NCBI RefSeq assembly: GCF_021462225.1
Contig: NC_061804.1
Location: 3,945,001 to 4,009,000 of the forward strand
DNA: 64,000 nucleotides
Direction: 5' to 3'
Source of the DNA: Girardinichthys multiradiatus
Taxonomy: Eukaryota; Chordata; Actinopteri; Cyprinodontiformes; Goodeidae
Part shown: piece after piece, positions 1 to 64,000 of the stretch
Layout: each line of letters starts with the position of its first letter
Numbering within the stretch: the stretch's first letter is position 1
Made by a program: the position numbers and the translations under genes
Notes under the pieces: generated by a model
What the model was told of the DNA's origin: nothing
The model's database searches: none
What the model saw: the letters and a program-made list of their open reading frames with translations, nothing else

Positions 1-2124
1 GCTGATGCCTCCAGACGCATAACCGTCTGGCGCTGTGCCAGTCTGCCTGCAGAGATTAAAACATGCACTGCAGCAACAAACACACACACAGACTCTTTCC
101 ATTCATTGCTTTACCTGACTTCATAGGATCATACACACGCCTCTGCTGACTGTAATTATGTGGGAGAGTCTGGGGTTCTGATTTCAGCTGGAGGTTATTC
201 AGGGAAAAGGATGCTGACTTTCTCCAAGACACCTAAAGGATCTTTTGAGGCTTCGTCTTTCAGAAGGGTTGATGAATGGCTTATGTATACATAAATGTGT
301 GTTTTTGTGATGCCCCATGTGGGGACTTGGTGCCTTTTTTCCTCCCTGAATAAGAAGTGGTAATCTGTTCATTTATCGCAAGGTTTAAAGTTCTGAAGCA
401 CTCCCAGGAGATTAATGTGAGTGTCCTCTGGAGAGATAAAAATACAAATGTTAGAGAAGGCAGGGACTTGGGGTAAGATCTTTTTGCACATACTGATTAA
501 GAGCACCATCTGTCTGACACTAATCCAAGTCGTACAGGAACCCAGTCTTTTGTTTCACAACTGCTGTTTGCTGGTGGTTTACACCAGCAGTGTCCAATAA
601 GAAAAATAAACCGGTTAAATGAGACAAAACATGACAAAGTCATGTTGGGACCCACAGCCATGGATTGCAACATGAAAGATGCGGTACAAACTTTTCTGGA
701 ACTTTCAAAATAAATTGCAATTAACCAACTTCCAACATTTGGAAAAGGGGGGGGGTAACATCGGACTTCCCATGATGCCACTGGCCGTTTAAAACCCCCA
801 CCTTTCCAATGGTCCGATCTCTTCTACACAGGTCACACAAGGACCTGGACAGAGAGACCCAGCGCGCTAATGTCTCTTTTCTGGCAAACAGACATAACTC
901 TTCAACTGGATCCGAGAGTGTCATACAATCATTGATCATATGCACAAGTTAAGTACGAATGAGAATCACTGTAGCTGAAGCTAACCTTCGTTCAAAGTGG
1001 ATGTTTCTTCAAACTTCGTCGTCACCCGGACAACTCCTCAGCATGGTTCATACGAGGTTAGGGTTTGGGCAGAGAAAGATTTATGATGAAGTGATCTAAA
1101 CAATCACATTTTATGAAGTTTGGTTTTGTTTGTGTTGAACTCAGCTATCTTGGTGCTAGCAGGCTATCTGCAGCACACGTGCTCAGTTTTGTGTTCTGTG
1201 TTTGTGTTTTTAAAGTTAAGACAAATTTTACTTGAAGGGTGATTTTAAACACAGAACGCGCCGTCCGCGCTTATGCATTTTAACCCTTTTATTAACTGTA
1301 TTTTAAAGGTGTGTGTTTCATTCTGGTGCTAAGCTATCAGCTTCTTTAGTTAGCTTTCACTGCTAACAGCTACAGACACGTGCTTGCATACTTAAGCCTA
1401 TTTCTCCAGAAAGATTTGGTTCTTTTGCAAAATACCTGCCTAAATATTTTACTATTTCCTTAATAATATTTATTTAAAGTATTATTTCAATAAATAAAGG
1501 CAGCTAATGAGACACCGTTGAGAATAAAACTAACCAGACGGTTGGTTTTATTTAGCAGATCATTGTTTGAAACATCATTTTATTAAAATAATATTTTATT
1601 TGATCTTGCATTGTGAATGGTTGTCTAAATGTTTGCTGATTATTGCCTAAGTTGGTTCCAAGACTAACTTAACTTCACTTCCAGATTCTTCAAGATAATC
1701 CTTGGTTCTCAAACATAAACATTGCATGATGATGTTGCATCACTCTTTCAATCATGGTTTTCAGTCATCTCTTTAATCAACTTGTTTATTTTGTACATAG
1801 TCCATTAGTCTTCGTTATTCTTTAATTCTGCTTGGTAGTTTAGTTGGATTGTTTTAGCAAAGTAAAGAGTTTGTTGATTGAAATATGTTTGATTTTGAGT
1901 TGACTTATTTTTGTTAATAAATTCTTGTATTTTAAGAAATTGTGTGAATTCATTCCATATATGTGCAGAGTTTATGCTGTTCAATAATGTCAGAGCTTGG
2001 CTCACTCTTTTTGATTTTGTCCGTATACCACCACCTTATTGGGCTGGCATTCACAGGACAACCCTTAACAGACCGAAATATTATTTGATAAAATATCAAA
2101 GTATTAATATTAAATATAAAATGA
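1..2124. other. Non-coding flank, no gene recognised
   Basis: Only short, low-complexity open frames are present and none resembles a protein I know. There is a 9-base G run near 747-755 and AT-rich sequence from about 1440 to 1600. A 5' untranslated exon of st6gal1 could lie here, because the first coding exon has a splice acceptor and so needs an upstream exon, but I cannot point to it. Confidence 0.5.
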
Positions 2125-2507
2125 TATATTCAGATTCGGCTGCACGGTGGTGCAGTTGGTAGCACTGTTGCCTTGCAGCAAGAAGGTCCTGGGTTCGATT
2201 CCTGGCCTGGGGTCTTTCTGCATGGAGTTTGCATGTTCTCCCTGTGCATGCGTGGGTTCTCACCGGGTACTCCGGCTTCCTCCCACAGTCCAAAGACATG
2301 CCTGTTAGGTTAATTGGTCACTCTAAATTGACCTTAGGTGTATGAATGAGTGTGTGCGTGGTTGTTTGTGTGTTGCCCTGCAATGGACTGGCGATCTGTC
2401 CAGGGTGTACCCTGCCTCTCGCCCATAGACTGCTGGAGATAGGCACCAGCTCCCCCGTGACCCACTATGGAATAAGCGGTAGAAAATGACTGACTATAAA
2501 CAGATTC
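2125..2507 (+). repeat. tRNA-derived SINE, copy 1, with target duplication
   Basis: The SINE body is 2138-2494. It has a perfect polymerase III A box (TGGTGCAGTTGG, 2148-2159) and B box (GGTTCGATTCC, 2192-2202), so the head is tRNA-derived. The body continues with the common fish sequence ending in a LINE-like tail (AATAAGCGGTAGAAAATGAC). Flanks 2125-2137 and 2495-2507 agree at 11 of 13 bases and are the likely target-site duplication. The head has drifted from a real tRNA, so this is a retroposon and not a tRNA gene. Copy 2 lies at 9140-9470. Confidence 0.88.
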
Positions 2508-2646
2508 ATAGTCACAACAGTCAACTCCCTTTCATTGGTGCTACCTCAGATGTTTCATAAATTACTTGAATTCCTTAAATTACAGACATTTTCATTTCCT
2601 AAGTTAGAAGTAACAGGAACAAATAGTTAAAATAAATTTTAGAACC

Positions 2647-4280
2647 TGTCAAAATAAGGTGAGCTCTTTCCATGTAATCCATACAACATTTATTAACTGC
2701 TCACAGGTAAATCCATAAAAATTACAATAAATATCCTTTTGTGTAATCCAAGCAATAATTATTAAAATACACAGTTGAAGCAGTAGAGAGTGAAACAAGC
2801 ATATTCTCATATTCTGGGACTGAAAGATTGGAGAGGCCTGTGTGGAGCCACATATTAACTGTCTTATACTTTGCAGAAATATAAACAAGTGCATCCAAAG
2901 AAATGATGTATGATGATTTTCCATTCTTTTACAAGTATTAAATGAAATTGGTAATCTTTGATTATCAAGTTAAAAGATGTACGATTGAAATATGGTTAAG
3001 AACTGATAATTAAAGTAAAAGACATTAAGGTTTGAAATCAGCTATATATGAAAGAGATATAATGTTGATCAGTTGTGATGTATGAATAAATAGAGTGAAG
3101 TGATGGTTTTAAAACTTTTAAAGTTAGAGCTGAGAATGGAATGTGTAATGCTGTGTAAAGTTTAAGACTGAGCAGATTAGGGAGAGAACTAAGATGACTA
3201 GGAGTGATGAGAACCAGCTGCATGCTGACTGCGAATCTTTTGAAGACCAGCGCAAGGAATGGAGGATGAGACTACAGCCAGCTGCGTGGCTATTACTGGA
3301 ATCTCCAAGGCCGATAAACAGAACCAGACAGTCATGATGACCACGACTGTCTTGAGCAATAACTAAGAACAGCTGATTGCTCTAAGTTTCAGGCTTCTGG
3401 AAGTCCTGAATCAACCTCATTTATGTCTCCGGGGTTTCCTTCAACTCTTCAGCCTCTGGAAACTACTGTCTTCTGAGACATATGACAACAAAGTTTCTCT
3501 TTAACCTTCAAAGCCTGGAGCATCAGTGCCTGTCCACTTAGAGGAAGAAAACTGAAGATTAAGTCGTATTTCCTTCAAGAAACCACTCGTTGTTACCAGA
3601 AGAAACGTCTCCATCAGGTGCATGGATGAGCCTCCGTCTTCAAAGCCTCTCCAAACTCACTAGTTTCAGCATCAGGGAAAGACAGGTTGAGTTGATTGAT
3701 TCATTGCTATTATTGAAATTATTTTGTGTTGCCGAATTTAAGCTGTTACTGACCCCTGTAAAAGCGTTACTAATTAAAGAAAGCATATAAAATTTTAATT
3801 AAATCGTTGACATTCAATTATTTGAGTCACCGTATTGTTGGTTTTTCATTGGTGGTAAAAAGTATTGTTGCCTGGTTCTAAGATATTTTAGGAGGTTTTT
3901 ATAGGTTGCCTTAATCAAGTTTGTTAAAAGAGCGCCCTTGGGGCTCGTGCCGAGTCATTAAAATTAACCTAGCCCATATACCACGAGCCAGTTGTAATAT
4001 TAGGGAATGAGCAACCGTGAACAAAAGTGACTGTTGAAAGTGTGGATGACTGCGATGGGCTACTCAGTCGTCCAGACCTACAGCTGAAGAAGGGCGAGAC
4101 TTTTGGATGAAGGCTGTCAGAGGCTAGGCGAGTCATTTCCCGACACCACCTTAAACAGAACTTTCAGTAAACCTGCTTAGTAAGATCTTTCAGGTTTAAG
4201 GAAGTCCGGACCCGTTGGATGGAGAGCTGGATTGAGGAATCCCCTTAGACATAGGGAAGTAGGAGGGAGGGGTAAGCTCA
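2647..4280 (+). repeat. Unclassified 1.6-kb dispersed element, copy 1
   Basis: This block recurs in inverted orientation at 43420-45384. The shared sequence starts TGTCAAAATAAGG and ends near AGCTCA. It has no long open frame; the short frame at 3590-3790 appears in both copies but shows no recognisable domain. A TATA-like motif (CATATAAAATTTT) lies near 3784. The TG start could suggest a solo LTR, but copy 2 ends differently (CAACGAAA) and no target duplication is visible here, so I leave the class open. This copy lacks about 330 bases of the middle and the last 13 bases of copy 2. Confidence 0.7.
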
Positions 4281-4309
4281 CCTAGGAATTCAGATGGAAA
4301 GCAGCAGTG

Positions 4310-4990
4310 AGGTACTTCCAATCAAATGAATTGATGAGCAACAGTGTGAGCATGTCTATAAAAGCAGGGGTCGTGGCAGTTTGCAGGTGTGGGATACCTT
4401 AATGCCAAGATGGAAAGACATCAGCAATGACATCAAAAAAGAAACTGGGGCTGCCCATTAGTGTGAAAAGGTTACAAACTTCCTGAAGTTCATCATTCTA
4501 CACAGAGAAAGATTATTCACTCTTGGAAAAGGTTGTTGTAGAAACTTTATTAAAGAAAGAAGAAAACCACTTTTTTGAGCATTATTTGACGTAAGTAAAG
4601 ACAATGAAGAAAATTGGGAAGTGAGGTCGGACCCCCTGCAGCATGGCTAACAATGATAAGCCCCATGGAGACACAGTCATAAGGATGCTTTTTTTTAAAG
4701 TTTGTTGCTATCAACTCACAGACCATGTAAACATCATGTTGTTCTGTTTCATAATGTTCTATGAATGTGGTTTCTAATGGAATGTACCAAACAGTCTCTG
4801 AAGCAGGTCACAGAGTCAAAGTGACCTAGATAAAGTTCTTGCATGCATGTTCACACATGCCAGTGTGCAATCAATACAGAAAGCATTTTAGACAGCTGTC
4901 CAGGAGTGGGTGTCCCAGAAAATTCTCCCCATGGTCAGACTATACAATGATATAATTGCATCTGAGCGAACAACCAGAATTTCCAGACTC
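4310..4990 (+). mobile_element. Tc1-like transposon remnant, interrupted
   Basis: From 4310 to about 4545 the sequence follows the usual 5' part of a teleost Tc1-like element: a GTCTATAAAAGCAG leader near 4353, then a decayed transposase start with GGAAAGACATCAGCAATGAC and GAGAAAGATTATTCAC. It resumes at about 4888 (CAGGAGTGGGTGTCCCAG). Roughly 345 bases of unrelated AT-rich DNA lie between. Stops and frame changes mean no functional transposase. The 5' terminal repeat is replaced by the end of the 2647-4280 element. Family assignment is from memory. Confidence 0.65.
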
Positions 4991-6857
4991 TAAAAATCCA
5001 TGAAAATTGATAAAGATAAACTTTTGTAGTTTCTGTGTTGTTAATTAAAACTAGTAAATAGCCTGAATAATGTAATTTTTTATCAGATTGAGCTAACTTC
5101 AGAAGCAGTCCCAAACATTTTTCTGTATATCAGAAAAACTCTGGGTTTGTCAAAGAAAAAACAGAAGGCTGTAAACATCCAGTTCCTTTTAATTGTGGAA
5201 AAATGTTTCCTCAAGAGACTCTTTGTTTTGTCCTCTGGGTTCCATCTCAGAGGTCTTCAATGCTTTCTAGACATAGAAAGGAAGTACAACAGGAAGTACA
5301 GCTGGTCAGTCAACATGACTCCATCAAAAGCATGTATTTTTTCTATTCCATTGAAATGGATGATACAGTTAGGTCAGGGTTCATGAAATGTTATTGGTAA
5401 TGTTTTCCCTCTTAAAGTCCAAAATGGGACCCTTCTATTGAAGTCTATTTCCCTTATATTCAAGCACTTTCAACCTTGGACATGTTCTTTGAGTAATTTG
5501 CAGTGTTGCAAATGTAGCTGTTTTGGGACAAGTTTATCTGTGCTTTTAATGGGCCATGAATCATTTTCCCACAGTTCTCTGGGATACCTGGGGCGTTGTT
5601 TTCATAAAAATGTACCCAAACATTGTAGAGTTTTATCACATGTAAAACATGCAACCATAATGGAGATTTCCAGCATCTCCTTCAGTGTTGCTCAGACCCT
5701 TCTCCGTCTTTTCATAAATTGTGAGGAAACGTCCAGTTTTTGTCACTCCACAAATGGTTTACAGACATTTTCTCCACTTTTAGATGACCGTCTTCACTAT
5801 GGTCTGTGCTATCTGTGAAGGCGTGGACATTATTTTTCATCCTTCTCCTGTCTGATACTTTACAGCAGTAATGCCCTGTGATTCCTTGTCTGTTTAGCTG
5901 TTGGGTATCTGAACTTCATTTCTGGTTTAACAGAGTCCATTTAAATTAACGAAGTTGTGCTATATATAAAGGCTAAATAATAAAAGCAATGTAAAGTTTT
6001 TTCTAATATCTCTCTATTTTGTACTTCCGGTTAATCCTGCCTCGGCTTGTTAGGGGGCTGGTTCACATGTCCAGCGTTGAGGGGATGAGAGGCACATCAG
6101 ATCCTGGTCACAAGTTGTTTCTACCTTTTATAGCGATTAATACACATATACACTAATTTTCAAAAAAATAAAGCAGACTAATTCAATCTTTTTAACAGCA
6201 CAGTGAGGTTTGCATTTACCTCAAATTTGTTCCTTTTGTTTGTACTTCTAAAAGATATTCTAAGGACACCAAATTGGATCTTGGGAAATAGCAAACAACA
6301 AATACATTTACAAAATTTTGGTATCTTTTGATTCATTGTGGAGGATTTTATATTTATCTTTTCTGTCCTCTTTTTTCCTCAGTACCTCTCATGGGATTAT
6401 AAGGCTTTTCCAGGTCAAATGAGTTACATAATCCCTTCAGCCTGTTGTTCCTGTGTCCCATGGTTCCCTCCCTGATGGGCATTACTGGAGAGTCTCTATG
6501 GGGAGGTGTCATTATAATAGTAGCCTGATTGTGCTTTCAGTGAATAGTGTCCTGAATGGAAAACAATTCATCACGAGGCAGCTCAGCCACAGACAAGATT
6601 GAGATTGGCTTGCCAGATCTTTGTTGTATAGCCAAGAACCAACAGCGTAACCAAGGAAACTGAGTATGGAGTTCATCAGGAGAGAAAAACAAGTCAAGTC
6701 CTAGTTTTTAAATGCTGTCCACAACCCAGAAAGTTTTCCTGTAACACTTTAGAGTCTGAACAGCAAATAAACCAGAAGCCTCCCACTGGAACAAAAACTA
6801 GAAGAAACTTCTGAAAATGTTGGCATGATGGTCAGTTACCTAACCTGTGTTTAAAAT
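4991..6857. other. Non-coding, unassigned
   Basis: No gene is recognised. A 126-codon open frame at 5438-5818 has no recognisable domain, is Ser/Cys/Leu rich and overlaps frames on both strands, so I treat it as chance or as a decayed repeat. Confidence 0.45.
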
Positions 6858-7045
6858 TTGTCCGATATTGACAACCACTGTTTATTACCATCGTGTTGGC
6901 GTTTGTGGAGAGGAAGGAAGGGTGTTGGCCTTGTGGTACTTGTTTCCCTTATGTGATACAGTAGGGAAGTATGTATAATATCAGTTGTTATCAGCCATAA
7001 CAGCAATATTAATATCAGAAACGTTTCATATCGGTGCATCCCTAA
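6858..7045 (-). mobile_element. hAT-like non-autonomous element end (partial)
   Basis: Read on the - strand the segment starts TAGGGATGCACCGATATGAAA, close to the CAGGGATGCACCGA terminus of many fish hAT elements, and continues with TGATATTAATATTGCTGTTATGGC and TATTATACATACTTCCC blocks typical of those short elements. No partner terminus or 8-bp target duplication was found, so only one end is supported. Confidence 0.5.
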
Positions 7046-9127
7046 TATATACGTAGTTGGTAGGCTTACGTTACCAGTTCATAGGTATTTTCACCACCAA
7101 GTTCATAAGAACTTGATCTCTATGTCAAAACAAAAGAATTACACTATACATATAAGTTGGAATATGATATGTAACTATTGACCTGTCCGTTTGTCAGTTA
7201 GCAACATGAGCGCATAGAAGCAGGTACCTCACAGCACATTCATACTCGCAAGCAACTCCCAAGATTGTCTGGCATGTAACATTTTAATGTTTTTATTTAA
7301 TATATTCAGAAAACATGGGAGACCACATCATGGAGGATGTTCAAACCACAACATTTTATTCATCAGAATTATTTATTTTAAAAACTTTTCACCCGAACAA
7401 GTTTATGCACAAAGCACCACAATGATAGCTGAATACCAGACAGAACTGTCACATGATGATTAAACAGAAGCTATCAGCTCAACTCTGTAGTGTGCAATCA
7501 TAGTTAATCAGCTCATCTTAAATTGTACATTCAAGCTATACTTCAAAGTTTCAAAGACGCCAAATGCCACCAAATCTTTAAATCCGTCAGAAAGCTTCAT
7601 TTAGGGGCAATCCTTATGGAATAGTATAAGCAAATAGATGCTTGGAGATGTTGGAGACAGAGATTCAGAAAATTCTGAGTCAAAAATTTAGAGCCAACCT
7701 TCCATTTTTCTTCTGTTTCTGTTTTTATGGCAGTTGGCAAACAACTTTCAGAGGCATTACTGTCACCTTCTAGATTGTAGTATGGATCAGAAGCTGTCGT
7801 TTCATCATATTCTTTTTATTCCTGTTTCTTTAAAAAATAAAAATAAAAATCACCTTGCATTTTTGTCAGTGTCATCACCACCTTTCCTTGCGTTGTTGCT
7901 AATTTCCCCACCTGGATCCACTCATCTGATTATCTCCAGCACAACCGGCAGATCCCTTTCTACTCCTATAGGTTTAGCTCTTTTTCACATTCTGTTGGAC
8001 TTTTCCAGTCTAGTAGTTTTACTGTCAGTAAGTTGCTGTATTTTTTTCTGTTTGCTTTTTTATCTCCTGTGCATTTATGTTTCATCTTGCATTAAGACAT
8101 AATCTAAATATACAATTATGGCAGACTTTTCAAAAGTCTGACACATTGGTAACTGCACTTTGTGGTCAGATTTGAGGAGACTGTTAGTCAGATTTCCATC
8201 ACTGCAATGCGGCAGCTGGAGGTTATTCAAATACAATACAAAACTTATGTTAATTTTTATTTACGCACTTATACAAACCATAATCAGAGTTTGAAATTTA
8301 AATATCATGAAACCTTAAAATTTACTTTATTTTGAAAAACCAACACCGCCAGCTCCTTCCTGCCTGCGAAGCTGCTACAGTTATTCGTAGAGGGAGGCGA
8401 AAGAATTCCACATCCGATTCCGATCTACTGGAAGTAACAAAAATTAAACTGTGAACGCCATGAATGATAAAACTGAAGTGGTAAAAAGGGAGGCATTAAA
8501 TCAAGGCAGTGTATTAAAACGGGCCACTTTAAATTTGATAACCTTAATATTTACAACATTAATATTTACAATGTTATCATTTTAATGACTTCCAAATTCA
8601 CAGATTCTAATTTTTGCAGAGGCGATATTAATTAAAAGTTGGTTATTATTGCACTAAATTTGACCATGTTCAGTATTTCACATCTTCAATTGATTTCAAG
8701 TTAATTTTTGTTACTTTGACCCCTCATACCAAGGAACTTGGAGTGGACATATATTGCATTTGAATGACAGTAATGTAGTCAATTAATATAACTTTTGCCT
8801 TAATGCTTAATGTTTCAGATACGCTTTGAACAGCATGACGTAACCCCACCCCCACCAGCCAACCGCCGCGATTAAAAAAAAAACCTAGAGGAAACCCTGT
8901 ATTATATTTTGTTTTTGTTGTAACATTTGGATTTTTCATAATCCTTTGAAGAATAACATTTATTTTAAAATTTGACTTTGCTTCTTGATTTCATTGGTTT
9001 CATAGAAATGAACTTTCATTTTCTTTTTTGAATGAGCATTTTATAATTTTCAGGGGGTTTTTTGTTAAGCAATTTTTTTTCATTGTGCATTGAGTCACTA
9101 AGTTAAAAAGAAATTTTAAGAAGTCAA
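7046..9127. other. Non-coding, unassigned
   Basis: AT-rich DNA with no recognisable gene. The open frame at 7734-8102 (122 codons) encodes a Leu/Ser/Phe-rich chain without a known domain and is probably spurious. Confidence 0.45.
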
Positions 9128-9482
9128 AGGCAGAAATAAGTCAGTCATTTTCTACAGCTTATTCCATAGTGGGTCACAGGGGAGCTGGTGCCTATCTCCA
9201 GCAGTCTATGGGCAAGAGGCAGGGTACACCCTGGACAGGTCGCCAGCCCATCACAGGGCAACACACAAACAACCATGCACACACCTAAGGGCAATAACCT
9301 AACAGGCATATCTTTGGACTGTTGGAGGAAGCCAGTGTACCCAGTGAGAACCCACACATGCACAGGAAGAACATGCAAACTCCATGCAGAAAGAGCCCCA
9401 GCCAGGAATTGAACCTAGGACCTTCTTGTTGCAAAAGCAACAGTGCTACCAACTGCACCACCGTGCAGCCAGGTAGAAATAA
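9128..9482 (-). repeat. tRNA-derived SINE, copy 2, with target duplication
   Basis: The body 9140-9470 is the reverse complement of the SINE at 2138-2494, with the tRNA-like head at the 9470 side. Its B box has lost the consensus, so this copy is more decayed. The flanks AGGCAGAAATAA (9128-9139) and AGGTAGAAATAA (9471-9482) differ at one base and are a clear 12-bp target-site duplication. Confidence 0.88.
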
Positions 9483-10115
9483 ATAAGACTGAAATACTAA
9501 AACTGAAAATTAGTTGGAATATAACTATAAGTTAGAGCAGAGTCTCACAAGTCAAAGCAAATGCATTAGTTTTGTCTTTAGCAGATGATTTATAAAGAAG
9601 CTGAAGAATGATTAACAGTAATGCAGTCAAGAAGAACAGACTAAAGAGCACGAAATAAATTTTGCTAATATTTCACCATTCCTTTGTTTAAAACAGAAAA
9701 TAAAGATGTAATGTTGGTTGGTTGGAAAATTACCTCTACCTATGTGCATTTAAATTATTTACATTTGCAATATTTAATTGTTATGTATTATATAACTGTA
9801 AGATTCATTTTGTTTCTGAGATTCAAATGTTTCTATGTATGTAATAGTTCAAATTTCTTGTTTTTAAGCCTCTTTAAAAAGGTAGGTCATGTTTAAACCA
9901 ATTAATCTTTGACCGATCTTAGGCGAAATTACTTAAAACAAGAGGCTATTTTGTCAACAGCTGTTGAAGTTATTCAGATGTGATGTAAGAGATCTCTTTA
10001 TTAGTTTTATGGGCAAATTTTTTATCAAAAATTCTGGTACCAAAATGGATTTTCTTGGTTTTGATCCACTTTCTTCCTTGCTGTGACATTTCCTGCTCAG
10101 ATTCCCGGAGCAGCG

Positions 10116-10307
10116 ATGGACAGGGTCAGCCTGCTGTGGCGTCTGAGACGTCGAGCTCGCCGTGGAACCATCTGCATGACTTTCTTCTGCATCTCAATGG
10201 CTCTGCTCTATGCCCTGTGCGCTGAAAACAGCGTGCCTGTCACAGATGCCATCTTCGGCGTGCGAGCACGAACCAGGGCTCAGCCTCGTACACACTCCGT
10301 CATCAAG
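10116..10307 (+). CDS. st6gal1: st6gal1 coding exon 1 (tail, membrane anchor)
   Basis: The exon encodes residues 1-64. A pyrimidine-rich acceptor ends at AG 10099-10100, and the ATG at 10116 lies 15 bases into the exon, so at least one 5' untranslated exon lies upstream. The upstream in-frame ATG at 10083 lies before the acceptor and is intronic. The product starts MDRVSLLWRLRRRARRG, a basic tail, followed by about 19 hydrophobic residues, the Golgi signal anchor. The donor is AAG/GTTTGT at 10308 and the exon ends in phase 0. Confidence 0.88.
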
Positions 10308-11627
10308 GTTTGTTGTCGTTCTTCATTCTCGGTGATGTTAAAGCTCCAGTTTCTCCTAAAGTTACAGAATGCACCACTAATTATCACTTATTTATTAAAA
10401 TACAGATGAGTTGTGTAATCTTCCAAAACGAGTCTGAAAGAAGAATCTGAGGTTCTGTATATTTCTCAGGATTTAAAAACTATTTAAATTAAACCTAAAA
10501 CTGGCACTTCAACCAAAGATTCTAAGATCAATCAGCAAGCACTTGTCAGTCATAGAATTGGGAATTAAATTAAATTCTCAAATCATTAATCAAGGCATTA
10601 ATGATTACAGCAAAAAACAAATCCATAAGAAAAGACCAGGATCAATCAGTTCTATTCTGTAACTTCAAATAAAAGAGGACGTTTTATGACTCGGGAAGGA
10701 ATCTTAAGATGCTTAGTGAACAGATGGAAATATAAGAATTATCAAGAGCTTATATAGTTTTCCTAAATAAAATGGTTTAACAACCCAGTTCTGAGTTCTA
10801 ATGTCCAATTTTAACCATAGAGGGAAATAAGAGGGATGACAAAAATTCAGAGCCAGTCTCGATGTGTCAGCTTTCAGTACCAGAACAGCTGCAACAGAGG
10901 CCTAAAGGAGCGCCTTACTGAGTCAGACTTGGCTGTTTTCAGCATTACTGACAAGACTAGAAACTTTTTATATTTTTTGGAACTCTGTGGGTAGGAAGTT
11001 TCGGTGGAGCTAAATTGGGGCCATAAAGTTTGTTCAAAAGAAAAAAAAATTGAACCTGAAAAACAAAAGTTTGTTCGAAAGAAAAACATTTGAACCTGAG
11101 TGCCAACAGATAAAGACGAGGCCATGGCGACTAGAGCTCGGGTCGAATACTCCCGCCGCTCAGTCTGGCGGTTCTTCTGCTTTACGTTGAGAGCATGGGA
11201 AATCTCCAACACGTACTTAAAATGCTGTGCAAATCTGTCAAGATCATATTTTCTCCTCTGAGATTCGCCTCGTGTGTTCAGTAAGCTGTAAGCTGCTTCT
11301 ATCGGTGAAGCATGTTATCTTTTAAAACCACATACATACATACATATAGAATATCAATGATGTTACAGATAATTCCAGTTCCCACAGTCCCTGAATGCAA
11401 CAGCTGGGAATATGTTGTTCAGCTGCTGTGTTGAGCTGTCAGTCATGATTCCACACCCCTGTGATCTGAGGCCAAACCAGGACCAGAAGTTTGAAGCCGA
11501 AAAATAAAATCTGGAAGTGCGAAAAAGCTTGCATCTGAAAAGCAGTTTTGAACTTCTTTTTTTTTTTCAGTTTCACATCTTTTTTTTTCAGTTGCAAGAC
11601 TGTTTTGCAAAACTGTGACCCCCTCAG

Positions 11628-11993
11628 GTGCTGCGGGGTGGAGCAAAAACTGCGTACATAGACCCTCAGAAGCATCCAGGTGTTGTTGCAAGTGACCCAC
11701 ACCGCCCAATCCCTGTCCTGTCCTCACCCAACCACACCGAGGACTGGGAATCTACACCAAAGCGGACAATAAAAACGAAAGAGTCTTCTGGCTTTTTTTC
11801 TCACCTGCTTCCCCGCCCCTTCACACGAGCTCTAGAGACCCTGTTTGGCGGCCGGCGTAAAGGTGAGCTAAGCGGCCGATCGGGGGACGCAGAGTTCTTC
11901 GGGCCTAAAGGGCTTTTGGGAGAAGTGTGGAATGACGAAATGTCCAGCAGCATGCTGGGTAGCAGGCTGAAGAAGGTGGTGCAGAACTATCAG
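11628..11993 (+). CDS. st6gal1: st6gal1 coding exon 2 (stem region)
   Basis: The exon encodes residues 65-186, the stem between membrane anchor and catalytic domain. Two nearer T-rich acceptors (AG at 11570 and 11591) are disfavoured: the one at 11591 keeps phase but meets a TGA at 11616. The acceptor CCCCCTCAG ending at 11627 gives an open phase-0 exon. The donor is CAG/GTGAGT at 11994. The C-terminal part, VWNDEMSSSMLGSRLKKVVQ, matches the stem/catalytic junction of ST6GAL1. The rest is poorly conserved, with one NHT glycosylation sequon. The exact 5' edge is the least certain boundary of the gene. Confidence 0.8.
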
Positions 11994-12071
11994 GTGAGTT
12001 ACTGCTGCTTTTACCCTCAGCAGATAAACTTGTTTCCTCATGCTTGCTTACACTAGTTCATGTACTTTCAG

Positions 12072-12339
12072 GCAATGAATAAATATGGAGTCAAGGTGTC
12101 TGGCCCTGGTGGCACCTCCAACCGGCCAAAGCTGAGTGGCCCCGAGCTGCTCTGCCAGGTCAAGGAGAAGGTAGAAGTCACCACTTTGACTGCGGATCTT
12201 CAGCCTTTCTCTGCATTGTCCTGGGCCCCCCTGCTTCTGCCGCCACAACAGCTGACCTCCGACCTCGGGCCATACAAGAGTTGTGCTGTGGTGTCTTCTG
12301 CAGGGTCGCTCCGCAACTCTGGACTAGGCAAAGAGATCG
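12072..12339 (+). CDS. st6gal1: st6gal1 coding exon 3 (start of catalytic domain)
   Basis: The exon encodes residues 187-275 plus one base. The acceptor is CTTTCAG ending at 12071 and the donor ATCG/GTGAGT at 12340, phase 1. It contains the MNKY start of the catalytic domain, C214 in LLCQV, and the first half of sialylmotif L (SCAVVSSAGSLRNSGLGKEI), including C257. The following intron cuts motif L and carries the Gypsy/LINE nest. Confidence 0.93.
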
Positions 12340-12528
12340 GTGAGTAAAGTGTATTTTGATATGTCTCCCCGTAATACAGCACTTTCCCAGGAAACTCTCT
12401 GTTAGGTGTTAGGAAAACATGATTTAACAGAATTATAAATGTTATCTTTAATAAAAATGTAATGCAATCAAAAGTAGTGTCAAAACAATCGTGAAACTGC
12501 AGGTGTGAAATCAGCAGCAGCCGCTGTG

Positions 12529-12651
12529 TGTAGGATCTCTGCTCCTTCCCTTCTGGTTGGTTCTGGCAGCTCATTGTCTGCAGCTGCAACGCATTCTCCT
12601 AATGAGCTCATGGGCTCCTTAAGGTAGCTGCTGATACAGACCTTTGCTGGA
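12529..12651 (+). repeat. Gypsy 5' LTR, upstream (U3) part
   Basis: These 123 bases match 22864-22986 with two differences. The part ends in GACCTTTGCTGGA (12639-12651), the first copy of the LINE target duplication. A TTAAGG motif at about 12619 lies about 30 bases before CTGGAACATA in the uninterrupted LTR, a plausible TATA-equivalent for a start there. It is separated from the rest of its LTR (18242-18542) by two LINE copies. Confidence 0.9.
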
Positions 12652-13183
12652 AACAGAGAATCAGGAAAGAGTGGCAAAAATGGTGGGATGAAGAAAAGAA
12701 AGGAAGATGGTTTTACAGAATCAACAAGATAGTAGGAGAAGTAAGAACTGGAAGAAGGAGTAGAAAAGAGGAAAGATTAATTACAAGATTAAGACTAGGA
12801 CATACAGGACTTAATTCTACATTGTTCAAGATAAAGAAACATAATACAGGAAAATGTGATCATTGTGGAGAGGAGGAAACAATAGAACATGTAATATTGA
12901 AGTGTCAGAAATATGAACAAGAAAGAACAATTTTAAGGAGAGAATTTGTAGGTATTAAAGAAAATTTTATATTGAGAGATACTTTGCGAAGAAGTTTAGG
13001 TAGCAAACATATTCAAATTATAATTAGATTTTTCAAAAGCACTAAATTAATAAATAGAATTTAATTGTTGTAATAGTAAATAAGATTTAAAACCATGAAG
13101 AAACACACTCCATACCAGTCGGTGGCGGTAATGCACATCATAACGTTATTTGCCAACTGCCAAAAAATAACACAGAAGAAGAA
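12652..13183 (+). mobile_element. LINE copy A: 5'-truncated I/Nimb-type LINE, 3' end only
   Basis: Homologous to the last part of the LINE ORF2 seen at 59756-63618 on the - strand. It keeps the region after RNase H, including the zinc motif CDHCGEEETIEHVILKC (open frame 12822-13064), then a 3' UTR with CCATACCAGTCGGTGGCGG and a GAA-repeat tail. It begins AACAGAGAATCAGG, showing heavy 5' truncation. It is flanked by GACCTTTGCTGGA at 12639-12651 and 13184-13196. It differs from copy C (22987-26523) at about 14 of 530 bases. Confidence 0.92.
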
Positions 13184-13299
13184 GACCTTTGCTGGAGGAC
13201 TACGTCGAAGAAGAACGGTTTTGGTGCGGCGCGGGAAAAACAAAAATAGAAATATATCGGATTCGGAAAAGGTGGATTTGGGCATAAACTGGTATGTGA

Positions 13300-14505
13300 A
13301 TGGTTCGGTTGGAAATGGAGACAGGAAATGAGGAAGACATGGATTTTGAAGGGTGGACGCCAGCTGGGAGAGGAAGAGGGAAAGGACGTGGAAGAAATAA
13401 AATAGATGAAGGAAAGGGAATTGGTGATATCCAAGGTAGCAAGCGAGAATTGGAAGGAAGCAGTTCAGAAGAAGAAAGGATAGTTAGGAGGAAAGTTATG
13501 AGGGAGGAATTTAAAATAATATTGAAACTTAAGAACGAGGAAGAACAGGATAACATCAGCCCCATTGTGTTGTCAAGAAAGATAAAAAAGAAAATTGGAG
13601 ATGTTGAAATGGTAAAGATTTTGAGAGATGGAAACTTATTGGTAGTTTGTAAAAATGAAGAACAAAAGAACAAGGCTTTAAAGGTGGATAATATCTGCAA
13701 GAAAACGGTGTTGGAGAAAAAAATCATGGGAGAAAATAAAAAAATTAGAGGAGTGATTTATGGGATCCTCTAGATGAAGATCTTGATAAAATTAAGAGAA
13801 GTATTATTGGTGCAAAAGTGAATAACTTGAAGAGATTGTCAAAAACAATAAATGGAGAAAAAGTAGGAAGTATGTCAATCTTCATTGAATTTGACGAAAA
13901 AGAGTTGCCACAAAACATCAAAATAGGTTATCTTAGCTTTCAGGTTAGACCTTATATCCCTCCACCACTTCGTTGTTTCAAATGTCAAAGGTCACATAGC
14001 AATGGACACATAGCAGCAGTTTGTAAAGGGAAGCAGAGATGTCCTAAATGTGGTGAAGATCACAAGTTTGAAGAATGTAAAGAAGAAGTACAAGAAAAAT
14101 GTTGTAACTGTGGAGGGCAACATAGAGTTACGTATGGAGGATGTGAAGTAAGGAAGAAGGCAAAAGAAATACAGATTAAAATGACTAAAAACATAAGCTA
14201 TGCAGAAGCAGTTAAAAATGTGAAGGAACAGAAAACAGGAAAGATTGAACAAATAGCAAATCAAATTCCACAGCAAAGAAAAGTACAGTCAGAAGAAAAT
14301 TACAATATCAGTAGAAAAACTAATATTATTCGTAGCATATGTTATCAACTGTACTGACCAAGCCAAGCATAAAACTGAGAAGATTAAAATAATAGTGAGA
14401 GGAGCTGAAAAGTTGTTGGGGTTTAAGGAGGGATCGTGGGAGAACATAAATAAAAAGTTGGAGGTAGATGGGAGACAAGGACCATCTGGTGAAAGTACAT
14501 GTTAA
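13300..14505 (+). pseudogene. LINE copy B ORF1 (gag-like, zinc knuckles), broken
   Basis: The first open part, 13300-13773, is basic and charged with a Gly/Arg-rich stretch (GRGRGKGRGR); the likely start is the ATG at 13300 or 13315. The frame shifts near 13770. The second part, 13818-14357, holds three CCHC-type zinc knuckles: CFKC...C, CPKCGEDHKFEEC and CCNCGGQHRVTYGGC. The first is widened by a few residues against a standard spacing. A second small indel near 14300 moves the frame again, and the original frame ends in TAA at 14503-14505, overlapping the ORF2 ATG at 14499. Such ORF1 proteins bind the LINE RNA. Confidence 0.85.
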
Positions 14506-17500
14506 TATTACAATGGAAGGCAAGAAGTTTAATCGCTAACGGACAAGAATTTAAAGGTTATATTGATAGTCTTGAAGAACAACCAGAAATGATTTGTGTT
14601 CAGGAAACATGGTTAAAAACAACATTGGATTTTGTGATAAAAGGATATGATGGTGTAAGAAGAGATCGACAGGAGAGAAGTGGAGGAGGATGTGGAATAT
14701 TTATTAAGCAAGGGATACAATATCAGGTATTAGGGAAAGGGAAAGAACTTGAATATATAGTAATTGAGATATGGGAACAAGAAGGTAAATTTAAAATAAT
14801 AAATTTTTATAATCCATGTAAAACATTGTCAATTGAAATAATGGAGGAGTTAAATGAATATTTGGAAGGGAAAGTAATTTGGTGTGGAGATTTTAATGCA
14901 AATAGTACATTGTGGGGTAATTGTAATGATAAAAATGGACAAGTTATAGAAGAATTAATGGAAATAAAAAATCTAGGATGTATCAATGATGGGAGGGGAA
15001 CAAGAATCAATGTAAGAACAGGGATGGAATCAGTTATTGATTTAACAATGGTTTCAAATGGTTTAGCTGGTAGTTGTGAGTGGGGCATTGATAAAAAATC
15101 AACAATAGGTAGTGATCATTATCCCATTACAATAAGAGTAGGATTAACTTTAAATAATAGGAATATAAGTGTCAATAAAAAACTACATTTTAATAAGGCA
15201 GACTGGACTAAATTTAGATACTTGAGTCAAATAAACTTAGAGAAAGTAGATATGAGAATGGATATAAATGATGTAAATTAAAAAATTTGTAAGATAATCA
15301 TGGAAGCAGCAGATAATTCTATAAAGAAAGCAGGGTGTAAAAGTAATAAGAAAATGGTACCATGGTGGACAAATGAATGTAAAGAAGCAATAAAGTTAAG
15401 AAATAAAGCATTTAAGGTACTAAAAGGAAATCCAATTTATAAGAATTTAATTGATTATAAAAGAAAGCAAGCAATAGTAAGGAGAACTATTAAGAAGGCA
15501 AAAAGAGAATATTGGAGACATTTCTGTAGCACAATAGGGAAAGAAACAAAAATAGAAAAAATTTGGAAAATAATTAAAAGAATGAATGGCATAAAGAGAG
15601 AGTTTGAATATCCTATATTAAAAATAAATAATATAAATATAGTAAAAGATGAAGATAAAGTTGAAATATTGGCAAGAATATTTAGTAAAATTAACAGTTC
15701 AAATAATATTAGTGAAGAGGGAAGAAAAGGAAGATAAAATACAAAACTTATATATAAAGATGTATTACAGAGTGTTGAAGAAACAAATAATCTGTTAAAT
15801 GTTGAATTTACAAAAGCCAATAGCCTTAACATCAAATCTATGTAAAATAATGGAAAAAATTATTAATAGTAGACTAGTATATTATTTAAATAATAAAGGA
15901 TATATGTCAAAGTATCAAAGTGGTTTCAGAAAAGGGAGGAGTACTAATGATCCAATGCTATGCTTAGAGCATGAAATTAGAAGAGCACAGGTAAATAAAG
16001 AAAGTGTAGTGGCTGTATTTTTTGATATAGAAAAAGCATATGATATGATGTGGGTGGAAGGATTATTAATTAAATTACAAATACTGGGCATTAAAGGGAA
16101 AATATTTAAATGGATCAAAGACTTTTTAACAAATAGGAAAATACAAGTTAGAATTGGGGAAGTGATCTCAGGAAAATATATAGTAGAAAATGGAACTCCA
16201 CAGGGGAGTATTATAAGTCCGTTATTGTTTTCAATTATGATAAATGATGTATTTAAAGATATTGGAAAAGTAATGGGATGTTCACTTTTTGCAGATGATG
16301 GAGCTGTTTGGAAAAGAGGAAAAAATGTAGATTTCATTGTAAAGAAATTTCAAGAGGTTATTATTGAAATAGAGAAATGGGCGTTACAATGGGGATTTAA
16401 ATTTTCAGTTGAAAAAACCAAAGTAATGATATTTAATCAGAAAAAAATAAACAAGGAAATAAAATTTTAATTATATAACCAAGAATTAGAGCAAGTAAAG
16501 TATATAAAATTTTTAGGATTATGGTTTGATGAAAAACTAAAATGGAATATACATATTCAAAAAGTTGTTGATAAATGTAAGAACATTTTAAATATTATGA
16601 GATGCTTGGCTGGCAGTGACTGGGGAGCAGATAGGAAATGACTAAAACAGATTTACACAGGAATGATAAGATCTAACATAGACTTTGGTTGTTTAGTTTA
16701 CGGTTCAGCAGCTAAAACACATCTGGTTAAATTAGATATTATCCAACATCAGGCATTAAGATTATGTACTGGAGCATTTAAAACTACACCAACAGCAGCA
16801 ATAGAAATAGAAATGGGAGAAACTAGAAATAAATTATTGGTTAAATTTACAAGGTAATAACTTGGATCATCCAATTTGGGAAATTTTAAATCCATGTTGG
16901 GAAAAAGAAAAGAAAGAAATGAAGAGTTTTGGATGGACAATTGAAAAGAAAGTAAAAAAATTTAAAATGATTGATTTAGAAATTAGTCAAACATCACCAA
17001 TATCAATTATACCACCATGGATTCTACCAGAAGCAACAGTAGATATGTCAATAATGGAAAAGAAGCAAGATAAATCTTCCATAGTAGATAGTTATTCAGT
17101 ACAGATACATTTAAATAATTATTATAGATATATTCAAATATATACAGATGCATCAAAAATAAATGGAAAAGTAGGAATAGCTTTTGTAGTACCAGAATTC
17201 AATCTAAAAATAGGAAAACGAATTACAGACGACTTATCAGTAAACACAGGAGAAATATTGGCTATATTATTAGCTTTACAATGGGTAGAAGACATAAAAC
17301 CATTAAAAACAGTCATTTGCTCAGATTCAAGCTCTGCATTATTAAGTTTAAAATATAATCAATCAGATAATAGGATGGACATTTTATTAGAAATATTTCA
17401 TACATTATACAGAATACAAAAAATGGGCTTGATAGTTATATTTGTGTGGGTTCCAGCACATATTGGAGTAGAAGGAAACGAGAGGGCAGATAAAATAGCA

Positions 17501-17983
17501 AAGAGGATAATTCAAAATCCTATTAGTTTTATAGTTAAAACAAGTAAATCTGAGGGAAAGAGTATTGTTCAAGGAAAGCTGATGGAAAAATGGCAAAAAA
17601 GGTGGGATGAAGGAAAAACAGGAAGATGGTTTTATAAAATTCAGAAGATAGTAGGAGAAAGAAGAAATGGAAGATGAAATAGAAAGGAGGAAAGAGTGAT
17701 AACAAGGTTGAGATTTGGGCATACAGGACTTAATTATACACTTTTTAAAATTCAAAAGCATAATACTGGTAAATGTGATTACTGTGGAAAATATGAAACA
17801 ATAGAACATGTTATATTAGAATGTCATAAATATGAAAGAGAAAGAAGATATATGAGAAGAGAGTTTGAAGGTATTAAGGAAAAGGTTAATTTATTAGATA
17901 TTTTGAGGAAGAATTTAGGGAGTAAACATGTACAAATAGTGATTCGTTTTTTAAAGAAAACTAAATTATTTCATAGAATTTGA
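14499..17983 (+). pseudogene. LINE copy B ORF2 (endonuclease, RT, RNase H), broken
   Basis: The endonuclease lies in 14499-15281 (QETWL, GDFNANS, GSDHYPI). An in-frame TAA stops it at 15279-15281; the same frame reopens from 15300 to 15737. Compared with the intact ORF2 at 59884-63618, about 85 codons around the start of the RT are deleted between roughly 15800 and 15825. The RT core follows in 15799-16470 (FDIEKAYD, TPQGS, FADD). RNase H is in 16862-17677 (IYTDASK, GEILAIL, CSDSSSAL, PAHIG...D). The zinc motif CDYCGKYETIEHVILEC ends the protein. Several more stops and frameshifts separate these blocks. Confidence 0.88.
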
Positions 17984-18241
17984 TTATAGTAGATAAAATT
18001 GTGAAAGTATGGAGGATATAGAAGGGTAGAATACAATGTAATGTGTAAGTATGTCTATTTGTATATATACATATAGGTAAGATATATTTATTTATTTAAT
18101 TTGTAGAATTAAATATATATATATAAATAGATAGACCGACACGAACCACACTCCATACCAGTAAGTGGCGGTAATGCTACTAAACGTTTGTTGCCAACCG
18201 CCAATAAAACCAACAAGAAAAAGAAGAAGACCTTTGCTGGA

Positions 18242-18542
18242 ACATAACCTCAGTTATGTGGACTCCTGTCTGTCTGCCTATCTGCCTACCTGCCTGCCAA
18301 CATCTGGTAATACTCCCTCCTAAGGACTGCACTGTAAATATTCTCATCACCAGTACTCTCTTTCTCTCTCCTTGGATTCCTGGGTTTACCTCCTCCTCCT
18401 CTGGCTTCTGGACAACTCCAGCTCAAGATTCCTTAAACAAAGTCTACAGTAGAAATAAACCTCATTTACCGTCTTATCCTGTGTGCTGAGTCTGTTTCAT
18501 CCTGGTTTTGTTCTACTTCGACTATCTAAGCAATTCATGATA
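18242..18542 (+). repeat. Gypsy 5' LTR, downstream (R-U5) part
   Basis: The segment matches 26537-26831 and ends CATGATA just before the primer-binding site. Bases 18237-18246 (CTGGAACATA, which includes the last five bases of the LINE duplication) are complementary to the primer site. An AATAAA polyadenylation signal lies at 18454-18459. Relative to the 3' LTR it carries an 8-base duplication of the CTGCCTAC repeat near 18280 and lacks two bases near 18511. Confidence 0.9.
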
Positions 18543-18543
18543 G

Positions 18544-18553
18544 TATGTTCCAG
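18544..18553 (+). promoter_or_regulatory. Gypsy primer-binding site, self-priming type
   Basis: TATGTTCCAG follows the 5' LTR by one base. It does not begin TGG, so it does not fit a standard tRNA primer. It is the exact reverse complement of CTGGAACATA in the LTR (18237-18246 and 26532-26541). Tf1 and related sushi elements are known to prime reverse transcription with the folded-back 5' end of their own RNA, and this arrangement fits that. Confidence 0.72.
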
Positions 18554-18562
18554 CCATCTAAC

Positions 18563-19539
18563 ATGTCGAAGAACAATTCAGATGATGAACAGACTTCCTT
18601 AAAGGAACGCCTACAATCTACTGAAACCATGCTTCAACAGCTACTGCAACAACAAAGGACTACGGATTCTCATCTCACAGAACTTGGTGGTATGGTTCAT
18701 GCTTTAAGCGAAATCATAACCAAACTCTCACCTGCCTCTTCCAATCTTCCAGTTCGTTTAGAGAATCCTCAGCCACCCACAATTCTATCTTCTGGGATCC
18801 GAGAGCCTGACTTCCGTCCGTCTGAACTGTTTGATGGTAATCCTAATAACTTTGGTGGTTTTTCTCTCCAGTGTGAATTAGCATTTAGTCGTTCCCCCTC
18901 CCTTTTCCCTACTGCTGCCTCCAAGATTACTTATATTGTTACCTCGCTAAAGGGATCTGCTCTGCCTATTTGGCATCTAACCCTGTTGAGTCTCTTAGTT
19001 ATGCCATGTTTGTCAGTCACTTCAAGAGAGTCTTCGATCAACCACTCCAGCAGGAGGCAGCGGCTAAGAAGATACTCACCCTCAAACAGGGAAGGAGAGC
19101 ATTGGCGGAGTTCGCCGTCGACTTCCGGGTGGCAGCGCAGGAGGTGGGTTGGGATGAAGCGGCACTCAAGGGTATTTTTGTTAATTCCCTTGCAGATCAA
19201 GTAAAGGACCAGTTGGTTTTGAGAGATGAACCCGAAAGACTGGATGAATTAATCAACCTATCGATCCACATTGACAACCGTCTAAGAGAGAGACAAACAG
19301 AAAGGAACTACAATTCACAGTGGCAACACTCTCTGGCGCCTCGAACCACTTTCCTCAACGCACCCACTTCCTCGTCAGAGGGATCTGCGGAACCGGAACC
19401 GATGCAGATTGGTCACACTCGACTCTCCCCAGAGGAATGACAACGTCGCTTTGAGGGTGGTCTTTGCCTATATTGTGGACAAGGAGGACATTTTATCACA
19501 AGATGCCCCAAGAAGGGAAAAGAGAGGGCTCGTCAATAG
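18563..19539 (+). pseudogene. Gypsy gag, broken
   Basis: Likely start ATG 18563; an in-frame ATG at 18545 lies in the primer site. The N-terminal part has a Gln/Leu-rich coiled-coil-like stretch (residues about 10-35) and then the capsid-like region of sushi Gag. A frameshift near 18970 moves the reading to the frame of 18970-19440. A TGA at 19438-19440, probably from a CGA arginine codon, precedes an in-frame zinc knuckle CLYCGQGGHFITRC (19465-19506). The original frame ends at TAG 19537-19539. Gag would have formed the particle and bound RNA. Confidence 0.85.
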
Positions 19540-22500
19540 GTCAGGGGACTTTGATGAGCTGATATCCCATTCTTCCCCTGTCTCTCGTCTGTGTTTTCCG
19601 GTCACTATTATTGTTGGCCAAGAGAAGTTTCCTGTTGACGCTTTTATTGATTCTGGTGCTGAACAGAATCTTATTTCCTCGGATCTGTTGATAAACTTCA
19701 AATACCCTCTCAGCCTCTCAACCATTCCCTTTCTGTCACTGGCATCACTGGTCAAACCATGTCTCAAGTGAGATTTAAAGTGCCTCAGCTTCACATCATC
19801 ACCTCTGGTAACCATCATGAATGGGGCGAGTTCTTTGTTGTCTCTTCCATCTCTCCACAATTAGTTTTGGGGTTTCCTTGGTTGCAGAAACATAATCCTG
19901 CTATTAATTGGGTGGAGGGCAGAGTAGAGAGATGGAGTAATCTCTGTCTCCAGAACTGCTTAAGAACTGCTGTCTCTCACTCTATCAAACAACTCAAACC
20001 TTCTGAGCCTGTTGATCTGTCCAAAGTTCCACCTGAATACCACAATCTCGCATCTGTGTTTAGCAAACAAGGGGCTCTTTCTTTACCTCTGCATCGTCCC
20101 TATGACTGCTCTATTGATCTCCTCCCAGGCGCTCCGCTACCATCCAGCAGACTCTTTAATCTCTCCGGACCCGAGAGAAAGGTCATGAAAGAGTACTTTG
20201 AGGATTCTTTAGCATCTAGGATCATTCGTCCATCTACCTCCCTTGTTGGTGCCGGATTCTTCTTTGTGGGTAAGAAGGACAGCACATTAAGACCCTGTAT
20301 TGATTATAGAGGATTGAATCAAATCACTATTAAAAATAAAAACCCACTACCACTTATTGATTCCATACATGAACAATTACATTCTGCCAAGATCTTCACT
20401 AAACTCGACCTGCGCAATGCTTACCATTTGGTCCGGATCCGAGAGGGTGATGAGTGGAAAACGGCTTTCAAAACCCCCCTAGGACATTTTGAGTATTTGG
20501 TTATGCCTTTCGGGTTGACTAATGCACCCGCTGTTTTCCAGGCTCTTATTAATGATGTTCTTCGTGACTTTCTCAACCTCTTTGTTTTTGTTTATCTGGA
20601 TGACATTTTGATTTTTTCCCAGGACATAGAACAACATCGCCAGCATGTCAGAACAGTTCTCCAGAGGCTTTTTGAGAATCAACTCTTTGTTAAAGCCGAA
20701 AAGTGCGAATTCAGTGTCACATCTGTGTCTTTTGGGTTTTATTTTTGAGACAGGCAGGTACAGAACTGAACCCGAGAAGACCAAGGCAGTGGCAGAGTGG
20801 CCTACTCCAACTGATCGCAGGCAACTTCAAAGGTTCTTGGGATTTGCAAATTTTTATAGGAGGTTTATAAGGAACTACAGTCAGGTCACTGCACCTCTCA
20901 TTCAACTCACCTCCTCTCTGAAAACGTTCCATTGGACTCCTGAGGCAGAAAGGGCATTTGGGGAATTAAAGACTCTATTTTCTTCAGCGCCCATATTGAC
21001 CCATCCTGATCCATGTGCACAATTTATTGTAGAGGTTGATGCTTCTGACATTGGAGTAGGGGCTATTCTTTCTCAACGGTCTCCTCTGGATGATAAGGTA
21101 CATCCATGTGCCTATTTTTCTCGTCGCTTGTCTCCAGCAGAGCAAAATTATGATGTGGGCAACCGTGAACTTTTAGCCATCAAGTTGGCGCTTGAGGAAT
21201 GGCGTCATTGGTTAGAGGGTACTGAAGTCCCTTTTCTCATTTGGACTGATCATAAGAACCTCTCCTACATTCAAAATGCCAAGAGACTTAACCCCAGACA
21301 AGCCCGTTGGTCTCTGTTTTTTGCTCGTTTTCATTTTTCTATCTCCTACAGACCCGGTTCCAAGAACATTAAGCCTGACGCTCTCTCTCGCCGGTTCTCT
21401 CATTCTGACCAACTCAAGACTGAAGCTTCCATCCTACCGGATTTTTGTATTGTGGGCGCCCTCACCTGGGCCATTGAAAAGGACATCAGGGAGGCACAGA
21501 GGTCCAAACCTGACCCAGGTACTGGCCCAGTGGGCAAGCTGTTCGTTCCCAACTCTGTCGTCAAAGTTCTGGATTGGGTGCACAACAATAAGCTGACTTG
21601 TCATCTTGGAGTGACTCGTATGATCACATTTACCAAAAGGTATTTCTGGTGGCCGACTATGAATCTCAACATTAAAGATTTTGTTGCAGCTTGTCCCACA
21701 TGTGCTCGAAACAAGAACACTAATCAACCCCCTGCTGGTCTTCTTCAACCTCTGCCCACCCCTAACCGCCCCTGGTCCCACATTTCCGTTGGTTTCATCA
21801 CTGGTCTCCCGCCATCTGACGGTAACACAGTCATCCTTACTGTTGTTGACAGATTCTCTAAAACAGCCCGTTTTGTTCCTTTACCCAAGCTTCCGTCTGC
21901 ATTGGAGACTGCCCAACTCCTGGTTCTCCATGTTTTCCGCATCCATGGCATACCTTTGGACATTGTTTCTGACCAAGGCCCGCAGATCATCTCGCAAGTT
22001 TGGAAGGAGTTTTGCAAAGCTCTTGGTGCCTCCGTAAGTCTTTCGTGTGGATACCACCCCCAATCTAATGGACAGACAGAAATATGCAACCAGAAACTTG
22101 AAGTTGCCTTGAGGTGCGTAATAAATGACAACCCCTCTTCTTGGTGCAAACATCTGACATGGATCGAATATGCTCACAACACACATACTTCCTCTGCTAC
22201 TGGTTTGTCCCCCTTTGAGGCTTCACTGGGCTATCTACCCCCGCTGTTTCCCAGTGTTGAATCTGACATCCTGGTCCACTCTGTTCAGCATTATGTTTCC
22301 AGGTGTCGTAGGATCTGGCAACAGACCAGGAGGACCCTCCTACGCACCCTGGAACAAAATAAGAGGTTCGCTAACCGTCACCGTTCTGCTGCACCTGTCT
22401 ACCGCATCAATCAGAGAGTCTGGCTTTCCACCAGGAATATTAAATTAAAAGATACTTCTAGAAAGTTGGCCCCCCGTTTCATTGGCCCTTTTCTCATCGA

Positions 22501-22852
22501 GAGGATCATCAACCCATCTGCGGTGAGACTCAAACTACCATCTTCCATGCACATTCACCCTACTTTCCATGTTTCCCAGATCAAGCCAGTCTCGGAAAGT
22601 CCCCTGAGTCCTCCCACCAAGCCCCCTCCTCCTGCTCGACTCATTGATGACCACCCTGCATATACGGTCAATTGTATCCTGGATGTTCAGCGTAGGGGGC
22701 GTGGTTTTCAATATCTTGTGGATTGGGCAGGATATGGACCTGAAGAGAGAACCTGGGTTCCCCGTTCTCACATCCTGGACCCTGCTCTCATCACGTCCTT
22801 TTACAAACGCCATCCTGAAAAGCGTTCTGGATTGCCTGGAGGCAATCGTTGA
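19409..22852 (+). pseudogene. Gypsy pol with chromodomain, broken
   Basis: Protease motif [12 protein letters not shown] is near 19643-19678. Frameshifts near 19750 and near 20720 split the frame. The RT has YLDD at 20593-20604; RNase H follows (VEVDASD, then a TDHKNL block). The integrase has an N-terminal HHCC finger and the later D and E of the catalytic triad (VSDQG, NGQTE). The first catalytic position, usually Asp in a DF-TGLPPS context, is Gly (GGT at 21791-21793). A C-terminal chromodomain (about 22644-22810, [17 protein letters not shown]) marks it as a chromovirus; in this group the domain binds modified histones and steers integration. Confidence 0.9.
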
Positions 22853-22860
22853 GGGGAGGG
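22851..22860 (+). promoter_or_regulatory. Gypsy polypurine tract
   Basis: GAGGGGAGGG, three bases upstream of the 3' LTR start at 22864 and overlapping the end of pol. It is the expected primer for plus-strand DNA synthesis. Confidence 0.8.
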
Positions 22861-22863
22861 TAC

Positions 22864-22986
22864 TGTAGGATCTCTGCTCCTCCCCTTCTGGTTGGTTCTG
22901 GCAGCTCATTGTCTGCAGCTGCAACGCATTCTCCTAATGAGCTCATGGGCTTCTTAAGGTAGCTGCTGATACAGACCTTTGCTGGA
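22864..22986 (+). repeat. Gypsy 3' LTR, upstream (U3) part
   Basis: Starts TGTAGGATC after the polypurine tract and ends with GACCTTTGCTGGA (22974-22986), the left copy of the LINE C target duplication. Two substitutions separate it from 12529-12651. Confidence 0.9.
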
Positions 22987-25900
22987 AATTTTTATAATCC
23001 ATGTAAAATATTATCATTTGAGTTGATGGATGAATTAATGGGATACTTAGAAGGAAAAGTAATCTGGTGTGGAGATTTTAATGCTAACAGCACATTATGG
23101 GGAAAATGTAATGATAAAAATGGACAAGTTATTGAAGAAACAATGGAAATAAAAAATTTGGTATGTATAAATGATGGAAGAGGAACAGGAATTAATGTAA
23201 AAACAGGTACAGAGTCTGTGATTGATTTAACAATAGTATCAAATTGTTTAGCCAATAACTGTGAGTGAGACATTGACAAAGATACAACAGTAGGCAGTGA
23301 TCATTACCCCATTAAAATCATAACAGGAATATTACTAAATAACAGGATTATATAAAAGATGGAACTTTAATAAGGCTGATTGGGAAATTGTTTTATATTT
23401 AAGTCAAAAGAAATTGGAAGAAATAGATGAGTCAATTGATATAAATAGTTTAAATATAAATATCTGTAAAAAAAATCTTACAGGCTGCAGAAGAATCAAT
23501 AAAAAAAGGAGGAAGAAAGAACGATAAAAAAATTGTGCCATGGTGGACAAAAGATTGTAGTGAAGTAATAAAATTACGAAATAAAGCATTTAAAATGTTA
23601 AAAAGTAACCCAATTTATCAGAATCTAATTGAGTACAAAAGAAAGCAGGCAAAGGTAAGAAAGATCATTAAACAAGCAAAAAGAGAATATTGGAGAAACT
23701 TTTGTAATACCGTAGTGAGAGAAACAAAAATTTATCAAATTTGGAAAACGATTAAAAGAATGAATGGTATTAGAAAAGAATATGGATATCCTTTATTAAA
23801 AATAGATAATATAACTATAACGGAAGATAAAGAAAAAGCAGAAATATTAGCTAAAACATTTAGTAAAATTCATAGTTCAAATAATATTAGTGAAAAGGGA
23901 AAGAAAGGTAGGGAAATCACAAAGATGAAATATAAAGAATTAATGAAAAATAATGTAGATACAAATAAATTAATAAATGAACCATTTACACAAGGAGAAT
24001 TGAACTTTGTAACCAGGAAAACAAAAAATACATCACCTGGAAAAGATCAAATGTACTATACGATGATAGAACATCTTAATGACAAAGCAAAAGACAAAAT
24101 ATTAGAATTATACAATAAAGTCTGGGAGGAGGGAGAGCTGCCACAGAGCTGGAAGGAAGCAATAATTATTCTAATAGCTAAACCAGGAACAGATTACACA
24201 AAACCAGAAAATTATAGACCGATCGCATTAACATCAAATATTTGTAAAATAATGGAAAAAATGATTAATAATAGATTAACATATGATTTAAATATTAATG
24301 GGTATATATCTAGAAATCAAAATGGGTTTCGAAAAGGGAGAAGCACAAATGACTCTGCATTATGTTTAGAATATGAAATTAGGAGAGCACAAATAAACAA
24401 AGAAAATGTAGTAGCTGTATTTTTCGACATAGAAAAAGCTTATGACATGATGTGGGTTGAAGGATTATTAATTAAATTAAATAAAATGGGTATTACTGGA
24501 AAAATGTTGAACTGGATTAAAGATTTTTTATCAAATAGAAAAATACAAGTAAGAATTGGTCAAGAATTGTCAGATAAATATATAATAGATAATGGTACTC
24601 CTCAAGGAAGTATTATAAGTCCGTTATTGTTTTCTAAAATGATAAATGATGTATTTAAAAATATTGGTAAGGACGTCGGTTGCTCACTATTTGCAGATGA
24701 TGGAGCTATATGGAAAAGAGGTCGTAATATCAAATTTATTGAAAAGAAAATACAGGATGAGATTATTAGAATAGAACAATGAGCAAATCAATGGGGATTT
24801 AAATTCTCAGTGGAAAAAACAAAAGTAATGGTGTTTACACAGAAAAGGAAAAGAGAAAATATCAAACTAAAATTATACAATCAAGTTTTAGAACAAGTAA
24901 AAAATATAAAATGTTTAGGTATATGGTTTGATGAAAAAATTATATGGAAAGTACATATAGAAAAAATCATAGATAAATGCAAAAAAATATTAAACATTAT
25001 GAGATGTATGGCTGGTATTGATTGGGGAGCAGATCGAACATCATTAAAAATAATTTATACAGGATTAATTAGATCAAATATTGATTATGGAAGTATAATT
25101 TATGGATCAGCAGCAAACACACATCTTATAAAATTAGACAATATACAACATCAAGCTTTAAGAATTTGTACAGGAGCAATCAGAACCAGTCCAATAGCAG
25201 CACTCCAGGTAGAGATGGGAGAGATGCCATTAGATCTACGAAGGAAACAGCAATAAATTACTGGATAAACTTACAAAGCAATAATCCGGATAATCCCACA
25301 CGTGATATTTTAAAACCATGCTGGGAAAAAGAAAAAAAACAAGTTAAGAGTTTTGGTTGGATTATCAATAATATAGCAGAAGAATTTCAAATATATGAAA
25401 AAGAAATAAGTTCAATGTTGCCTTTGCCAGTAGTGCCACCGTGGCTGTTACCAGAAGCAGTGGTGGATATGGCGTTGATGGAAAAGAAAAAGGATCCAAA
25501 ATGTAGATTAGATTCAAGTATAATACAAGAATATATAAACAATTACTATCATTATGTCCAGATTTACACAGACGCATCAAAAACAGATGAAAAAATAGGA
25601 GTAGCATTTGTAATACCAGAATTTAAAATAAAAGTAGGAAGGAGAATTACAGATGGATTATCAATATATTCAGGAGAATTATTAGCCATATTGTTAGCAG
25701 TGCAGTGGGTGGAGGATATAAAACCATTAAAAACAATCATTTGTTCAGATTCAAGTTCAGCATTATTAAGTTTAAAACATAATCATTCAGAGGGTAGACC
25801 AGACATTTTGTTGGAAATAAAACATACTTTATTTAGAATACAAAGAATGGGATTAATATTAGTGTTTTTATGGGTACCAGCACATGTAGGAGTTAGAGGG

Positions 25901-26404
25901 AATGAGATGGCAGACAGGATGGCAAAGAAGGCAACACAAAACATTAGTTTTATAATAAATATTAGTAGGTCAGAGGCAAGAAATATAATTAAACAGAGAA
26001 TCAGGAAAGAGTGGCAAAAAAGGTGGGATGAAGAAAAGAAAGGAAGATGGTTTTACAGAATCAACAAGATAATAGGAGAAGTAAGAACTGGAAGATGGAG
26101 TAGAAAAGAGGAAAGATTAATTACAAGATTAAGACTAGGACATACAGGACTTAATTCTACATTGTTCAAGATAAAGAAACATAATACAGGAAAATGTGAT
26201 CATTGTGGAGAGGAGGAAACAATAGAACATGTAATATTGAAGTGTCAGAAATATGAACAAGAAAGAACAATTTTAAGGAGAGAACTTGTAGGTATTAAAG
26301 AAAATTTTATTTTGAGAGATACTTTGCAAAGAAGTTTCGGTAGCAAACATATTCAAATTATAATTAGATTTTTCAAGAGCACTAAATTAATAAATAGAAT
26401 TTGA
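22987..26404 (+). pseudogene. LINE copy C ORF2, 5'-truncated and broken
   Basis: The endonuclease remnant reads to a TGA at 23266-23268, where the intact copy has Trp. Frameshifts follow around 23345-23470. The main RT block is 23535-24782 (FDIEKAYD, TPQGS, FADD), ended by a TGA in place of Trp; 24810-25256 continues it. A frameshift near 25250 leads into 25166-26404, which contains RNase H (IYTDASK, GELLAIL, CSDSSSAL, PAHVG) and the CDHC...H...C zinc motif at the C-terminus. No functional product is expected. Confidence 0.9.
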
Positions 26405-26523
26405 TTGTTGTAATAGTAAATAAGATTTAAAACCATGAAGAACCACACTCCATACCAGTCGGTGGCGGTAATGCACATCTTCAAGTTATTTGCCAACTGC
26501 CAAAAATAATACAAGAAGAAGAA
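22987..26523 (+). mobile_element. LINE copy C: 5'-truncated I/Nimb-type LINE
   Basis: The copy begins inside the ORF2 endonuclease region (AATTTTTATAATCCATG, encoding NFYNP) and runs to the 3' UTR and GAA tail. It is flanked by GACCTTTGCTGGA at 22974-22986 and 26524-26536. It belongs to the same subfamily as the intact copy at 59756-64000, with very similar protein blocks, and is younger-looking than copy B. Confidence 0.93.
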
Positions 26524-26536
26524 GACCTTTGCTGGA

Positions 26537-26831
26537 ACATAACCTCAGTTATGTGGACTCCTGTCTGTCTGCCTATCTGCCTGCCAACATCTGGTAATAC
26601 TCCCTCCTAAAGACTGCACTGTAAATATTCTCATCACCAGTACTCTCTTTCTCTCTCCTTGGATTCCTGGGTTTACCTCCTCCTCCTCTGGCTTCTGGAC
26701 AACTCCAGCTCAAGATTCCTTAAACAAAGTCTACAGTAGAAATAAACCTCATTTACCGTCTTATCCTGTGTGCTGAGTCTGTTTCATCCTCTGGTTTTGT
26801 TCTACTTCGACTATCTAAGCAATTCATGATA
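26537..26831 (+). repeat. Gypsy 3' LTR, downstream (R-U5) part
   Basis: It continues the 3' LTR after LINE C, beginning ACATAACCTCAG and ending CATGATA, followed by the CTGTG target duplication at 26832-26836. An AATAAA signal lies at about 26743. It matches 18242-18542 apart from the two indels and about one substitution. Confidence 0.9.
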
Positions 26832-27029
26832 CTGTGATCATAGCAGCGGTTTAGTCAGATAAAACCTCTACTTGTTGACTGTTTCTGCTGAAGTAGGTAT
26901 CTGCCAAAAATAAAAAGGCATTGTGTTGAATGTTGGTTCCTCTTTTGGTTATTTCCGGGAAGAAGGGAATGTGTTGCATCAGTAACTATAAATTTGCCTT
27001 TCTCTGAAACTGTTTTGATTTAACCACAG

Positions 27030-27127
27030 ACTCTCATGATTCAGTGCTACGGTTCAACGCTGCGCCCACCAACGGCTTCGAGAAAGACGTTGGCTCCAAA
27101 ACAACCATCCGCCTCATTAACTCGCAG
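27030..27127 (+). CDS. st6gal1: st6gal1 coding exon 4 (second half of sialylmotif L)
   Basis: The acceptor is AACCACAG ending at 27029 and the donor CGCAG/GTAAAC at 27128. It completes the split codon to give [20 protein letters not shown]..., residues 276-308, ending TTIRLINSQ. This half of motif L contributes to CMP-sialic acid binding. Confidence 0.94.
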
Positions 27128-30100
27128 GTAAACCCACAAACGGTGACCGATTATGGTTACTTCTTTATTACATTCAATCTATATCTGTGGTTGAACGTAA
27201 TCACACTCACTGCAGAAACTACAGTCATGGCCAAAAGTTTTAACATGTGTAGACGTGTTACCACCTTCGCATCTTCAAATTTAGATCGAATGGAGATTAG
27301 GTGCAAAGAATTTTATCAGCTTTAAAACATTTTCTTTTACTCTGTTTGGTTGCCCAAACTGATTGGTAAACTTCAATTCAGTAGTCATGTCATGAGCCCA
27401 TGTGAAGCTGTAAAAGACTTCAGCTGAGATCACCCAATTGGTCCAATTAGACTGATTGCTTTAGAGGAGGAGAAGATGTTTGCCTTCTGATATTTAATGG
27501 ATAATGGAACACAGAGAAAAAGATAACATCTCAAACTGTTTCATTGTCTGTTCTAAATGTTCTAAAGTATTAAGTGATTCTAGTGAGCAGCAAACCAAGG
27601 ATGAGGCTACTGCAAGATGAACTGGGTGCAAAGGGTCAGTTCTTAATGCTGCTGAAGATTAGTTTCTTATTGTTACGATGGATAAAATAAAAAAATGAGG
27701 AAATGACCAAACTGATTGACAAACATGAATCTGAAGTTCAAGCATCTAAGTGATAGTAAATGCTAATATGAAGTTTCAGATTGTTGCAACGCTTTCACCA
27801 ATTTTAATTCAGTTAAAACTGCGTTGTATACAATGCTCATTTTTATTGAAACCCTTTTTTTTGTTTTGTTTTGATAAAACAAATCCAGATAAAGTTGGAT
27901 CAAACAGTAGTCTGTATTGTTTAATGTAAGTGATTCCATATTTCCCCTGGGCACTGAAAAATAATTTTCATTAAAACTGTAAGAGGCCCAAAAAAATATC
28001 ATTTTAAACTGAATTAAATGTTTCATTAACAAAGCCATCTGTCTTCCATATCTAAGCCCAGGGCTCAAAGTTTTAGACTGAAAACTCTGAAAAAAACTAT
28101 TACAAATGTGCAGAAACATAGAAGCAGTGATTAAGAGTTGCAGAGTGTCCAGAACACACTCGAACCATCTTGACCCTAAGCAGGTCAGCAGGTGTCTTGA
28201 GTGCATCTAATAGCACTGAAGTGAAGACCTTTGGGCAAGAAGGGTTGTAAAGAGGCCACTTTCGTCCAACAGAAACATAAGTCTGAAATTCTGCATAAAG
28301 TGTCAGGATGAATGGCAACAGATTGGTGCAAAGTTATTCTCCTTCATGAATCCTCCTTCTGATCTGGAAAAAGTGAGAGTACCATAAGACCTTTGTGGAG
28401 GTGCAGCATTCAATCAGCCACACATCAGAATTGGACATTTTGGTTTTTCCCCCTTGATCAGGTCTAAACGGTGATGTGTATATGAAATACAACAAAATTT
28501 GTTTGGGTATTAAATGCATCAAAACTAAAATCCCCCACTATTTTCAGACTATAAGCAATCAAATATCAGCATGTACTTTCATACACTTGTGAGTTTATTC
28601 AAATATCAGAACGGTTAATGAGACATGCTGTGATGCAGATGCGTTGCAGATTGGATATTTACATTTTTTATTTACTGTTTGATTTGGAACTATTTTTATC
28701 AAAAAAACCCGCTGAACATTTTTTTCTTCTGTCATGTTTGAAAGAACACAGTCAGTCAAAATCAGAGCAGCTTAGACTTAAAAGAAAACCCGAAATTGCT
28801 CTCAAACTAAAAAACCTGATCAATAGATCTCTATTCCCGATGATGCCAACATCAAAGGATCCTGATCCAATCCACGGTTAATGGGTAGAATTGGGAAGAA
28901 CCCCACTCTCTTGGATGAGAAGCAAGCCCAGAACCCGGCCAAGAAGGGTAAGATGGAGCACCTTGTCATAAGGTGCTATGGTGGCTCAAAGATCACAACA
29001 TTGAAATTTTGGACATGTGCTCTGGGAACTCTGCAGATGTTTGCCCCAATGAGAACATATAGTCAGTTCTGAAAAAGCAGACGTAGAAACAACCCAACTT
29101 TACCAACTCAAACAGTGTGTCTTCATCAGTCAGGTTTGGGAACAGAAGTCTATATTCAGCATGTCGGAGAATTATAAAAGTTATGAAGTATCAACTTTGG
29201 AAATGTTGACTCTTTAAAGAAATTACAGTAGTTGGATTTGCAAAAAGATGCAAACGAAACTAAAACTGAAGCTATAAACACAAGACATTTCCAACTGCAG
29301 AAACATTGGCACGTACAACATGAAAAACTGTTTGAATAGGTCACTGTTACACTAAACTGCCTTTCAGACTAGAAGTCTGTTTTAATTCCAAATAGCTGAC
29401 TGGTTGCTATAGCAACAGTCAAACAGTTTCTCCATGTGTCACGGAGGGGTTTTGGAGCGGACCGAAGCGCAGACAAGAGCTTGGGAGCAGCATTTCAAAA
29501 AAGCAGTCTCTCAGCTTTAATCTAAAAAAGTCAAAACTTAAAACAAACACTGCAGGTACTGAACAGGGTCGAGATCCAAACACTTACACTACAGACACTG
29601 CAGGAACATGGAGACTCAAGGCAGGGACGTGGATAAAGGGTCAAGTTGTAACGCAAGGAACCCACAAAACATAATGAAACAAACCAACTAATATGCAGAG
29701 AGAAAACAAAGGCAGGTAATCAAAGGAACTGAGGACAGGTGAGGCAAGGAGGCAGGAAGGCAGAGGGAACAGGTGAACCTAATACAAGTAATTAACAAGA
29801 CACCAAGCAGACCTAAAACAAAACTATAAATAAAGATAAAAATAAAGCATAAAAATCAGGGATAAACATGATCTGAAGGAAACTGAGAAACTGAAGGGAA
29901 CATAAGAAACACCAAATCTAAGAACGAACAAGGAACCCGTAAAGCAAACCAGATTACAGAGTAATGAAACCTGACACCACACAGACTGAACAGACAGGAA
30001 GGGAAGCAGAGAACATGAGGACTAGGATGTAAACAATAAGTAAACACAACCTAACCAGAGGGGCTGGAGAAATATGATCATTAGTAAACAAAACAAAACA

Positions 30101-31333
30101 CAAAGTCCAAAATGTCACATCCTGACACCATGTACCTGATCAGGAAAGAAAATCTAACATTTCGAATGTAAGAGCACAAAATGACAGCAGAAATGAGCTT
30201 TCGTTGTTTTTTTTGGGGGGAGGGGTTATCAAAGTTTAGGATTTCCAGGTTTACTCATCACATGACATGCTGAGCAGAACCATGTAACTAAGCATGGTCT
30301 GTATGTTGTGGGTGTTAAACTGCAGAGATGAGCTGCCTTTCAGTATTTTTAGATGTGATAGCAGCACAGAAAAACTGTTGGCCATGAATCCTTTCAGACC
30401 AAGTTAGAAGGTTATGGTTACAGTGAAAATGCTGTATATTGTATTCAGTTCATATATACACATTATATGACTTAAATATATATTTTCCCATCACAGAAAA
30501 TAAAATCTTTTTATCAAATACAGACGGATTACAATAAACCCAAACAGAATTTTCTTTGCATCTGAAGACTTAAGAGGAGGAACTCAAAATAAATTCTAAT
30601 TTGTTAAATACTAAAATCAAGGGCCTCAAATGTTTTCATACCACTTTAAACTAACATTTTATCAAGTTACAACCCACACTCTGTTTCATTGGGATTTTAT
30701 GTGATTAGTATAAAGTAGAGCATTTTTGTGAAGCAGAAAGAAAATATTTGACAATTTGAAATAAAAATTTGTGCTTGCCTCTTTTAATCTGATGCCCCTA
30801 AATATAATCTATTTCAACCTGTGTATTACCTACCACAACCTGTATAGTCAGAAGTCAGCTGGTTAATAGTCTACTTGTGTGTAGTTAAATCTCTTTGTAA
30901 AACTATCTGTCCTGTGAAGACCTCTGAGGTTTGTTAGACAATTGGTCAATAAACGGCACCATTTTTAGACGTTAAGGTTAAGAATAGTGTTGCGAAATAG
31001 TAAAATAAAATTAAAAAACTCACCCATCCCTCGCTTTTTTTAACATCTCAGGCCTTCTGAAGATTTTTAAGTTCCTTTGCTGCTTTTTTACCCTTGTTCA
31101 CCCAGTTCCTGAACATCTCTATGAAATATTTTTTTCTCATCTGGAAAGGGGAGAAAAGATTAACACTTTTTGTTTTGGACTGGGTGCAGTGTAGTATTGA
31201 AACATTGCCATTTCTTTTTGAAATGACATCTATCTTGCAAAGTGCTACCCAGTTAGCATTTGTGTCAGTATAAAAAGTATCTGCCCTCTCCAGGAGGTGA
31301 AATGTATCTTAAAGATAAAGTTTTGTCTTCTAG
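27128..31333 (+). other. st6gal1 intron 4
   Basis: No coding sequence is recognised. An A-rich block at about 29437-30130 begins GTGTCACGGAGGGG and ends CACATCCTGACACC; it looks like a dispersed repeat, but I cannot classify it. A Tc1-like terminal-repeat remnant is listed separately at about 30620-30960. Confidence 0.5.
30620..30960. mobile_element. Tc1-like short remnant
   Basis: The blocks GTTACAACCCACACTCTG, CATTGGGATTTTATGTGAT, AAAGAAAATATTTGACA and ACCTCTGAGG resemble the long terminal repeats and flanking leader of a common vertebrate Tc1-like element whose middle is missing. Edges are approximate and the call rests on remembered sequence. Confidence 0.45.
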
Positions 31334-31435
31334 GTGATGGCATCTGATGACCATCGCTTCCTGTCCAGTTCACTGTACAGCTCCGGTGTTCTGGTTGCCT
31401 GGGACCCCGCCCCCTTTTCCTCTAACCTCAGTCAG
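31334..31435 (+). CDS. st6gal1: st6gal1 coding exon 5
   Basis: The acceptor is GTCTTCTAG ending at 31333 and the donor CAGTCAG/GTAATT at 31436. The 34 codons (residues 309-342) begin VMASDDHRF and contain VLVAWDPAPF, a well-conserved block between motifs L and S. Confidence 0.94.
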
Positions 31436-31542
31436 GTAATTTTATGAAGCTGTTTTTTTTTTCCGCAACCCTTATTGAAAACCTGCCCGCAGGCCAGATT
31501 GTTTCCTCACATGTCTCCACATGCTGTTTATCCCTCCTGCAG

Positions 31543-31717
31543 TGGTACAACCACACAGATTATCCCATCTTCATCCAGTACCAGAGATACAGGAGGCTTC
31601 ACCCGCAGCAGCCTTTCTACATCCTGCATCCTCGCTTCGAGTGGCAGCTCTGGCAGCGGATTCAAGACAACATGGCTGAACCCATACAGAAGAACCCACC
31701 CTCTTCCGGCCTGCTTG
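31543..31717 (+). CDS. st6gal1: st6gal1 coding exon 6 (into sialylmotif S)
   Basis: The acceptor is CCTCCTGCAG ending at 31542 and the donor CTTG/GTATGA at 31718, phase 1. It encodes residues 343-400, with QPFYILHPRFEWQLW and the start of motif S (NPPSSGLL). NHT at residues 345-347 is a possible N-glycosylation site. Confidence 0.94.
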
Positions 31718-32589
31718 GTATGAGAACTTCCAGCTGTCTCACCATTTCCTGCTTATGTTCTGTTGTCTTTGGGCCTGACATGTTACAGACAAAAATAACT
31801 TCCTGACCACATATGAAAGCTTAGTGTGGGAAACGGATTGTCAAGCTATGAAACCCCAACATGGGAGTTGATTTGTGTTGAAATGATCTTGAGAAAAATA
31901 TCTAAAAGTAAAAGATAACATTTCTGAAATCATGAAAGTTATCCTAAGAAGCAGCTTTTCTTCATATCTGTAGCAGAATGATTGTGGGAATCTGTTTGGT
32001 GATAGACTACAAAGTACTGGGACTTTAGGATTCAGAAAATCCTTAAACATGGATTGCATTTAGTTACTTGTACATTCTTTTTTCAAATTAATAAGTGTAA
32101 ACACACACCTTCGTCTTGTACATGCTGAGTGCCATCCTCTAAAACAACCTCATTCTTGTCTGGGACCTGGATTGGTTTCAAACATAATCCCCAACTCTGT
32201 CTAATTCTTTAATGTCCTAAATTTGGGCTAATGACCTTTTTAATATTAGTATTGAAAGTAAAGCTGGACATGCTGTTCCTTTTTTACTTTCATTTCTCCT
32301 GACTGATGTTGTAAGAGCACAGCTAGGGTCAGGGATAGTACAATGTGGCAAAAACTAATCTTTCAGTTCTGGTTTATAGTTTCAGTGTTGGTTTTGCTTG
32401 TGCTGTGTTAAAACATTGTAAAAAGCTATTTTTAAATGGCTAACCTTTCACTTTAACCTACTAAGTGAGGAAACTGTGGCTGGAGGCTCCTTGTTGTTCC
32501 CCAAAAATCAGAAAATCTGGTGTAAAAAATGAAAATTACAAAAATAATCACAGTCCAGGAAGCAAAGCAACCAGTTTCCTAAAGGATAA

Positions 32590-33215
32590 ACAGTCACCGA
32601 TCATGCTTCACATTATCAACACCTGTCTAATGGTGTGTTGGTCCACCTATTACTACCAGACCTGTCCTGACCCATTGAGGCATGGACTCCATTGGACTCC
32701 TAAAGGTGTGTCGTTGTGTCTGGCGCTAACATGGTAGCAGCAGATCCTGGTTCAGTTCTGAGTCTTACAATTGGTATGCAATGTATTCTTATACATTTCA
32801 ATAAGAAACAGCATTAGCATCAGAAGTTCAAATCATAGTAGCTCATCTGTTGGATCAGACTTGATAGGCCAGACTTTTCACGATCATCTTGGTCTCCCAT
32901 GATTCTGTCGCTGCTTTCTGCTGTTCCCTCCTCGGACCACTTTTGATGGTTTCTTTACACTGCAGACCGGGAACACGCCACAGGAGCTGTAGCTTTAGAG
33001 ATGACCTGGTTGTCACTCAGCACAGTTTGGGTCTTGTGAAATTGCTCACAATTTTGTACTTGTCCATTTTTCCTGCTTCTTATCAACTTTATGAGCAAAA
33101 TGTTCACTTGCTTCTGAATTTATCCCAATAACCAAACAGGGACCACGATGAAGAGATAATCTGTGTTATTTACTACCTGTCAGTGGCTGTTAGGCCTGAT
33201 CAGTACATGTTTCCA
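32590..33215 (-). mobile_element. Tc1-like transposon remnant, antisense
   Basis: Read on the - strand, 32889-33131 encodes decayed helix-turn-helix transposase sequence. Recognisable + strand blocks are CTCATCTGTTGGATCAGAC, CGGACCACTTTTGATGG, CACTGCAGACCGGGAACACG and CATTTTTCCTGCTTCT. The middle of the gene is deleted; the left part (ATTGAGGCATGGACTCCA, GGTAGCAGCAGATCCT) is the other end. It lies within st6gal1 intron 6. Confidence 0.6.
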
Positions 33216-33484
33216 CTAAAGTATATCCCCTCCACACAGCTGCGACTTTTTCCATTATCGTCTAGTCATTCATGCTCATTCCTACTCTGTGTTTATGTGC
33301 AGAAATGGGTGTCCTAGTTCTGTTTGAGATTAAGAGATATTTTTGTTCCAGCTAACCATTTCAACAAGCTGCACATATTGATGCACTTACAAAATAATTT
33401 TTCTTATTTATTATGTTTGCTGCCATGTGAAATTTATTTTAGGAAAATCTCAAGAATGAAATGTTGTCCTCCTTTCCTTTGCAG

Positions 33485-33750
33485 GCACCATCCTGATGAT
33501 GTCACTGTGCGAGGTGGTGCACGTCTACGAGTTCTTGCCATCCCGCAGGAAGACGGAGCTCTGCCACTACTTCCAGCGTTTCTACGACGCCGCTTGCACG
33601 CTCGGGGCTTACCACCCACTGTTGTACGAGAAGAATCTAGTTAAGCGCATGAACCAGGGCTCGGATCGAGACATCTACATCCACGGACGCGTCACATTGC
33701 CCGGGTTCAGCGCCATGAACTGTACCGCAAAAGCGGTGCGAGAGCACTGA
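33485..33750 (+). CDS. st6gal1: st6gal1 coding exon 7 (catalytic C-terminus, stop)
   Basis: The acceptor is CCTTTGCAG ending at 33484; the stop TGA is at 33748-33750. It encodes residues 401-488: the rest of motif S ([16 protein letters not shown]), motif III ([13 protein letters not shown]) and the VS residues H444 and E449, then [12 protein letters not shown] and [10 protein letters not shown]480 is the cysteine expected to pair with C214. The tail after C480 is only eight residues. Confidence 0.95.
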
Positions 33751-35680
33751 CTGACCACCAACATGCACAGTGCAAAGCTGAAATCTGAACCTGCATGATG
33801 AGCGAGGACAGACGCATGAAGCCCTCACATTCACTGCTTTTGTTTAATGAGCGCCTTCTATTGATATTACATGACAACACAGAGAAACACTGGAGTGAAA
33901 TGACAAATACTGGCACAAGCACTTGTATGTAGGTAAGCTATTCCATACAGTATTTTAGAATTATATACAGTGAAAGCCTGAACCTCTACAGATCCATAAT
34001 GCTGTCTCAAGACATTTTGAGAATCCTTGATGGTACTAACAAATATTGGTTAAATTACACAGAGATATCAGGTCTGATTATCGAGTCTAACTGCAAATTA
34101 TTTCATTCTAAAAACAGGATGTTTTGTCTGTAAAATATTTGGTGCCAGTGTCCAAAAGACCTATAACTGACCACCTTGCAAAAACTGTCAACTTTTATGG
34201 GGAATATATAACTTTACTGCAGATAAGTAAAGGAATGTTCATAACAAAAAACAAACTTCATCCTGTTTTAGTTTTCACTTCTTAAATAAATAAATAACCA
34301 CAAATATGGTTCAGCTTTTGCCTAAACTGTTGTAAAACATTTTTTTAAATCTTAGGTGATTATTATTAAATCGTAGGTGGCCTGAAATATTCAAATCAGC
34401 AGGATGGTCCTTCACTCGACTCTCTGCCTTTACTGTTTAAAGCCAGATGTTCATTTCATGCACCTACCTGATCCCATTTTCCTTGGATCGACCAAGCTGC
34501 AATATATGAATCTTAATGAAAAACACACCAATTTAGGATAAAACCTCCTATATTTTAAAGAAGACTAAACTGCCATGTTCTGTTTTTACCTAGAAAAAGA
34601 GAATATACGTTAACAGTTCATTAGGAACTTTAATTTTCACTATCATGTTTGTCAGTTCGCTTTTATTTCAGCACCTCTTGTTTAAAGCTCATCCACTGTC
34701 CTAAAAGAAGTGAATTCTGTTTTCCGGTTGATTTGAGCACTTCTAAAGTCCTTTTACAGGCAAGGAATGCATAGTTCACTATCAACATTTGATTTGTTGC
34801 CATCACCCGTTGCGATTTACAGACAATTTTACAAGTGCAACTTTCTTACACAATCTATAGAATTTACAGATAAGCCGCTGCTTGCAACCCCACTCTCTCT
34901 CTCAAGAGAGAATTTGAAGCCATGGCATTTATGTTGGACAGTGTGACAAGTATATTTTGCATTAAAATTGCAGACTAAAAGACCCATAACTTCTGACTTT
35001 CACATATAGCAGCAACACCCAAAAATGTCAAACTACGCAAACCTCTTCTGTAATCTATCTGTTGGGTCATATTTATTGTCTGAACTTGTATCTCTTTTAA
35101 ATTATGAAATTGTGAGGCTGTTTGAGAAGGCAGAAAACTCCAACACCATGCATGGTAACATATATTTAAAATGTACCAATGTTTAAAAGTCCTGTAACAA
35201 ACTGCTTGCATCCTAAGTAATCATTCAACATATATCATTGTAACACCCAGGAGGAAAATCTGTTGCTTGGCTACACAAAGCAAAAGGGAGTTTAATTTTC
35301 AAAAGGGTTTGTGTTGGCTTTTTCAGAAACTGCACGTCAAACTTCTTAATTTATACATGGTTTTGGTAGGCTGTAGTGTGTGAAAAGTTTGTATTTTAAA
35401 TGGTTTGTAAAAAAGATTCTGTTTAATGCTGAATAGGTTTTGATTTTTGGACATCTGGAGATGTACAGTACAGGTTCTGCCTGGTTTCTTTAGGCACTGG
35501 ATCTTTTAACACTAATTTTAGCATTTAAAGAAAATGGATATTAGAAAAAGTCTCTGTATATCATACATGCTTTAGCGCTGCAGGTTTTTGTTGCCAACCT
35601 CTGGACAAAACATAAGTTCATGTTAGCCAGTAAGAAAGCCCTAATTGATGCCAAGAGTTCTGTATTTAAGGTCATTGTTT
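33751..35680 (+). other. st6gal1 3' UTR and flank
   Basis: The 3' UTR starts at 33751. A canonical AATAAA at 34285-34290 is the first strong polyadenylation candidate, which would give a 3' UTR of about 0.55 kb, but its use cannot be decided here. The rest is AT-rich with no gene recognised. Confidence 0.5.
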
Positions 35681-35689
35681 TCCAATTTG

Positions 35690-36560
<871 letters not shown>

Positions 36561-37171
36561 GATGCTCATGTCCATGAGGAATGGATGAAAACTTTTAACT
36601 GAAACTGTAGCTGTGTAATAAGTGGGGCATTAGATGCCCGTATTGGCACATGTGCTTTAGTTTTTAAAACAGCAGCTATAAAAGGCTATGCTGACTATTT
36701 AAAAACGAGAAAACATTTTTAAATGACTCCTTGCCTCCACATAGTACATTTACAGCACAGAAACAATGGGGGAGATGTTAAACTGCCCAAACTTAAACTG
36801 GTCTGAACCTTAAGCTCAGAATGTTTCAAATTGTTCCCGTAGCATTATATTTCTACCTTTGTCTCTGTTGAGACATATCCCTAAGCATACTTTAGCAAAT
36901 CTGCCGTTCACACTTGACACTGTTAACACAAAATCAGATGCTATGGTCCAGATTTAAAGAAAGGTGGCCTGCACGTTGCTCAATGAATGAGCTGGAGTGA
37001 TTTTCGCAAGGGAAAAGCAGAACAATTCACGGATGTTTTTATTTGTTTGCAGCATATCTGCAATTAACTCCATTTGTAAAAATTCAGTATGTTAACCTAT
37101 GCATGGCTATTCTTTTTCGTAATAAAGAGCCACCCAGGGGTACTTTCACCTATTATGTATATGTACTCGTA

Positions 37172-38655
37172 CTTGTCATTTTCCGCTTTATCCGGGACCG
37201 GTTTGTGGGGGCAGCAGACTCAGCAGAGACGCCCAGATGTCCCTCTTCCCAGACACCTCCTCCAGCTCCTCTGGGGGGAGCCCAAGGCGTTCCCAGGCCA
37301 GCCGAGAGACATAGTCCCTCTCCAGTGTGTCCTGGGCCGTCCCTGGGCCTCCTCCCGGTGGGACGTGCCTGGAACACCTCCCGAGGAAGGCGTCCAGGAG
37401 GCATCCGGTATAGATGCCCGAGCCACCTCAACTGGCTCCTCTCAATGTGGAGGAGCAGCGGCTCTACTCAGAGCCCCTCCCCCTATCTATAAGGGAGTGC
37501 CCGGCAACCCTACGGAGGAAGCTCATTCAGCCGTGAACAAGGCCCCGAGATACTTGAACTCCTCCACTTGAGGCAGGAACTCCCCTCCAACCTGAAGAGG
37601 ACAAGCCAGCCTTTTCCGGCCATGGACTCCTCCAAGTCCATGGCCTCGGACTTGGAGGAGCTGATCTTCATCCCAGCTGCTTCACACACGGCTGTGACCC
37701 GCCACACCGCATGCTGTAGGTCTTGGCTAGAGGGGCCAGCAGAACGACGTCATCTACCAAAAGAAGAGACGGAATCCACTGGTCCCCAAACCAGACCCCC
37801 TCCGGCCCTTGGCTGCGCCTAGAAATCCTGTCCATAAAAGTTATGAACAGGACCAGTGACAAAGGGCAGCCCTGCCGGAGTCCAACATGCACCGGGAACA
37901 GGTCCGACTTAGTGCCGGCAATGCAGACCAAACTTCTGCTCCACTTGTACAGAGACCGGATGGCCCCTAATAAAGGGTCCCTGATTCCATACTCCTGGAG
38001 CACCCCCCACAGGGCATCACGAGGGACACAGTCGAATGCTTTCTCCAGGTCCACAAAACACACGTGGACCGGTTGGGCAAACTCCCATGAACCCTCGAGT
38101 ACCCTGTAGAGGGTATAGAGCTGGTCCAGTGTTCCACGGCCAGGACAAAAACCACACTGCTCCTCCGGAAGCCAAGGTTTGACTATCGGCCGGACTCTCC
38201 TCTCCAATACCCTGGCGTAGGCCTTACTGAGGAGTGTGATCCCCCTGTAGTTGGAGCACAGCCTCCGGTCACCCTTCTTATGAAGGGGGACCACCACCCC
38301 AGTCTGCCAGTCCAGAGGCACTGTCCCCGACCGCAACGCAATGTTGAAGAGGTGTGTCAACCATGACAACCCTACAACATCCAGAGACTTGAGGTATTCA
38401 GGGCAGATCTCATCCACCACCAAAGCCCTGACACCGCGGAGCTTTTTAACCACCTCAGTGACTTCAGCCTGGGTGATGAAAGAGTCTAACCCCTATTCCC
38501 CAGCCTCTGCTTCCACCTGGGAATGTGTGATGGCAGGATTGAGGAGATCCTCGAAGTACTCCTTCCACCGCCCGATAATGTTCCCAGTCGAGGTCAGCAG
38601 CCTCCCACTTCATGTAAACAGTGTTGGCGAAGCACTGCTTCCCCCTAGTGAGGCA
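37172..38655 (-). mobile_element. 5'-truncated non-LTR retrotransposon, second clade
   Basis: On the - strand the 5' part encodes FANTVYMKWEAADLDWEHYR and then an RT. The 3' end reads CCGGATAAAGCGGAAAATGAC, and a C-terminal RWLGHLYRMPPGRLP block precedes it. It is unrelated in sequence to the I/Nimb copies: the RT signature is GLRQGCPLS and there is no RNase H. Clade unresolved (L2- or RTE-related are both possible). About 100 codons between RT and C-terminus are missing. Confidence 0.85.
37668..38453 (-). pseudogene. Reverse transcriptase fragment of the second-clade LINE
   Basis: The open frame of 261 codons covers RT blocks with NYRGITLLS, FVDLEKAFDCVPR, GLRQGCPLS and LLVDDVVLLAP. The catalytic box is LVDD where related copies have FADD; the two aspartates remain. 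The frame decays after the box (KTYSMRCGG...), shifting into another frame that continues SKSEAM. It is 5'-truncated, with no endonuclease domain. Confidence 0.85.
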
Positions 38656-41600
38656 CATGTATATGCATGTTTGAAATGTGTAAAACCTTTCTCTGAAGTT
38701 GCCACGTTACAGGAGAAAGTAAAAACCCAACTGTGTAGCTGCATGACAGCTAACGCTCATTCTTTTCATTCACATATCTTCGTTGGCATGCAAACAGACG
38801 ACAAACTGTGGCGTTCCTTGGACTTTGAACACCATGTCTTCTGAACTGAATTATAAACCACACGGTGCAACCCTGAAGCTCAAACTGAAGGCAAGCACTC
38901 AATTGTTCTGAAAAACAAAGTAGCCATTTTTCTGTGTTACTGCCAATATAACCTACATATAAAAACGGTTTACACCTTTTATCTGATGCAGAGTAGCTTT
39001 ACACTCAAATGCAAATTACTTAATTTTCTACTGTTCTGTACTCTTTAAAACATTCCTCCCACTATGTTCAGCAGCATGTGATTGGTCAACCTTTGGAAGC
39101 ATCTCACATTGTGTACCATTGAAGATTTCCTTTGTTGCCTAATAGAAACAAGATGTCAGGTCAGCCGCCATATTGTGAATCAGAAGTTCATCTCAAAAAG
39201 CAATAAAAGTATAGCCGGAAATGGAATATTCCTTATAAAGATTGAACCATTTCACTCCATGTGAAGAAACCATGTGAAGAATAATTGGTGACTGACGAGA
39301 TTAATAATAGTAGTAGTAGTAGTAAGAAATCTCTGACTCAAGTCTAGCTGACTTATAGTTTAACATTTCTTTCCTATGTAATGTGAAACACCAGAGCCTT
39401 GTGCTGCTAATGCATAGCATTACAGAAGAGCGGACTTAAAACCCTTGGCTTAGAACTGTCTTGCAAAGCTTCTTGCATGCGTTTCAGCAGCAAACACTGC
39501 TCACACTGTGGTGGCAACATGAACATACGATCCACTCATGAGGCATCTCATTTTATTCTGACCGTGTAGCACAGTGGTTCCCAACGTTGCTTTTTAAGCT
39601 ACTTATGTTACAGTGGATAAAAATTAAAAGTTAGCAGTATTAATTGTTAATCACATTTATGTTGTACCTCTGCTTATGTGACTGACTACCGCTAGTAAAT
39701 TCATTTAAAAGTCTGGGACTCTTCCATAAAGTTCGGGAGTCACCACTGTAGCATGTGTAAGTTTAATAAATAAAATTTCCTAAATGTTTGGGCTATAAAT
39801 GGTTTCTCAAATGCAGAAGAACACATTGAGAAAATAGGTGTGCTTTTCAGTTATAAATTGGAAAAGATGGGGTTTTGCTAACTATAGTGAGGTATACAAG
39901 CTGATGACGTATTTTCCCTGAAATATTTATACCATCTACTTCTCACCTTTAGAAATGTGACTGTCTAATAAGATACAAACCGTTAAAAGTGCAAATTCTG
40001 CAACTACCACTAGTTTTAATACAAGAAGCAACTGGTTGGTAATAAACTTCCAACCAGTTGTTAAATATCAATTTAAGTCCAAATGGAACGCATTAATTGT
40101 AGCAAAGGCTGCCTCACCAGCAAGCTCCACTTAACCATGTAGCTGCCACTGCAGTTTGATTTTTAATGTGCTACATTTTTACAAAGAAATACTGATTTCT
40201 GCATCAGTATGAACTAAACAAATGAAATAAATATTATGTAGTTCTGTTTTTGATTAACCATGCTAGCAAATGTAAGCTAATGGAATGCTAGCTTATGCAT
40301 TTTTTTTTTTATTGCATATATTTTGTTCTTTACCAAACACTTGGATAATTTTCATTGTTTTTCAGATGATGACTAAAAACTTTTATTTCCTATGCAGTTG
40401 CAGTTTTGTAGTGAACCAGCATCTGTCAGAAGTTTTATTTAAACTAACCAAAGCACATTTCATTCTGCTCTGGCTGCATACTTTGGGGTTGAGGGTTGGT
40501 TGGACAGTTTAAATGTAATATTGAGTTATTAATTGTTTTTTCCTCTGTTTTCCTGGCCTTGCGAGCTAAATGCAAAATAAGCCTGATTTGTGTTTAGCAT
40601 TAAAAAACATTGGTCACAATCATTGTCTCACCTCCTTTTGCTGTTTCTATGCTGACAGATCTGTAAAAAAAAAAAAAAAAGTAGATCCCTGCAACAACAC
40701 CTGATTCTGTTCTGCATTTTCCTTATCTGTTGCAGATCAAACTCTGAAGTGTAAATATAGACTGCTTGGAATCAAACCCTGAGTCCAATTATTCATTTGT
40801 TCACTTTTACTGACTTATTAGCTTCTTAATCCTAAAGCAATGGATGTTTAACAGCTTTCTCTCTGCAAGGTTGAATATCAGTGAGCCATTTATCAACTGC
40901 TGATGGAACCATATTGACAAGGGGTTACTATGGAAACCCTCTGCTGCTTCAAGCCTTTCTGTGCAAACAAGAAGCCATATGCAAACCTTGTGCAGAAGTA
41001 GTGTTCAGTTCTTTGGGTCTCTGGGACATTTCTGATGGACTGTCGCACTGTGGGAACATAGGTTGTGGTGGGATAGATCAGTATTCCACATCTTTCTAGA
41101 AAGAAATGACGCTCGGTGGGACACGGGTATCATGACAATCAGTAATGGGTTTTACTGGTGTCCTCTGCAATGCTAATTTGCACTTCTGTGATGGTCCAGC
41201 AGACAGTTTAGAGCAACTTATGCTGTCTTCTAAACCACACATTTTTCAGGGACTTGGAAATGTTTTTTTATTATTATTATTGCACTGAGTATGTCAGTGA
41301 AAATAAAATATTTTAGAGCTTTTTAGATTTTTTTTTTTCCTTAGATTTTAAGAATATATGCCATTTCATTTTAATACAGATCAACTGCTAAACTACCTAA
41401 ACCTTTTACATCAACAATCTAAAATTTTGCAGTAAGAGGTTCCAGTCACTTGGAGGTGGCATCTCACCACACCATCTCAAAGGAAGATGAACAAGCTCTG
41501 ATAAAGGTCTGGTTTATCAGCTGTCAAACTGTTCTCAGGTTCAGATTTTGCACTTAAGGCCCATTTTAAAAGGTGAGTTTCCTCATTGTGATTTCATGAA

Positions 41601-42355
41601 AGTCAGAATAAAAATGTCAGTTATTAATTGAGGGGTTGAATGAATCCTGGTGGTCATATTGTGTAAATGCCTGGCATCTTGGGTGTACAGATGTTGGAGC
41701 AGCCAGATGTTGAAACCAATTGGTACATGAGGGCATCCACACATGCATCACAGGCCTAACAATAACACAACTCGACCACGAGGCCTCATGAAAATCGGCA
41801 CTATGACCCATATCAAACTGTCCAAGGCATCTATTAGGCGTTCCCTTTTCTGCTGACCTTTACATACTTATGCCACCAGAGGGCAGAGGTGGTCCCATCA
41901 CTGGTCCACATCAATACCAAATTGGACTGTTTCTGGGTGCTGAGGGGATTTTTTAAGCATGAAGTGAAGCCTGTGAACATTCTTTGGATGAATTGTGTTG
42001 CTAAATAAATGTTAAAGCCTGACTGAATGGGTTTGCTTTTAAACTCAGAAACACTCTGCATTCAGGTCTAAATATGGGTTTCAGTTTCATTCAGGTCTTT
42101 ACCACCACAAGAGAATTTTAAGTAAATGTACAGCTAAGCCCCTAAACATTTTTCAAAGCAAATAACAAATCTTAAAATTAGTCAGTTTCTTTAGCAATGG
42201 CCTTTTGTTGCTTACCCTCCTTGTTGAGGGTGTCGATGTCTGCTGGACACCAAGTAACAGTATTCCCCATTATTGTGCCAATCCATGCCATAACATTTCT
42301 GTATTTAAAACTTGTTTTTGGCTTTCATTAGCTGAAAGCTATAATCTGCTTCTCT
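38656..42355. other. Non-coding, mostly unassigned
   Basis: AT-rich. It holds a short trinucleotide run (AGT) near 39307-39324 and an A-run at 40665-40680. The open frame at 38341-38844 is an artefact of the antisense LINE. No gene, RNA gene or confident repeat family is recognised. Confidence 0.45.
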
Positions 42356-45300
42356 TACAGTGCTGTGAAACAGTATTTGCCCTCTTCCAGGTTTCTGTTT
42401 TTGCTTTTTGTCACACTTAAATGTCTCCAGATCATCAAACTAATTTTAATATTGGATCAAAATAATTGGACTAAATACAAAAAGTTTTCAAATGATGATT
42501 TTAAAAGTTATCTAAACTAACCTGAGCTCATTGTCACAAACCAACCCCAGGACTGATTATTACTTTATCTGCAGAAATAATAAATAACTCTCTATGGAGA
42601 ATAGAACCTCTCTAAAGGCTGAACGATTTCAAAAAGGAACACATCGTCTAAAAGAAACCAAAAACAGATAAAATCAGTGACATGTATCAGTTTGCAAAAG
42701 GGGTACAAAGTCATTTCTAAGACTTTGGGATGCCAGCGAACCAAAGGAAGAGCCATAATCTACAAATGTAGAAAACATGCAGCAGTGGTGAATCTTACCA
42801 GAAGAGGCCGGTCAACCAAAATTAGAGAGCTCATTGATGATTCAACTAGCTGGTCACCAAAAAACCCAGAACAACATCTAAAGCACTGCAGACCTCACTT
42901 GGTTTAGTTAAGATTAGAGTTCAAGATTCATCAACAGGAAAGAGAGACTGGGCATCAATGAGAAACTTCCAAGGCCAGAACCACTGCTAAACAAATAGAA
43001 CACAAAGGACCTATCTTGAATTTACCAAAAACATGTTGATGATCCAAAAGACTTTTAGGAGAAACATGTCATTCATACTCAGAAACTCTCCAACGTGGCT
43101 GAATTAAAATATTTCTGCAAATGAGAGAGGGACAAAATTCCTTAGTGGTGATATTAAACTCTCGTCGGTTATCACAAACTCTTGATGAAAGTTGTTGCAG
43201 CTAGTAGTGCGCAACTAGTCATTGGGTTTAGGGGGCAATTACTTTTTCACAGAGGGCCAAGTCAGTTTGGATAACTTTATTTCCTTAATGAATGAAATTA
43301 TCATTTGAAAACATCTTTTTGTATTTACTCCGGTTACCTTTATCCAATATTAAAATGAGTTTGATGATCTGTGTCACAAGTGTGAGAAAAAAGCAGAAAC
43401 AAAAAAATCTGTAAGGGGGTTTCGTTGTCCGCTGAGCTAACCCCTCCCTCCTACTTCCCTATGTCTAAAGGGATTGCTCAATCCAGCTCTCCATCTAACG
43501 GGTCCGGACTTCCCTAAACCTGAAAGATCTTACTAAGCAGGTTTACTGAAAGTTCTGTTTAAGCTGGTGTCGGGAAATGACTCACCTAGCCTCTAATAGC
43601 CTTCATACAAAAGTCTCGCCCTTCTTCAACTGTAGGTCTGGACGACTGAGTAGCCTATCGCAGTCATCCACACCTTCAACAGTCACTTTTGTTCACAGCT
43701 GCTCATTCCCTAATTTTACAACTGGCTCTTGGTATATGGGCTAGGTTAATTTTAGTGGCTCGGCACGAGCCCCAATGGCGCTGTTTTAACAAACTTGGCT
43801 AAGGCAACTTATGAAAACCTCCTAAAATATCTTAGAACCAGGCAACAAGACTTTTTACCACCAATGAAAAACCAACAATACGGTGACTCAAATAAATGAA
43901 TGTCAATGATTTAATAAAAATTTTATATGCTTTCTTTAATTAGTAACGCTTTTGCAGGGGTCAGTAACAGCTTAAATTCGGCAACACAAAATAATTTCAA
44001 TAATAGAAATGAATCAATCAACTCAACCTGTCTTTCCCTGATGCTGAAACTAGTGGGTTTGGAGAGGCTTTGAAGACGGAGGCTCATCCATCCACCTGAT
44101 GGAGATGTTTCTTCTGGTAACAACGAGAGGTTTCTTGAAGGAAATACGACTTAATCTTCAGTTTTCTTCTTTTAAGTGGCAGGCACTGATGCTCCAGGCT
44201 TTGAGGGTTAAACAGGATCTTTGTTGTCATATGTCTCTGAAGACAGTAGTTTCCAGAGGCTGAAGAGTTGAAGGAAACCCGGAGACATAAATTAGGTTGA
44301 TTCAGGACTTCCAGAAGCCTGAAACTTAGAGCAATCAGCTGTTCACCGATCAAGTTCACTTCTGTTGTCTGGATAAAAAGGCTTTAGATGAAATCAGATT
44401 CTTAATCTTGAGGCACAGTCCTTCAGGACACATGGGTTGATCCTCTTTTTAATGCAGTCGATCAGCTGGGCTGTGTCTCTGTTCCTTTTCCATCCAAGCT
44501 TATTTTCTTTCTTTCTTTAACTTGTTCGCTGGTCTTCTGCGAGGAAACAACCCCGTTTCTGCTCTCAGCATTGTTTTTATAGCGCTTGATGTCTTCACCG
44601 GTGAGGCCCTTATTAGGCTTCTTAGTTATTGCGCAACCTTTCAGCTCAGCTTCTTGATTATTGCTAAATACTTTAGTCATGGTCATCGTGACCTACTGAT
44701 TCTGCTTCTCAGCCTTGGAGATGCCAATAATAGCCACGCTGGTCTGTAGTCGCATCCTCCCGTCGCTGTCAGCATGCAGCTGGTTCTCATCACTCCTAGT
44801 CATCCTCCAGTTCTTTCCCTAATCTGCTCAGTTTTAAACTTTACACAGTATTACACATTTCATTCATCAGCTTTCAGCATTTACTTTAAAACACCATTGC
44901 AAAATCATCACTTCATTCTTTTTATTCATGCTTTACAAATGATTAATGTTATATTTCTTTCATATATAGCTGATTGAGAATTTCAAACCTTAATGTTTTT
45001 CCTCTAATTCTCAGTTCTTAATCACATTTCAATCATACATCTTTTAACTTGTTAATCAAAGACTACTAATTTTATTCAATACATGTGAAAGAATATAAAA
45101 TCATCATACATCATTTCTTTGGATATACTTGTTTATATTTTTGCAAAAGATAAGACAGATAACATGTGCCAGATAATATGTGGCTCCACACAGGCCTCTC
45201 CAGTCTCTCAGCTCCAGAATATGAGAACATGCTTGTTTCACTCCTCAATGCTTCTACTGTGTGTTTTAATAATTATTGCATGGATTACATATAAGGATAT

Positions 45301-45410
45301 TTATTGTAACTTTTATGGAGTTAACTGTGAGCAGTTACTAAATGTTGCATGGATTACATGGAAAGATCTCACCTTATTTTGACAGGGGCAAACACCTTGT
45401 TTACACTGTA
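42356..45410 (+). mobile_element. Internally deleted Tc1-like transposon, host of a nested element
   Basis: The left terminus CAGTGCTGTGAAACAG starts at 42358 after TA. The right terminus (rev. comp. CAGTGTAAACAAGG) ends at 45408 before TA, giving the TA duplication of Tc1/mariner elements. The left terminal region and the right one (about 43255-43419) are long imperfect inverted repeats sharing CAGATCATCAAACT. The remaining transposase is 42677-42907 (GYKVISKTLG, the N-terminal helix-turn-helix) plus a C-terminal trace near 43095; the catalytic centre is deleted. The right end is split by the 43420-45384 element. Confidence 0.8.
43420..45384 (-). repeat. Unclassified 1.97-kb dispersed element, copy 2, with GGGG duplication
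   Basis: Inverted copy of 2647-4280. Because it interrupts a Tc1-like terminus, its limits are defined: GGGG at 43416-43419 and again at 45385-45388, with the Tc1 sequence resuming as GGGGCAAAC. In its own orientation it runs TGTCAAAATAAGG ... GGACAACGAAA. It contains about 330 bases (roughly 44350-44680) absent from copy 1. No coding domain is recognised. A solo LTR or a non-autonomous transposon are both possible; a 4-bp duplication fits LTR integration, but the non-CA end does not. Confidence 0.75.
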
Positions 45411-45593
45411 TATTTAATTTTTTAAGATGTACCTGTGTGTCGTATCTGCTGAGGAGGGAGATGCTGAGATAGAACAAAGACAATCAAGGAGATTAGTGGC
45501 ACTGACTTATGACGCATGAACAGAGATAGAAATCCAGAAAAGAAACAGAAACCAAACATTAAATCAGTCAGGCAAGAACAAGAACATTACCAA

Positions 45594-45983
45594 TGTTAGG
45601 GTTTTAAAACTTTTGTATTGTTTATCACTCATGTCTGCTCTAAGTGCTTTTCCCTCCTTACATGTTACAGGAAGGGAGATGGTCACAAGAATGAGTTATG
45701 CTTTTATTCTTTTATTAGCAGCATCTGGGGGCTATTCACCAGGTCCCCACTTCCTCTGTTTGTTTATAATCAAGACAAATGAACCCTAACCTTTCTGACC
45801 CCACACACACACACACACACACACACCCTGAATGTTGTTTGAACTGTGTGTGACCAAGCATGTATAAATAAAGAGGGAGGAGTGTTAATACTTCGTAGTT
45901 TGTATTGCACAGCTACCCTTGCCGCAAGTAAAACTGACTCTGTGTCGTTCCTTACCTCTGAGTTGATTAAATAATACCTAACA
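45594..45983 (+). repeat. ERV 5' LTR
   Basis: TGTTAGGG ... CTAACA. It contains a CA repeat (45802-45826) and a TATAAATAAAG motif at about 45861 that could serve as TATA box and polyadenylation signal region. It matches 52308-52693. Confidence 0.92.
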
Positions 45984-45989
45984 TTAATT

Positions 45990-46006
45990 TGGTCCTTCGA
46001 GCCGGA
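45990..46006 (+). promoter_or_regulatory. ERV primer-binding site, tRNA-Tyr
   Basis: TGGTCCTTCGAGCCGGA lies six bases after the LTR. It is complementary to the 3' end of vertebrate tRNA-Tyr as I recall it (...CCGGCTCGAAGGA plus CCA), giving 17 matching bases. Confidence 0.8.
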
Positions 46007-46833
46007 GATTATAAGAACTAAACTGATCTTATTTTTCTTTGCAGTGACTGGCGGATCTCTGGGAACAGCCTGACGTCGAGTTAAGCGCTGCCGCACAGCT
46101 GCATCTAGGCCTGGTGGCTGAAAGTCCCGGTGTGTGACGTTCGCATCTGGCCGGTGGGTTATTGTCTTGCTCGATGCCAGGTTGCTCTGGGGGGTCCGAC
46201 AGAGTCACCTAGAAGTCAACTCCGAGGTGAGATAGTTTTAAAATACAGTACATGAGAGAAGAGTAAGCGCTATATAAATAAAAGAAGAAAAGTACTTTAA
46301 AGTCGTTCGGTAGTGTGTCGCCGGTAAGGACACTGCATTGGAAAGGTTTTATTTCGCCGCAAAAAAATAGTGATAAATTTAGGTAGTTATCTCGCCGTAA
46401 GGAGATTTAAAACGACTAGGCGCCGTAAAGTGAACTGGATAATTTGGTTGGTAACATTCCGCCGGAAGGGAATGAAATTAAGTGTTAAATAATAAAGATA
46501 GCTCATCAACTAAACTAGGTCGACCATACATATTACTGAAGGGACATAAATTTGTTCAAATACTAACTGTGTGAGTGTTGTTTTGTGTGTTTGGAGGACA
46601 GAGCATTTTAATAGAATCTTAGTAGGATTCTGCTGGTCTTGTGTTTTCTTTTGCCCAGAATAGAAAGACGTATTGGTGATTTTTGGAGATAAAGGTCGGG
46701 TTTAATCCCAGAAAATTAACACCGCTGCGGATTAGTCGCAGTAGAAGGGCGTGTTAATGTCCTCTCCTTGAATCTCATGCCAGTGAACTTCTAACTGGGA
46801 CATTTATAGTATTGTGAACTAAAATTAAACATA

Positions 46834-48361
46834 ATGGGGAAGAAACAAACTAAACTAATTAACTTAGAAGGGGATGTAAAGTTTATGGAGAATTATGTAA
46901 AAGGAGCAGGTATGATCTGTCATAGATGAAATAAAAAACATGGTTTCTTGGGTAAACTAAATATTAACGATATCTTAAAATTACAAGGGGATTTAAAATT
47001 AGAAATAATGAAAACCAAGAAACCAACTAAAAAGGAAAAGAGAAAGGTCGAGTATAAGTTCTCAGACAAATGGCTGGAACAAAGTAAATTACGAAACATG
47101 CAGAGGCGAGATAAGAAGGAGAAGCGGAAGGAGAAGCTGACAGCTGCAGTCTTGGTGCGCCCACATGAGGAAACAGTGGTCGCATCCAGACAGCGAGGTG
47201 TTCGGCCCCCTGCCGTGCAGGAAGCAGGACAGGAGGCTGGAGCACAACAAATTGGAGGAGAGATAGAAGGAGCTGTAGCAGTTCCTAAAACTCCTATAAG
47301 TAAGCAAGAAAAATTAAGCAATCCTTTTAAAACAGAAGAACAGAACTCTTCTAGTGAACCCTGGTCTCCTAATTCCTGGGGGGGCACAGGAGTACGAACT
47401 AGGAGTAAATATAAGAAAACTACTCCAAGCATATACCCAGGCGAAGCCTTAATGGCTCACGAACAGAAATTTCATCCATCTGAAATAAATTTAGAGGGAG
47501 ACACATTTCCTCTAGTTGAAGTAGCAAATCCAAATGTAGGTGACCCTAATCACCGACAGCCGCCAACTATTCTAGTATATAGACCATGGACACAGGAAGA
47601 CAGAACTGCTGCTTTCAAAGGTATCCCATCGATACAAGAAGGCGTAGAGGAGTTCCTAGCAGCTATTACAGAACTCAGAGGAAGCTTTCATCTTAATGGC
47701 AGAGAGATGCTCCAGTGTTTTACCCAGCTGTTTGGTCATCGCTGGTGCAGAGTAGCAGGAGGTTTCACTGGATGCGATGATAATGGTGACATATTGGCAC
47801 ATAATTCACTAGATTTAAGGGACGCCTTACGCTTACTCTTTGAAAGTTTTCGAAGAGTTTATATACAGACAGCAGATTATGGTAAAATCTCACAATGCAA
47901 ACAGAAGGATGAAGAAGACCCACAAGATTTCTTGGATAGGATGAGACGTGTTTTTAGAGCAAACTCTGCTATACCATATGATGAAGCAGAGGCAGGAGCC
48001 TATCAGCAACAGTTGATGAGAGCCTTTTTGCAAGGCCTTAAAATTGAACTCAGACGGTATATAGACAAACACTGGGTTCATCAAAATACAGGAACTGTTA
48101 CCCAAGCCTTAGAATACGCGGAGCACGCTATTCCACGCTAGAGGTCACAGAGGAGGAGGAGGAGGGCCACGGCACAATTACACACAGAGCAATGCGTGTC
48201 TGAGGTGTGGAAAAATAGGGCATTATGCTAGAGAAAGTAGGACAATTTTACAAAACCCTGGCGCAAGAGATGAAAACTGCTGGATCTGCAATGAGCCAGG
48301 ACATTTTGCGAGAGAATGTAATGAAAAGCGGGTGTATAACCCCAATTCTACCCAGAATTGA
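46834..48361 (+). pseudogene. ERV gag, broken
   Basis: The ATG at 46834 gives an MGKK start, with Gly2 available for myristoylation. A TGA at 46927-46929 interrupts it; the same frame continues 46948-48141 with a Lys-rich region, a Pro-rich matrix/linker region and a capsid-like part ending near AEHAIPR. A frameshift near 48137 moves to the frame that holds an Arg/Gly-rich box and two zinc-knuckle sequences: CLRCGKIGHYARES, whose last Cys is Ser, and an intact CWICNEPGHFAREC. That frame ends in TGA at 48359-48361. Confidence 0.85.
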
Positions 48362-51300
48362 CAATTACAGCCACAGCCTCCACCTCCTCCCCCACTAGCA
48401 GAGAGAAACAGTAGTGAAATGGAGGAAGTTGATATACAAGCCGCATTAGAACTTATAGCACTAAGTAGGACGCAAGATTTGCCATATAAAAACTTAATAA
48501 TAAATGGCAAAGTATATAGCTGTTTGTGTGATACAGGGGCATGTAGAACTGTGCTAACTAAACCTCCACCCAGAGTAAAATATTCTAACACCGCAGTGCA
48601 TGTTAGATCAGCAGCTGGCACACCCTGCCTTAGCTGCTGTCCCACCTGAACTGTGGTCCCAATCATCGACTGATGTAGGACTTATAAAGGGGTTTCCACC
48701 ATATAAGGTTAAATTAATATCTGAAGAACGGCCAGTAGTTCGCCAGTATCCCTTGAAACCAGAAGCTGAAGAGGGTATTAAGTCAGTAATACAGGACATG
48801 TTGAAATCAGGAATATTAAGGGAAGCACCTGATGCTACATGCAACACACCTATCTTTCCAGTGCAGAAAGTCAGCACAGGAAAGTGGAGGATAGTCCAGG
48901 ATCTTAGACCGATAAATAAAATAGTGTGACATGCGATTCCAGACGTCCCAAATCCACATACATTACTGCATTCATTAACTGCAGATAAAAAATATTTCTC
49001 AGTGGTAGACCTTAGCAATGCTTTCTTTACAGTACCACTGCATGAAGAGTCACAGCATTTATTTGGCTTTCAGTTTAAAGGGAAAAAATACACTTACACC
49101 AGACTACCACAAGGCTTCAGTGAACGTCCACATGTATATACACAAGCCTTAAGATACTCTATGAGCACCTGTGAGGTGCCTGAACATAGTCAAGTCCTGT
49201 TGTATGTAGATGATATTCTTATAGCTTCAGACACTCAACAACACTGTGAGGAAGCTACTGTAACAGTTCTGAAACATCTCTACCAGACGGGGCACAAAGC
49301 CTCTAGGGATAAACTGCAGTTTTGCAAGGACAAAGTGATTTATTTGGGACATATGTTATCACAACATGGCCGTTCCCTCCTAAGCAGCAGAAAAAGCCAT
49401 ACAGGAAGCCCCAAAACCACGAACTAAACAACAAATGATGTCCTTTCTGGGACTGTGTAACGTTTGCAGAGAATAGCTACCAGACTATGCAGCCATTGTA
49501 CAACCTTTGCAATCTATGATCTATGGCAAAGACATGACATTAAGAGATACAATCACATGGACTAAGGAGGGAGAAGCAGCATTCACAGAGCTAAAAAATA
49601 TGCTTCAAACAACAGTCACCTTAGCTCTGCCGGATTATAGCCAGCCTTTCACACTTTGTGTAGATGCATGTAAGGGTTATATGAAAGCTGTATTAACCCA
49701 GCCATTTGGCTCCAAAAACAGACCTTTAGCATTTTATTCTAAAAAACTGGACTCTGTGGCATGCGGATTTCCCAATTGTTTGCAGAGCTGCATCGCCGCA
49801 GTAGAAGCCGTGAAGCAGACAGCTGAAATTGTGTTGTGCCACCCGCTCACACTGAAAGTTCCTCATTCAGTGTCACTTGTATTGTTACAAACTTCACTTC
49901 CTTTCTTGACTCATGCAAGGCATATTACGTTGACCTCATTGTTACTCTCACAAACAAATATAACTCTGCAAAGATGTGGTCCACTGAACCCTAGCATGCT
50001 AATTCCAACAGCAGAAGATGGGAAACCACATTCTTGCAAAACAAAGGTTGAGGAAGATACAAAGCCTAGGCAAGATATCTCTCAGACACCTCTGGAAAAC
50101 TCACAAATAATCTTTGTAGATGGATCAGCATCAAAAGATGAATATGGAAAAAACAGAGTTGGTTATGCAGTAACCACTGAAACTAAAATTATAGAATCAC
50201 AGGCCCTGCCCCATACATGCTCAGCACAGACTGCAGAGCTGTATGCTGTTATCAGAGCGTGTGAATTATATGAAGGAAAAATCCTAACCATTTATACAGA
50301 CAGCCAATATGTATTCAGTTCTGTTCACCATTTTGCCAAAATATGGGAAAATAGAGGGTTTAAAACATCATCGGGAACAGAATTGACAAATTTTAATCTG
50401 TTAAAACGCCTGCTGTTAGCTATCCAGCTACCTGCAAAGATAGCACTTTGTAAATGTAAAGCGCATCAATCTAATGAAACCATGGAAACAAAGGGAAACA
50501 CCTTTGCTGATATTTCTGCTAAAATAGCTTCGAGACTTCCCCTCACTTTGAAAATGTCAGATCTCTTATTTATAGATACAGATGTGCTGAAAGATTCACA
50601 ACAATCTGCACCAGCTGCAGAAGTTAAATCTTGGTTGAATAGAGGGGCCATAAAGAAGGATGACATTTATCATTTGGAAAATAAGCCAATATTACCAAAG
50701 AATTTATACAAGACGGCGGCCCATGCGACACACGGGGTTTCCCATGTGTCGAGCGGGGGGATGGTACACTTAGTAAACCTACATTTCCATACCATAAATT
50801 TTTCTGACTATGCAAAAAACGTTTGTAGATCATGTATTATCTGCTGCAAACATAATCCACGGGGAACATGAGACCCAAAAGAGGCAAGTTCCCAGCAGCA
50901 ATTCATCCTTTTCACACGATACACATGGATTTCATAGAGTTATCATGGTCAGGGGGAAAGAAATATCGTTTAGTGGTCATAGATGCATTTTCAAAGTGGG
51001 TTGAGATATACCCTGCCAAACACTGTGATGCGCTCACAGTGGCGAAGAGTTTAGTGACACATTTCTTCCCCACATATGGTATCCCACAAATCATAAGATC
51101 AGATAATGGGACTCATTTTGTAAATAATGTAATAGAACTGTGCTCTAAAGCATTAGGGTGTCGGTTAAAAAACCATTGTTCTTACCACCCACAATCTGCT
51201 GGGTTGGTTGAACGAACAAATGGAACAATAAAAAATAGATTAAGGAAAACAATGGAAGAAACAGGGAGGCCATGGCCTGAAAGCCCATCTCTGGTTAAAT

Positions 51301-51707
51301 TATGGATGAGAATAACTCCAAATCAAACTGGTCTCACTCCATTAGAAATAGTACATGGAAGACCTTTTCCATTGCCATCAGAAATGGATGACATAGGAAA
51401 AGCACAGCAGGAAACATCATTAGCTGAATGGATGAATAAGATGTTACAAACAAAAGAAGTACAGTTGTCCGGTAGTCTGCCAGTAAATTCTGCTCCAATT
51501 TCACAGAACAACCTGAGGCCTGGGGACCTGGTCCTGATTAAGACACTTCACAGAAAGGACTGGAGCACCCCCTGCTGGAGAGGGCCATACCGTGTTCTCC
51601 TGACCACACCGACAGCTCTGAAAATCGCAGAGAGACCATCCTGGATCCACAGGAGCCACTGTAAGCTAATATTACCGTTACAGGAGCCAAACCAACCGAC
51701 AGGGTAA
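48362..51707 (+). pseudogene. ERV pro-pol, broken
   Basis: The frame continues directly from gag after the TGA. Protease has the CDTGA active-site motif near 48527-48541, but most of the domain after it is missing (frame change near 48600). RT begins in 48600-48929, is cut by TGA at 48927, and continues 49002-49427 with YVDD near 49203. A further shift leads to 49507-50871, with RNase H (FVDGSAS, TAELYA, TDSQY) and the HHCC finger of integrase. A small shift at 50868 opens 50868-51707, the integrase core (HMDFIEL, SDNGTHF, GLVERTNG: D, D, E all present) and C-terminal domain. No functional enzyme set remains. Confidence 0.88.
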
Positions 51708-51800
51708 CAGGGGAAAGACCGAGTACAAAGGGGTTGGAAACCCATATGGCCCAACATCTCAAACCGGCGAAGAAAACAACTGACCTGTGCCCAATTTAGC

Positions 51801-51950
51801 ATGGCTTTTTGTAACGTGTGGACAGGACTGATAAGCCTGAGCCTAACCCTGGTAGCAGGGCTTTTTCTCTGTTTAAAGCAGGATCCACATGATGCAACAT
51901 CACACGAGAAGAGATGGACAAGATGGACACTGGACCCAAAAAGCAGATGA
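51801..51950 (+). pseudogene. ERV env remnant (leader-like frame)
   Basis: A 49-codon frame after integrase begins with a hydrophobic stretch (ISLSLTLVAGLFLCL) that looks like a signal peptide, then a short charged tail and stop. No surface or transmembrane glycoprotein sequence follows before the polypurine tract, so nearly all of env is deleted or was never complete. Assignment is by position and hydrophobicity only. Confidence 0.45.
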
Positions 51951-52293
51951 TTATGACGACATGTTGTAAATGAATATATCTTCAATGCCTGAGTGTATTC
52001 ATACTTGTACTTCATCAAATGACCTTATGGCAGAAAATCGAAAGAAGTTGCTGTTTAAGTGAAATGAGAAAAAGTGCAATGATGATATGAACAAGGCTTG
52101 TTTTAATCCTTTTTATTTTTTATATTACATTTTGTTTTCTTTGTTTTATTATATTGTTTCACTCTGCCATGATTGGTGGTTGCCTAGGGCGGAGGAACCG
52201 TGTGTTTCCCACAATAATCTGCTTTCCGTCCTGTGGGTTTGTGTTCACACAGTGTTTTCTTTTATTTGTATTTACTCATGACTTATTCGTGAT

Positions 52294-52305
52294 AAAACAG
52301 GGGGG
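52294..52305 (+). promoter_or_regulatory. ERV polypurine tract
   Basis: AAAACAGGGGGG lies just upstream of the 3' LTR start at 52308, the normal place of the plus-strand primer. Confidence 0.75.
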
Positions 52306-52307
52306 AC

Positions 52308-52693
52308 TGTTTGGGTTTTAAAACTTTTGTATTGTTTATCACTCATGTCTGCTCTAAGTGCTTTTCCCTCCTTACATGTTACAGGAAGGGAGATGGTCAC
52401 AAGAATGAGTTATGCTTTTATTCTTTTATTAGCAGCATCTGGGGGCTATTCACCAGGTCCCCACTTCCTCTGTTTGTTTATAATCAAGACAAATTAACCT
52501 TAACCTTTCTGACCCCACACACACACACACACCCACCCTGAATGTTGTTTGAACTGTGTGTGACCAAGCATGTATAAATAAAGAGGGAGGAGTGTTAATA
52601 CTTCGTAGTTTGTATTGCACAGCTACCCTTGCCGCAAGTAAAACTGACTCTGTGTTGTTCCTTACCTCTGAGTTGATTAAATAATACCTAACA
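52308..52693 (+). repeat. ERV 3' LTR
   Basis: TGTTTGGG ... CTAACA, followed by the ACCAA duplication. It has a shorter CA repeat than the 5' LTR and a few substitutions. Confidence 0.92.
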
Positions 52694-54649
52694 ACCAACA
52701 AGTCAGAAACAGACTTATTTGGTTTATTAGTTCATTGTGGGTGCTTTGTAACCAATAAATCCTTCATTTCTGGGTATCCACCATTCCACAGAGGGCCCCC
52801 CACGTATAGTGTGTTATTCCCTCAGATATAATTTGTGCATTTGTTATGGTGCTGCTGCAGCCAAACTTTGGCAGGTAAGCAGCAGGACAACTGGCCTGAG
52901 GAGGTCACATGCATTATTCACTCATCAGCAGGGAAACATGATCCCTGTGTCATCAACACGTTGGCGCAGGCAGGTGCAGGAGGAAGGAACACACAACACA
53001 ACCAGAGTGCTCTGGCCCTGAATGATTTTTTTTTATTTGCATTAGTGATGTTGTCTCTGTACACAACCACTGAATTTCCAACAGGTGATGTGATCTGAGT
53101 CTGCTGCTGGGCCTATTTCACAGGAAGGCTGAAAAGAAAACAGAAAGCTGACGGATGTGAATTTGATACGACGCTGCTGTGAGTCAGAAGTCTACTTGGA
53201 CAAGGTGCGTCTCTCAGCAGGTGAGCAGGCATCGGAACTCCAGAGCAGCGGCTGGATCTGAAGATAACCCCCCTCAGGACATAGCTGGTAAGTTTTAGGC
53301 TCTGTCTACTGGAAGCTTCTCTATTCAGAACCAAATGTGTTTCTTTTCTGTATCTGTGACCTGCAGCATTTAAATCTGGCCTCAGGTTGGTGAAGCAGCT
53401 AGGTGAGTCAGAAAATTCATTTGATTATTTGCAAATTTGATTCTGTGAAAATAAGTTCCTCCAGACTCGCCAAACTTATATATGAAGTAGTCACTGTGTT
53501 TAATGTAAAAAAGAAAAATGTTTAAACTAAAAAGAAATAACATAAATATATGTAAAGTTTCAATGAGAAGAGACAGTTTTCTATGGAGTAAAATATGAGC
53601 TCAAATTCTTTTTTTATATTTGAAACTAAACATTTAACACCAAATCACACATACACCAACTGGGATTAAGTGCCTTGTATCATTATGTGACAGAGGAAAG
53701 CTGGAATCAAACTGACAACCTTGCCATTGGAAGACAACTACTCTACCTACTGATCCAAAGTCATCCATGAATGAACTTGTTTGTGTTCATGTGAGCCTGT
53801 ATTCACTTTCATTTGCCTTTTTAAAATTAAATTCTTTCACTTTCATTATTGATTTTAGACAAACAAAAGCAGGTCACATAGTTAAAATGTTTCTTTAATT
53901 AGGCCACCTTATAACAAAGTGACTTTTCCAGTTGAATTGGATTCATAAAGCTATTTAGGAGTGAAAAGAAATGACTGTTTTGCTTCAATATGAACTGGGT
54001 CCTGGAAAAGATTTGTAATTTCCATTCAAACAGTGCTGCACAACATGATACACATGAATAGAAAGTATGAATGTAAGTTAATTACCCTACAGTGTTCACT
54101 GTTTAGTGTACCTGTCATTTTGCAAGCAACTCATTTATTTAGTTAACATCAATTCCTGCTGGTGAGTTTCATTATTTTCTCAAAGATTCATCGCTTAAGA
54201 AGTTTCAGGATTAAAAAGCTCAATACGAGGTCCATGCCAAGGTGTCAGTTATTAAATAAGATGCTAAACTGCTTTCTGCATGGGATGTTTTCTGGTAGAG
54301 AAGGTCGGGAGATGTTTAAGGGTGAAGGAAGATATTAACTGATGTTACCAGAAAGCTGTAATGGCAGTCATGGTTAAAAGAATGTACTCCCTCATCCAAT
54401 AAGATAAAGCTAGCTTGACGTAACCAGTTTATTAATTCATGATAAGCTCTGCAACTTCTTTCCCAGAGCGGTTCTGTCAAAAACCCACAAAGACAAGCTC
54501 CTCTGTGGTTGTTTGTTCTTCACAAATAAAAAAAAAGAGGCATGGAGGTGAACTCTCCTTAGATAGAAAAACTTTTTATCCAATTTGAATAAATAACTAA
54601 CTCCGACTGCACTGTTCAATGATTAGGATTAATAGGAATGTATGAACCT

Positions 54650-54723
54650 GACTGTTGTGAAGAACCTTGAGACAACATGTGTTGTGAATTGGCGCTATAT
54701 AAATAAAACTGAATTGAATTGAA
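54650..54723 (+). repeat. SINE 3'-tail fragment with TTGAA repeats
   Basis: CCTTGAGACAACATGTGTTG followed by GGCGCTATATAAATAAA and GAATT repeats is the familiar tail of a fish SINE or LINE-partnered repeat. The head was not found next to it. Confidence 0.6.
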
Positions 54724-55039
54724 CTCTGCAGTATCACAATAGTGTGTTACACAGAAATAGAGGCAATATTTTCCCTTTCTAAAAGGTTAAAGACATCAGA
54801 GGACAATTTGTTTTCTTTTCAAATAACCGCTACTGTAGGTGAAGGAACTTCCCTATGAAAGAAACACATCCAGTTTTAGAAAATGTCACAAACTCTTTTC
54901 ACATTTTTGCATCACAACTTTGAGTAGGGAAGCTGGCTCACCCCTACATAAGTCAGGAATTTGGCTACCTAACATGGCAGCTCAGGCGCGGTGTATAAGT
55001 AGTAAAAAAGCATAATTACTACAATTCCTCTGGTTGCAA

Positions 55040-55290
55040 AACGAGCTCAACTCAGAACTCCTCCACCACCATGTTTGACAGTTGGTTTAAAGTGTTTGTG
55101 CTGATATGTTGTGTTTGGCTTCCTCAAAACATGAAACTGTATAATATGGCCAAACAAAAACAACATACTTTTGTCTCATTTGTACCTGGCGTCATGAAGG
55201 TCAATGCTTCCAAACAAGCCATACTTGTTTTGGTCATGGCCCTAAAACTTCTTGGAGCAATGGGTTTTATACATTATTTTTCCTAAGCAA
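55040..55290 (-). mobile_element. Tc1-like remnant, antisense, short
   Basis: CTCCACCACCATGTTTGACAG followed by GGCCAAACAAAAACAACA and TTTTGTCTCATTTG matches the antisense order of a Tc1-like transposase segment. Strongly decayed and small. Confidence 0.45.
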
Positions 55291-55918
55291 TTATACTTAT
55301 TAAACTGTCATGTTTGTGCATCTAGAAGTTAGCTTCTAGGAAAGAGCAAATGAGTAAAACATAATTTGATCAAGGGTTGCAAAATATATATATGGGTATT
55401 AGAAAATTTAGTGCATTTCTTGAAACACAACAGGTGGAAGGTTTGGTGCTTGAAATGGGGTTTACCTAAAGTACTGGAATAAATACGCAGAAAATACTGG
55501 AATAAATTAACAATTCAAAAATGAATTCAGAAATCCTGCCTCTTACATACATATTACATCATCAGGCCTGTAGAGCCTGACATGGAGCACTTGGTTTTTT
55601 TGCAGTTTGTCTGAACATTGCACACTCTGACTTTGCGGTGAATTTATTGTGACACCCACCCCCAGGAAAGATTGTTAACTGTTTGAAATGTTTCCCACCA
55701 CAGAAAGATGCAGTTAAAATTTGTTAAGCAACACCTTTTCATTTTGGTTTAATCTTGTTAAATAAATAATGTCCTGACAGATAAAATGCAAGACTTTAAA
55801 AAGGGTGTACTCTTACCATGACTGCATTTGGGGTTGATTAATATTTATATTTTACAGCTTCTTTGTGTGATCTGAATTTTGACTGGTGGTTTATTTCCTG
55901 ACAGGAGACAAGAGAACA

Positions 55919-56770
55919 ATGAACTGGGGATTCTTGGAGAACGTTCTCAGTGGGGTGAACAAGTACTCCACTTCGATTGGCCGCATCTGGCTCTCTGTTG
56001 TCTTCTTGTTCCGGATCCTGGTGTATGTGGCAGCGGCCGAGCAAGTCTGGAAGGATGAACAGAAGGACATGGTGTGCAACACGCAGCAGCCAGGCTGCGA
56101 GAATGCCTGCTTCGACCACTTCTTCCCCATCTCCCAGGTTCGTCTTTGGGCTCTGCAGCTCATCATGGTATCTACACCATCTCTGCTGGTGGCCCTACAT
56201 GTGGCCTACAGGGAGAACCGGGAGGCCAGGCACAAGCGAAAACTCTACAAGGACAAAGGGAGAATTGATGGGGGTCTTTTTTGCACCTACATCATCAGTT
56301 TGATCTGTAAGATTGGCTTTGAAGTGGGCTCCCTTCTGGCTTTTTACTTCCTGTACAATGGCTTTGGGATGCCCATCCTGCTTCAGTGCAGCCAGGCCCC
56401 CTGCCCCAACACTGTGGACTGCTACATAGCCCGCGCCACAGAGAAAAAGATCTTCCTCTACATCATGGGCAGCACCTCCATCCTGTGCATAGTTCTCAAC
56501 ATTGTGGAGCTCCTCTACATCATGTGGAAGTGGCTGTGGAAACGCTTTAGGAGGCGGTACATTCCTGTGGAGCAGAAGATTTTAAAAAGCAGTCAGCTGC
56601 TTGTTTCATCTGGCAACAGGTTCACATCAGCTGAACATTTTGAAAACATGAAGGTCTGCTCAATAGAACCTGACAAGGCTAAAAAACCTGTCAGTCCAGC
56701 TCTGCAGGGCTCGGAACATCCGGAAGCTAGTGGTCCTAAAGAGAATCCGCAGAGTCTCTTTCAAGTTTAA
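55919..56770 (+). CDS. Beta-group gap junction connexin (GJB7/Cx32.2-like)
   Basis: The 283-residue, about 32-kDa connexin is a four-pass plasma-membrane protein; six form a hemichannel and two hemichannels dock into a gap junction passing ions and small metabolites. Transmembrane segments lie near residues 21-40, 75-95, 125-148 and 180-203. Extracellular loop 1 has C53, C60, C64 (CX6CX3C) and loop 2 has C157, C162, C168 (CX4CX5C), the docking disulfides. The short cytoplasmic loop and [18 protein letters not shown] start are beta-group features; the [10 protein letters not shown] and [21 protein letters not shown] blocks recall GJB7. An acceptor (CCTGACAG, to 55904) precedes the ATG at 55919, so the ATG at 55886 is intronic. 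The conserved RPTEK motif reads RATEK. The exact paralogue needs a tree. Confidence 0.94.
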
Positions 56771-58063
56771 CATACCTTTGAAAATAATTAACATTTCTTT
56801 CTCTTCAGAGGATCATTTAGGCTTGTTAAAGCAACCAAAGGGCCACAGGCTGAATGGAAATATGTTACACAGTATGTTATTTGCCTCTTTTACAGATGAT
56901 ATTCTATCATCATTCTATCATCCCTCCTCTGTGCACGTTAAGGTGCTGTGAATCCACACACATTTATGGTTCTTAAACTTATATTTTTAATAAATGTTCC
57001 GTTTCTGCACTTTTACCTGTGCCATGGTCTCCAGTTTTTGTTATGGCCCTGAGCTAGTTATTACAGGTTTAACGGGTAATTTTCTTGATTTGGTGTCTAT
57101 ATATATTTTAGGAAGAACTTTTTCAGTTTCTGCTGGTAATTTTGAATCACATAAAATCAATGTTACTCAAGGAGATCCACAAGCAACATGGCTTAGACCT
57201 CTTTGCTCTGCTTTTAGATTTTACCTGTTCCTGTTGAATGTTGAGACATAGTTAGACATGCTGATAAAGTTAAGCTTTTAAATACCCTTGTTTACTGCTT
57301 CACCGATGTTAAAAGTTGGTTTTCTATGAACATATGAAAGCTTAATAAGGACAAACTGCAAACCTGACGAATGATAACCTGAAAAACATTTATCCACCAT
57401 CCACTGATGGTGAAAAGGTGCTGGCCTTGGAGTAAGATTTTAATTTTCAGAGTAGACTATTATATAGTAATATATTTTTCCCTTAGAAACATCTGAAGTT
57501 TGGTCTAAATTACATGCTGTATCATGTAATTGGAAGAAAAAACCACGATAAACGTGAGGGATGTCGAGAAAAATAAAATATTGAACATATATTGCTGAAC
57601 TGTGAAGTGGATACATCTGAAAAAGAAAGAGTTTCTCAATACCCAAGTACGCTCTTGCATACTTGGAAAGTACGTTCTTGGTAAGTACAGTTGAAAGTAT
57701 GTTCTTATCGTGAACGCAAGGACAGTACAGTAGTTCTGCAATTGGAACAGAGCGTACTTAGTGACTTCAAAGCTCAGGTATATCTTTCCTGGAGTTTCAA
57801 TAAATGGTTCCGTTTTATTGGATCATACAAAAAGCTTTACTGAGTGAATAATGGTGGTTTAATGATTGCCTCCTGCTGGGGCAGCACTGGGGGCATATAT
57901 ATATAGTGTGTGTTAAGTGTTACTCTCATCTGTGACCCCCTCGAGATCTCTCTCTCTCAGCAAAGTCGAAACTCAAACCAATTAAAATGTATCAATATTT
58001 TTACTTTAATGTAGGCTGTCTGTATAAGGCAGATATTAGAATCACTTGACAATGTAGAATATA
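56771..58063 (+). other. Connexin 3' UTR and flank
   Basis: AATAAA at 56989-56994 is a good polyadenylation signal, giving a 3' UTR of about 0.24 kb. Beyond it the DNA is AT-rich and unassigned; an open frame at 56994-57251 shows no known domain. Confidence 0.5.
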
Positions 58064-58527
58064 TACAGGGGTTGGACAATGAAACTGAAACACCTGTCAT
58101 TTTAGTGTGGGAGGTTTCATGGCTAAATTGGACCAGCCTGGTAGCCAGTCTTCATTGATTGCACATTGCACCAGTAAGAGCAGAGTGTGAAGGTTCAATT
58201 AGCAGGATAAGAGCACAGTTTTGATCAAAATATTGAAATGCACACAACATTATGGGTGACATACCAGAGTTCAAAAGAGGACAAATTGTTGGTGCACGTC
58301 TTGCTGGTGCATCTGTGACCAAGACAGCAAGTCTTTGTGATGTATCAAGAGCCACGGTATCCAGGGTAATGTTAGCATACCACCAAGAAGGACGAACCAC
58401 ATCCAACAGGATTAACTGTGGACGCAAGAGGAAGCTGTCTGAAAGGGATGTTCGGGTGCTAACCCGGATTGTATCCAAAAAACATAAAACCACGGCTGCC
58501 CAAATCAGGGCAGAATTAAATGTGCAT
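58064..58527 (+). mobile_element. Tc1-like transposon, 5' half only
   Basis: Begins with the fish Tc1-like terminus CAGGGGTTGGACAATGAAAC (58066) after TA. The transposase ATG at 58252 opens 92 codons of intact DNA-binding region: FKRGQIVGARLAGASVTKTA, a helix-turn-helix, then GRKRKLSERDVRVL, the second recognition domain. The gene stops abruptly at 58527 where a different inverted-repeat element begins, so the DDE catalytic domain is absent. No 3' half is seen beyond 59285. Confidence 0.85.
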
Positions 58528-59285
58528 CGGTGTTACGTCGATTCGCGTTTCCCCATCAGATACGGTTTCCACACCGTCTGCTCGCCGCTCACGCGGCAAA
58601 AAAGGCGCGTGCTTGTTCAGCGCTCGTAACCAGTATCGATATCTGTAGGCTGTGTGTGTGTATATATATACATATACAAATTTCTGTATAGATGTAACCC
58701 TCCTTGTTCGTTCTGATGCAGCAGGTTGACTTCACGACAGACACATTCTGGTTCTCTGTATTCTAACAAGAGACAAATAAACAAGTTGGTGGTTAGCAGC
58801 TCCAGCAGTTTCTGTCCCACAGTAACAGACAGCAACATAAAAAGGGGAAGAGCTGACTGTTACTGGTTGCTATGGTAACCACCAACTGATAAGAGTAACA
58901 TGAAAAATGTATATAGCAATAAAAGTCAGGACAAAAATAAATTGTGGATTAAATAAAATTAATTTGAAGAATAAATGAACCAATTTTGACAAACTTCACA
59001 ACAATAGTGATGTTAAAATAAAACCCCGTTACACATATATATATATATATATATATGAATGTGTGTGTGTGTGTATAAATCTGTCTGTCTGTCTAAAAAA
59101 GTGGGACAGCTTCGCCGAAACACGTTGTTTGAGCTTTCACGGTGTCCGTAGATTTCCTGCGGCGCAAGCACGGCGCGCTGGTTACGAGCGCTGAACAAGC
59201 ACGCGCCTTTTTTGCCGCGTGAGCGGCGAACACAGACTGTGTGGAAACCGTATCTGATGGGGAAACGCGAATCGACGTAACACCG
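58528..59285. repeat. 758-bp element with 106-bp CpG-rich inverted repeats
   Basis: 58528-58633 (CGGTGTTACGTCGATTCGCG...) is repeated inverted at 59178-59285 with about four differences. The interior has AT, GT and CTGT microsatellites (59034-59094) and a palindrome-like GGTTGCTATGGTAACC near 58866. There is no coding sequence. No direct target duplication is evident. It could be a non-autonomous DNA transposon or an inverted duplication. Confidence 0.7.
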
Positions 59286-59755
59286 GCTCACTTTCACCCC
59301 TGGTTTTCCGTACAACTGCTGCAGATGACGTTCTGAACAAAAACCAATCACAACCGTCAACGTAACCAGCCATCAAATCAGAATAATAAGAACTGCGTAA
59401 ACTTTAGGCAGCAAGCCGACAAATATATTTTTTTACTGGTTTTCCAGGCTCAACATTGTAAGAAACCACTGGGTTCAGAGTGAGTCTGGGCAGTCATTAG
59501 GCCATAACACTGAAGTTACCTTTCAAACAAACACTGGCGCGGCGAGAGTCTGGTGTATAAACCTCCTTCGCTTCCTGCACTTTATTCTCCACAAAACAAC
59601 TGCTTGTTGCAATTTTAAATTGTCTTTTTAGCAGCAAGACTGTGAAAACAGCGCTGGTTCCCGCCCTTTTTGATGTTTCAGTTACGGTGCAGAGGTTGAT
59701 GACGTAACCTCTACTGTCCCAATTCTCCAATTTTGCACGCTTGTAACCTGCGCAC
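59286..59755. other. Unassigned sequence between the inverted-repeat element and the LINE
   Basis: Moderately CpG-rich, with no recognisable gene. It forms the 3' flank of the - strand LINE. Confidence 0.4.
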
Positions 59756-59883
59756 TTCTTCTTCTTCTTCTTCTGTGTTGTTTTTTGGCAGTTGGCAAAT
59801 AACTTGAAGATGTGCATTACCGCCACCAACTGGTATAGAGTGTGGTTCTTCATGGTTTTAAATCTTATTTACTATTACAACAA

Positions 59884-62800
59884 TCAAATTTTATTTATTA
59901 ATTTAGTGCTTTTGAAAAATCTAATTATAATTTGAATATGTTTGCTACCTAAACTTCTTTGCAAAGTATCTCTCAATATAAAATTTTCTTTAATACCTAC
60001 AAATTCTCTCCTTAAAATTGTTCTTTCTTGTTCATATTTCTGACACTTCAATATTACATGTTCTATTGTTTCCTCCTCTCCACAATGATCACATTTTCCT
60101 GTATTATGTTTCTTTATCTTGAACAATGTAGAATTAAGTCCTGTATGTCCTAGTCTTAATCTTGTAATTAATCTTTCCTCTTTTCTACTCCTTCTTCCTG
60201 TTCTTACTTCTCCTACTATCTTGTTGATTCTGTAAAACCATCTTCCTTTCTTTTCTTCATCCCACCTTTTTTGCCACTCTTTCCTGATTCTCTGTTTAAT
60301 TATATTTCTTGCCTCTGACCTACTAATATTTATTATAAAGCTAATGTTGTTTTGTGTTGCCTTCTTTGCCATCCTGTCTGCCATCTCATTCCCTCCAACT
60401 CCTACATGTGCCGGTACCCATAAAAACACTAATATTAATCCCATTCTTTGTATTCTAAATAAAGTATGTTTTATTTCCAACAAAATGTCTGGTCTACCCT
60501 CTGAATGATTATGTTTTAAACTTAATAATGCTGAACTTGAGTCTGAACAAATGATTGTTTTTAATGGTTTTATATCCTCCACCCACTGCACTGCTAACAA
60601 TATTGCTAATAATTCTCCTGAATATATCGATAATCCATCTGTAATTCTTTTTCCTACTTTTATTTTAAATTCTGGTATTACAAATGCTACTCCTATTTTT
60701 TCATCTGTTTTTGATGCGTCTGTGTAAATCTGGACATAATGATAGTAATTGTTTATATATTCTTGTATTATACTTGAATCTAATCTACATTTTGGATCCT
60801 TTTTCTTTTCCATCAATGCCATATCCACCACTGCTTCTGGTAACAGCCACGGTGGCACTACTGGCAAAGGCAACATTAAACTTATTTCTTTTTCATATAT
60901 TTGAAATTCTTCTGCTATACTATTGATAATCCAACCAAAACTCTTAACTTGTTTTTTTTCTTTTTCCCAGCATGGTTTTAAAATATCACGTGTGGGATTA
61001 TCCGGATTATTGCTTTGTAAGTTTATCCAGTAATTTATTGCTAACTGTTTCCTTCTTAAATCTAATGGCATCTCTCCCATCTCTACCTGAAGTGCTGCTA
61101 TTGGACTGGTTCTGATTGCTCCTGTACAAATTCTTAAAGCTTGATGTTGTATATTGTCTAATTTTATAAGATGAGTGTTTGCTGCTGATCCATAAATTAT
61201 ACTTCCATAATCAATATTTGATCTAATTAATCCTGTATAAATTCTTTTTAATGATGTTCGATCTGCTCCCCAATCAATACCAGCCATACATCTCATAATG
61301 TTTAATATTCTTTTGCATTTATCTATGATTTTTTCTATATGTACTTTCCATATAATTTTTTCATCAAACCATATACCTAAAAATTTTATATTTTTTACTT
61401 GTTCTAAAACTTGATTGTATAATTTTAGTTTGATATTTTCTCTTTTCCTTTTCTGTGTAAACACCATTAGTTTTGTTTTTTCCACTGAGAATTTAAATCC
61501 CCATTGATTTGCCCATTGTTCTATTCTAATAATCTCATCCTGTATTTTCTTTTCAATAAATTTGATATTACGATCCCTTTTCCATATAGCTCCATCATCT
61601 GCAAATAGTGAGCAACCGACTTCCTTACCAATATTTTTAAATACATCATTTATCATTATAGAAAACAATAACGGACTTATAATACTTCCTTGAGGAGTAC
61701 CATTATCTACTATATATCTTCCTGACAATTCTTGACCAATTCTTACTTGTATTGTTCTATTTGATAAAAAATCTTTAATCCAGTTAAACATTTTTCCAGT
61801 AATACCCATTTTATTTAATTTAATTAATAATCCTTCAACCCACATCATGTCATATGCTTTTTCTATATCAAAAAATACAGCTACTACATTTTCTTTGTTT
61901 ATTTGTGCTCTCCTAATTTCATATTCTAAACATAATGCAGAGTCATTTGTGCTTCTCCCTTTTCTAAACCCATTTTGATTTCTAGATATATATCCATTAA
62001 TATTTAAATAATATGTTAATCTATTATTAATCATTTTTTCCATTATTTTACAAATATTTGATGTTAATGCGATTGGTCTATAATTTTCTGGTTTTGTGTT
62101 ATCTTTTCCTGGTTTAACTATTGGAATAATTATTGCTTCCTTCCAGCTCTGTGGCAGCTCTCCCTCCTCCCAGACTTTATTGTATAATTCTAATATTTTG
62201 TCTTTTGCTTTGTCATTAAGATGTTCTATCATCGTATAGTAAATTTGATCTTTTCCAGGTGATGTATTTTTTGTTTTCCTGGTTACAAAGTTCAATTCTC
62301 CTTGTGTAAATGGTTCATTTATTAATTTATTTGTATCTACATTATTTTGCATTAATTCTTTATATTTCATCTTTGTGATTTCCCTACCTTTCTTTCCCTC
62401 TTCACTAATATTATTTGAACTATGAATTTTACTAAATGTTTTAGCTAATATTTCTGCTTTTTCTTTATCTTCCGTTATAGTTATATTATCTATTTTTAAT
62501 ATAGGATATCCATATTCTTTTCTAATACCCTTCATTCTTTTAATCGTTTTCCAAATTTGATCAATTTTTGTTTCTCTCCCTACGGTATTACAAAAGTTTC
62601 TCCAATATTCTCTTTTTGTATGTTTAATGATCTTTCTTACCTTTGCCTGCTTTCTTTTGTACTCAATTAAATTCTGATAAATTGGGTTACTTTTTAACAT
62701 TTTAAATGCTTTATTTCTTAATTTTATTACTTCACTACATTCTTTTGTCCACCATGGCACAATTTTTTTATCGTTCTTTCTTCCTCCTTTTTTTATTGAT

Positions 62801-63618
62801 TCTTCTGCAGCCTGTAATATTTTTTTACAGATATTTATATTTAAACTATTTATATCAATTGACTCATCTATTTCTTCCAATTTCTTTTGACTTAAATATT
62901 TAAATTTTTCCCAATCAGCCTTATTAAAGTTCCATCTTTTATATAATCCTGTATTCCTGTTATTTATTAATATTCCTGTTATGATTTTAATGGGGTAATG
63001 ATCACTGCCTACTGTTGTATCTTTGTCAATGTCCCACTCACAGTTATTGGCTAAACAATTTGATACTATTGTTAAATCAATCACAGATTCTGTACCTGTT
63101 TTTACATTAATTCTTGTTCCTTTTCCATCATTTATACATACCAAATTTTTTATTTCCATTATTTCTTCAATAACTTGTCCATTTTTATTATTACATTTTC
63201 CCCATAATGTGCTGTTAGCATTAAAATCTCCACACCAGATTACTTTTCCTTCTAAGTATCCCATTAATTCATCCATCAACTCAAATGATAATATTTTACA
63301 TGGATTATAAAAATTTATTATTTTACACTTTTCCTTTTTATTGTAAATTTCAACTACTATATATTCTAACTCTTTGCCTTTTCCTAATATCTGATATTGT
63401 ATCCCTTCTTTTATAAATATTCCACATCCTCCTCCACTTCCTTCTATTCTATCCCTTCTGATACTATTATACCCTTTAAACACAAAATCTAGGTTTGGTT
63501 TTAACCATGTCTCCTGTATACATATAATTTCTGGTTTTTCTTCAATTCCATCTATATACCCTTTAAATTCCTGTCCATTAGCGATTAAACTTCTTGCATT
63601 CCACTGTAATATTATCAT
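59884..63618 (-). CDS. LINE ORF2: endonuclease, reverse transcriptase, RNase H (1244 aa, intact)
   Basis: This protein nicks target DNA and copies the LINE RNA at the nick. Endonuclease (1-230): N7, E36 (QETWL), D131 and N133 (GDFNAN), S205-D206-H207. RT (about 430-760): NYRPIALTS, FDIEKAYD (D584), TPQGS 641-645, FADD 672-675. RNase H (about 962-1090): D967, E1002, D1026, and H1071/D1081 in PAHVG...NEMAD. C-terminal zinc motif C1176, C1179, H1187, C1192. RNase H plus endonuclease and a zinc-knuckle ORF1 fit the I group; Nimb-type is my best guess. No stop or frameshift is seen. The ATG at 63618 overlaps the ORF1 stop. Confidence 0.95.
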   Translation of the reverse strand: MIILQWNARSLIANGQEFKGYIDGIEEKPEIICIQETWLKPNLDFVFKGYNSIRRDRIEGSGGGCGIFIKEGIQYQILGKGKELEYIVVEIYNKKEKCKIINFYNPCKILSFELMDELMGYLEGKVIWCGDFNANSTLWGKCNNKNGQVIEEIMEIKNLVCINDGKGTRINVKTGTESVIDLTIVSNCLANNCEWDIDKDTTVGSDHYPIKIITGILINNRNTGLYKRWNFNKADWEKFKYLSQKKLEEIDESIDINSLNINICKKILQAAEESIKKGGRKNDKKIVPWWTKECSEVIKLRNKAFKMLKSNPIYQNLIEYKRKQAKVRKIIKHTKREYWRNFCNTVGRETKIDQIWKTIKRMKGIRKEYGYPILKIDNITITEDKEKAEILAKTFSKIHSSNNISEEGKKGREITKMKYKELMQNNVDTNKLINEPFTQGELNFVTRKTKNTSPGKDQIYYTMIEHLNDKAKDKILELYNKVWEEGELPQSWKEAIIIPIVKPGKDNTKPENYRPIALTSNICKIMEKMINNRLTYYLNINGYISRNQNGFRKGRSTNDSALCLEYEIRRAQINKENVVAVFFDIEKAYDMMWVEGLLIKLNKMGITGKMFNWIKDFLSNRTIQVRIGQELSGRYIVDNGTPQGSIISPLLFSIMINDVFKNIGKEVGCSLFADDGAIWKRDRNIKFIEKKIQDEIIRIEQWANQWGFKFSVEKTKLMVFTQKRKRENIKLKLYNQVLEQVKNIKFLGIWFDEKIIWKVHIEKIIDKCKRILNIMRCMAGIDWGADRTSLKRIYTGLIRSNIDYGSIIYGSAANTHLIKLDNIQHQALRICTGAIRTSPIAALQVEMGEMPLDLRRKQLAINYWINLQSNNPDNPTRDILKPCWEKEKKQVKSFGWIINSIAEEFQIYEKEISLMLPLPVVPPWLLPEAVVDMALMEKKKDPKCRLDSSIIQEYINNYYHYVQIYTDASKTDEKIGVAFVIPEFKIKVGKRITDGLSIYSGELLAILLAVQWVEDIKPLKTIICSDSSSALLSLKHNHSEGRPDILLEIKHTLFRIQRMGLILVFLWVPAHVGVGGNEMADRMAKKATQNNISFIINISRSEARNIIKQRIRKEWQKRWDEEKKGRWFYRINKIVGEVRTGRRSRKEERLITRLRLGHTGLNSTLFKIKKHNTGKCDHCGEEETIEHVILKCQKYEQERTILRREFVGIKENFILRDTLQRSLGSKHIQIIIRFFKSTKLINKI

Positions 63619-64000
63619 ATATTTCTATCAGCTGGGGTTCCTCCTTGCCTTCCATCTGTTTCCAACTTTTTATTAATGTTTTCCCAAGATCCTTCTTTAA
63701 ACCCTAAGAACTTTTCTGCTCCTCTGACTATTATTTTAATCTTTTCTGTTTTGTGTTTAGCCTGTTCAGTGCAGTTAATGACATAAGCTATGAATAATAT
63801 CAGTTTTTCCACAGACATTGTAACATTTTCCTCTGATTCTACTTTTCTTTGTTGATAATCTTGAATCCTAATTTGACCTTCATCCCTTGATCTTTCTTTC
63901 TGTACATTTTTGACTGCTTCGGCATAGCTTATGTTTTTAGTCATTTTAATTTGTTGGATTTCTTTTGCTTTCTTCCTTACCTCACATCCCCCGAATGTAA
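63615..64000 (-). CDS. LINE ORF1 C-terminus (partial at window edge)
   Basis: The frame is open from the window edge and ends in TGA at 63615-63617. The visible part starts just at the last zinc knuckle (FGGCEVRKKAKE) and continues with KNISYAEAVKNV and a C-terminal tail also found in copy B. The TGA and the ORF2 ATG share the bases ATGA. ORF1 of this group is a gag-like RNA-binding protein. The N-terminal two thirds lie outside the window. Confidence 0.88.
   Translation of the reverse strand, partial: TFGGCEVRKKAKEIQQIKMTKNISYAEAVKNVQKERSRDEGQIRIQDYQQRKVESEENVTMSVEKLILFIAYVINCTEQAKHKTEKIKIIVRGAEKFLGFKEGSWENINKKLETDGRQGGTPADRNI

Follow-up and report, generated by a model that had tools for sequence, protein, structure and literature searches.

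How did three LINE copies come to lie at the same position in both LTRs of a single Gypsy element? The question is raised by the window analyzed here, a stretch of 64,000 nucleotides from the genome of Girardinichthys multiradiatus. We put the probability at roughly 0.8 that the LINE is fixed at one nucleotide of the Gypsy LTR, in 30 places, through an APE-type endonuclease that would recognize the LTR sequence and a GAA tail that would anneal to the nicked strand. This reading builds on the junctions themselves, the duplication of 13 bp, the constant register and orientation of the insertions, the distinct 5' ends of the six that were read at both ends, and counts that exceed both chance and a single control position.

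The Gypsy element and the LINEs within it all lie on the plus strand. The element is bordered on both sides by CTGTG (12524-12528 and 26832-26836, read from the letters), which is the pattern that one Gypsy insertion would leave. Its 5' LTR holds two LINEs in tandem, A and B, between a left part (12529-12651, 98.4% identical to 22864-22986) and a right part (18229-18542, 96.5% identical to the 3' LTR by BLAST). LINE A (12652-13183, 532 bp) is 5'-truncated, starting at position 3705 on the scale of a further copy, D, and is 97.7% identical to D and 97.0% identical to LINE C. LINE B (13197-18228, 5032 bp) belongs to another subfamily, about 25% different in the tail region, and its frame is broken at several points. 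The internal part of the Gypsy (18543-22863) has matches to RNase H, integrase, and chromodomain (Pfam, on the open piece 20630-22852). The 3' LTR consists of a left part (22864-22986) and a right part (26524-26831), and between them lies LINE C (22987-26523, 3537 bp), which is also 5'-truncated, starting at copy D position 686, and is 97.3% identical to D. LINE D itself, of the same family as A and C, is found at an unrelated site on the minus strand (59765-64000) and runs off the end of the window.

The position shared by the insertions is defined by the 13-mer GACCTTTGCTGGA, which ends the left part of each LTR. The earlier note had placed it at five coordinates around the three LINEs, and all five copies are exact and in place: at 12639-12651 to the left of LINE A, at 13184-13196 common to LINEs A and B, at 18229-18241 to the right of LINE B, and at 22974-22986 and 26524-26536 on the left and right of LINE C. 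Every one of them marks a junction of LINE and LTR, and a scan of the window that allowed up to two mismatches found none beyond the five (shuffled sequences average 1.82). The junctions also agree with the note on a common orientation of A, B, and C with GAA tails directly before the duplicated site, so that the order is LTR left part, 13-mer, LINE, GAA tail, 13-mer, and LTR right part. The second 13-mer is a target-site duplication, since 43 uninserted LTRs elsewhere in the genome run through with a single copy. Since AGA is present in the tail as well as in the target, the 3' edge can be placed only to within 3 nt, and the 5' edge is ambiguous by 1 nt for A and C; within this ambiguity the duplication is 13 bp long in A, B, C, and three insertions found outside the window (L034, L038, and L041), with one changed base in the right copy at L038.

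Those outside cases come from a query that consisted of the left LTR part, contained no LINE, and was run against the genome to which the window belongs (1.15 Gb). Scoring 40 of 807 candidates, which are the window's own and 39 others, gave 47 distinct LTRs outside the window. Among these, 43 are empty with a single 13-mer, one is rearranged, and three (L034, L038, and L041) hold a LINE exactly after the 13-mer, in the orientation seen in the window and each with its own 5' end and 13-bp duplication. The LTR stretches, which include 72 kb of the internal Gypsy region when overlapping pieces are each counted, contained no other convincing LINE match; the sole other one is weak, at L045, and is to an AT-rich part of B. 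The query needed an intact left part, and so insertions in the first 120 bp of the LTR could be missed. This is a partial form of the count of insertions per LTR position that the earlier note had suggested, and all three LINEs in the 47 other LTRs are at the site.

Furthermore, the junction of tail and LTR can be searched directly. The sequence GAAGACCTTTGCTGGAACATAACC has 38 exact matches genome-wide, including those of B and C in the window, and its reversed control has none. A recognized LINE tail lies beside all 30 of the 38 that were checked for one (27 match a pattern of LINE tail plus site, two adjoin a listed tail, and one is copy B). The pattern of tail plus site identified five further tails that have the 13-mer with another right flank, copy A among them, and L038 and L057 are two more cases at the site, in which a base is changed or the tail is long. 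An even distribution along the LTR, which had been named as grounds for giving up the idea, is not what we see: a control junction at one other tail-compatible position of the LTR has a single match, compared with 38, and one point mutation in an LTR would be enough to produce it. The empty site has 291 exact matches genome-wide, and therefore some 9 to 12% of the sites with an exact match are occupied (30 or 38 filled, 291 empty). Two pairs of filled sites lie a few kilobases apart on one strand, on C2 at 25431347 and 25435779 and on C6 at 4742606 and 4748619; each is possibly a Gypsy with both LTRs filled, as in the window.

A survey from the side of the LINE used a 98-nt tail query from which the target sequence was excluded. 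The best 40 of 928 candidates were scored, and 48-base flanks were read for 38 of these 40 tails, the other two being already known. Eight of the 40 lie exactly at the LTR site (L034, L038, L057, L059, L061, L062, L081, and L084), and a ninth, L064, is at the same position in a diverged LTR. The flank of L071 has the same first 12 bases as that of L064, with the TCTGTTGCTGGA start, and then leaves the LTR. No flank of these best 40 of 928 tails matches Gypsy anywhere else. In a pattern search of the forward strand, 22 of 151 tails are followed by the site, which is a 10^6-fold to 7 × 10^4-fold excess when set against 329 to 5000 possible sites; the pattern has a gap limit of 25 and misses longer tails. 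The reverse-strand total of 514 tails was left out, as that listing repeats one tail at several ends. The suggestion that this LINE prefers the site, with a survey of LINE targets as the check, is thus borne out as far as this partial survey goes, by 38 exact junctions (30 with a recognized tail), three of three LINEs in LTRs, and eight of 40 tails.

The preference is strong and is not exclusive. Copy D lies at unrelated sequence, and among the 40 best-scored tails there are 30 outside both the LTR site and the TCTGTTGCTGGA start of its diverged form, so specificity is partial; strict specificity, with nearly all copies at the target, does not describe a LINE with 8/40 and 22/151 on target. 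There is a second recurrent target, ACTCACTGCCAGAGTGTTG, in four of the 40 flanks (L060, L065, L069, and L082, the last with one changed base). It has 15 exact junctions genome-wide, of which the four that were checked adjoin a LINE tail, and it has no long motif in common with the LTR site. Equal flanks occur for still other sequences, and some of these cases may be duplicated loci. In an exploratory analysis of 25 distinct targets (39 flanks, being the 38 that were read and that of copy D, minus 14 that repeat a target already included), the motif YTGR at flank offsets 4-11 was present in 11 of 25. Shuffles gave 3.0, and a region further downstream had it in 5 of 25; the motif was chosen post hoc. 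The flanks of L071 and L085 both reach GTTGTCGGTGGTGA after a first stretch, and this sequence may represent the 5' terminus of a further LINE, which would mean more tandems. DNA-pattern scans of collections of viral contigs and genome contigs gave no match.

In the mechanism that we propose, the endonuclease would nick the lower strand just to the left of the 13-mer, at 5'-TCCAGCAAAGGTC/TGTATC-3', to within 3 nt. The GAA-repeat tail of the LINE RNA would anneal to the nicked strand, and the ...GAAGA tail would serve as template for reverse transcription primed by the exposed TC(T) end. A cut in the upper strand, 13 nt downstream and after GGA, would follow. What might be recognized instead of the 13-mer is local DNA structure, in the form of an ACATAAC/GTTATGT hairpin beside the site, or the chromatin of the LTR. 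A 7-bp stem does begin directly after the 13-mer, an equal or better fold is reached by 8 of 200 shuffles on one strand and by 25 of 200 on the other, and five of the seven stem pairs are preserved in the diverged LTR of L064. The z-scores are nevertheless weak (-1.8 and -1.3), and the 13-mer between A and B has no hairpin after it, which makes structural recognition an unlikely basis for the choice of site.

The nick might also matter less than the primer that it provides, in which case any nick ending in TCT would suit the GAA tail and the LTR site would merely be accessible. AGA is common to target and tail at the 3' junctions of A, B, and C, as such priming would have it. There are, however, 286 AGA sites in the window Gypsy when both strands are counted, yet the eight of 40 tails found in the Gypsy family share one of them, and the control AGA position gave its one match; we regard choice by primer matching as quite improbable.

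A different type of explanation concerns the number of events. One LINE insertion could have been carried from LTR to LTR by gene conversion, or multiplied together with the Gypsy that contained it, and the shared site would then represent a single event. The LTRs of the window element differ at only three of 408 aligned sites, and A and C belong to one family, both of which fit such spread. Against it, the six insertions for which both junctions were read have different 5' ends, which on the scale of copy D are 3705 for A, 686 for C, 2811 for L034, 2454 for L038, and 3905 for L041, and B is of another subfamily. If A had been copied from C inside the Gypsy, the difference between them should not exceed that between the LTRs, but 19 differences separate A from C in 532 sites (Fisher P 0.004 against the LTRs), or 13 in 507 with the tail excluded (P 0.042). 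In one alignment there is furthermore no change shared by A and C relative to D at which B agrees with D. The same alignment has one site where B differs from A, C, and D, and a second alignment has one D-only site, where B agrees with D owing to its different placement in that alignment. Spread by conversion or copying is accordingly very unlikely, and the 5' ends and the divergence argue in particular against gene conversion from C to A. The different 5' ends, the roughly 25% divergence of B, and the excess of the A-C difference over that of the LTRs show that A, B, and C each inserted separately, although duplication could still account for some of the 38 junctions genome-wide. Nested repeats do pose problems for assembly, but that alleles or LTR copies were wrongly joined here is scarcely credible: the same junction occurs at 38 places, and the C12 tails described below suggest another tandem.

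Separate targeting of one LTR nucleotide also offers an account of the tandem in the window, where the duplication separates A from B. The duplication keeps the target sequence, and hence a second LINE can land there, giving the order A, 13-mer, B. For R1 elements, whose tandem copies are separated by a 14-bp duplication, further copies are thought to enter at the 5' end (PMC2718515). With this precedent, and since A appears to be the younger of the two, it is likely that A inserted into the duplication flanking B on its 5' side. On C12, tails with the site are found at 25401607 and 25401717, a distance of 110 bp, and the LTR comes after just one of them; judged from the pattern positions, this pair is probably a second tandem. 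Template jumping as the origin of the A-B tandem was set aside, as the 13-mer lies between A and B.

ORF2 of copy D (59884-63624, minus strand) is open for 1246 amino acids and contains endonuclease, reverse transcriptase, and RNase H, the layout of the I/Nimb clade, to which the earlier note assigned the LINE and of which it is a candidate member. The endonuclease is APE-type (Pfam Exo_endo_phos_2, 2.1e-18), and its structural model has a pLDDT of 94, with the endonucleases of L1 and TRAS1 as the best structural matches; that of R1 ranks lower, and general repair AP endonucleases match too. The named protein matches of the LINE are fish reverse transcriptases, some of them labeled jockey. The open ORF2 of D, together with its identity of 97-98% to A and C, indicates that this family was likely active recently. 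LINE C has three changes to a stop relative to D, and the Gypsy internal part has several frame breaks in the ORF list although its LTRs differ so little. The decay of LINEs B and C perhaps exceeds what the low LTR divergence suggests, and defective source copies or homogenization of the LTRs could explain this.

Comparison with known systems helps to place these observations. We know of no fixed LTR target for I or Nimb. Tx1L targets another transposon, which is a DNA transposon and not an LTR element. The Tx1 group, including Tx1 of frogs, is likewise APE-type and has some target-specific members (PMC4640811, PMC3747384), but the LINE described here differs in carrying RNase H and in its named matches. 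RNase H is listed for LINEs of the I group (Ingi, I, Nimb, Loa, R1, and others; PMC4640811), with which our LINE shares the layout of endonuclease, reverse transcriptase, and RNase H. Togen LINEs of fish also have a repeated target, in their case (TG)n microsatellites; they are related to NeSL, a clade listed under restriction-like endonuclease (PMC4640811). The R1 LINEs of arthropod 28S rDNA are alike in their APE-type endonuclease and fixed target, in tandem copies with one duplication between them, and in additional insertions away from the target (PMC2718515). The duplication is constant and short at one sequence in the Gypsy-LTR LINE, at 13 bp compared with typically 14 bp in R1 (PMC2718515). 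R1 targets rDNA, whereas here the target is an LTR and the on-target share is 15-20%. In its behavior, the Gypsy-LTR LINE works like R1 at an unusual target.

The known targets of LINEs include rRNA, tRNA, and snRNA genes, spliced-leader exons, microsatellites, telomeric repeats, and, in general terms, other transposable elements (PMC8869645), and among the literature matches listed, titles and abstract openings name no LINE that targets an LTR. This LINE bears on how a random LINE becomes specific. With partial specificity, an open ORF2 in copy D, and 291 empty and about 30 filled targets in one genome, the step from broad to fixed targeting is measurable. A target inside the LTR of another element also bears on transposons as mutual landing places and on their mutual disabling. 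More tentatively, and at slightly worse than even odds, what we see is a vertebrate lineage of LINEs turning into a specialist that parasitizes another retrotransposon, with an endonuclease tuned to one LTR sequence of an abundant Gypsy family, about one in ten of these sites filled, and tandem re-entry, at a stage between random and R1-like insertion.

Other features of the window surround the nested elements. Exon-like stretches at about 12080-12340 and 27030-27130, on either side of the Gypsy, resemble what we take to be a sialyltransferase gene, and the Gypsy would therefore lie in an intron of that gene. An old piece of a related LINE tail (74-82% identical) is present at 7705-7788 on the minus strand. 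By eye, an apparent reverse-transcriptase fragment of a different LINE type lies at 37668-38492 on the minus strand, and open reading frames at 46930-51707 in the ORF list, which resemble gag, reverse transcriptase/RNase H, and integrase, suggest a further LTR element or an endogenous retrovirus. A connexin gene at 55925-56767 is 94% identical to its counterpart in Characodon lateralis (Goodeidae).
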